Positions 1 through 38,804 of a DNA stretch of 38,804 nt are shown here, piece after piece. Source of the stretch: Candidatus Eiseniibacteriota bacterium (GTDB lineage: Bacteria; JAFGKV01); the NCBI GenBank assembly GCA_025453925.1, contig JALOPK010000001.1:1-38804 (forward strand), given 5' to 3'. The notes below the pieces were generated by a model. It worked only from the letters and a program-made list of their open reading frames with translations, did no database searches and was not told where the DNA came from. The first letter of the stretch is position 1. Every line of letters starts with the position of its first letter. The position numbers and the translations under genes are program-made.

Positions 1-259
1 CGCCGTAGCAGTCGCGCACTTCATGGCACATAGGCGCGCGCATAGCCCGGACCGAGTGGCGGTTTGGTCTTGCCCTTCGGGGACATCGGGGCGTATCTAG
101 TCGGTCTATCCTGTCTGTCTCCCGGTGACTTGCTCTCACGGGCCCAGATGAGCTGGCCAAACATGTGGGTCATCATCAGTCCGGTGCCATCTCACTGATC
201 GCCCCGTCGCTGCGGCCCCGCAGCCGCAAGACTCTGCGGAAAGGGGACGACGCAGCATC

Positions 260-2578
260 ATGACACGATCGTTTCTCCTGATTCCCATCGCGATCTGTCT
301 GGCAGTGATCGGGTGTCGCACGAGTGAACCGCCCAATTGCGTGGTGAGTCTGCTGGATCAAATACCCGAGGAGCAACCCGCTGGGCCCTGGCGAGTGGTG
401 ATTCCACCCAAGGAGATCTCGTCCCTCATGCGCTTTGCCGACAATCACGATGACTCGCGGCTCGCACGCATGGGGGCCCTTCGCCTGCCCGTTGTGCTCA
501 GGCGCGGGACCACCGTTCTCGTGAGGCTCGCCTATGACCGGAGGTGGCAGGATCCCGTGGACATGACGGTGCGACTCCTGTCTGGAGAGCGCGTGCTCCA
601 CGCAACCTCGCAGCGGCTGATGGCGAGTTGGGCAGAGACGCGGTTCAGGAGCCCGCTTGGCGGCGAAGCCATCCTGGAGATTCGGCATCGCACTGGTGCC
701 GACGGGGAGAACCGCCTCCAATCACTCCTCGTCCTGGACATGGACGGAACCGCGACGGCCGACGACCGCGCTCGGGCCAGAACGCTGGCCGCGTGGGCGG
801 TGCGCGCCGGCCGATCAGAGGCTGACATGGGGCTTGTGCGCAGGAGGTTTCAACTCCAGTGTGATGGCCATCGCCGGCCGGTCACGCTCATTGTCGCCGG
901 CGACACGGTGTCCTTTGCGATACCCCCGCTGGAGATGCCTGCAAGTCTCCGCCTCTGGAGCAGGCTGCTGCGGGGTTCCAGGCGAGGTTCCGACGGCCTC
1001 GCCATCCAGCTGAGGACTCTCGAAGGGACTCGGGTCCTCGCCTCGCGGAGCTGCAGGGAGTTGCCCGCGAAGGAGTGGCGCCAGTTTGATATTGGGATCC
1101 CCCGACTCGAACGGGGGGGCACTCTGCGCATAGGCGTCCGAGGGGGTGAAGCGGTGGTCGCGATGGGGTCTCCGCTGCTGCTGTCTACCGACCGAACGAC
1201 GCCACGGAAGAACGTTGTTCTCATCGATCTGGACACGGTGAGGGCTGATCGGCTGGGGTGCTATGGCTATCGCGAGCGCCCCACCACACAACGACTGGAC
1301 TCCGTGCTGACGGAACGGGGGTTTGCCGTCTTCCGACGAGCATACTCGGGCGGACCATGGACGGTACCTGCGACAGCGAAGTTCTTCACCTCCCGTTACC
1401 GTAACATCGTCCCCTACTTCGAACTCCCTCGCCAGTACACCACACTTGCCGAGTTCCTGAGCACCCAGGGCTACTACTGCGCGGCGATCACGGGAGGGGG
1501 GGTACTTCAGTTGGCAGGATTCGACCAAGGCTTCCACGAGTACCGGTGGGACCCAGAGGAGGGCCGTGTCGTGGGGAAGGTCGAGGCCGTCTTTCCCCAC
1601 GCAGAGCGGTGGCTAAGGTCCATCGACGTTCGTCCGTTCTTCCTGTTTGTCCACACATACGAGGCTCACGCGCCCTACACCAGGGGAATACTCTGTCGAG
1701 ATCTTCCCCATGGCAGTCTTGGTGATCTGACCAAAGGAGAGCCGCTGTTCACACAGGTGAACCCCAGCAAGCGAACCGCTGCCCGTCGGGATTGGCCCAC
1801 AGCGGGAGAGGTCGTGAAGCCTGAGAGGGCGCTCACGCCCCAGGAGAGCACCTACGTTCAAGCAGCCTATGACGGTGGCGTGCGTACGGCGTCTGATGCT
1901 GTCGCCGAGATGCTTGGCGTGCTGGAAGAGCGCGGTCTCTGGCAGAACACCGTGGTGATCATTCTCAGTGACCACGGCGAGGAATTCTGGGAGCATTCGG
2001 CCAAGTTCGGCGAGCATTGCTCAATGTCAGTGTACGGGGAGCTGATCAACGTACCGTTCATGGTGTACGATCCCCCGGGGGCTGGCCGCGGTGTCAAAAT
2101 GATCATGACCGAAGTGAGCACCGTCGATCTCCTCCCGACCGTTGCCGATCTGCTGGGTATCGAGATGACGTTGCCCTGCGACGGCGTGAGCATTGCTGGC
2201 TCAATCAGGGGGAGAGAAATCGAGCGACGAGTCCCGATCATGGCATTGACCTATGAGCCGGGCCATCCAGAGGAGGAGAGGGCGTGCGTAGTGGCCGCAG
2301 GTTTGAAGTATGTGGAACCCCTCCGGCCTGAGGCGGCGGGGCGCTCCCCCTATCCTTCCGGTGAGCAGCTCTACCATCTTTCCGATGACCCACCAGAAGC
2401 CAGGAATCGGGTGTCGAATGCGGATACGCTGACAACATCAATGGCAGCATTGCTGCGGCGTGGTTTGTCGCTGGCACACCCAGAGATGGTGACCGTTGAG
2501 GAAGGCCCTATCGACCTAATCTCGGACGACGCCAGATCGCAGCTTCGCGCACTGGGGTACCTCGAAGAACCCCAATGA
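260..2578 (+). CDS. Sulfatase-fold (alkaline phosphatase superfamily) lipoprotein, copy 1
   Basis: A 772-residue protein. Residues 1-19 form a lipoprotein signal peptide ending in the lipobox V-I-G-C, so the mature protein should be lipid-anchored outside the cytoplasm. Residues 20 to about 310 are beta-rich and not recognised. From about residue 317 the sulfatase domain (PF00884) starts with LIDLDTVRADRLGCYGY, whose acidic residues are metal ligands. The nucleophile site reads P-W-T-V-P-A-T, placing Thr368 where formylglycine sulfatases have Cys or Ser, and the Arg of C-x-P-x-R is absent. SDHGEEFWEH (D571, H572) supplies further metal ligands. The C-terminus carries L-R-A-L-G-Y. Thr at this position is typical of phosphoethanolamine and glycerol-phosphate transferases and other non-sulfatase members, so phosphoryl transfer or hydrolysis is more likely than classical sulfate removal. 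The ATG at 260 opens directly into the signal peptide. It is followed by a close paralog on the same strand. The fold is certain; the substrate is unknown. Confidence 0.9.
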   Translation: MTRSFLLIPIAICLAVIGCRTSEPPNCVVSLLDQIPEEQPAGPWRVVIPPKEISSLMRFADNHDDSRLARMGALRLPVVLRRGTTVLVRLAYDRRWQDPVDMTVRLLSGERVLHATSQRLMASWAETRFRSPLGGEAILEIRHRTGADGENRLQSLLVLDMDGTATADDRARARTLAAWAVRAGRSEADMGLVRRRFQLQCDGHRRPVTLIVAGDTVSFAIPPLEMPASLRLWSRLLRGSRRGSDGLAIQLRTLEGTRVLASRSCRELPAKEWRQFDIGIPRLERGGTLRIGVRGGEAVVAMGSPLLLSTDRTTPRKNVVLIDLDTVRADRLGCYGYRERPTTQRLDSVLTERGFAVFRRAYSGGPWTVPATAKFFTSRYRNIVPYFELPRQYTTLAEFLSTQGYYCAAITGGGVLQLAGFDQGFHEYRWDPEEGRVVGKVEAVFPHAERWLRSIDVRPFFLFVHTYEAHAPYTRGILCRDLPHGSLGDLTKGEPLFTQVNPSKRTAARRDWPTAGEVVKPERALTPQESTYVQAAYDGGVRTASDAVAEMLGVLEERGLWQNTVVIILSDHGEEFWEHSAKFGEHCSMSVYGELINVPFMVYDPPGAGRGVKMIMTEVSTVDLLPTVADLLGIEMTLPCDGVSIAGSIRGREIERRVPIMALTYEPGHPEEERACVVAAGLKYVEPLRPEAAGRSPYPSGEQLYHLSDDPPEARNRVSNADTLTTSMAALLRRGLSLAHPEMVTVEEGPIDLISDDARSQLRALGYLEEPQ

Positions 2579-2973
2579 ACGTGACGCCGCATGCTCATCC
2601 CCCAGATCGTGGCATGGCCGCCCCTCGGGAGCGATCTGTCTCCTGCGAGCCATGGTGGCCCGTGGCAGCACCACTTCTTGGTGGCGCGGCCCGCGCTCCC
2701 GCGGTGGGTCCGGTTCGCTTGGCGATGCCGACATTACGTGCTCAGCCCGACGTCAGTGGACTCCACACGTACCGGTCGAGTGTAGCTCCGGGCAGACTTC
2801 CCGAGTTGCCCAGGTATGTGGCAAGACGGAAAGCCCGGACACCTCAGATTGCAGGCGTGATGTCAGGGGATTGCCTTCATACTCGGAGCACCGGGGCGGC
2901 CCGCATAGTCGTGGAAACCAGCTTCGAAAGCGCCCACCCGCGTGGGAACCCGCGGCGGAGGCTCTTTCCCTGC
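2579..2973 (+). other. Spacer between the two sulfatase-like genes; open frame but probably not translated
   Basis: The reading frame of the downstream sulfatase-like gene stays open back to an ATG at 2575 that overlaps the upstream stop codon (ATGA). Translating it would place about 133 low-complexity, Arg/Pro-rich residues in front of a typical lipoprotein signal peptide, which would then be internal and useless for export. I therefore treat this stretch as untranslated. I see no convincing promoter, terminator or RNA gene in it. Confidence 0.5.
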
Positions 2974-5232
2974 TTGGGGACATGGCGCTGCTTCCTGGTC
3001 AGCATCGCGGCGGCCGTGATCGCGGCCGGTTGCGGAGTAGGGACGAGCCCCAAGGAGAGGGCAAGGCTTGGAGTCATGAGTTTGCTCGACCAGGTTTCCG
3101 AATCGGCTCCGGCGGGACCATGGCGCGTTGTGCTCATCTGGAGGAGCAGAACCGAGGGGAAAGACGCGCCCTCCCCTCGCGCACGGCTCATGCTCGACCG
3201 AGGGGCAGCCCCGCGAGGAGAGGTTTTCGTGCGCGTCGCGTTTCCCCGGCGTTGGGGAAACGGCCAAACTCTCGTGTTGCGCCTTGGACGTGACGAGAGA
3301 GTGCTCTCCTCAGCTGCCTGTCCCTTGGGAAGGAGTTGGGCAGAGGCGGTTCTCGACGCTCCAGGCTCTGATGCCGAGTGGCTCGCGTTTGACTACACGG
3401 GCTTGTCGGCCCCTCCCGTTGCGCCGAACGCCGTCGTTGCCGCAGTTCTTGACGATTCGGCCACTGCGAATGACAGGACGCGGTTATCGATGCTGCTGAG
3501 ATGGGCCGCGCGGGACGCGGGCCAAGGCGAAACATGGCTTCAGTTCCGGCGGTCCCGGCTGAAGCTGGACCGGTCTTCCCTCCCGTGCGTCTCGCTCATC
3601 AACGCCGACACGCTCTCCTTTGTGATCCCGCCACAACTCGAGTGGAGGGACTTGACGTTCTCCGCCGCGGGGCTGCGATTCTCAGGTACCCCCGCGACCT
3701 TGGCGGTGCAGGCATTCATCGACGCGTCATGGAAACCGGTTGGTTTGTTCCATGTTGCTGCGCGCGACACGGCGCCCTGCCCCCACACGATAGTCCGGAC
3801 CGGGACGTGGACACATGTCCGGTTCATCACGTCGGGCGATGAGACCGTCATCGGACTTGTCGATCCGATTCTACGCGGAGGCTCGTCGTTCGAACGACGC
3901 AACCTGATCCTCATTGATCTTGACACCGTGCGCGCCGACCGGCTCGGCTGCTACGGGTATCGCGACAGGCCGACTTCACAACGGCTGGATTCGCTGCTCG
4001 AGGCGCGAGGGTTTTTCGTATTCAGGCATGCCCGCTCTGCAGGGCCGCACACGTTGCCCGCCACGGCGAAGTTCCTCACCTCCCGCTACCTCAACGTCCA
4101 CCGCAACGGCGTGGTGCCGTCGGAGTACGAGACCCTGGCGGAGCGCCTGCGGGCAGAGGGGTACTACTGCGCGGCATTCACCGGCGGTGCTATCCTCGAG
4201 GGTCGCGGGTTCGAGCAGGGCTTCCACGAGTACCACTGGACGAACTGGTATGGCAAAGTCGATGAGATCTATCCGGATGCGATCCGCTGGCTTCGGGAGT
4301 CGACATGGCGCCCCTTCTTCCTGTTTGTTCACACCTATGAAGCGCATGGGCCGTACACGCGAGATGTGTTCTGCCGCGGTCTGCCGCGCGGCCGGCTTGG
4401 TGACCTCGCCAAGGGGGAGGCTCTCTTCCGCAAGGCTGAAAGGACGACGATCCGCCGAGGGGCGCTCACGCCGGCGGAGAGCACGTACGTGCAGGCGGCG
4501 TACGATGGCGGGATTCGAGCCGCCTGCGACGCCACCGTGGATCTCCTCGCTCATCTCGATTCCATAGGCGCATGGGGCCAGACGGTCGTCGTGGTGCTCA
4601 GTGACCACGGAGAGGAGTTCTGGGAACACTCAGATATCGGGGCTCACCATTCCCCGGCCTCTCTGTACGCGGAACTCCTCGATGTGCCCTTCATGATCCA
4701 CGATCCCGAGCGCAACTTTGCGGGGGCCGTTTCTCTGTGGAGTGAAGTGAGCACGGTGGATCTGATGCCCACCGTGTGCGATCTCCTCGATATTCCCTTC
4801 CCCGCCGACTGCGACGGTGTGAGCCTCAGGCCTGCCATGGACGGCGAGCCGGTGGCCAGACGCATCCCGATCATGGCCACCAACGATCCCGGTATTCCCG
4901 GAGTCGTTCCCCGGGCATGCGTTTATCGCGGGATGAGGAAATACATCGAACGGGCCGGAGTACATCGGATTGGCGCGGCATCTTCCGTCTCCCGCGCCGG
5001 CGGAGATCCCTACTCGACCACGAGGCAGCTCTTCGACCTCACGGCCGATCCTCGTGAGAGCCAGAACCTCGCGGAGCGCATGCCTGCGGCCAGCGAGGAA
5101 CTCTCAGCCACCCTCGACACCGCGCTCGTCCTGGCGACCGATCCTGCCGCCCGCCCCATGGTACCGGCAGGCCCCGTGATGTCCGAGCGGCTCAGACGTC
5201 AGCTTCGCGTGCTCGGCTACGTTGACGACTAG
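2974..5232 (+). CDS. Sulfatase-fold (alkaline phosphatase superfamily) lipoprotein, copy 2
   Basis: Paralog of the preceding gene along its whole length. I chose the TTG at 2974 because it gives M-G-T-W-R-C-F-L followed by a hydrophobic stretch and the lipobox A-A-G-C (Cys20), with GGAGG at 2957-2961. The resulting 752 residues match the 772 of copy 1. The alternative ATG at 2575 overlaps the upstream stop but adds about 133 residues before the signal peptide. The N-terminal half (residues 21 to about 305) is an unrecognised beta-rich region shared with copy 1. The catalytic half has LIDLDTVRADRLGCYGY, the nucleophile site P-H-T-L-P-A-T with Thr360, SDHGEEFWEH (D544, H545), and the C-terminal L-R-V-L-G-Y. 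Like copy 1 it lacks the Cys/Ser-x-Pro-x-Arg sulfatase signature. It should act on the outer face of the inner membrane or in the outer membrane, perhaps on the glycan made by the neighbouring convergent operon. Substrate unknown. Confidence 0.82.
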   Translation: MGTWRCFLVSIAAAVIAAGCGVGTSPKERARLGVMSLLDQVSESAPAGPWRVVLIWRSRTEGKDAPSPRARLMLDRGAAPRGEVFVRVAFPRRWGNGQTLVLRLGRDERVLSSAACPLGRSWAEAVLDAPGSDAEWLAFDYTGLSAPPVAPNAVVAAVLDDSATANDRTRLSMLLRWAARDAGQGETWLQFRRSRLKLDRSSLPCVSLINADTLSFVIPPQLEWRDLTFSAAGLRFSGTPATLAVQAFIDASWKPVGLFHVAARDTAPCPHTIVRTGTWTHVRFITSGDETVIGLVDPILRGGSSFERRNLILIDLDTVRADRLGCYGYRDRPTSQRLDSLLEARGFFVFRHARSAGPHTLPATAKFLTSRYLNVHRNGVVPSEYETLAERLRAEGYYCAAFTGGAILEGRGFEQGFHEYHWTNWYGKVDEIYPDAIRWLRESTWRPFFLFVHTYEAHGPYTRDVFCRGLPRGRLGDLAKGEALFRKAERTTIRRGALTPAESTYVQAAYDGGIRAACDATVDLLAHLDSIGAWGQTVVVVLSDHGEEFWEHSDIGAHHSPASLYAELLDVPFMIHDPERNFAGAVSLWSEVSTVDLMPTVCDLLDIPFPADCDGVSLRPAMDGEPVARRIPIMATNDPGIPGVVPRACVYRGMRKYIERAGVHRIGAASSVSRAGGDPYSTTRQLFDLTADPRESQNLAERMPAASEELSATLDTALVLATDPAARPMVPAGPVMSERLRRQLRVLGYVDD

Positions 5233-5423
5233 GCGCCCCGCAACGCGGCCTCGCGCGCGGGTCTCATGGGTTGATCTGCCCCGGCGTCGCGCCACCACCG
5301 GCGCCCGGGCTCCGTGGAGTGCGGCAACACGTGCGTGAAAGGAACCACACAGGGCATGCATGATGGGGCCGGCTGGCATGGGAGACGCAGAAGAGGCGGC
5401 GCAGGATCGAAAGGCCGGGAGGG

Positions 5424-8400
5424 CTACTCACCGGCAAGCTCCTGCTGCACGAGGCTGAGATACGCCCGCGATTGACGCGAACGCAGCCCCAGGCGGGCCT
5501 TCTGGTCGGCGATCGCGGCGGACGGGTCTCTCCCCTGGTCACGATATGCGCGGGCGGCCCCGACGGCGACGGCGTCAAGTGACACCCCTCTCGCACCCCG
5601 TGGCTGTCTGGCAAGGATGAGTGTTCGGGCGGCGGTGGCGTACGCATCGAGTGCACAGTCAAGGGCTCCGTGGGCACCGCAGGTATCTCCGAGTTCCAGG
5701 AGCTGACCCGCGTAGGCGAGGGACGGCATGTTGAGGAAGTGGGCATTCGCTAGGGCCGCTGCGGCCTGATCAAAGCGACCCGATTCGCGGCAGGCCAGCG
5801 CAAGATCCCTCCAGTACACCGGCCACAGCGGCTCGAAGAACGCATTCGGCCGCCATGCCGCGGCGGCGCGCGCGAGGTGGGGGATCGCCTCCGCATACCG
5901 CCGTTCACTGCACATCAACATGCCGAGCTGGTGATGGAGCCACGGATCATCCCACAGGAGGAGCGCGTGCCCCAGCTCAGTCTCTGCAGCCTCGACGGCG
6001 CCCAGCATGAGCAGTGCGGTGGCGCGACGGCCCATCAGCTTGCCGTGGGCCACCGAGTTCCTCTCCGTGAGGCGTTCGAGGCGTTCGAGGGCGTCCAGCG
6101 CACGCTGTGGTTCATCCCACCGCCGGTACGCGGCAACCAGATTTGAGAGCACGTACCGCATCAACGCGGAGTCTCCCGTGCGCTCGGCGCGGGAGAGCAG
6201 GCGATCCGCCACCATTGTGAGGGATATGCCTCCCTCCGCCACGGAGACTGCCGTGCTCGGTTGTCCGGTGCGGCCGAGGTGAGAGTCGATGAGCTGAAGA
6301 AGCTCGGTGTCGACGAGGCCAGTCCGGGCGAAACGAGGCAGCGCCCCGGACAGCATGATATCACCCTGGGCGATTCGCCATTCAGGGCCGCGTAATGCGG
6401 CAGGGTCCAGAAACAGCGCGTCGGCGAAAGCTCCGAGCGCCCCCTCTTCGTCGCCTGCGGCGGCGAGCGCAGCACCAAGGTCCGCCTGAGGGACCTCTCC
6501 GTCCATCCCGAATGGGTCGAGTTCGACCGACCGCCGGAAGGCTCCGATGGCATCGTCGAGGCGCCCCTCCCGCCACAGCAGCCACCCGATCCTTGAATGA
6601 TAGGGTGCGTAGAGGTTGCGGCGACTCACAGCCGCCGCGTAGTGTGCGAGCGCCTTCTCGCCCGCGCTGATATCACCCAGCGCCGCCTGTATCTCCGCAT
6701 CCAACGGGTTGAGACGGCCCGCATGGCGCAGTCGATCCTCCCGCCCCGCGTCTCCCGCGCCGGGCGCCGCTTGTTTACCTGGCGCCCCCATGCTTTGGGA
6801 CGCCAAAGGTCGCACGACGAAGAGGAGGGCAGCGATGAACACACACGCCGCGGCCCAAATGGCGCCCGATCCCGAGTGATGCGGCTGACGACTCGCCGTT
6901 TCGGGGGCATCAGCCGCAGCGATCCGTTGCACCCCGTTGATGACTCCCAGAAGTACGAAGAAGCAGAGGGGAAGGACCGTACCCGTGCTCAGCGTCAGCA
7001 CCAGAACGTGCGGGACGAGAAGGGCCACAACTCCGGCACTGGCCGCCTCCGTCCGGGAACGGATTTCCTGGGCAACCGAAGGCCTCCGCAGACGCCGTAT
7101 CCCCGCGCACGCCGCCAGAATCACGGCAGCCAATGCAGCAACACCGAGCACGCCCGTGGACTCTGCGATCTCCAGCCCGAGATTGTGCGGATGCCATCCG
7201 ACGCGCCACTCGTTCAGGAGCGACTCGCGGATCGGCGCGAGGCCGCCGGCCTCGACGATTCCCGCCACAGGCACCCGGACCATGGCCGGGATGAGATGAT
7301 TCCCGAAGCCTACCCCGAGCAGCGGGCGATGCCCGATGACGTCAACCGTCAACCGCCACGTGGCCGCCCTGCGGGTGAGTTCCCCGCTTTCGGCGCGCAG
7401 CGACCACGCCAGCATCAGCATCGCCGCAGGCGCGAGGACCATAACCCACCACCACCCGACCTTCCGGCGTGGCCTCGTCAAGCGAAGAAGCAGTAGGGTC
7501 AAGAGGCCCGCGAGCAGCCCCGCGGCGGCAGAACGGGAGTAGGTGAGAACCGTGGGCGGGAGCAGCAGCGCGGCCGCGCCGATGGCCAGCCATCTCCGGG
7601 GGCCGGACCACGTCCCCGCCAGACTCGCGGCCAGGGTGATCATGGCCGCCCCGTAGGTGGCGAGACCGTTGGCGTGGAGTACGCGCAGCCCGAGCCGTGC
7701 CCGCAGCGCGGTCTCCCACCCCATCTTCGAGGCATAGGCGACCACCCCGGCCGCCGCCGCCGCCGCCACCACCGCCGCCACCGCAAGCAGGGTCGTGAGC
7801 AGCCGGTCCACACGGTCAAGACTGCGCACACTCCCCGCGACGAGAAAGAAGACGACCATCCAGGTCAGAAGCCTGACCCACACAGACAGGCTCTGGTGCG
7901 GATAGGGGGAGACCACAGTGGCGGCGAGGCCAACTGCCGCGAAGGCGAGGACGGCGAGATCCAGCATCGTGGGGCGGTCGAGTTCCAAGACTGCCAGGGA
8001 GGCGGTGATGAGCACGATCGCCGCCATCAGGGATCCACGGCTGCCCTCCAGGAGGAATAGATGCCCGTTCACCGCGCCGAAGGTCACGATTGCGGTGACT
8101 CCCATCCACACGGCGCCTCGGATGGGATCATCGCCCGCCGTTCCCCACACCGACGACACCAGGAATGCACCGTACACCAGTATCAGGAATGGGCTCAGGT
8201 TGACCGAGAAGACCGACCCGAGACTCGTCACCCGGGGAAGGTCGTGCACCGAATCAACGGTGATCAGGAACGCGCATGCCTCAACGGCGATGACTGCCAG
8301 CAGCGCCGGTACGTTCCGCGGGAGGCGAGGCCGCCGAGCCCGCCGCCATCGTTCCCACGCCATGACCGCGGCGAGCGTGGCCATGGTCAGCAGCCCCAAT

Positions 8401-8564
8401 CCCGTGACGGCCCGGCCTCCTGTGGCGCGCCAGAGCGGGAGAGTCGCGGCCAGAAGAACGACGATGGTCACCAGAGAGAAGGAGACGGCCGCCCACGGGG
8501 CCCGCCTTGAGGCACCCGCGCGCGAGCACGCAGTGCCCGCTCGACGCTCAGGCGAGGGCTGCAT
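5424..8564 (-). CDS. O-antigen ligase/polymerase (WaaL/Wzy-like) with C-terminal TPR domain, copy 1
   Basis: About 1046 residues. The N-terminal 600 or so are strongly hydrophobic with a dozen or more membrane segments and carry two hallmarks of the O-antigen ligase/polymerase superfamily (PF04932): Y-S-R-S-A-A-A-G at about residue 342, and a periplasmic-loop W-H-P-H-N-L-G-L-E at about 457 followed by E-S-T-G-V-L-G. From about residue 640 come TPR-like helical pairs (for example the A-P-Y-H-S-R-I-G-W repeat). Such enzymes polymerise or transfer undecaprenyl-linked glycans to lipid A or protein on the periplasmic face. The ATG at 8564 overlaps the end of the upstream glycosyltransferase by 17 bases; an open frame reaching 8732 lies wholly inside that gene and is rejected. 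It is the last gene of the long minus-strand operon and faces the sulfatase-like pair. It resembles the ligase-TPR protein at 11726-15109 end to end. Whether it is polymerase, ligase or protein glycosylase cannot be read from sequence. Confidence 0.88.
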   Translation of the reverse strand: MQPSPERRAGTACSRAGASRRAPWAAVSFSLVTIVVLLAATLPLWRATGGRAVTGLGLLTMATLAAVMAWERWRRARRPRLPRNVPALLAVIAVEACAFLITVDSVHDLPRVTSLGSVFSVNLSPFLILVYGAFLVSSVWGTAGDDPIRGAVWMGVTAIVTFGAVNGHLFLLEGSRGSLMAAIVLITASLAVLELDRPTMLDLAVLAFAAVGLAATVVSPYPHQSLSVWVRLLTWMVVFFLVAGSVRSLDRVDRLLTTLLAVAAVVAAAAAAGVVAYASKMGWETALRARLGLRVLHANGLATYGAAMITLAASLAGTWSGPRRWLAIGAAALLLPPTVLTYSRSAAAGLLAGLLTLLLLRLTRPRRKVGWWWVMVLAPAAMLMLAWSLRAESGELTRRAATWRLTVDVIGHRPLLGVGFGNHLIPAMVRVPVAGIVEAGGLAPIRESLLNEWRVGWHPHNLGLEIAESTGVLGVAALAAVILAACAGIRRLRRPSVAQEIRSRTEAASAGVVALLVPHVLVLTLSTGTVLPLCFFVLLGVINGVQRIAAADAPETASRQPHHSGSGAIWAAACVFIAALLFVVRPLASQSMGAPGKQAAPGAGDAGREDRLRHAGRLNPLDAEIQAALGDISAGEKALAHYAAAVSRRNLYAPYHSRIGWLLWREGRLDDAIGAFRRSVELDPFGMDGEVPQADLGAALAAAGDEEGALGAFADALFLDPAALRGPEWRIAQGDIMLSGALPRFARTGLVDTELLQLIDSHLGRTGQPSTAVSVAEGGISLTMVADRLLSRAERTGDSALMRYVLSNLVAAYRRWDEPQRALDALERLERLTERNSVAHGKLMGRRATALLMLGAVEAAETELGHALLLWDDPWLHHQLGMLMCSERRYAEAIPHLARAAAAWRPNAFFEPLWPVYWRDLALACRESGRFDQAAAALANAHFLNMPSLAYAGQLLELGDTCGAHGALDCALDAYATAARTLILARQPRGARGVSLDAVAVGAARAYRDQGRDPSAAIADQKARLGLRSRQSRAYLSLVQQELAGE

Positions 8565-9759
8565 ACGCGTCGAGTAGGCGCGAGATGTGCGTCTCGGTGG
8601 AGAAGGTTTCAATGACACGCTTGCGGCCGGCCCGGCCCATGTCTTCCGCCTCTTGCGGGGCCGACCAGAGTCTGCGGATGGCCGTGGCCAAAGCGGCCGG
8701 GTCTCCTGGCGGCACCAGCACTCCGTCCACACCGTCCTTCACCACGTCGGGGATGCCGCCGATTCCGCTCGCCACCACGGGCTTCCCCGCGACCCATGAC
8801 TCAAGGATGGAAATCCCAAAGACTTCATACCAGATCGACGGCAGCACTGTGAGACGGCATCCCGCAATGGTCCGCCCCAGCCGGTCGCCCGCCAGATGGC
8901 CGAGAAATCGGACATTATTGAGGCCGAGTTCCGTGGACAGGCGCTCAAGATCCTCGCGCACCGGACCCTCGCCTGCCACAAAGAGCGGCACTTCGGGCAG
9001 TAGCCGCATGGCGCGCAGCAGGATGGGCAGGCCTTTCTCCCGTGAGAGCCTCCCCGCGAAGAGGACATACGGGCCTGCCTCCGGTTCGAGGAGGCGCGGC
9101 GTCACCGGCGCGAAATAGGGGATAACGGTCACCTGCCCGGGGCTCAGACCAAAGTCGATGACCTTCTGACGAACGAAGGCGGTGGGCGCGATAAGCCGTC
9201 GAGCGAAACCCTGGAATGCACCAATTGTCCTGTGTGCCGTCATTTCCGCGGCCGCCAGCAGGCTCCATGACCAGGTGCCGAGACACCGATGCGCCACCGC
9301 CTGCCAGAACCGGCCGCCGCGGCACCGCTCACATGGCCTGCCGTCCGTGAACAGGAGGTAGTTCGGGCAGATGAGCTTGTAGTCATTCAAAGTCTGCACG
9401 ACGGGGATTCCCCGACGAGTCATGGGGGGCAGAATCGAGGGTGAGAGATGGTGATAGATGTTGAAGACGTGCACGATGTCAGGCGCGAACGCGTCAAGCA
9501 CCCGTTCCATTCGCCGTGCCCCCTCGCGATACCATATCACGCGCCCTGCCACGCCCCACCTCTGTCGGCTGGAGAGCTGCCGGAAGTCGATCTCCGGCGG
9601 AAACAGGTCGGCAAAGCGCGCGGGCTCGTTGCGCGGGTGCGCCATGGTAAAGGTCTCGACGGCGTGCCCACGGTCCTCCAAGGCCCGCTTCACGCTGAAC
9701 AAATAGCGTTCCGTGCCGGAACGCACGAATCCGTGCTTGTTGACCAGCAGCACTCTCAT
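8548..9759 (-). CDS. GT4-family glycosyltransferase with cysteine-rich insert
   Basis: A 403-residue retaining GT-B glycosyltransferase. It begins M-R-V-L-L-V-N-K-H-G, the Rossmann strand and glycine loop typical of GT4, and its ATG overlaps the upstream stop codon as ATGA (9756-9759). The donor-binding C-terminal half has Y-V-L-F-A-G-R-L-S-R-E-K-G and the E-x7-E motif in Y-E-V-F-G-I-S-I-L-E. The middle contains an insert with paired cysteines (I-C-P-N-Y, then C-E-R-C, then R-C-L-G), which suggests a structural metal site seen in a GT4 subgroup. No membrane segment is evident, so it is a cytoplasmic or peripheral enzyme adding one sugar to the lipid-linked repeat unit. The frame continues upstream to 10305 inside the neighbouring gene, but that extension has no family similarity. 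Donor and acceptor are unknown. Confidence 0.92.
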   Translation of the reverse strand: MRVLLVNKHGFVRSGTERYLFSVKRALEDRGHAVETFTMAHPRNEPARFADLFPPEIDFRQLSSRQRWGVAGRVIWYREGARRMERVLDAFAPDIVHVFNIYHHLSPSILPPMTRRGIPVVQTLNDYKLICPNYLLFTDGRPCERCRGGRFWQAVAHRCLGTWSWSLLAAAEMTAHRTIGAFQGFARRLIAPTAFVRQKVIDFGLSPGQVTVIPYFAPVTPRLLEPEAGPYVLFAGRLSREKGLPILLRAMRLLPEVPLFVAGEGPVREDLERLSTELGLNNVRFLGHLAGDRLGRTIAGCRLTVLPSIWYEVFGISILESWVAGKPVVASGIGGIPDVVKDGVDGVLVPPGDPAALATAIRRLWSAPQEAEDMGRAGRKRVIETFSTETHISRLLDAYAALA

Positions 9760-10700
9760 GTTCGGTTCCTGACGCGAAGCATGGCGCCATGAACGATCCC
9801 GGCCATGGTCCCGATGTGAATCGTCGCCAGAATAGCCGGGACACGGTAGAAGGTTCGCCATGAGGGCGCGGCAAAGCAGCCGGCCCGGGCCTTCCGGATC
9901 AGATAGGCGGCGCCCAGCGCCACCATCGCGATCCAAGGCACCCAATGGCCCGTGACACACCCCGCACCGACGAGGGCGAGCCCCGCGGCGCTCTGGAGAA
10001 CCGTTCGGGAATGAAAGGTCCCGCTCGCACCCAGTTGACCCAGGCCGCGGGCATACTGATAGAACTGCCTCAATACCGCTCGGTATGTGGCCCGAGGTCG
10101 CCAGAGGACCGTGGCCGAAGGCCTGTGGGCGACGCCGCCGCAACGGGATGCGCGTTCGATGAACACGCCGTCTTCGGCGCGATTGAATGGGGGATGCTCG
10201 GGGAACCCACCAGCGGCCTCCCACGCCCAGCGGGGGAACGCAAGAGACCGGGCAGTCGGATTGACCGTCATGCCCGCGATCCGGATGTCGGGCGTGAGGG
10301 AACATCGGGCAACGCAGGCCTCGAAGTGCGTCGAAGGATTCGGAGTCACCCCTCCGATGACGAGGCCCAGAGCAGGATCATTCTCCAGGGGCGCCGCGAT
10401 TGCGGCGACCCATTCGCAGGACGGGATGCATCCGGCGTCGGTGACTGCGATGATTTCCGCTACGCTCGCGGCGATGCCGAGATTACGCCCGTGGGCAATA
10501 TCGGCACCCGGGGCTTCGATCACGTGAAGCCCGGGCACCTTGCCGCTTCGCTGCTTCGCGAGGGCCGGCGTGCCGTCCGTGGAACCCCCATCGACGATGA
10601 TCACTTGATCCGCGGGCCTGGTCTGGATCGAAAGGGCATCCAGCAGCGGCACGATGGATGACGCCTCGTTCCGCACGGTGACGACGACCGCCACGCGCAT
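9756..10700 (-). CDS. GT2-family glycosyltransferase with C-terminal membrane helices
   Basis: 314 residues. The GT-A fold is recognisable from V-V-V-T-V-R-N-E-A-S-S-I at the start, I-I-V-D-G-G-S-T-D-G-T near residue 40, T-D-A-G-C as the DxD-like metal site, and N-R-A-E-D-G-V-F as the downstream acidic motif. The last 80 or so residues contain two hydrophobic segments separated by a basic stretch (R-K-A-R), so the enzyme is probably tethered to the inner membrane with its catalytic domain in the cytoplasm. The ATG at 10700 sits one base after the stop of the upstream GT4, and its own stop overlaps the next start, so translation is likely coupled. It should add a sugar to the lipid-linked oligosaccharide. 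Specificity is unknown. Confidence 0.9.
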   Translation of the reverse strand: MRVAVVVTVRNEASSIVPLLDALSIQTRPADQVIIVDGGSTDGTPALAKQRSGKVPGLHVIEAPGADIAHGRNLGIAASVAEIIAVTDAGCIPSCEWVAAIAAPLENDPALGLVIGGVTPNPSTHFEACVARCSLTPDIRIAGMTVNPTARSLAFPRWAWEAAGGFPEHPPFNRAEDGVFIERASRCGGVAHRPSATVLWRPRATYRAVLRQFYQYARGLGQLGASGTFHSRTVLQSAAGLALVGAGCVTGHWVPWIAMVALGAAYLIRKARAGCFAAPSWRTFYRVPAILATIHIGTMAGIVHGAMLRVRNRT

Positions 10701-10701
10701 G

Positions 10702-11748
10702 TCATGCCCCCCAGAGCAAAAGGTAGTGCTGAGCCAGGGCCTCCCAGGTATGGGCCGCGGCGAAGCAATGGGCCTGTTCGAGCATCTGCGCAGACGGGCC
10801 TTGGGCGATCACACGGAGCGCCTGATCGGCGAATGTGGCGGGATCAGGCGCGGTAAGGAACAGCTCCGACGCCTGTGGCATGAGCTTGAGATAGTCCTCC
10901 TTGACCGGGTTGTGGTACACCGTAAAGAGAGGACGTCGCCGTACCATGGTCTCCAGCATGGAGAGATAGCCCGACGTGAGCACCAGGGTCGACGACTCGA
11001 TGATCGGTCCGGGGTCGGGGATGAACCCATGGAACGTGGCACGGATGCCCTCATCCCGCGCGAGTTGCTCCAGTGTCGCGCGCCAAGGACCGTCACCGCA
11101 GACGGTAAGAGGGATGTCGATCCCGTGATGGTTTCTCAAGAGTCCAAGGCCGCGAAGATAGATGTCCAACCCCGTGTCGGGCGCCAGCCTTCCGACAAAC
11201 GCCGCGCTATGGGCCTCGGGCGCGGCGGGCACCAGTTCCGGCGCGGTGCAGGCACCGTAGGTGACCACGGTCGGATGGATGCCCAACCATCGCACCAGGA
11301 AATGGCCGATGCACAGCGACCCCCGCGTCAGCCGCTCTGCCATGTCGTGGTAGAGCCTGGCGCGCCTCTGTACAGGGATGCGCATCTCATACCCGTGGTA
11401 GGTCATGAAGCGGGGACGATGAGACGACAGCGCCAGAGACGGGCCCGTCCAATGGAGAAGGCTGTAGACGCCATGGAAATGGATGATGTCCGCGTCCAGA
11501 AGAAGATGCCGATGGTCCATCCACCATCGCCATGCGGCGGGATAGCGAGCCCGGCCCGCGCGGGTGGGCATCCGGAACACCCGCGCGTCGGCCAGCGAGT
11601 CTTCGTCGGGCAGGCGTGGATCGTGCTTCGGGGCCACGAGGGTCAGTGTGATGCCGTGGGAGGCGAGCGAGGGAACAAGCCCCGTCATGTGCCGCTCGAC
11701 ACCGCCGATCGCCGGCGGCAACCGCTCAGCCACCATCAGGACGCGCAT
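10702..11748 (-). CDS. GT4-family glycosyltransferase
   Basis: 348 residues, GT-B fold. The N-terminus M-R-V-L-M-V-A-E-R-L-P-P-A-I-G-G-V-E-R-H is the classic GT4 opening with the glycine loop. The C-terminal half shows A-F-V-G-R-L-A-P-D-T-G-L, V-C-G-D-G-P, and a truncated-looking acidic motif around T-S-G-Y-L-S-M-L-E-T-M in place of a canonical E-x7-E. I chose the ATG at 11748 because the homologous N-terminus begins there and a GGGAG ribosome-binding site lies five bases upstream; the frame is open to 11931 but unrelated in sequence. The start lies 23 bases inside the end of the upstream ligase-TPR gene. It acts on the cytoplasmic face in repeat-unit assembly. The missing first Glu of E-x7-E is a modest oddity. 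Confidence 0.9.
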   Translation of the reverse strand: MRVLMVAERLPPAIGGVERHMTGLVPSLASHGITLTLVAPKHDPRLPDEDSLADARVFRMPTRAGRARYPAAWRWWMDHRHLLLDADIIHFHGVYSLLHWTGPSLALSSHRPRFMTYHGYEMRIPVQRRARLYHDMAERLTRGSLCIGHFLVRWLGIHPTVVTYGACTAPELVPAAPEAHSAAFVGRLAPDTGLDIYLRGLGLLRNHHGIDIPLTVCGDGPWRATLEQLARDEGIRATFHGFIPDPGPIIESSTLVLTSGYLSMLETMVRRRPLFTVYHNPVKEDYLKLMPQASELFLTAPDPATFADQALRVIAQGPSAQMLEQAHCFAAAHTWEALAQHYLLLWGA

Positions 11749-14700
11749 GATCTCCCGTTCTCCCCTCGGTGGCCTTGTCATTGACCAAGGCCCAGTACGC
11801 CTCTCGCACACACCCCCGGCGCGGGACCAGATGGCCGTGCTCATCCGGGACTCGATCCCCCGGGATACCCATCCTGCGATAGTTTCGCCTGGTCTCGGAG
11901 GCCATGAGGCCAAGAAGCCGGCGGGTCTCACCGCTGAGCGACCCGTCTTCCTGCAGGCTGGTTACTCCCATCGCGACGAGGCGCAATGCCGACGAGTAAT
12001 CGGCCTGACCATAGGCAGTGCGGGCGAGGCCGAGCAGCCGTTCGGCATAGGTCTGGGTCGGCATGAGGAGGAAGTGCGCCATGGCATACGACCGGGCGGC
12101 ATCAGGGATTCTGCCCGCCTGTTGTTGTGCCTGGGCGAGATCGTGCCAGACTTGCCACCAAGAACCGTCTGCCGGCACGCCCGGGTCCCAGGACAGCGCG
12201 GCCAACTCCAACTCGCGAATGGCCTCCTCCCGGCGACCCTGCAGGGTGAGGGAGGCAGCGAGGAGGGCGCGGGCCTTGGCTCCATCGGAGCCCGCCAGGC
12301 ATGCTCGAAGTATGTTCTCTGATTCTTCTGGCCGTTTCTGCCCGAGTGCGGCAATGCCCGCCAGTTTCTGCAGGTGAGCCCGCTCCCGGCTTCCGCCCGG
12401 AAGGCGATCCACGAGTGAAGAGAGAACGCGAAAGGCCTCTTCTGGGAGTCCCCACCGCTCATACACGGCGGCGACTCTCTCACCGTGGCGCATCGTCGTG
12501 ACGGCATCGTGCGCGTGAGCGCCGGCCATGTACCGAGAGGCGAGGAGCGAGAACCCGATGCTGCCGCCCGAGGTGCGCGGCTTTTCGGCCGCGGCCCCCT
12601 GTCCGGTATGTTGTTCGATGATGCTGACCATCCGCGCATCCAGGACGCCGTTCGCGGCGAAACGCTCGAAGGCGGCGGAGAGCCGTATCTGGTCGTTTTC
12701 GAGGACCCAGTCGATCGGATTGATTGGATCGGCTGAAAGCCCCATGGCTCGCAAGAAGCACGTTACGGCCTCGTCGCCGCGGCCCGTGGCGACATACGCA
12801 AGGGCGAGGTCGGACATATGCTCTCGGAAGTTGGGACCGACCCAGGTCGCCAGGGTCAGATCCTGTGCCCGCTGCGAGATGAAGGCCTCGGACAGGCTCC
12901 GGCCAAGGGTTTCGTCCTGGATGCGGACAGCCTCCTCGAAATGGCCCAGCGCCTCCTCGAGTCGTTGCTGGCCCCAGAGGCGCCATCCCAGACGCACGTG
13001 GTAAGCGGGATGCCGCGGCCTCAGGCGGCACGCATCCCGGTACCACCGGAGGGCGTCTGCATCCCCCGCCAGATCGCCCGACAGCGCCCGCAGCTCGGCA
13101 TTCAGGGGCATCAGGCGGCACGCCATTTCGATGCGCGCCGGCGACGCCGGTGGTGGTGGCATGCACTTGTCCGCCCCGATAGATGTCCTCACGAGAGTCC
13201 CCGCGAGCATCGGCCGGACCACGCACACCAGCATGACCGTGATCACTGTCAGACTCAGCACGAGTGGTCGCCCCCTGACGCTGCGCAACCTCTCTTCCCT
13301 CGCCTCGAGTGCAGGCAATGACCCTCCCGCCGGGGGGTTCAGCCTTACCGTTGCCGCCGCAAGGCCCAGCAGGAGCCAGAACTCCAAAGGAAGCAAAGAC
13401 GGCGCGCTCAGGCTCAACACGAGCTGGTGCGGAATCAACAGGGAAACCATGGCCGCTCCTATCGCGGCGAGGACTCCACGGACGGGCCCCGCTGATCGTG
13501 ACCATCCCCGCACCACCAGGACGGCAGCCGCGGCGACCATGCCCAGGAAGACGACGAGCCCCGCGGCGCCCGCGCTTTCGAACACCTGCAGGAATAGGTT
13601 GTGGGAATGCCATTGGCTGGCCGGGCTCGCTAGAGGATCCGGATAAGCCCCCGCCGCCCACGCCGCCTGGTTGGCATTGAGGCCCCGGGGCAGGGGGTCG
13701 TAGAACGCCATCACGGCCGGATCGCCAAGCCCGCGTCCAAGAAACGGCCTCCGGGAGACGGAATCGGCCACCATGCGCCACACATTCCGCCGCCAGGATG
13801 CCTCCTGCTGACCCCAGAGCGTCACCAAGGCCCCGGCGACGACAATGAGAGCCCCCGCAGTCACCAGCGCGGGCAGGACGCGGCGCCACGCACTCTGGCG
13901 CGACAGCGGTCCCCTTCGAGCCGCCCACCCCAGCACCGCCAGCCCCGCCAGAAGCCCGGCCGCAGCGGAACGCGAGTACGTGAGCATGAGAATGGGGGCC
14001 GAGAACACCGCCGCGCCATGGGCCAACCCGACTGCCCACCCGGCCTTCCTCACTAAAGCGAAGAGCGCCCCCAAGACTACGATCACCCCCGCGGCGGCCG
14101 CCACGGGGACGATGCCTCTCATCGCGGGAGCGGAAGGGAGCTGCACACCGGCTCGGGCGGCGAGCGACACCCCCACCGATGCCACTGCCGCCGCCGCAGC
14201 CACCCCGATGGTGATCCGGCCCCCGGGAGACCGTGCCCGGAGCGCGCCGAGGGCCAGTGTTATTATGGTTGCCGCGTAGATACCCACGGCATTGGGGTGC
14301 ATGGAGGCCATGCTGAGGCGGGCACGAAGTGCGGCGCCCGCTGATGCATGCTGCGCATAGTTCCACACCCCGTGCAGCCCCGCCACAGCGAGGACGACTG
14401 CCACGGTCAGCATGACTCGCACCGTTCGCGGCGGGGTGCCGGCGTCACGGCTTCGCGACAAAAGCACGAAGGCGAGCGCTCCGGTCCCGAGGCGCATCAG
14501 CATCTCCGCGCTGTAGTGGACATACTGCGCCGTCACCGTGGCCAGGAGGGCGCAGCCCAGGAAGAGCCCCGTCATGACCTCCACGGCCGCGATTTCCCGT
14601 ACCCGGACGCCGCTGTCCCTCCTGATGGGGAGGTGCGCGACGCCGACCAGCAAGATCCCGCTGAGCAGAAAAAAACGCTCATCACCGAGCGCGAAGAACC

Positions 14701-15109
14701 CGCCGTTGAGCGCACCGTACGTGACGGCCGCCCACACCGCCGCTTCAACCATGGAGATCCGGCTCAGTGACACCATCAACGCCATCGAACCGATGAGCCC
14801 GTAATGGAGCAGCCTGTAGTAGGGGCCGAGATGAGTCTGCCATACCGACTGCTGGGTCACGACCTCTGGCAGGGACGCGATGGCTGCGGCAGTGATGAGG
14901 GTTCCTGCCGTTCCCACTGCCGCCAGGCCCAACGTCCTGGAGAAATCGATCCGAAGGCCTCGAACCGCAGTGGTCAGAACGGCGGAGCCGATGATCAGGA
15001 CGGTCACGCCGACCAACTCGACGATCACGGCAGCAGGAAGCAACCGGGCATAGGTGGCGCATACCCCGATGAGAAGCACGCCGGGTACGCTTTCGATCGC
15101 ACCCCTCAT
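11726..15109 (-). CDS. O-antigen ligase/polymerase (WaaL/Wzy-like) with C-terminal TPR domain, copy 2
   Basis: 1127 residues, paralogous to the ligase-TPR protein ending at 5424. The membrane half (roughly residues 1-620) has a dozen or more hydrophobic segments, the motif L-T-Y-S-R-S-A-A-A-G at about residue 378, and the periplasmic-loop motif Q-W-H-S-H-N-L-F-L-Q at about 500 followed by E-S-A-G-A-A-G. The C-terminal 450 or so residues are TPR-like (for example Y-H-V-R-L-G-W-R-L-W-G-Q-Q-R-L-E-E-A-L), probably periplasmic and suited to protein-protein or glycan-chain contacts. Its ATG overlaps the stop of the upstream fusion glycosyltransferase as ATGA (15106-15109), implying translational coupling. 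With two such proteins in one operon, one may act as Wzy polymerase and the other as ligase or oligosaccharyltransferase; that split is an inference. Confidence 0.88.
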   Translation of the reverse strand: MRGAIESVPGVLLIGVCATYARLLPAAVIVELVGVTVLIIGSAVLTTAVRGLRIDFSRTLGLAAVGTAGTLITAAAIASLPEVVTQQSVWQTHLGPYYRLLHYGLIGSMALMVSLSRISMVEAAVWAAVTYGALNGGFFALGDERFFLLSGILLVGVAHLPIRRDSGVRVREIAAVEVMTGLFLGCALLATVTAQYVHYSAEMLMRLGTGALAFVLLSRSRDAGTPPRTVRVMLTVAVVLAVAGLHGVWNYAQHASAGAALRARLSMASMHPNAVGIYAATIITLALGALRARSPGGRITIGVAAAAAVASVGVSLAARAGVQLPSAPAMRGIVPVAAAAGVIVVLGALFALVRKAGWAVGLAHGAAVFSAPILMLTYSRSAAAGLLAGLAVLGWAARRGPLSRQSAWRRVLPALVTAGALIVVAGALVTLWGQQEASWRRNVWRMVADSVSRRPFLGRGLGDPAVMAFYDPLPRGLNANQAAWAAGAYPDPLASPASQWHSHNLFLQVFESAGAAGLVVFLGMVAAAAVLVVRGWSRSAGPVRGVLAAIGAAMVSLLIPHQLVLSLSAPSLLPLEFWLLLGLAAATVRLNPPAGGSLPALEAREERLRSVRGRPLVLSLTVITVMLVCVVRPMLAGTLVRTSIGADKCMPPPPASPARIEMACRLMPLNAELRALSGDLAGDADALRWYRDACRLRPRHPAYHVRLGWRLWGQQRLEEALGHFEEAVRIQDETLGRSLSEAFISQRAQDLTLATWVGPNFREHMSDLALAYVATGRGDEAVTCFLRAMGLSADPINPIDWVLENDQIRLSAAFERFAANGVLDARMVSIIEQHTGQGAAAEKPRTSGGSIGFSLLASRYMAGAHAHDAVTTMRHGERVAAVYERWGLPEEAFRVLSSLVDRLPGGSRERAHLQKLAGIAALGQKRPEESENILRACLAGSDGAKARALLAASLTLQGRREEAIRELELAALSWDPGVPADGSWWQVWHDLAQAQQQAGRIPDAARSYAMAHFLLMPTQTYAERLLGLARTAYGQADYSSALRLVAMGVTSLQEDGSLSGETRRLLGLMASETRRNYRRMGIPGDRVPDEHGHLVPRRGCVREAYWALVNDKATEGRTGDHARPDGG

Positions 15110-17043
15110 CGCCCGCTCCTTCCCGCCAGGTCCTCATACACGTGCGCCATGGTGGCCGCCACGGGCTCCCATGCGTAGCGGTCGCGAACCCTGGCCTGGA
15201 GCTGCCCGCCCATGGCCGTCACACCGGCAGGGTCATCCGCCAGGGCTTGTATCCGTGCGGCAAGATCGCCCTCATCACCCCGGCGGAATACATGGCCCAG
15301 ACCATCCAGGGCCTCCAGGTGGGGCGGGATGTCACTCGCAAGCACACACAATCCGTAACTCATCGCCTCGAGCAGCGCCAGCGGTAGACCCTCCACCTCC
15401 GACGCCGTGACAAAGAGATACGCATTGCTGAGGAGTTCCTCGAATACGGTGCCATACACGTATCCGGTGAACACGACGCGAGGATCCGTCGCCATGGCGT
15501 GAAGCCCGTCAACGTAGTCCTGACTGTGGCTCTCTCCGCCCGCAATCACAAGACGCTTATCCGTCGGCACTCGACCGAAGGCGCGGATGAGAAGCTCGAG
15601 CGACTTCTCGGGCACCAATCTCCCTACGCTCAGGATGAATGAACCCGGCTGGAGGCCCCACGCGCGTATGGCGTCCGCAGGGCGCCGCACCGGATCGTTC
15701 ACTCCGTTGGGGGCGTATACCGGATACCCGTGGTAGTGGTCCCGGTAGTGTGTCTCCAGCGCCCGGGACACCACTACCGTCCGATTTGGGAACCGGGCGG
15801 ATGCCCACTCACCTGCGCGGAGCACGGCGCGGGCGACGCGACCCCATTTCTGGCGCTGCCAATCGAGACCCTGCACGGTCACCACGACGCGTCGCCCGAA
15901 AACCCGAGGGAGCCACGCAAGCAGCGATGGACCCAATGCCTGGTAGTGAACGATGTCGTCCTCTTGAAAGAGGACATGCAGCGTGGAGAAGAGCGTGTGG
16001 GTGATGGCCTCAAGGTGCTTCGTGCGGATGCTGGGGAGGTGACGCAATTCCACGCCATGATAGGCGCGCCGCTGCGCGGTGTAGTGCGGCCGGCAGTACA
16101 CCGCGACCCGGAAGCCCTGCTTCGCCAGACGTGTGCTCAGCTCTTCCACCGAGCGCTCGACCCCCCCATACGTCGCCGGGATTCCCCGGGATCCGAGAAT
16201 GGCGATGCGCGGCTTCTCCAGGGGGTCAACCCGACGGTCGACGTGCTCCATCATGTCGGCGAGTAATGCATCACTCGCGGGAACCGTCCCGGGCTCGGGT
16301 GTCTTCACGGCCATGATCAGTTCGTCGAACTGATGCCGGGGCATGGCCCACCGGATGTCGGTGCCGGCGCACGTCCTCATCAGGTGGATAATCCAGGCCG
16401 GCGAGGAAGTTTCCCCGGCGATCCACACCACCCTCGCCCGCGTGCGGCCCATGGCGTCTGCCAGGCGCTCCATCGCCCCGGCATCAGCGGCCAGGCGCAG
16501 GTCACCCACCACGCGATCCCCGATCCATGGCTGGGTGGTGATCGCGTCGGCGAGCCGGGCCACAGCAGACTCCGACTCGAGGACCAGTACTCGGCGGACC
16601 CCGATGCCCCGCCGGACGAGGGCCTCTCCGAGGCGACCCGCAAGGATACGCCATACCGATACTCCGGCGTAGGTCATGACCCATCCCACGGACAGGCAGA
16701 GGCGGGAGTAGAGAAAGGGCGCATCGGCATTGTACGTGCCGAGCCTCAGGAGGTGGAGCGTGGAGACCACCAGGACCACGTTGATCAGCATGGCGCGCAG
16801 GAGCAGCACCGCCACCCGCCACCCCTCCGACCGCCGCGGCAACCGGTACCCACCGCAGAGGGCCAGGGCGCCTACCGCGATACATGCGCTAAGGAACGTG
16901 AGCAGGGCATACCTCGGCGCCCAAGGCACGATGCTCGCGAATAGCCCGGTGCGGAAGCGAAACAGGTAGGCAAGTCCGTGCGCGGCCACGACCGCGGCGA
17001 CGTCCCCGGCAATCAGCACCATGACGGCAGCGCGACCTCTCAT
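15106..17043 (-). CDS. Chimera: polyprenyl glycosylphosphotransferase membrane/N-terminal region fused to GT4 glycosyltransferase
   Basis: 645 residues in two parts. Residues 1 to about 150 form four or five membrane segments; residues 150 to about 270 form a Rossmann-like region (R-R-V-L-V-L-E-S-E-S). Together they resemble the N-terminal half (CoA_binding_3, PF13727) of WbaP/WcaJ-type priming transferases. The catalytic bacterial sugar-transferase domain (PF02397) expected next is absent. From residue 277, K-P-R-I-A-I-L-G-S-R-G-I-P-A-T-Y-G-G-V-E opens a full GT4 enzyme with the DUF1972-type N-lobe seen in rhamnosyltransferase-like proteins. It continues to F-I-L-S-V-G-R-L-V-P-E-K and E-V-E-G-L-P-L-A-L-L-E (E-x7-E). 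The start overlaps the upstream GT2 stop (17040-17043) and the stop overlaps the ligase start. The fusion probably pins the GT4 to the membrane near a lipid-linked substrate. Both parts are in one uninterrupted frame, so this is not an annotation join. Confidence 0.88.
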   Translation of the reverse strand: MRGRAAVMVLIAGDVAAVVAAHGLAYLFRFRTGLFASIVPWAPRYALLTFLSACIAVGALALCGGYRLPRRSEGWRVAVLLLRAMLINVVLVVSTLHLLRLGTYNADAPFLYSRLCLSVGWVMTYAGVSVWRILAGRLGEALVRRGIGVRRVLVLESESAVARLADAITTQPWIGDRVVGDLRLAADAGAMERLADAMGRTRARVVWIAGETSSPAWIIHLMRTCAGTDIRWAMPRHQFDELIMAVKTPEPGTVPASDALLADMMEHVDRRVDPLEKPRIAILGSRGIPATYGGVERSVEELSTRLAKQGFRVAVYCRPHYTAQRRAYHGVELRHLPSIRTKHLEAITHTLFSTLHVLFQEDDIVHYQALGPSLLAWLPRVFGRRVVVTVQGLDWQRQKWGRVARAVLRAGEWASARFPNRTVVVSRALETHYRDHYHGYPVYAPNGVNDPVRRPADAIRAWGLQPGSFILSVGRLVPEKSLELLIRAFGRVPTDKRLVIAGGESHSQDYVDGLHAMATDPRVVFTGYVYGTVFEELLSNAYLFVTASEVEGLPLALLEAMSYGLCVLASDIPPHLEALDGLGHVFRRGDEGDLAARIQALADDPAGVTAMGGQLQARVRDRYAWEPVAATMAHVYEDLAGRSGR

Positions 17044-18221
17044 GCGGGCTCGCCTTCGTCTCTCGATGTGGCATCGCGGAGTGTGTGGCCGCCGGCACTG
17101 GCGACGGGGCGGCTTCGGAGGGCCGGATCATCGGGCGGGGACATCCGGAGGGGCGACCATACCCATTTCGTTCCGCGCTCGGCGCCGACGCGCCAGTAGA
17201 GAGGCCGGCCGGCCGTGAGGGCACCCATCCGGTCAGGGAGAATGCAGTGCTCCTGCTGCACAATCCCGCCGGCACCGAAGAGGAAGGCGGGATCCGGTGA
17301 GATCTCGACGCGGTAGGAGGTTGCTCCCGGCACCGGACTCCACTGCAACGCACGAGTCTCGTGGTGTTCCTGCGACCCTGCGGGGCTGGTGGTTCGGCGC
17401 GCATTGCGGCGTGAGGCAAGCCACCATAGCAGCCTCGTCGCCGGATCCGCACGGTCTGCCAGATACCGCAGACCGCTCCGGTAGAGGTGGTCCTCACCTC
17501 GGGAGGGCGTCCTGCCCACCGTTCCTCCAACCCGATGAACCATGCCGCTCTTCGGTACGACGCAGAGCTTCCATCCCCTCCCCCTCAGGCGGTCCGACAG
17601 ATCGACGTCCTCGAAGAAGATGAAGAAGCGTTCATCGAATCCGCCCACTTCCTCGAAGGCCGAGCGTCGCACCAGGAATCCGGCACCCGAGAGATAGGGC
17701 ACCTCCGCAGGGTCGTCTCCGAACCACACCGCGCGGTGCCAGCGCTGGTATGGTGGTGTGAACCGGGCACCCGTGCCAAGGCGTCTCAGGATCATCCGCC
17801 AGAAGAGGAACGTGAGCAACGTGGGAGGAACCGGGACCACGCTCCATTGCCAATTCAAGCGCGCATCAACCCACTGCCGGGGCCCCACGGCGCCAAGGTT
17901 TGGCGCGGACGCCAGATGATCCGTGAGGGTGCGGAGCGCACCAGGCAGGAAGTATGCGTCGGGGTTCAGAAAGAGCAGGAATGGCGCTCTCCCCATGGCG
18001 GCGCCCTGGTTGCACGCCGCCGAGAACCCCCTGTTCGCGGTGTTCACGAACAACTGGGCGCCCGGGGCGGCATTGCGCACCACGTCGGCTCCGCCATCTG
18101 TGGAAGCATTGTCCACGACGATGATCTCCACCCCCGGCTCCCGCATGATCGAATCGAGGCAGGCGCCAATCCAGCCGGCGTCGTCGTGGATGAGGATGAC
18201 TACTGTGACGAGTGGATCCAT
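17040..18221 (-). CDS. GT2-family glycosyltransferase with C-terminal fibronectin-III-like domain
   Basis: 393 residues. Residues 1 to about 265 are a rhamnosyltransferase-like GT2: V-T-V-V-I-L-I-H-D-D-A at the start, I-I-V-V-D-N-A-S-T-D-G near 33-43, N-R-G-F-S-A-A-C-N-Q-G near 63, the metal site N-P-D-A-Y at 86-90, and F-F-E-D-V-D-L-S-D near 202-210. Residues 288-361 look like a fibronectin-III sandwich: L-Q-W-S-P-V-P-G-A-T-S-Y-R-V-E-I-S, then L-Y-W-R-V-G-A-E and W-S-P-L. FN3 modules are usually extracytoplasmic, so finding one on a cytoplasmic sugar transferase is odd. It may bind the growing glycan or a partner. The ATG at 18221 follows the flippase stop by seven bases. The GT2 call is firm; the FN3 call rests on pattern only. 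Confidence 0.88.
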   Translation of the reverse strand: MDPLVTVVILIHDDAGWIGACLDSIMREPGVEIIVVDNASTDGGADVVRNAAPGAQLFVNTANRGFSAACNQGAAMGRAPFLLFLNPDAYFLPGALRTLTDHLASAPNLGAVGPRQWVDARLNWQWSVVPVPPTLLTFLFWRMILRRLGTGARFTPPYQRWHRAVWFGDDPAEVPYLSGAGFLVRRSAFEEVGGFDERFFIFFEDVDLSDRLRGRGWKLCVVPKSGMVHRVGGTVGRTPSRGEDHLYRSGLRYLADRADPATRLLWWLASRRNARRTTSPAGSQEHHETRALQWSPVPGATSYRVEISPDPAFLFGAGGIVQQEHCILPDRMGALTAGRPLYWRVGAERGTKWVWSPLRMSPPDDPALRSRPVASAGGHTLRDATSRDEGEPA

Positions 18222-18228
18222 GATGAGA

Positions 18229-19665
18229 CTACGGGGACTTCACTGACGAGTGAGCATGCACGCCGCTGAAGATGGAGACGGCACCCAGAAGCTGAAGCGT
18301 CACGACATACCCCGCCGTCGCGGGAACGAGCGCCACCCAGAATGTCGTCCCGTCAAGGAGAGCATACACTGCCGCAGCCACCAGAGCAGCGAAGGCGGGG
18401 CGCGCCGCTGTCTTTGCCAGCGGTCGTTTGGCTGGCCCAAGAAGATCTCTGATCCACCACGTCCTCACCACCAAGCTGAACACGGCCCCTCCGCACGCTG
18501 CCCAGGCGGCGCCGATCTGTGCCCCTCCCGGGATAAGGAGCCCGCACAACACCGTCTTGACCACGGCCTCCGCGCCCGCTACGGCGACGAATGCCCCGAT
18601 TCCCCTGCGGGAAATGATGACGATCATCAGCACGGGGCCGGAGAGGACCGTGGCGACCAGGGACCATGCGAGGATACGGAGAACGCTCGCCGCCGGCAAA
18701 TAGACCTCGCCAAGCAGCAGGCCGATGATTGACTCGGCCCCGAATGACAGCGTGACTGCCAGTCCGAAGACCACCAGCGCGAACGCGTTCAGGGCGTCAT
18801 TGTAGCCGCGGGCCGCCACCTCCGGAGACTCCTGCCACCGGGCCGAAAGAAACGGAAAGAGGGCACCCAGGGCGCTCATCCGCAAAATGCCGGCGTACTC
18901 GATGAGTCGCAAGCCGGGCATGTAGAGGCCGACCGCCTCGGCGCCTGACAGCCTGGCGAGGAGCAACACATCCACCCGCCTCATGGCAAGATCCAGAACA
19001 CTGAGGGCGAACAATACGAATCCGTCGCGAAGCAACGCGCTCATGGCCGGCCGGGAAGGGAGACCCGCCAGCGGAGTGACACGCCGATGCACAAGGAGAA
19101 CGAGCGCGCACGCCTCCAGCGAGACAGAGGCAACCTGGAGTGCCACCAGCGCGCGCACGCGGGCGCCTGAAAGGACGAGGATGATGCCGGCAGCCGCGGT
19201 CGTCATCGACACTGCGATCCGAAACACCCCCAGCGTCGTCATGCGCTCGAACGCCCGCGCGATGGCCTCGGCCAGTCCCTGGATCGTGGCCCCCACGAGG
19301 ATCGCCCCTGTGAGCCAGAGGAGGGATTTCATCTGCGGACCATAGCCGGCTACCGACGCAGCCACGGGCAGGAGCGCCCAGACCAGGAGCGCCACGGGCA
19401 CCGTGAGAGCGATTCCGCTGAACAGGTACCGTCCCGCTCTCTCCCGGTGCTGAGCCACGTCTCGGATGATCACCTGAGGGAACCCCATCAGACTGATCGT
19501 GCGGGCGAACAGCGCGAAGGTCATGGCGATCGAGTAGAGCCCGAAATCGGCGACCCCGAGGCGGCGGGCGGCCACGGCGACGAATGCCAAGTTGGCCATC
19601 TGCACGCACAGCTCCGCCCCGGACAAGACCGCAGTATTGCCTAGAAGCCTCCGGGATTCGGTCAC
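18229..19665 (-). CDS. Wzx-type oligosaccharide flippase (MOP superfamily)
   Basis: About 478 residues, almost wholly hydrophobic with roughly 12-14 membrane segments, as expected for the polysaccharide-transport (PST) branch of the MOP superfamily. The start region L-L-G-N-T-A-V-L-S-G-A-E-L and R-R-L-G-V-A-D-F-G-L-Y-S-I-A, where an aromatic residue follows a short basic loop, is characteristic of Wzx/RfbX proteins. It would flip undecaprenyl-diphosphate-linked repeat units across the inner membrane for the two ligase/polymerase proteins downstream. I chose the GTG at 19665, which sits just after a G-rich GGGGGGAG stretch and gives the usual short cytoplasmic N-terminus. The frame is open to 19797, but the extra 44 residues are Arg/Pro-rich and family-unlike. 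The start choice is moderately sure; the function is well supported by context. Confidence 0.88.
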   Translation of the reverse strand: MTESRRLLGNTAVLSGAELCVQMANLAFVAVAARRLGVADFGLYSIAMTFALFARTISLMGFPQVIIRDVAQHRERAGRYLFSGIALTVPVALLVWALLPVAASVAGYGPQMKSLLWLTGAILVGATIQGLAEAIARAFERMTTLGVFRIAVSMTTAAAGIILVLSGARVRALVALQVASVSLEACALVLLVHRRVTPLAGLPSRPAMSALLRDGFVLFALSVLDLAMRRVDVLLLARLSGAEAVGLYMPGLRLIEYAGILRMSALGALFPFLSARWQESPEVAARGYNDALNAFALVVFGLAVTLSFGAESIIGLLLGEVYLPAASVLRILAWSLVATVLSGPVLMIVIISRRGIGAFVAVAGAEAVVKTVLCGLLIPGGAQIGAAWAACGGAVFSLVVRTWWIRDLLGPAKRPLAKTAARPAFAALVAAAVYALLDGTTFWVALVPATAGYVVTLQLLGAVSIFSGVHAHSSVKSP

Positions 19666-19822
19666 ATCTCCCCCCGGCGGACTTCGATGGCGGTTCGTTC
19701 GCGGGGAAGTCGCGTCTCTCTCCCACTGCCTGCGGGGGAGATCACCGCCATCGCAACGGATCCTGCGCACCCCCGGGGTGCCGAACCGCCGGGGCAAGAG
19801 GGCACAGAACTGCTCGTTCGCA

Positions 19823-20776
19823 TCAGGGCTTGCCTATGGGCACGCCGTCCGGGCTCATCGCCTCCAGGAGGCAGGCGAGATCCACACATCGGGTTCGCTG
19901 GATACCGCGGCGGGCACGGAGCGTGGCACCCATCCGAAGGAACGCCTCGCAATAGCCGCGAAACGCCGCCCCCCGATGGGGAGCATGCCGGAGTGCCGCC
20001 GCCCATGTGTGCCCGATACCCCCGAGGCGAGGCTTGATGAGTCCCCACGGCATGTTCTTCAGGTACACCGTGACCCGGTTCCGGTACACCAGTCTCATCT
20101 GAGCGCTCGATCCCCGGCCGAACGTGGCACTCCGGTCGTGATGAACCACGGCATCAGGGACATAGACGCAGCGGTGTCCCAGGAGTCGGGCGCGGAATCC
20201 GAAGTCGATGTCATCGCTGTAGATGAAAAGGCTCTCATCGAGCGAGCCCACACGCTCGAAGACTCCCCTTCGGTAGATCGATGCCGCACCGGTCGCGGTG
20301 AAGACCTCACACGGGGTATCAAACGCGGGTCCATCCGGTTCTCCGTGACCCCGCATGATGCCTCCGATCAGAGGATCGAAGGCGTCGCCCGCGGAGTCGA
20401 TCCGGCGTGGATCGGAGGCAAGGAGGAGCCGGCACGCCGCGAATGAGAACACCGGCGCCTCCTCCAGCGCAGACTGCAGCGCCTCCAACCATGTCGGGGT
20501 GGGATAGGCATCACTGTCCAGAGTGACGATGAAATCTCCCGAGGCCGCCTTGACCCCCGCGTTCACGCCGCCTGACGTGCCGAGGTTACGCGGGAGTCGA
20601 ACCACTTTCACCCAAGGATACTCCCCGCGCATGGTCTTCACCGTGTCGTCGCTGGACGCATTGTCCACCACGATTATCTCTTCCGGCCGCCGCGTCTGAC
20701 TGGCAAGGCGTTGGAGGCACCGCCTGAGCCGTGGCAGTGCGTTCCAGGTCGGGATGACTACCGAGACGGACGCCAT
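19823..20776 (-). CDS. GT2-family glycosyltransferase (rhamnosyltransferase-like)
   Basis: 317 residues, soluble GT-A fold. It reads V-S-V-V-I-P-T-W-N-A at the start, E-I-I-V-V-D-N-A-S-S-D-D-T near residue 34, N-L-G-T-S-G-G-V-N-A-G near 64, the metal-binding D-S-D-A-Y at about 86, and F-I-Y-S-D-D-I-D-F-G-F-R-A near 195. This is the N-acetylglucosaminyl/rhamnosyl-type arrangement found in many O-antigen loci. It lies between the phosphodiesterase-like gene (90 bases upstream) and the flippase (about 157 bases downstream from the chosen GTG). It should transfer one sugar of the repeat unit at the cytoplasmic face. The ATG at 20776 is directly followed by the first beta strand, so the start is reliable. 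The sugar donor cannot be told. Confidence 0.92.
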   Translation of the reverse strand: MASVSVVIPTWNALPRLRRCLQRLASQTRRPEEIIVVDNASSDDTVKTMRGEYPWVKVVRLPRNLGTSGGVNAGVKAASGDFIVTLDSDAYPTPTWLEALQSALEEAPVFSFAACRLLLASDPRRIDSAGDAFDPLIGGIMRGHGEPDGPAFDTPCEVFTATGAASIYRRGVFERVGSLDESLFIYSDDIDFGFRARLLGHRCVYVPDAVVHHDRSATFGRGSSAQMRLVYRNRVTVYLKNMPWGLIKPRLGGIGHTWAAALRHAPHRGAAFRGYCEAFLRMGATLRARRGIQRTRCVDLACLLEAMSPDGVPIGKP

Positions 20777-20866
20777 GGTTGGGTCTGGTGCGGCAGGCGG
20801 CCGCTCCCGCCGGGATAGCCGGCCCGCGTCGGAGGCCTGGTGGAGGGGGCATTCACCGAGGTTCCC

Positions 20867-22303
20867 CTATTCAGCGAACATGGATCGGCCATCCATGTAA
20901 CGGGGAACGGCCTCATCGAGCGCGTGGAGCACGGTCGGCGCCACATCCATGATTGAGACGCATGCTTCACGCAAGGCGCCACATCCCGGCCCCCGGGCGT
21001 AGAGCACGCCCACGGGGCGATGACTTCCCCGATTCTCCACGGAGTTCGCCGTCGCCTCCAGGGAGGACCGAATCGTGAACTGGCCCATGAGGCGAATCCC
21101 CTCATCATGGGGCATAAGGAGCATGTCGGGCGCCCCGGCTGCATGGAGCCCGGCGTAGATGTCATCCCGTGGGACCACCGCCCTTAGCAACGGACTGCCC
21201 TCGTCGTCACGGCAGGCGAGGAGATCGTCGGCCAGCCTGACGCTCAGGTCTCTCTGCTCCGTCCCGGTCGTGATCACGCCATCCGGTTCGCGCCCCTTAA
21301 TGTTGAGCCAGAGCCCGGGACATTCTACGTAGAGCCCGCCGAACGCGCGGGTCCTCCGCCAATCCACCCTGAGCCGCGGAGGGCCGAGCTCTACCCGGGG
21401 CCGCCACCCCCTTGCAGGACGTCGCAGGCGTCTCACGCGAAGCTTGTGGCCGCGATGGAGACGGAGAAACCCGTGCTCGCGGAGCCAGACGTTGACATGA
21501 AACAGATGGCGGCATGGACCGAAACCGTGGTCAGACATCACGATGACCGTCGTCTCGGACCCGGTGGCCTCGAGCAACCGACCCAGCGTCGCGTCCAACG
21601 TCTCGTATGCTGCTTCAACGGCCGCGCCGGGCTCCCCACCGGGCGCACCTTCCGTCTCCCTGGCCTCTGTCTCACCCCAGAGCATGTGTTGGACCTTGTC
21701 GGCCAAGGTGAACACCACCATGAAGAGGTCCCATTGCTCCTGCCCCAAGAGCCAGAGTGCCGCGTCGCGTCTCGCCGCATGTCTCCGCGCGAGTTGCGCG
21801 CTCAGGTGGCCGGCGTCGAGCGTGTCGAGGTCGCCAAAGCCGTCCGCCTGGTAGTCGGGAATTCGCGTGCGCAAGTGATCGGCCACCGCAGCGGGAAATG
21901 TGAAGTCGGATCGCATTCCCGGAGTGGGCAAACCGGTCACCATTACCCCGTTCACCGGTCGGGGGGGAAACGTCAGCGGCACGTTCAGGGAGCAGACCCG
22001 GCGCCCGCGTCGGCTGAGTATCTGCTCCAGGGTTGCCGCGCCGATGTCCGCGCTGCTCACCAGTGGCCATTCATAGCCCGAACGGCGCCAGAACCCGAAC
22101 GCGCCGTGTTTCCCCGGGTTCACGCCCGTTCTGCAACTCGTCCACGCAGGGGCGGAGTTGGCCGGGAATGTTGACTGAAGACGCCCCGCGCAGCCCTCCG
22201 CCATGAGCCGCGCGAGGACCGGAAGCCGACGGGCATTCACCATTCGGTCGGCGACAGCCGGCTCGAGACCGTCGAGGCCGACCAACAGGACCCGGGCTCC
22301 CAT
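20867..22303 (-). CDS. Alkaline-phosphatase-superfamily phosphodiesterase (PF01663 type), intact active site
   Basis: 478 residues without signal peptide or membrane segment, so apparently cytoplasmic. All expected metal and nucleophile positions of a type I phosphodiesterase/nucleotide pyrophosphatase-like enzyme are visible: D11 in V-G-L-D-G-L-E-P, nucleophile T55 in A-P-A-W-T-S, D202 and H206 in A-D-K-V-Q-H, D258 and H259 in M-S-D-H-G-F-G, and H428 in N-R-G-S-H-R-P-V-G. D-V-A-P-T-V-L-H near the C-terminus is the usual tail motif. The family hydrolyses phosphodiesters or phosphomonoesters; many loci encoding Wzx/Wzy pathways in uncultured bacteria carry it without known substrate. The start is three bases after the stop of the paralogous gene upstream, with which it aligns without gaps for the first 60 residues. 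The substrate could be a nucleotide-sugar, a polyprenyl phosphate or a glycan phosphate. Confidence 0.88.
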   Translation of the reverse strand: MGARVLLVGLDGLEPAVADRMVNARRLPVLARLMAEGCAGRLQSTFPANSAPAWTSCRTGVNPGKHGAFGFWRRSGYEWPLVSSADIGAATLEQILSRRGRRVCSLNVPLTFPPRPVNGVMVTGLPTPGMRSDFTFPAAVADHLRTRIPDYQADGFGDLDTLDAGHLSAQLARRHAARRDAALWLLGQEQWDLFMVVFTLADKVQHMLWGETEARETEGAPGGEPGAAVEAAYETLDATLGRLLEATGSETTVIVMSDHGFGPCRHLFHVNVWLREHGFLRLHRGHKLRVRRLRRPARGWRPRVELGPPRLRVDWRRTRAFGGLYVECPGLWLNIKGREPDGVITTGTEQRDLSVRLADDLLACRDDEGSPLLRAVVPRDDIYAGLHAAGAPDMLLMPHDEGIRLMGQFTIRSSLEATANSVENRGSHRPVGVLYARGPGCGALREACVSIMDVAPTVLHALDEAVPRYMDGRSMFAE

Positions 22304-22306
22304 TGC

Positions 22307-23806
22307 CTACCCCAGATACCCCAGAGCCCGCAGATGTGCCTCCACACCTTGCCGCTCGACGGCGGACAGTTCCTGCGCTGCAGAGCGGGGCAGACCATCG
22401 GGCGAGGCAACTACACGAACAGGATGATCCCGCAACCAAGAGTCATCAAACAGCTCCGTCGCCACCGTTCCTTCCATGTGGCCGGGCACCGGCACACCGA
22501 GGATATGGAGAACAGTCGGTGCGATATCCGTGAGCCGCATGGGCACCGCATCCCCATCCCCGGCGCAATCCCCGGCCAGAGCCAGCACTCCTCCGCCGAT
22601 CATATGGAACTCACCTTCCGGAGCCGGACCCATCACCGAGCTGGCATCCAGGGAAGGGCATGTCGCGATTCCCTCGTCGGCCGGCTCAACTACCAAGTCA
22701 GGCAAAGGGATCAGGCCGGGCCCGGCAGACAGGTTCTCGCGGATCAAGACATTGCCCACGGCCGGCAGATCGGCGATGCTGTCCCGGATGAATCTCGCGC
22801 GGGCGGCGCGATCAGTGAGAGGCGCCCGGGAAGCATCGCTTCCCACAGGTGCCCCGGATCTCCCCCCGCATGAGAGAAAGACCCCGGCGTCGTCGGCAAG
22901 GGCCGCCGTCCGTTTCCCGTCTACGCCGCGGCGTTGCCCGAGTTCTCCGGGGAGTGCGCACTGCTCCATCAAGAAACGGCACGCCGACGAGTCCCGCCTC
23001 GACAACCGCCGCAGCGCGCGCCGCGCCGTGCCGGATGGAGAAAGCCGGAGCAAACCCTGTTGTTCCAGCCAGGCATTGAGGTGAAGATGGCTTCGCACCG
23101 TCGCGGCGTGTGTTGGCGACACCAGCAGCAGTGCCCGCGCGGGTATCTCCGAGATCAACAGGCGAAGGAGGGCGTCGAGCCCGTCCGGCATCCCGGGCGT
23201 TGCACCGGTTCGCGCGCGGGAGCCACGCGCCCGCCTCGCCCCGGCAAGATGCCGAAAGCCAATGGCGATGAGGTCACTGTCCTGCTGGTCCCGCATCCAG
23301 CGCACCATGCGGATGACCCCCTCTGCGCGGCGAACGCCTTCAGTGGTCTCAACGGAGGCCAGGGTTGCCCGGTCCGAGGGCGGCATCGCCTCCCACAGCC
23401 CCCGCGGGAAGCTGTCCCATGGGTCGGGAGGCATGGTCAATGCCACGCCGTTGATGGCCGCCGGCGGCCAGGTGAGTGGAACGCCCACCGCCGCCACCCG
23501 CAGGCCTGCTTCCCCGGCGACGGCAAGGAGGCTGGGGAACGCCAGCCGCCAGATCGAAGGGCCCGCGCGCTCCGGGCCCCCGTCCACACTCCGCCCTCCC
23601 CACACCCCGTGGGCGGATGGCTCGACACCCGTGTGCACCGTGGCCCAGGCCGCCGCCTGGCTGCGGGCGAGACCGGCCGAAAAGATGCCCTGAGAGCCTC
23701 CATCGAGGAATGGGCGGAGGGCGGGCTGGCCCGCGCGGCGTTCCGCGTTGCCGACGGACGAGGGAGTCAGCCCTTCCGTTGCGAGTACGATGACCGGAGA
23801 ACCCAC
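22307..23806 (-). CDS. Degenerate phosphodiesterase-like protein (probable pseudoenzyme paralog)
   Basis: 499 residues from the GTG at 23806, chosen because the protein then aligns residue-for-residue with the start of the downstream phosphodiesterase (M-G-S-P-V-I-V-L-A-T-E-G versus M-G-A-R-V-L-L-V-G-L-D-G). The active-site positions are replaced: D11 is Glu11, the nucleophile T55 is Ala55 (A-A-W-A-T), the D-K-V-Q-H pair is lost around residues 186-192, and S-D-H-G has become S-P-T-H at 230-233. Structural motifs survive, such as H-T-G-V-E-P-S-A-H-G, H-L-H-L-N-A-W-L and D-I-A-P-T-V-L-H. The reading frame is intact over 1.5 kb, so this looks like a maintained non-catalytic partner and not a decaying gene. 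The C-terminus ends L-R-A-L-G-Y-L-G, a motif also found in the two sulfatase-like lipoproteins. The frame stays open to 24034, without family support. Confidence 0.8.
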   Translation of the reverse strand: MGSPVIVLATEGLTPSSVGNAERRAGQPALRPFLDGGSQGIFSAGLARSQAAAWATVHTGVEPSAHGVWGGRSVDGGPERAGPSIWRLAFPSLLAVAGEAGLRVAAVGVPLTWPPAAINGVALTMPPDPWDSFPRGLWEAMPPSDRATLASVETTEGVRRAEGVIRMVRWMRDQQDSDLIAIGFRHLAGARRARGSRARTGATPGMPDGLDALLRLLISEIPARALLLVSPTHAATVRSHLHLNAWLEQQGLLRLSPSGTARRALRRLSRRDSSACRFLMEQCALPGELGQRRGVDGKRTAALADDAGVFLSCGGRSGAPVGSDASRAPLTDRAARARFIRDSIADLPAVGNVLIRENLSAGPGLIPLPDLVVEPADEGIATCPSLDASSVMGPAPEGEFHMIGGGVLALAGDCAGDGDAVPMRLTDIAPTVLHILGVPVPGHMEGTVATELFDDSWLRDHPVRVVASPDGLPRSAAQELSAVERQGVEAHLRALGYLG

Positions 23807-24218
23807 TATGGAGTCCCGCGCGCAACAGAGAGAGGCGAGGCCACTGGTTCGCCGGGCATTCCCACTTCCGCGGGACGGTTCTCGCAGGATTTCAGGATCA
23901 TCCGTCGTTGAGAGTGCCGGTGATCGGCGTTCCCGCCGACCGGTCGTGAGAGGAATGGATCGGCGCGGCGTGGCGGCACACCCGTCTCTGTGAAGAGGAA
24001 CGGCTGCCCGCCCTTCAAATGCGGCGCACAGCATTCCGTTTCGTCACGGACTCGGTGCACATGCGTGGGGCGAGCCGTTCTGGTCGCCGGAATCGCGCGC
24101 CCGCCCCGCTGAGAGAACGAAGTTGAACGGGCCGCCCGCATACCACGGGAGCCCCTCGGTGGGGAAACCGCCCGGCCGACGCCCTGCCGCGAGATCACTG
24201 GCCGCCGCGATCCAGGTA
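23807..24218. other. Non-coding stretch inside the minus-strand operon
   Basis: About 410 bases between the outer-membrane barrel gene and the degenerate phosphodiesterase gene, unusually long for this tightly packed cluster. Open frames on both strands here have no recognisable start, ribosome-binding site or family motif. I found no convincing sigma-70-type promoter and no hairpin followed by a T run. It is the most likely place for an internal promoter or processing site separating the barrel/lipoprotein pair from the glycan genes, but nothing in the sequence proves that. Confidence 0.4.
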
Positions 24219-25430
24219 TCAGCCCGATGCGGCGCCCAGGGCGAACTGTACACCCAGCGCCTCGCTACGCGACGTCGGTATGCGAAACCCAGTTGCACCA
24301 AGGCGCAGGCGCAGGGGGCCGGGTCTCAACTCCAGCCCGGCGGCCATACCGAAGCCTTCCGGCCGACCCGCTCCCAACTCCAGCCATGTTCGCAGCCATG
24401 CCCGGGCATCCCAGATCAGACCAGCATGCACGCGGGGCGATGTGGTGACACCGGCCCAGGAGCGCAGTCCCTGGTTCCATCGCGCGTAGGCGCCGCCCCA
24501 CGGGAGCCGGCGGCCGATGTGCACTTCCATCCGGGCAGGTAAGGGCGTCGACCACCGACCGACGTCGTACGTGCTGTCGGAGCTGACATACCCGCTATCT
24601 CCCAATTCCGCGGTCCATTCCTCCGCCTGGAACTCGACCAGCTTCTCCTCGACCCCCTTCCAGGAGAGTGAGGGTCCCAGATCCTTGAGCACGATCTCCA
24701 GCTCCCACTGGTCCCTGGCCGCGCGGCCGCCGAGGTCGAGCGCGACGCCGACGGGAAGGCGGGACTCCGGGTCGTCCGTCGTGCGCCGTACGACGGTGAC
24801 ACCTTCCGCGGTGAGGCCCTCTACTTCGGTAAGTACCGCGAACGAACTCCTCGTGATCTTGGCGGCGAGGACGCCCAACACGATTCGGGCGCCAATCCCC
24901 GACGAGGTTTCCCATCCGGCTATCCGGCCGCTTGGGAACCCGTATGATCCGCCGGCGGACAGGTAGGTCAACATGCCACCCGAGTTCAGCAGTTCATAGC
25001 GGCGATCCAGTGCATTGCCGAAGAACATCAGGTCGATGAGGTCCTTATCGAGGCTCAGGTCTCCCCCCAGATAGGCCCTCGTGATGAAGGCCGCCCGGCC
25101 GACGCGTATTCCCAACGCCTCAGCCTCGCCCTGCAGGAACCCCCTGGCGGTCTTCCCGGAGATGCTCTCCAGGATCGTCCTCTTGTCGTCTTCGTCGAGG
25201 TACTCCCCGCTGTACCTGCGATAGAGGTCCAAGCTCACGGCATTGTTGCGGACCGCCACGCTCCCATGCACCAGGTAGGCCTCCCAGGCCCCCATGGCGG
25301 GATCGGCCAGAGCGGCTGGGTTGGCGAGCCACGCGACTCCTGACCCTGACCATCCGCCGGGCGCTGCCCATGCCGCGCCGGCGGTCATCAGAGATATGAT
25401 CAGCCACACCGCGGGGTTACATGTCATCAT
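24219..25430 (-). CDS. Outer-membrane beta-barrel protein (DUF5723/TraF-like)
   Basis: 403 residues from the ATG at 25430 (a second ATG follows at 25427). An N-terminal signal peptide (L-I-I-S-L-M-T-A-G-A-A-W-A-A) is followed by G-S-G-V-A-W-L-A-N-P-A-A-L-A-D, the opening found in DUF5723 and TraF_2-type outer-membrane proteins. The next segment, with V-R-N-N-A-V-S-L-D-L-Y-R-R-Y and D-E-D-D-K-R-T-I-L, also fits that group. The remainder alternates polar and hydrophobic residues with many glycines and aromatics (for example G-G-M-L-T-Y-L-S-A-G-G-S-Y-G-F), as in beta-barrels. The start overlaps the upstream lipoprotein gene by 14 bases, so the two are probably co-translated and may form an outer-membrane pair. 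No role in glycan export has been established for the family. The fold call is fairly sure, the family name moderate. Confidence 0.75.
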   Translation of the reverse strand: MMTCNPAVWLIISLMTAGAAWAAPGGWSGSGVAWLANPAALADPAMGAWEAYLVHGSVAVRNNAVSLDLYRRYSGEYLDEDDKRTILESISGKTARGFLQGEAEALGIRVGRAAFITRAYLGGDLSLDKDLIDLMFFGNALDRRYELLNSGGMLTYLSAGGSYGFPSGRIAGWETSSGIGARIVLGVLAAKITRSSFAVLTEVEGLTAEGVTVVRRTTDDPESRLPVGVALDLGGRAARDQWELEIVLKDLGPSLSWKGVEEKLVEFQAEEWTAELGDSGYVSSDSTYDVGRWSTPLPARMEVHIGRRLPWGGAYARWNQGLRSWAGVTTSPRVHAGLIWDARAWLRTWLELGAGRPEGFGMAAGLELRPGPLRLRLGATGFRIPTSRSEALGVQFALGAASG

Positions 25431-26577
25431 CGAGCTCGATGCGCGACGTAATGCCCATGAGTATCCTGGCGGAAATGGAGTCGTCCGCACAGATGCAGAT
25501 CCGGCGCGTGCCCGATCCATCCAACAGATACTCCACGGCTGCGTACAGCGTATCGTTCCCCGGGCCGGGGTTCGCGAAGAGGCCCAACTGGTCCTCATCA
25601 AGACTCACGCTGGTCTGCGCATGCGCCACGCCCGTGGATTTGCCGGTGATGGGGTCCACCGATGGGGCCTCGAACGCGAAAGGCCCGATCAGCAGTTCCG
25701 GATCATCCCATAATCGCAGTGAATCGTTGTCAACCCGGACGCAGGCGTGTCCGCCGAGCGGCAGGTTGTTGTCGACATCGGCAATAATGAGAGCCGCACG
25801 GAGATTCTCGGTCAGGTCGCCTTCGACGTCCGCATCGTCGGAGTCGCCGTCAGCCGGATCAATCACCAGCTTCTGCACGATGGAGCGTCGATCCACATCC
25901 GCGCCGTCAAAGGTCAAGTCGAATGCGGTGAGCAGCGATACCTGCACCGACAGGGTCGCCTGGGGACCGACCGGCCGGCCCTGCGCCGTATACGCCAGCG
26001 TACTGGTCGCCGCATAGCTGTCGGGGACGGCATGAGTCGGGGAGGGATTGATGAAGATCAAGATCTGGGGGTCGGTCACGAGGTGGGTCGAGACGATCTC
26101 TTCACCACTGAGTGACGAGGGGGCGTTCACGGAAACACGCAACGGCCCGGATGGCCGCCCATCGTCATCCCAGCCTTCTATCGCCGTCTCGATTTCCACA
26201 GTGCCCGGCAGATTGTGCCTGACGACAATCTCGAGCCAGGCGCGGTAGAACGAGGGATTCTCCAGCTCATCCAGGGGATTGCCGCTCCATGTGGCGGTGC
26301 CACCAGGGATTACCGCCTCCCCCTGGGTAGGCAAGCCCTGAAGGGTGGCCGGGTCGGCGACGATCACGTCGGACACGACGCTGGCGACCACGCTATCCGA
26401 ATCCATCAGGCGAAACGGGCCATACTCGCCGAAGAAGAAGTCGCCCTCGGCGCCAACCAGCTCGCGCACGAATGCGGTGCGTGAAACCAACGGCACGTTG
26501 GCAGTCACGTCCCACGTCGGGGCCTTCGGGCTTGGGATGGAGCAACCGGCGACCAGCAGAATGAGAAGTCGGCGCAT
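25417..26577 (-). CDS. Acidic lipoprotein of unknown function, partner of the outer-membrane barrel
   Basis: 386 residues. The N-terminus M-R-R-L-L-I-L-L-V-A-G-C is a very short lipoprotein signal peptide with lipobox V-A-G-C (Cys12). The ATG at 26577 is preceded five bases upstream by a perfect GGAGG. The mature part is rich in Asp, Ser, Thr and Val with predicted beta character (V-E-I-E-T-A-I-E-G-W-D-D-D-G, D-G-D-S-D-D-A-D-V-E-G-D) and has no motif I recognise. The acidic runs could bind calcium. The product should be lipidated and sit in the outer membrane with the barrel protein whose gene overlaps its 3-prime end. It is the first gene of the long minus-strand run, so its promoter probably governs much of the glycan operon. 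Function unknown. Confidence 0.8.
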   Translation of the reverse strand: MRRLLILLVAGCSIPSPKAPTWDVTANVPLVSRTAFVRELVGAEGDFFFGEYGPFRLMDSDSVVASVVSDVIVADPATLQGLPTQGEAVIPGGTATWSGNPLDELENPSFYRAWLEIVVRHNLPGTVEIETAIEGWDDDGRPSGPLRVSVNAPSSLSGEEIVSTHLVTDPQILIFINPSPTHAVPDSYAATSTLAYTAQGRPVGPQATLSVQVSLLTAFDLTFDGADVDRRSIVQKLVIDPADGDSDDADVEGDLTENLRAALIIADVDNNLPLGGHACVRVDNDSLRLWDDPELLIGPFAFEAPSVDPITGKSTGVAHAQTSVSLDEDQLGLFANPGPGNDTLYAAVEYLLDGSGTRRICICADDSISARILMGITSRIELDDDM

Positions 26578-26960
26578 GAATGCCTCCTACGGCACGCGAT
26601 ACCGGAATGCAACGTGCGTTCCCGGCGGTCCCGGGTCAAGCGGTTCCTCTGCCGCGCAGCGGCTCCCGGCTCTCGACCTCTGCTCTCTTCAGTCATCGAT
26701 GGTGCACGCCGGTGCGTGTCGCCAGTCGATCTGCCGGCGGCACACCCCGGCCTACCGGCTCGCGTCTGGTCGGCCAGTCGGCCGGATCACCCCGTGATGC
26801 TTGACAGCGGGGGGTTCCCTGCCGTCACTCTGCCCGTTCCCACTCTGGCGCCGGCGACGCCGCTCCGGGCCTTTTGACTACGGCGTCTCTCACGGGTTTC
26901 TCCCTGCGGGGAGTCACAGATTCGTCGTGCGCGGCACGATGGATCCAAGGAGGACCTTCG
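26578..26960. promoter_or_regulatory. Divergent intergenic region between the glycan operon and the plus-strand genes
   Basis: About 380 bases separating the divergent starts at 26577 (minus) and 26961 (plus), so promoters for both directions must lie here or nearby. A TTGACA hexamer occurs at 26801-26806 on the plus strand, but no TATAAT-like box follows at 16-18 bases. Strong ribosome-binding sites border both genes (GGAGG before 26577 on the minus strand, AAGGAGGA at 26948-26955 on the plus strand). I see no operator-like palindrome. Confidence 0.45.
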
Positions 26961-27149
26961 ATGAAGCTGCTCTCCCTGCTGCTTGGCGTGCTGGGCCTGG
27001 TTTCTCTCGTGCTCTCGTTCTACGGGCGATTCTCAGGACCGTCGGTGGTGTTCCTGCTGGGGGACAGCGTCTCGTCCGCCATGCTGCTCCAGTTCGCAGG
27101 CGTGATGTTCTCCATGGGCGTGTTCGTCCGCGTTCTGGCTACGAAGTAG
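26961..27149 (+). CDS. Small membrane protein, 62 residues
   Basis: A 62-residue protein starting at ATG 26961 behind an almost ideal Shine-Dalgarno sequence (AAGGAGGA, about five bases from the ATG), which is the main reason to believe it. It contains two hydrophobic segments, roughly residues 3-20 (L-L-S-L-L-L-G-V-L-G-L-V-S-L-V-L-S) and 41-58 (S-A-M-L-L-Q-F-A-G-V-M-F-S-M-G-V-F-V), joined by a short loop with Y-G-R-F-S-G-P. It ends V-L-A-T-K. No family recognised. It is transcribed away from the glycan operon and lies 250 bases before the aminotransferase. It could be a small regulator or accessory of a membrane complex; there is no evidence for which. Confidence 0.65.
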   Translation: MKLLSLLLGVLGLVSLVLSFYGRFSGPSVVFLLGDSVSSAMLLQFAGVMFSMGVFVRVLATK

Positions 27150-27400
27150 GCTGTCCGGCGACGACGAGCGCCGGGGCCGCGGCATCACGGGACATTGCAA
27201 CCGGGGCGGAACAGTCCTGGAGGCGTCTTCCCGTCATTGAGACGAGGGTGAGGCCCTCAACACCCCCGGCGACCGGCTGTGGGCGCCGCCACGCCCGGTT
27301 GCGGGGGGATTCGCATACTTGACCTCGTGTCCGCGACGCCTGTTCTTGCTGACTTCGCCAGATTATCGGCAGTTCGTCATTCGGAGAGGGCCGCTTTTCC

Positions 27401-28573
27401 ATGATGTCCCCACACATTCCCGTTCCGCTTCTTGATCTCAAGCCGCAATACGCCTCCCTCAGAGTCGAAATCCAGGCCGCCCTGGAAAGAGTCGCAGAGT
27501 CGCAGCAGTTCATCCTGGGCCCCGAGGTCGAGGCCTTCGAGCGGGAGATCGCGGCATACTCGGCCTGCGCCTTCGGCGTGGGCGTTTCCTCGGGCACGGA
27601 TGCGCTGCTCATCGCGCTCATGGCCCTTGGGATCGCCCCCGGAGATGAAGTGATCACTACGCCTTATACGTTCTTCGCCACGGCCGGCTGCGTGAGCCGT
27701 CTCGGCGCGCGGCCGGTGTTCGCCGACATCGACCCCCTGACCTATAACATCGATCCCGACGGCATCGAACGGGTCATCAGCGGCAGAACTCGTGCCATCA
27801 TCCCCGTGCATCTCTACGGGCAGATGGCGGAGATGGATCCCATCGTGGATGTTGCCTCCCGCCACGGTCTCTCCGTCATCGAAGACGCGGCCCAGGCCAT
27901 CGGTGCGGAGTACCGGTCCCGCCGGGCCGGCTCCATCGGACACATCGGCACGTTCAGCTTCTTCCCCTCCAAGAACTTGGGCGGATTCGGCGACGGAGGC
28001 ATGGTGACCACGGCCGACGGGGCCATGGCCGACCGCCTCCGGATTCTCCGCAACCACGGAGCGAGTCCGAAGTACTACCACAAAGTCGTCGGGGGGAACT
28101 TCCGGCTGGATGCCCTCCAGGCCGCGGTGTTGCGCATCAAGCTTCGCCGCCTCGATGGCTGGACCGAGGCTCGCCAGACCAACGCGTCGAAGTACCGGCG
28201 GCTGTTCGTCGCTGCGGGGCTCTGTGACCCGGCATCACCTGCCGCACCCACCGACGACTATCCCGTCGTCCTCCCCGCCGAGGCGGATCGCCGACGGCAC
28301 ATCTACAATCAGTTCGTCATCAGGGCTCTACGAAGGGACGGGCTGATTGCCCACATGAAGGCGAGGAGCATCGGTCACGAGATCTACTATCCGGTGCCCC
28401 TGCATCAGCAGGAGTGCTTCGCGGATCTTGGCTATCGGCCGGGAGCCTTCCCCGAGAGCGAACGGGCCGCCGCGCAGACGGTGGCCCTCCCCATCTACCC
28501 GGAACTGACCGCAAGGATGCAGGAATCCGTGGTTTCCGCCATTGCCGAGTACTATCAGGCCGGCGCCGCGTGA
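27401..28573 (+). CDS. DegT/DnrJ/EryC1/StrS-family PLP-dependent sugar aminotransferase
   Basis: 390 residues, the normal length for this fold-type I PLP enzyme family, which aminates keto-sugar nucleotides. The opening [12 protein letters not shown] and [11 protein letters not shown] resemble the WbpE/WlbC-like branch. V-S-S-G-T-D-A-L-L holds the phosphate-binding residues, [11 protein letters not shown] the Asp that pairs with the PLP ring nitrogen, and F-F-P-S-K-N-L-G-G the Schiff-base lysine (K191). [14 protein letters not shown] is the usual downstream signature. It probably makes an amino sugar for the surface glycan. The usual partner 3-dehydrogenase and N-acetyltransferase are not in the window. 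The ATG at 27401 is followed immediately by a second ATG at 27404; either may be used. It lies 162 bases before the nucleotide-sugar dehydrogenase on the same strand. Confidence 0.93.
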
Positions 28574-28735
28574 GCGGGTTCATCCCGCCGGCGATGGCCT
28601 CGTGGCGTGGGCCGGTCTGCCCCCGGCCTGTCCGGTCGAACATTGTGGAAGGTGGCCCGCCGCAGGACGACGGCTCGTTCGTACCGCCGGCCGCGCTCCG
28701 ATGCATGACAACTGACACCACTCGAGGGAACTCTC

Positions 28736-30382
28736 ATGAATGAAATGTCGACAAGTCCCGCAGGCGAAGCGTTTCCCCTGCCACGCAACGAAGACTATGC
28801 GGAAGAGTTCAAGCGGGTTGCCCGTCTCGTCGACCAGGCCCGGTCCGACGGCAAGGAAATTGTCGTGGTGATGGGCGTCGGTTTCGTCGGGGCGGTGATG
28901 GCCGCCATCGTTGCCGATACCCTCGATCCCGTCACCGGACGGCCCGAGAAGTTCGTCGTCGGCTGCCAGCGGCCCAGCTCTCGCAGTTTCTGGAAGATCC
29001 CCCTGCTCAACCGCGGAGAGGCTCCCGTCAAGGCCGAAGACCCCGAAGTGGCTCCGATGATCCGGCGCTGCGTCTTGGAGAAGAAGACCCTGACCGCCAC
29101 CTACAACAGCGATTGCCTTGCTCTGGCCGACTGCGTGGTCGTCGACGTTCAGTGCGACTACCGCAAGAACTCGCTGGGCGACATGCGGACGGGTGAAGTC
29201 GAGATGGGCGCGCTGGAGGCGACCATGCGCACGATCGGGGAGAAGGTGCCTGCCCAGTGTCTCGTGCTCATCGAGACGACGGTGGCCCCGGGGACCACCG
29301 AGTTTGTCGCATATCCCATCATGAAGAAGGAGTTCCAGAGGCGCGGCATCGAGACGGCGCCGCTGCTGGCCCACAGCTTCGAACGGGTCATGCCGGGCCG
29401 GAACTACGTGTCGTCAATACGGGACTTCTGGCGGGTCTGCTCCGGGTGCAACCCCGAGGCCCGCGAGCGGGTGGTGAGGTTCCTCACCGAAGTCCTCAAC
29501 ACCAAGGACTTCCCCCTCACGGTCATGGATCGGCCCATCGAGTCGGAAACCACGAAGATCATCGAGAACTCCTACCGGGCGACGATTCTGGCGTTCCTTG
29601 ACGAATGGAGTGTGTTCTCCGAGCGCAACGGGGTCGACCTCACGAAAGTGATCAAGGCCATCAAGATGCGGCCCACGCACAGCAACATGATCTTCCCCGG
29701 TCCGGGAATCGGGGGGTATTGCCTGCCCAAGGACGGCGGGCTGGGGCAGTGGGCCTACCATCACATTCTCGGCTTTGAGGACGACATCTTCAAGATCACG
29801 CCGCAGGCCATCGACATCAACGACACGCGCGGCCTCCGGGCCGCCGAACAGACCCGGGACGCCCTTCGGAACATGGGGCGCTACATCGCGGGGGCCTCGG
29901 TGCTGCTGTGCGGCGCCAGCTATCGGGAGGACGTGGGCGACACTCGGTACAGCGGATCGGAACTGGTTGCCAGGAAACTGACCGAGATGGGCGCGGAGAT
30001 CAGGGTCCATGATCCCTATGTTGATCATTGGTATGAGCTTGAGGAACAGGCGACATATCCGGGGCCGGGCCAGTCCTGGGCGCGGTTTTTCCGCAATCAG
30101 GAGGAACTCACTCACATCCGTGTGCAGAAGGATCTCGCTGGCGCCGCGCGAGGGGTCGAGGCAATCATCCTGGCCGTGCGGCATGCGCAGTATCTGGAGC
30201 TCGACCCTGATGAAGTCCTCTCCTGGGTCGGCGCGCCCTTCGCCATTGTCGATTGCTTCGGCATTCTGGATGATGCGCGGATTCGCCGGTACTTCGAGTT
30301 GGGGTGTGAAGTCAAGGGGCTCGGCCGTGGCCACATCTCCCGGTTGAAGAAGGCTGCGCGGCGCACGCCCGCCGGGTCCTGA
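28736..30382 (+). CDS. Divergent nucleotide-sugar dehydrogenase (UDP-glucose/GDP-mannose dehydrogenase family)
   Basis: 548 residues, about 100 longer than typical UDP-glucose or GDP-mannose dehydrogenases. After a 40-residue N-terminal extension the nucleotide-binding loop reads G-V-G-F-V-G (47-52). Catalytic features are present: I-E-T-T-V-A-P-G-T-T, S-E-T-T-K-I-I-E-N-S-Y-R-A-T with the conserved Lys and Asn, and G-G-Y-C-L-P-K-D-G-G with the nucleophilic Cys329. The acidic residue that normally ends strand 2 and binds the NAD ribose is missing: V-V-G-C-Q-R-P-S-S-R stands where V-x-x-x-D is usual. The V-P-T-P segment is also replaced (D-V-Q-C-D-Y). The enzyme would perform a four-electron oxidation of a hexose nucleotide to a uronic acid, feeding the epimerase at 36493 and the glycosyltransferases. 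A GAGGGA ribosome-binding site precedes the ATG at 28736. The family is sure; the exact substrate is not. Confidence 0.88.
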   Translation: MNEMSTSPAGEAFPLPRNEDYAEEFKRVARLVDQARSDGKEIVVVMGVGFVGAVMAAIVADTLDPVTGRPEKFVVGCQRPSSRSFWKIPLLNRGEAPVKAEDPEVAPMIRRCVLEKKTLTATYNSDCLALADCVVVDVQCDYRKNSLGDMRTGEVEMGALEATMRTIGEKVPAQCLVLIETTVAPGTTEFVAYPIMKKEFQRRGIETAPLLAHSFERVMPGRNYVSSIRDFWRVCSGCNPEARERVVRFLTEVLNTKDFPLTVMDRPIESETTKIIENSYRATILAFLDEWSVFSERNGVDLTKVIKAIKMRPTHSNMIFPGPGIGGYCLPKDGGLGQWAYHHILGFEDDIFKITPQAIDINDTRGLRAAEQTRDALRNMGRYIAGASVLLCGASYREDVGDTRYSGSELVARKLTEMGAEIRVHDPYVDHWYELEEQATYPGPGQSWARFFRNQEELTHIRVQKDLAGAARGVEAIILAVRHAQYLELDPDEVLSWVGAPFAIVDCFGILDDARIRRYFELGCEVKGLGRGHISRLKKAARRTPAGS

Positions 30383-30498
30383 GGGTCCCCCGGGAACGCC
30401 GTTCGACTGACGCGCGTTTTCTCGCCGGGATCAGGGTCGACCAATGATGCGAGGCATCGCCCGGCCCGGCCTGTGGACATGATAACTGGTATGCATCG

Positions 30499-30526
30499 CG
30501 CGGGCCCGCGATCGGCCGGCGATCGC
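30499..30526. repeat. Nested GC-rich inverted repeats
   Basis: Two adjoining inverted repeats lie between the dehydrogenase and ankyrin genes: the perfect 12-bp palindrome CGCGGGCCCGCG at 30499-30510, and arms GCGATCG (30508-30514) and CGATCGC (30520-30526) around a five-base loop. No T run follows, so a classical intrinsic terminator is not supported. The region could still form a stable RNA hairpin after the dehydrogenase transcript. Confidence 0.45.
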
Positions 30527-30676
30527 CGCGGCGGCCTCTGCCGGGTGAGCCGGAGTACGCTATCCGAGCGCCCGCGCCTTGCGCGCGCGGCCCTTCGGCG
30601 GCACATTCTCCCGGCTCTGGATACTGAGGGCCGTCATTGGACCTTCCGTTCTCGAACCGCATGATGGGGGGTACCC

Positions 30677-31723
30677 ATGTGCTCGCTCCGAAGGTCACGA
30701 CATCGCCTGCGACGCTCGATCAAGCATATGCTTGCCCGGCGACACGAGCGCCGCAGAGTGCTCAATATTGTCATCGCGACTTTGGCAAGTGCCGTCTTCC
30801 TGTGGGTCGCCGTGCACATCATACCGGGATTCCTTGCCCGGGTGGGAGAGAAGACGCTGGGCGTGGCCGCCGCAAAAGGCAATGCCGACCTGATGCGGAT
30901 CCTCCTGAGCCTTGGTATCGAACCGGGGACGCCCGATCCCTTCGGCCTCACGCCCCTCCACCGCGCGGCGTACCAAGGAAGGGTCGACCTCGTCGAACTC
31001 CTGCTGCAGCGCGGCGCCAACCCCGGATTCCCCGGCCAGGGCGGCATGACCCCGCTCCATCTGGCGACCATGTCGGGGTATGATCAGATCGTCAACCGTC
31101 TCATCGCGGCAGGTGCGCCCATTGGCTCAGAGGACACCAAGGGGAGAACCCCGCTCTTCTACGCCGTCGCCCGCAACTTCAGGCCGATCGCCGATTCGCT
31201 TATCGCCCACGGCGGAGACATCGATGATCGGGATATGCTCGGTCAATCCGTGCTGCACCACACGATCCAAGGAGGGCGGGTCGAATCAGCCGAACTCGCG
31301 CTCGCGCTCGGGGCCGATCCCGAAGCCGCCGACAGCACCGGCGTGCGGCCACTGCACCAGGCCGCCCGTCGCGGCCTGCTCTCCGTGATGGATCTCCTCC
31401 TCGCTCGTGGAGCAGAGCTTCAGGCCGAAGCACTGGATGGGCAGTCGCCCCTTCACTACGCGGTCAACGGGGGGCAACTGGAGGCAGCCCAACTCCTCAT
31501 CGAGCGAGGCGCCAAGGTCAACATACCCATGGACCGGGGCGTTACCCCGCTTCACGCAGCCGTCATTTCCCGCAACTACGAGATGGTGCGCCTGCTTCTC
31601 GAACGAGGCGCTGACATCAACGCAGTGACCGACAAGGGGTGGACTCCGCTTCACTACGCCGCGTCGGCGGGCGAGAGCAAGATCATCAAGCTTCTCACCC
31701 AGTACGGGGCTCGGTACACCTAG
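30677..31723 (+). CDS. Membrane-anchored ankyrin-repeat protein
   Basis: 348 residues. A strongly basic N-terminus (R-R-S-R-H-R-L-R-R) precedes one membrane segment at about residues 29-50 (V-L-N-I-V-I-A-T-L-A-S-A-V-F-L-W). By the positive-inside rule the rest should lie in the periplasm. Residues from about 60 to the end are eight or so ankyrin repeats of about 33 residues, with clear T-P-L-H-x-A-A consensus cores such as L-T-P-L-H-R-A-A-Y-Q-G and W-T-P-L-H-Y-A-A-S-A-G. There is no enzymatic domain, so it is probably a scaffold or binding protein. The ATG at 30677 follows a GGGGGG stretch; an alternative ATG at 30728 would shorten the basic tail. It ends 72 bases before the convergent ABC transporter gene. 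Its link to the glycan locus is only positional. Confidence 0.9.
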   Translation: MCSLRRSRHRLRRSIKHMLARRHERRRVLNIVIATLASAVFLWVAVHIIPGFLARVGEKTLGVAAAKGNADLMRILLSLGIEPGTPDPFGLTPLHRAAYQGRVDLVELLLQRGANPGFPGQGGMTPLHLATMSGYDQIVNRLIAAGAPIGSEDTKGRTPLFYAVARNFRPIADSLIAHGGDIDDRDMLGQSVLHHTIQGGRVESAELALALGADPEAADSTGVRPLHQAARRGLLSVMDLLLARGAELQAEALDGQSPLHYAVNGGQLEAAQLLIERGAKVNIPMDRGVTPLHAAVISRNYEMVRLLLERGADINAVTDKGWTPLHYAASAGESKIIKLLTQYGARYT

Positions 31724-31732
31724 TCATTGGAG

Positions 31733-31752
31733 GGACACGTTCCATCGTGTCC
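31733..31752. terminator. Hairpin in the convergent gap, possible bidirectional terminator
   Basis: A perfect 7-bp stem, GGACACG (31733-31739) and CGTGTCC (31746-31752), with the six-base loop TTCCAT, starts nine bases after the ankyrin gene stop and lies before the convergent ABC transporter end at 31795. Its position fits a terminator for either strand. No T run follows on either side, so intrinsic termination is uncertain. Confidence 0.4.
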
Positions 31753-31794
31753 GGATGGCATCGCCCCCAGAGGATTCACTGCCAGGGGCGGTGT

Positions 31795-33651
31795 TCAGCT
31801 CTCCCGGTAGGCGGCTGCCTGCAGCTCATACATGCGGGCGTACGTGCCGCCTCGCGCCACGAGCTCGGCGTGTGAACCCGCCTCGGTCACCCTGCCGTGT
31901 TCAAGCACATAGATACGATCTGCCAGGCGGACCGTGGAGAACCGATGGCTCACCAGAATCGCCGATCGTCCTTCCAGCAAGTCCCGAAAACGGCAGAAGA
32001 TCTCGTATTCGGATCGGGCATCCAGAGAGCTGGTCGGCTCATCCAGCACGATAAGCTGCGCATCCCGCAAGAAGGCCCGCGCGAGCGCGATCTTCTGCCA
32101 CTGGCCGAAGCTCAACTCCTCGCCTTCTTCCAGCCACTTGCCCAGCGTGCTGTCGTATCCCTTGGGAAGTTCGAGAAGGGTGTCATGAATGCCGGACTTC
32201 CGTGCAGCATGCTCGATGGCCGGATCCCGCGGGTCACGGATGACGTCGCCAAACCAGATGTTCTCTCTCGCGCTGACCGGGTACTGGGCGAAGTCCTGGA
32301 AGATGACGCCCATCTGGGCGCGAAGTTCCGTGGCGGCATACTCACGGATATCGCGGCCGTCAAGCGTGATGGCACCGTGGGTCGGGTCATACAGCCGGCA
32401 CATCAGTTTGATGAGCGTGGTCTTGCCTGAGCCGTTTTCCCCGACCAACGCGATCACCTCACCGGGTGCGATCCGGAGGCAGGCATCGGTCAGCACCTCG
32501 TGATTGTTGTTCTCGTACCGGAAGTGTACTCCGTGGAACTCGATGCCCGAGACCATGGGTCGCGGCACCGGCCGCGGCGACTCGGGGTCGACCACCTGCG
32601 GCTTCTGTTCCAGGAACTCGTAGAGGTTGGATAGGAAGAGATTCCCCTCGTACAGGCCCGCCAGCGACACCAGAATCTGACGGAGCTGCGAGAGACCCCT
32701 TTGAAACGCCTGATAGTACATGACGACCGCCCCGACCGTGAGCTTCCCCACGACGGCGCCTCGGGCGATGGCGGCGAAGGCCGCGAATACGGTGGCGGTC
32801 CCCGCAGTCTGCGCCACGAGTTCGGCCACCGTCTGCTTCCGTGCAAGGTCGAGCCGCTCCCGGCGGAGTTGGACCCTGAGCCGTCCGTAGCGGGAGCGGA
32901 ACAGGTCACCGAGCTGGAACAACCGGATTTCCTTGGCGAACCGGATGCCCGATATCATCCAGTCATAGAACGCGACCAGCCGCTCCGTGTTGGTGCGCTC
33001 CCGTTGCCACTTGTACATGCGCTCCGAGTAGGCAAGCTTCACCACCACCACGGGAGTTGCGGCGAAGAAGAGTGCAATGGCCATGACCGGGCTGAATGAG
33101 ACGATCAGCCCCAGGATCGCCAGCAGACCGATGGTGTTCTGCACAAGTCCGGTGAGACTGCTCAGAATCATCGCCGGCCGGCCCGCGCCTTCCCGTTTCG
33201 CGCGGTGCATGATGTCGTAGTAGGTGGCGTTCTCATAGTGGGCGAGATCCAGTTCCAGGGCCCGGGTCTGGATCACCGATTGCACGTGATCCGTGAGTCG
33301 TTGGCTCTGATCCTGGCTGACCAGCCCCGCCACCGCGCCGGCCAGCGCCGCGACCATGGCCACCACAGCCGACAGCACGATGAGGAACACCGCCTGATGG
33401 ATGTGAGCCATGGGATTCGGGTTGGCCAGGGCGACCGCGACCGCATCAACGATCCGTTTCATCAGATAGAGATTCACGATGGGCAGGATTCCCTGCACCG
33501 CCTGCAGTACCAGCGTGACGATGAGGTGGCGCGGACCACTGACCCACGCCAGTTTCACGGCCCGGTCTACCCGGAGGGCGAGTCGGAGTTTGTCCTTGAG
33601 CCGCTTCGGGCGGCCGTCGGGATGGCGGAGGGTTACTGCTTGGGCTGGCAC
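31795..33651 (-). CDS. ABC exporter, membrane and ATPase domains fused (ABC-B type)
   Basis: 618 residues: an N-terminal membrane domain with about six helices (residues 40-330) and a C-terminal ATPase. The ATPase has Walker A G-E-N-G-S-G-K-T-T at about 404, Q-loop V-I-F-Q-D-F, signature L-S-F-G-Q-W-Q (a Phe replaces the second residue of L-S-G-G-Q), Walker B L-I-V-L-D-E-P-T-S-S with E538, and the switch His in L-V-S-H-R-F-S. Half-size exporters like this dimerise and move lipids, peptides or drugs outward. The start is GTG 33651, three bases after the peptidase stop, behind a GGGGAG ribosome-binding site. With the peptidase and nucleotidyltransferase it forms a co-directional cassette like those flanking lasso-peptide genes, so a peptide or lipid-linked cargo is plausible. 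The cargo is unknown and no precursor peptide is visible. Confidence 0.92.
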   Translation of the reverse strand: MPAQAVTLRHPDGRPKRLKDKLRLALRVDRAVKLAWVSGPRHLIVTLVLQAVQGILPIVNLYLMKRIVDAVAVALANPNPMAHIHQAVFLIVLSAVVAMVAALAGAVAGLVSQDQSQRLTDHVQSVIQTRALELDLAHYENATYYDIMHRAKREGAGRPAMILSSLTGLVQNTIGLLAILGLIVSFSPVMAIALFFAATPVVVVKLAYSERMYKWQRERTNTERLVAFYDWMISGIRFAKEIRLFQLGDLFRSRYGRLRVQLRRERLDLARKQTVAELVAQTAGTATVFAAFAAIARGAVVGKLTVGAVVMYYQAFQRGLSQLRQILVSLAGLYEGNLFLSNLYEFLEQKPQVVDPESPRPVPRPMVSGIEFHGVHFRYENNNHEVLTDACLRIAPGEVIALVGENGSGKTTLIKLMCRLYDPTHGAITLDGRDIREYAATELRAQMGVIFQDFAQYPVSARENIWFGDVIRDPRDPAIEHAARKSGIHDTLLELPKGYDSTLGKWLEEGEELSFGQWQKIALARAFLRDAQLIVLDEPTSSLDARSEYEIFCRFRDLLEGRSAILVSHRFSTVRLADRIYVLEHGRVTEAGSHAELVARGGTYARMYELQAAAYRES

Positions 33652-33654
33652 CGG

Positions 33655-34317
33655 CTATCGCTCCCCGAACTCCTCGACCGCCCGGCGCAGGAATGCCTTG
33701 TCTACAAATGGAAGATAGACGTACCGGATGCTCCAGAGATGACCGCCGGGCACGTGTCGCCCGATGATCCCTCTTCCCATCAGCAGGAGGAGTTCCTGAC
33801 CCCGTGGCCGTCTTACCGCCAGCACTCGGGGGCGGGAACGTGCCGGGAGCAATGCCCAGAGACGGACGCCGGAGAGCCATCGTCCGAGATCAATGGCGCG
33901 GATCAGCCCGTACATGATCCGCCTGCGCACCCGATCGAGCCTCGCGTGCCTGCGCCGGATTCGGTGGTAGGCAAGGCCGACAGATCCTCCCCACACCTGA
34001 CGCTCGCGGCCCTTGCGCTCGACGGCGGTGACGCATCCGACGATATCCTCCGGCCGTAGCATCCACGGGTCCACGCCGCTCATGATGCTGTCCCCGCAGG
34101 TGACGATACCCTCGTTGGAGACTTCGATCACGCGGTGCGAGATGAGGTCCCCGCCCTGGGGAGACGAGAAGACGATCACATCGCCCCGCCGCACGCTGCG
34201 CTGCGCATACGGGACGATGGTCAGCACGTCGCCGGGAGCGAAGGTCGGGGTCATGCTCCGCTTGTAGTAGAAGAGCTGTTTGCAGCTTCCATTCACCAGT
34301 TCGTCGGATTCGGTCAT
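33655..34317 (-). CDS. S24/S26-family (signal peptidase-like) protein, Ser-His type
   Basis: 220 residues from ATG 34317. Y-K-R-S-M-T-P-T-F holds the nucleophile Ser21 in the S-M-x-P box of signal peptidase I. R-R-G-D-V-I-V-F followed by L-I-S-H-R-V-I places His61 where bacterial signal peptidases have the catalytic Lys, as in SipW/ER-type enzymes. The third box is G-D-S-I-M-S-G-V-D-P. There is no obvious N-terminal membrane anchor, unlike secretory signal peptidases; the C-terminal third is basic with a weak hydrophobic patch (I-M-Y-G-L-I-R-A-I). Proteins of this type accompany PF14907 nucleotidyltransferases and ABC exporters in RiPP-like clusters, where their role is unclear. The frame stays open upstream to 34431, but family similarity begins only a few residues before Ser21. 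Proteolytic activity is likely but unproven. Confidence 0.8.
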   Translation of the reverse strand: MTESDELVNGSCKQLFYYKRSMTPTFAPGDVLTIVPYAQRSVRRGDVIVFSSPQGGDLISHRVIEVSNEGIVTCGDSIMSGVDPWMLRPEDIVGCVTAVERKGRERQVWGGSVGLAYHRIRRRHARLDRVRRRIMYGLIRAIDLGRWLSGVRLWALLPARSRPRVLAVRRPRGQELLLLMGRGIIGRHVPGGHLWSIRYVYLPFVDKAFLRRAVEEFGER

Positions 34318-34625
34318 GGTTCCAGCGTCGCGAAGTGACGTTTCAGGGACAGTGGCATGGCCGACAGGAGGGAGGAAAGATCCTCCCCCATGCAGCAGGG
34401 ACAACTCCCATGGCGAATCACCCGCACTCAATGAGCAGCGTCACGAGGCCATTCGACGGCACACGCACCAGATGCCGGCGGGCTGATCACCCGACACGGC
34501 GAAACGGAGTGCCGGTCGTCGGCTGACCGCATCACGCTTCGACGGTTTGCCACGATCCCGGGCGCGAGGGTATCTGCCTTTGGGAGCCTCACAAGAGTAC
34601 ACCGACCGGCGTCTTTCGACAACGA
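34318..34625. other. Gap between nucleotidyltransferase and peptidase genes; no precursor peptide seen
   Basis: About 310 bases on the minus strand between two genes of the cassette, where a RiPP precursor would be expected. I examined short frames here. A 64-codon frame from TTG 34622 (minus) and a 22-codon frame from an internal ATG lack a ribosome-binding site, a leader motif and any core-peptide character. The stretch contains one perfect hairpin, listed separately. Confidence 0.4.
34370..34387. repeat. Perfect inverted repeat (7-bp arms, 4-base loop) upstream of the peptidase gene
   Basis: GGGAGGA at 34370-34376 and TCCTCCC at 34381-34387 pair perfectly around a four-base loop. On the minus-strand transcript the hairpin sits 53-70 bases before the peptidase ATG and contains a Shine-Dalgarno-like GGAGGA in its 5-prime arm. 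It could be an attenuator or an RNA stability element; the sequence alone does not decide. Confidence 0.45.
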
Positions 34626-35876
34626 CTACTCGGAGCGAAGCCAGCGCTTGAGCGCCGCCTCATCACGAACGCCCCGGGCCGACGCTCGTGTGGCACGCTC
34701 CCCCCGGGCCAGACGCCACAGTAGCGGCAGGTAGGTGCGGGTCAGCGCGCCGAGCCTTCTCGCGTAGCATGCCGCCACGCGGCATGACCCGGCCGGCACA
34801 CCGCTGCGGCGTGCCAGCTCCCCCGGGGGCATGAACAGTTGCCGGCCCAGCGCCCGAAGCCTGCTCCCCGTCGGGGGAGGGACGGCGATGCGCTTGAGCA
34901 TCGTCCACGAGGCGGCATCGCGCGGCTTCCCCTCCAGCAGACGAGCCCGGGCGGCCTCGAGTATGGGCTCTCGGGGGGGGGCCGGCTGGAGTGCGCGCAC
35001 GATCTCTCCCGGGATCATCACGCCAAGAAGCTCATGACAGAGGGCAAGCGTCACCCACGCTCCCCGGGTCATGCGCCATTCCTGCGCACGGCGGACCAGC
35101 ATGTTCCAGTCGAAGACCGACCCTCTGCGCGTCAGGATGGCATCGACATCGCACAAGACCGGAAGACCGAGGCAGAATGCATGCTGCATGGCCGCGTGCA
35201 TGCACAAGTGGAGGACCGCATCCTCGGGACACATGACCCGGGCGTCCGCGCCGTTGAGGCGGATCGTCTCCGCCCGGGCCCAGACGCCCTCGATGTCGAC
35301 GGGCGACCCGGGCCGGCTGAGATCGAATGTCCGGTGCACCTCGATCACGGTGCCCGTCCTGCTTGCCAGCGAGACATGGGCGATGTGGGGAGGTGACGCC
35401 GATGCGAGATGTGGTTCCGCGTGAACCTTGAACCCCGCTCCCTGCATCAGCGCCACCGACCGGGCGAAGTCGGCCGATCTGACCATGATATCGGCGTCGG
35501 CCATCGGGCGCGTTGCCTCACGCGGATACACGAAACGCGCGAGGTGTGCACCCTTCAGGAGCAGCACGTCGATCCCCTGCCGGCATAATACCCCGGTGAT
35601 TCGTTCAAGCGCCGAGAAGATCTTCATGTTCCTCAGGGAGGATTGCAGGTACTCGTCCCGGAGGAATGCCATAGTGTTGGTGTCGAGGGGTGATGGGCCG
35701 GCTCGGCCCCGCAACGTCGCAAAGAGCAAAGGCGCAACGCCGTGGTGTGCCGCCTCCTGTGCGATGGACATCCCCGTGGGGGGATCGACGCCCGGCATGC
35801 CGCGCGCGGGGAGCGACGTGTCGCCCCGAAGGAGGGACAGAAGCCGGCGGCTTTGCTCGCTGAGTCGGTCAGGCAT
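34626..35876 (-). CDS. PF14907-type nucleotidyltransferase family protein
   Basis: 416 residues from ATG 35876, behind a GGGAG ribosome-binding site. The core V-L-L-L-K-G-A-H-L-A followed by R-P-M-A-D-A-D-I-M-V is the family signature: the Lys-Gly pair (108-109), Arg123, and the metal-binding pair Asp127 and Asp129 of a nucleotidyltransferase palm. The N-terminal helical region (A-H-H-G-V-A-P-L-L) and the long alpha-helical C-terminal half also fit. Family members occur in lasso-peptide and exopolysaccharide clusters and are presumed to transfer a nucleotide or a related group; no substrate is established to my knowledge. It leads the three-gene minus-strand cassette with peptidase and ABC exporter. 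It diverges from the epimerase across a 616-base gap. The frame is open to 35939 without support for translation. Confidence 0.85.
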   Translation of the reverse strand: MPDRLSEQSRRLLSLLRGDTSLPARGMPGVDPPTGMSIAQEAAHHGVAPLLFATLRGRAGPSPLDTNTMAFLRDEYLQSSLRNMKIFSALERITGVLCRQGIDVLLLKGAHLARFVYPREATRPMADADIMVRSADFARSVALMQGAGFKVHAEPHLASASPPHIAHVSLASRTGTVIEVHRTFDLSRPGSPVDIEGVWARAETIRLNGADARVMCPEDAVLHLCMHAAMQHAFCLGLPVLCDVDAILTRRGSVFDWNMLVRRAQEWRMTRGAWVTLALCHELLGVMIPGEIVRALQPAPPREPILEAARARLLEGKPRDAASWTMLKRIAVPPPTGSRLRALGRQLFMPPGELARRSGVPAGSCRVAACYARRLGALTRTYLPLLWRLARGERATRASARGVRDEAALKRWLRSE

Positions 35877-36492
35877 CCTGACTCCCTGGTTCGAATAACG
35901 GCGGCCGCGGAGGCGTGTCGCGATTCGACCTCCTCTCATCCGGCCATCACTCCCGGTCGACGTGTCAAGACGGTGGATGCGGCGCCGTGATCGGGAGCCC
36001 CGGGAACGCCACGCGGGACTCCATCTGACTGATACTCCGGCGATCGTGGGCAGTGATCCAAATACGAAAACGCATGTGCGTCAAGGGATTGCTTCGTCCG
36101 AGGCACCGTTCCCACTGGATGGTCAGCGCGTCGATTGGACCGATGGAGGACTCCCGGCGTGCCCATCGCACGACGCGTCCACACCCCGCTGTCCACGACG
36201 GCTCTCCGCCCTCGAGGGCGGTGAGCGGGCCGGGAGCGGCCGACGCTGAGTGTGCCGCCCGGCTTGGGACCTCGAGCCACGAGTCCTCCTCCGGGGCTGT
36301 CCGGGGGCGACGGCGACTGCCTGCGGGGGTGGCGCCGCGAGCCCGGTGAACCCTATATTCGCCCGACCGCTCGGATATCCCGGGATCGCCGTCGCGGTGC
36401 GTCCGCTCTCCTGCCGCTCACCGCGGGACAGGTGCACGTGCACATCGTGCGCATGACCGTTCCACCACTTCCCCGACCCATGCGAGGTCCTG
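35877..36492. promoter_or_regulatory. Divergent intergenic region with palindromes
   Basis: This 616-base gap separates divergent starts at 35876 (minus) and 36493 (plus). It holds the 26-bp interrupted palindrome at 36201-36226, the perfect 12-bp palindrome GTGCACGTGCAC at 36432-36443, and a TATATT box at 36354-36359 with no matching -35 element. On the minus strand TTGACG (reverse complement of roughly 36081-36086) is a possible -35 with a poor -10. Short frames on both strands lack ribosome-binding sites and the GC-rich third positions of neighbouring genes. Confidence 0.45.
36201..36226. repeat. 26-bp near-perfect palindrome, candidate operator or hairpin
   Basis: The core CCGCCCTCGAGGGCGG (36206-36221) is a perfect 16-bp palindrome. 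After one T-T mismatch on each side, GCTC (36201-36204) pairs with GAGC (36223-36226). It lies in the middle of a divergent intergenic region, which suits a dimeric regulator's binding site. Confidence 0.5.
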
Positions 36493-37515
36493 ATGCCGCA
36501 GCCCGTGTCTTCCCCTCCGTCAGTGTTGATGGCTGCCACGGCGCCGACCGCGGCGCCGATCTTGATCACCGGGACAGCCGGGTTCATCGGGTTCCACCTC
36601 GCCACAAGGCTGCTCGACCAGGGTCATGAGATCGTCGGGTATGACAACTTCAATGATTACTACTCGGCAAAGCTCAAGCACGACCGCCACGCAATTCTCG
36701 AGACGCATCCTCGATACACGGGGATCCGGGCCGATCTCTGCGATGTCGGAGCCCTGAACGATGTGTTCGACCGGTATCGTTTTCAGGTGGTGTGCCACCT
36801 GGCGGCACAGGCGGGGGTTCGCTATTCGCTCACCCACCCCGAGGTGTATCTGAAGTCCAACCTGGAGGGGTTCCTCAATATCCTGGAAGCGTGCAGGCAC
36901 AAAGGCGTCCAGCGGCTCGTCTACGCATCGAGCTCCAGCGTCTACGGCGGGAACACGAAACTCCCGTTCAGCGAGACCGATCCGGTGGACACCCCGATCA
37001 GTCTCTACGCGGCCACGAAGAAGGCCAATGAGCTCATGGCGCATACCTACAGCCACCTCTACGGCCTTCAGACGATCGGGCTCCGTTTCTTCACGGTATA
37101 CGGGCCTTGGGGCCGGCCGGACATGGCGATGTGGTTGTTCACCGACGCCCTTCTGGCGGGCCGTCCCATCCAGGTGTTCAATCACGGCAGGATGCGCCGG
37201 GACTTCACCTATGTCGCCGATATCATCGCCGGCACCACCGCGGCGCTGTTCGCGCAGGGGCTGGACCGCTGCGAGGTGTTCAACCTGGGCAACCATCGCT
37301 CCGAGCATCTGCTGGACATGATCCGCGTTCTCGGTGCCACCCTCGGGGTCGAGCCGGCCATGGATCTTCTCCCGATGCAGCCGGGCGACGTGGAGGCGAC
37401 GTTCGCGGACATTGATCGCGCCCGCGCGAAGCTGGGGTTCGAGCCGTCCACGCCCATCGCCGAAGGCATCCCGCGATTCATCGCATGGTACAAGAACTAC
37501 CACGCGGGGCGCTAG
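36493..37515 (+). CDS. NAD-dependent epimerase, UDP-glucuronate 4-epimerase-like
   Basis: 340 residues, extended short-chain dehydrogenase/reductase. G-T-A-G-F-I-G (27-33) binds NAD, H-L-A-A-Q-A-G-V-R-Y-S follows strand 4, Y-A-S-S-S-S-V-Y-G-G carries the catalytic Ser, and Y-A-A-T-K (Tyr172, Lys176) completes the triad. The tail L-L-P-M-Q-P-G-D-V-E-A-T-F-A-D-I and the early D-N-F-N-D-Y-Y-S-A-K-L-K are typical of enzymes that convert UDP-glucuronate to UDP-galacturonate. That reaction pairs naturally with the nucleotide-sugar dehydrogenase at 28736. A GAGGT ribosome-binding site precedes ATG 36493; the first 22 residues are an Ala/Pro-rich extension before the Rossmann strand, so a later start (M13) is possible. 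Two hairpins follow the stop. Confidence 0.92.
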   Translation: MPQPVSSPPSVLMAATAPTAAPILITGTAGFIGFHLATRLLDQGHEIVGYDNFNDYYSAKLKHDRHAILETHPRYTGIRADLCDVGALNDVFDRYRFQVVCHLAAQAGVRYSLTHPEVYLKSNLEGFLNILEACRHKGVQRLVYASSSSVYGGNTKLPFSETDPVDTPISLYAATKKANELMAHTYSHLYGLQTIGLRFFTVYGPWGRPDMAMWLFTDALLAGRPIQVFNHGRMRRDFTYVADIIAGTTAALFAQGLDRCEVFNLGNHRSEHLLDMIRVLGATLGVEPAMDLLPMQPGDVEATFADIDRARAKLGFEPSTPIAEGIPRFIAWYKNYHAGR

Positions 37516-37589
37516 GCTTCCTGCCCCGGGTCCGGTCGGCCCGCACGGGGCTGCCTCCGTCCTGCATCCAGGGAGCAACACCCCGCAGA

Positions 37590-37617
37590 CAACGCCGATG
37601 CCAAGTGACCGGCGTTG
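37590..37617 (+). terminator. Terminator-like hairpin after the epimerase gene
   Basis: Arms CAACGCCG (37590-37597) and CGGCGTTG (37610-37617) pair perfectly over 8 bp around a 12-base loop, 75 bases after the epimerase stop. No T run follows, so Rho-independent termination is only possible, not shown. Confidence 0.35.
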
Positions 37618-37633
37618 ACCGGGTCTCAGGAGC

Positions 37634-37652
37634 CTCCGCCGGCCCGGCGGAG
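37634..37652 (+). terminator. Second GC-rich hairpin after the epimerase gene
   Basis: CTCCGCCGG (37634-37642) and CCGGCGGAG (37644-37652) are perfect 9-base inverted repeats around a single base, giving an 8-bp stem with a three-base loop. It is very stable on paper and lies 17 bases after the previous hairpin. It lacks a T run. Confidence 0.4.
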
Positions 37653-37717
37653 CGCTATCGTGGAGGCCGCACACCCCATCGATATCCCCGGAAGGCAGGC
37701 ATCCGACCTTGGTTATA

Positions 37718-37737
37718 CTATTCTAATATTAGAATAG
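37718..37737. promoter_or_regulatory. Perfect 20-bp AT-rich palindrome, candidate operator
   Basis: CTATTCTAATATTAGAATAG is a perfect 20-bp palindrome and by far the most AT-rich spot in a GC-rich window. A TATACT box (37714-37719, five of six matches to the -10 consensus) overlaps its left edge. A regulator bound here would cover the polymerase site. It lies about 170 bases before the SGNH-like gene. The -35 region is poor, which suits an activated or repressed promoter. Confidence 0.6.
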
Positions 37738-37906
37738 CGACCCCAAGCCCCGCCCTGACAGCGGTGATGCCGTGAGGCTGCTGTGACGCCTTCCGTCACC
37801 TCCACCGACTCTGTTGACCGTTCTTTTCTGGGAATGCTGAGCGTCCCCGTCGAACAGGCTGTTGGTCGTGGGAGCCATTGACCGCGGCCACCCGACGGCA
37901 TGGGCA

Positions 37907-38804
37907 ATGAGGACACCGCAGGGGAGTGACGAGTCGCCCAGACGCGAGTTACCGCCACGAGCATACTTGACGATGCTCCTCGCGACGCTTGTGGGCCTGG
38001 TGGTGGCTTACGCGGCCGTGGCAGTGATCATCGATCCGCGCGGGATCTTCTCGACGGGCGTCTTCCCGGTGGTGGTGTGGGATTCACGTCAGGAGAAGAT
38101 GCGGCTTTTCTCGAAGTTCAATGAAGCCAGCCCAGTCGAATGCATTGTTCTGGGGTCCAGCCGGGCCATGAAGGTATCTCCGCAACAGGTGGAGCGCGAG
38201 ACGGGTCTGCGAACCTTCAACTTCTGCGTGGACAGTGCGCGTTCCGAGGACTACCTCGCGATCTACCGCTGGGTCTCCAGCCGATCACCGCGCCTCAAGA
38301 CTATGCTCATCGGCCTTGATGTCGAGGCCTTGCACTGCGATGACGAATTCGACCGAAGACTGACGTCAAATGCACAGTTGATGAGCGGATTGGACGACAC
38401 GGCCGAGCCTGGCCCCTCCACCCGCTCCTGCCCCGCCCTCAGTCTGGTTTCGACGGTCATGAGTGTTCCATACGCGCGCGACATGGCTTCATCACTTCGA
38501 GTGCTGCTTTCGAGTAGCAGACCGCGAAACCAGCTTGAGGACGACGGATACTTGCACTACACCGAATGGGAGCAGGCACGGCAACGGGGATCCCTTGATC
38601 TCGCCGAGAACATCAAGGCGAGTTACGAGGAATACCGCCGCCGTTTCGGTGGCATGTCGGCGCTTTCGCCCCAAAGGGAGAGGATGCTACGGCAGCTGCT
38701 CCATGCGGCGAGGAAGGACGGCCTGGAGGTCGCTGTCTGGATCACGCCTATCCACCCGGCCGTGGCAACCTACATCTCCGCGGGGACGCACTACACCCAA
38801 GTTC
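37907..38804 (+). CDS. Membrane-anchored SGNH/GDSL-like protein, 3-prime end cut by window
   Basis: The frame is open from ATG 37907 to the window edge (299 complete codons). A short basic cytoplasmic tail is followed by one membrane helix (Y-L-T-M-L-L-A-T-L-V-G-L-V-V-A-Y-A-A-V-A), then a periplasmic domain. C-I-V-L-G-S-S-R-A-M-K resembles block I of SGNH-like proteins, with Ser in the G-x-S position, and F-N-F-C-V-D-S-A-R-S-E-D-Y would be the following block. Similar membrane-tethered proteins accompany MBOAT acyltransferases and take part in O-acetylation of polysaccharides (AlgJ/AlgX/DltD-like logic); an MBOAT gene might lie just beyond the edge. The alternative ATG at 37973 would remove most of the tail and part of the helix. 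The catalytic Asp-His pair is not visible in this fragment. The family is suggested, not certain. Confidence 0.75.
   Translation, partial: MRTPQGSDESPRRELPPRAYLTMLLATLVGLVVAYAAVAVIIDPRGIFSTGVFPVVVWDSRQEKMRLFSKFNEASPVECIVLGSSRAMKVSPQQVERETGLRTFNFCVDSARSEDYLAIYRWVSSRSPRLKTMLIGLDVEALHCDDEFDRRLTSNAQLMSGLDDTAEPGPSTRSCPALSLVSTVMSVPYARDMASSLRVLLSSSRPRNQLEDDGYLHYTEWEQARQRGSLDLAENIKASYEEYRRRFGGMSALSPQRERMLRQLLHAARKDGLEVAVWITPIHPAVATYISAGTHYTQV

Follow-up and report, generated by a model that had tools for sequence, protein, structure and literature searches.

Genes at the locus and their neighborhood

The window (the whole stretch of DNA analysed here, 38,804 nt, contig C428) belongs to a metagenome-assembled genome of 3.9 Mb, which is split into 502 contigs and 82% complete. 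It contains two head-to-tail neighbors on the minus strand, hereafter P1 (upstream protein of the pair) and P2 (its downstream neighbor). Both stand between a beta-barrel-like gene and a polysaccharide cluster of the glycosyltransferase/Wzx/Wzy type. The features are listed below in transcriptional order; residue columns are given in P2 numbering.

24219..25601, minus strand: upstream gene without Pfam or NCBIfam match, the predicted product looks like a beta-barrel
22307..23806, minus strand: P1, 499 aa, GTG start, PF01663-like, catalytic centre lost, H401 kept
23657..23659, minus strand: codon of P1 residue 50 (Gln), the family nucleophile position (Ser50 in P2)
22304..22306, minus strand: gap of 3 bp from the P1 stop codon TAG to the P2 start codon ATG
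20867..22303, minus strand: P2, 478 aa, ATG start, PF01663 phosphodiesterase-like, all seven catalytic residues
19823-20776, minus strand: GT2 glycosyltransferase, downstream of P2
18229-19797, minus strand: Wzx-like flippase, downstream of P2
5424..18221, minus strand: remaining polysaccharide cluster with GT2 and GT4 glycosyltransferases and two Wzy_C/O-antigen-ligase plus TPR proteins

The reading frame of P1 is open across 1.5 kb as originally predicted, and its codon use is near the level of its neighbors. The codon signal amounts to 0.151 bits/codon for P1 and 0.183 for P2, whereas the other forward frames of P1 are negative. The P1 open reading frame extends upstream to 24034. However, the stretch above 23806 scores -0.09 bits/codon vs. 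+0.15 for P1. Hence 23806 is a reasonable start, and a longer P1 beginning at 24034 was ruled out.

The spacing of only 3 bp makes it probable that both genes are co-transcribed and translationally coupled, and we infer that P1 is expressed. A consensus scan, which is weak evidence, found neither promoter nor terminator around the pair. On reading the sequences, no obvious N-terminal signal sequence was seen in P1 or P2; both proteins are thus probably cytoplasmic and would act there.

Further features of the window are as follows. The two Wzy_C/O-antigen-ligase proteins of the cluster (5424-8732 and 11726-15109, both minus strand) are ~1100 aa long and carry C-terminal TPR repeats each. At the cluster edge, two adjacent and overlapping paralogs of the PF00884 sulfatase family, likewise of the alkaline-phosphatase superfamily, are encoded on the plus strand (260-2578 and 2575-5232, 772 and 885 aa); by eye, the metal motif SDHGEEFWEH is kept in both. 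A 348-aa ankyrin-repeat protein (30677-31723, plus strand) is located between UDP-sugar dehydrogenase and ABC transporter genes.

P1 and P2 are members of the same family

P1 and P2 share 25% identity over 483 residues (E 5e-21), and the gap-free alignment originally described for their first 60 residues was confirmed for residues 1-60. P2 scores 131.3 bits against PF01663 and is thereby a member of the family (cut-off 23 bits). P1 reaches 22.4 bits, marginally below this cut-off. A family profile built from 26 relatives with P1 excluded scores P1 at 166.5 bits across both halves. Judged by this homology over the whole domain, P1 is a member of PF01663 by descent. PF01663 here is the NPP-like branch of the alkaline-phosphatase superfamily, of which P1 is a full-length member. 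The C-terminal tail ...LRALGYLG of longer paralogs is present in P1 and absent from P2.

Among solved structures, the P2 profile has its closest sequence match in the phosphonoacetate hydrolase PhnA (3szy, 1ei6; E 5e-11). P2 (28.7 bits) and P1 (12.5 bits) score far beneath the PhnA cut-off of 407. The match nevertheless fixes the position of the nucleophile, as shown below.

P2 has a complete catalytic centre that is lost in P1

Catalytic columns were taken from an alignment with 25 relatives: D11, S/T50, D202-x-x-x-H206, D258-H259 and H428. P2 has the nucleophile and all six metal ligands (D11, S50, D202, H206, D258, H259, H428), and its D11, D202, H206, D258, H259 and H428 are conserved columns of the family. 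The original prediction of a complete P2 site hence stands for all residues except the nucleophile, which had been assigned to T55. This assignment was ruled out by the S/T50 column of the family together with the PhnA alignment. S50 of P2 aligns with a Thr of PhnA, the only position in the aligned stretch at which the wild-type entry 3szy (Thr) and the entry 3t02 (Ala) differ. PhnA likely employs a Thr nucleophile (PMC10574752), and nucleophiles of the superfamily sit at the helix that comes after strand 2 (PMC11677397).

At the same seven columns P1 reads E11, Q50, A188, R192, P231, T232 and H401, with P231/T232 deriving from an ungapped alignment. In an alignment of 77 rows, which is shifted by one residue, T232 takes the place of D258 and H233 that of H259. 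Depending on the alignment, P1 has therefore lost five or six of the seven catalytic residues; the nucleophile and both members of the DxxxH pair are among them. The losses at residue 11, of the D-x-x-x-H pair and at P231/T232 had been predicted correctly. A55, named as the altered nucleophile, is in turn irrelevant, since the family column and PhnA place the nucleophile at residue 50, i.e. Q50 in P1, and the last histidine is retained (H401, corresponding to H428 of P2). Neither the nucleophile (S/T, here Q50) nor the set of metal ligands (E, A, R, P/T, T/H, H) is that of an active enzyme. These substitutions support the view that P1 is catalytically inactive.

A hidden frameshift behind the missing DxxxH and DH motifs was ruled out, as both other frames contain stops and no such motifs.

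Predicted structure of P1

An AlphaFold model of P1 based on 77 aligned sequences (pLDDT 82.6, pTM 0.86) displays a complete NPP fold. Since almost all aligned sequences are active relatives, the model indicates compatibility with the fold rather than proving it. Q50 opens a helix (residues 50-59). One uninterrupted strand (225-236) takes in the stretch corresponding to the SDHG loop, and a rebuilt DxxxH loop is modelled as well.

Using VIA-align, the model matched the Xanthomonas Xac NPP best (2gsn/7mw8; 336 residues at an rmsd of 4.1 A, Z 24.0); human ENPPs followed in a tie. The matches listed were mostly ENPP/NPP chains, along with PafA, SPAP and sulfatases. Xac NPP and the vertebrate ENPP family thus share the fold of P1 over ~336 residues, and their metal and nucleophile residues are of the kind also kept in P2. 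The identity is only ~15%, both window proteins have no obvious signal sequence, and P1 differs by its missing nucleophile and the loss of most metal ligands. With catalytic residues lost but frame and, as predicted, fold kept, P1 probably represents a folded pseudoenzyme and not a pseudogene of recent origin; that it folds in the cell is likewise inferred.

P1 is exceptional among its homologs

Homologs were drawn from the own genome, from relatives and, on named genome contigs, from 79 loci taken with up to 10 kb of flanking DNA. Because the search patterns for these contigs included active-site stretches, active members are favored in this set; the flanking genes were free of this selection. 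All seven catalytic residues are intact in 188 of the 204 distinct homologs. P1 ('EQARPTH') is the only one of the 204 with at least three substituted catalytic residues, and nearly all remaining non-intact homologs show one or two changes, are fragments or are loosely aligned.

Other candidates for dead members (L093/L127, L076, L108, L170, L179 and similar) were rejected. They are devoid of one or two residues only, mostly the last histidine in a loosely aligned column, and none is P1-like. Rows missing at least three catalytic letters turned out to be fragments at contig edges or other types of the alkaline-phosphatase superfamily with unaligned loops. Two PF01663 proteins (L076 7272-8783 and L108 443-1942) have two substituted metal positions (D202 to V/N, last His to Asn). 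They possibly represent milder pseudoenzymes or altered metal sites.

Neither an ortholog of P1 nor a second dead/active pair was found in one same-genus genome, one same-family genome, 386 genomes and the genome-contig collection. Separate searches of three phyla gave no closer homologs, and PLSDB plasmids yielded one partial match of 24% identity but no closer homolog. Across all collections searched the nearest homologs are ~25-34% identical to P1, which is saturated. Neither a decayed frame in a sister strain nor a close P1 homolog keeping the site was seen in these collections, which contain no close P1 homolog. Moreover, the open literature (subscription papers excluded) on pseudoenzymes, on COG3379/AlkP and on phosphodiesterases of Wzx/Wzy loci held no matching description, nor did it describe any pseudoenzyme partner for the NPP-like branch in bacteria.

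Adjacent PF01663 genes are common, a dead member is not

Adjacent same-strand PF01663 pairs with both sites intact occur at least 33 times in 98 loci, with runs of up to five genes. The recurrence of dead/active pairs with the same lost residues, proposed as a check of the original prediction, did not materialize: the 204 homologs contain no second case. Hence adjacent paralogs are ordinary in this family and a dead member is not; among the 204 homologs, P1 alone has lost its centre.

The own genome (C422) and a same-genus relative (G001 C162) share an intact PF01663 pair in another polysaccharide cluster, which comprises Wzz/BY-kinase-like, glycosyltransferase and epimerase genes. Like P1/P2, these pairs and the tandems in candidate division TA06 (L086) and Chloroflexota (L101) consist of adjacent same-strand PF01663 paralogs. 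In contrast to P1/P2, however, the active sites are intact in both members. The TA06 case (bacterium SM23_40, L086 6854-15206) is a tandem array of five PF01663 genes with all sites intact.

Constraint versus decay of P1

Columns conserved to at least 90% in 148 non-redundant active relatives were compared. Of the 39 non-catalytic columns passing this filter, P1 keeps 29 and P2 37. P1 retains only one of the six catalytic columns passing the same filter (Fisher p 0.012 vs. 29/39). Including all seven catalytic columns, P1 retains 1/7 (p 0.005) or 2/7 (p 0.03) under the two alignments. Nevertheless, P1 has lost ten of these 39 strongly conserved structural columns (e.g. W315 and G342), and residues around the DxxxH loop are missing as well.

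Neutral drift was simulated at the base composition of the window, ignoring indels. The joint probability of an open frame and at least five of seven catalytic changes is ≤2.3e-3, and ≤4.6e-4 for at least six of seven. Taken together with the model and the retained 29/39 positions, this backs the original proposal that P1 keeps structural motifs and is under selection; the ten lost columns and the restriction to one genome limit it. A dead P1 kept by selection is, for this one genome, reasonably supported by these indirect signs in the sequence.

The branch leading to P1 is long: 3.33 vs. a median of 0.92 in a careful tree of 27 rows, and 2.28 vs. a median of 0.59 in a quick tree of 36 rows (P2 0.96). 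A branch of about four times the median fits relaxed constraint as well. P1 might accordingly be a decaying tandem duplicate whose frame stayed open by luck or under long weak selection, in a high-GC setting where stops are rare. The GC content of 65.5% slows the appearance of stops, GC3 drops to 0.63 over the final 100 codons of P1, and the lost structural columns, the very long branch and the lack of P1 in same-genus and same-family genomes point in the same direction. Against this stand the joint neutral probability of ~2e-3 or less (without indels), the concentration of losses on catalytic residues and a near-normal codon signal, so that we regard decay as unlikely, albeit as a serious contender. 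An assembly or sequencing fault is far less plausible. The genome is indeed fragmented and incomplete, but the substitutions in P1 are spread gene-wide, while a single frame stays open, codon use is normal and GC resembles that of the genome; point errors would not produce this.

Alternatively, P1 could be changed instead of dead, performing other chemistry or binding e.g. a nucleotide sugar or glycan lipid independently of P2. E11, H401 and perhaps H233 still are in the pocket, which is modelled as remodelled (strand 225-236, rebuilt DxxxH loop) beyond a mere knock-out. No replacement for the metal ligands or the nucleophile can be seen, though, and the new residues of P1 are found in no homolog. 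We regard a changed function as rather improbable. The reading we favor, at tentative confidence close to an even chance, is that P1 is a translated, folded pseudoenzyme that arose by duplication and is kept for a non-catalytic job, most likely binding of P2 or its substrate.

Putative relation of P1 to P2

According to the favored reading, P1 would have arisen via duplication in a family often forming tandem arrays, would then have lost the nucleophile and most metal ligands, and may have been retained for its non-catalytic job. Retention by selection is what the kept columns suggest. The likeliest job would be to bind P2, or the phosphoester, nucleotide-sugar or lipid-linked substrate of P2, whereby P1 would stabilise or regulate P2 within the polysaccharide pathway.

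Whether P1 is a direct duplicate of P2 was addressed by the same trees. In the 36-row tree both are sisters with an SH-aLRT of 78, below the mark of 95, while the 27-row tree places P1 elsewhere with poor support. Origin of P1 as a direct P2 duplicate is thus possible. The partnership is suggested by the 3-bp spacing and this weak sister signal, and any tandem duplicate would share the spacing. A physical contact of P1 and P2 with a regulatory effect, taken by itself, appears doubtful. The full proposal, in which P1 would be a pseudo-phosphodiesterase subunit dedicated to binding P2 and to controlling or feeding it in polysaccharide synthesis, is likewise regarded as doubtful. A precedent for such an arrangement is the deoxyhypusine synthase of trypanosomatids, in which the live enzyme is activated by a dead paralog within a hetero-oligomer (PMC3663545). 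The likeness concerns the way of working only: that family is unrelated and its case was proven biochemically, whereas such an effect in P1/P2 is conjectural.

PF01663 phosphodiesterases in other polysaccharide clusters

PF01663 phosphodiesterases with unknown substrates are frequent in bacterial polysaccharide clusters and often arranged in tandem. If the favored reading is true, a dead beside a live member would suggest that tandem PF01663 copies can form hetero-oligomers, and P1/P2 would offer a way to learn what the two proteins bind. A P1 that is merely decaying would instead be what frequent duplication of such a gene ordinarily leaves behind.

Another block with two PF01663 genes is conserved in two species (L064 5399-13439 and L065 6294-14367). 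It consists of an outer-membrane-protein-like gene, a short and a long PF01663 gene and a gene for a large multi-pass membrane protein with a sulfatase-like domain. The block adjoins Wzz/BY-kinase-like and glycosyltransferase genes.
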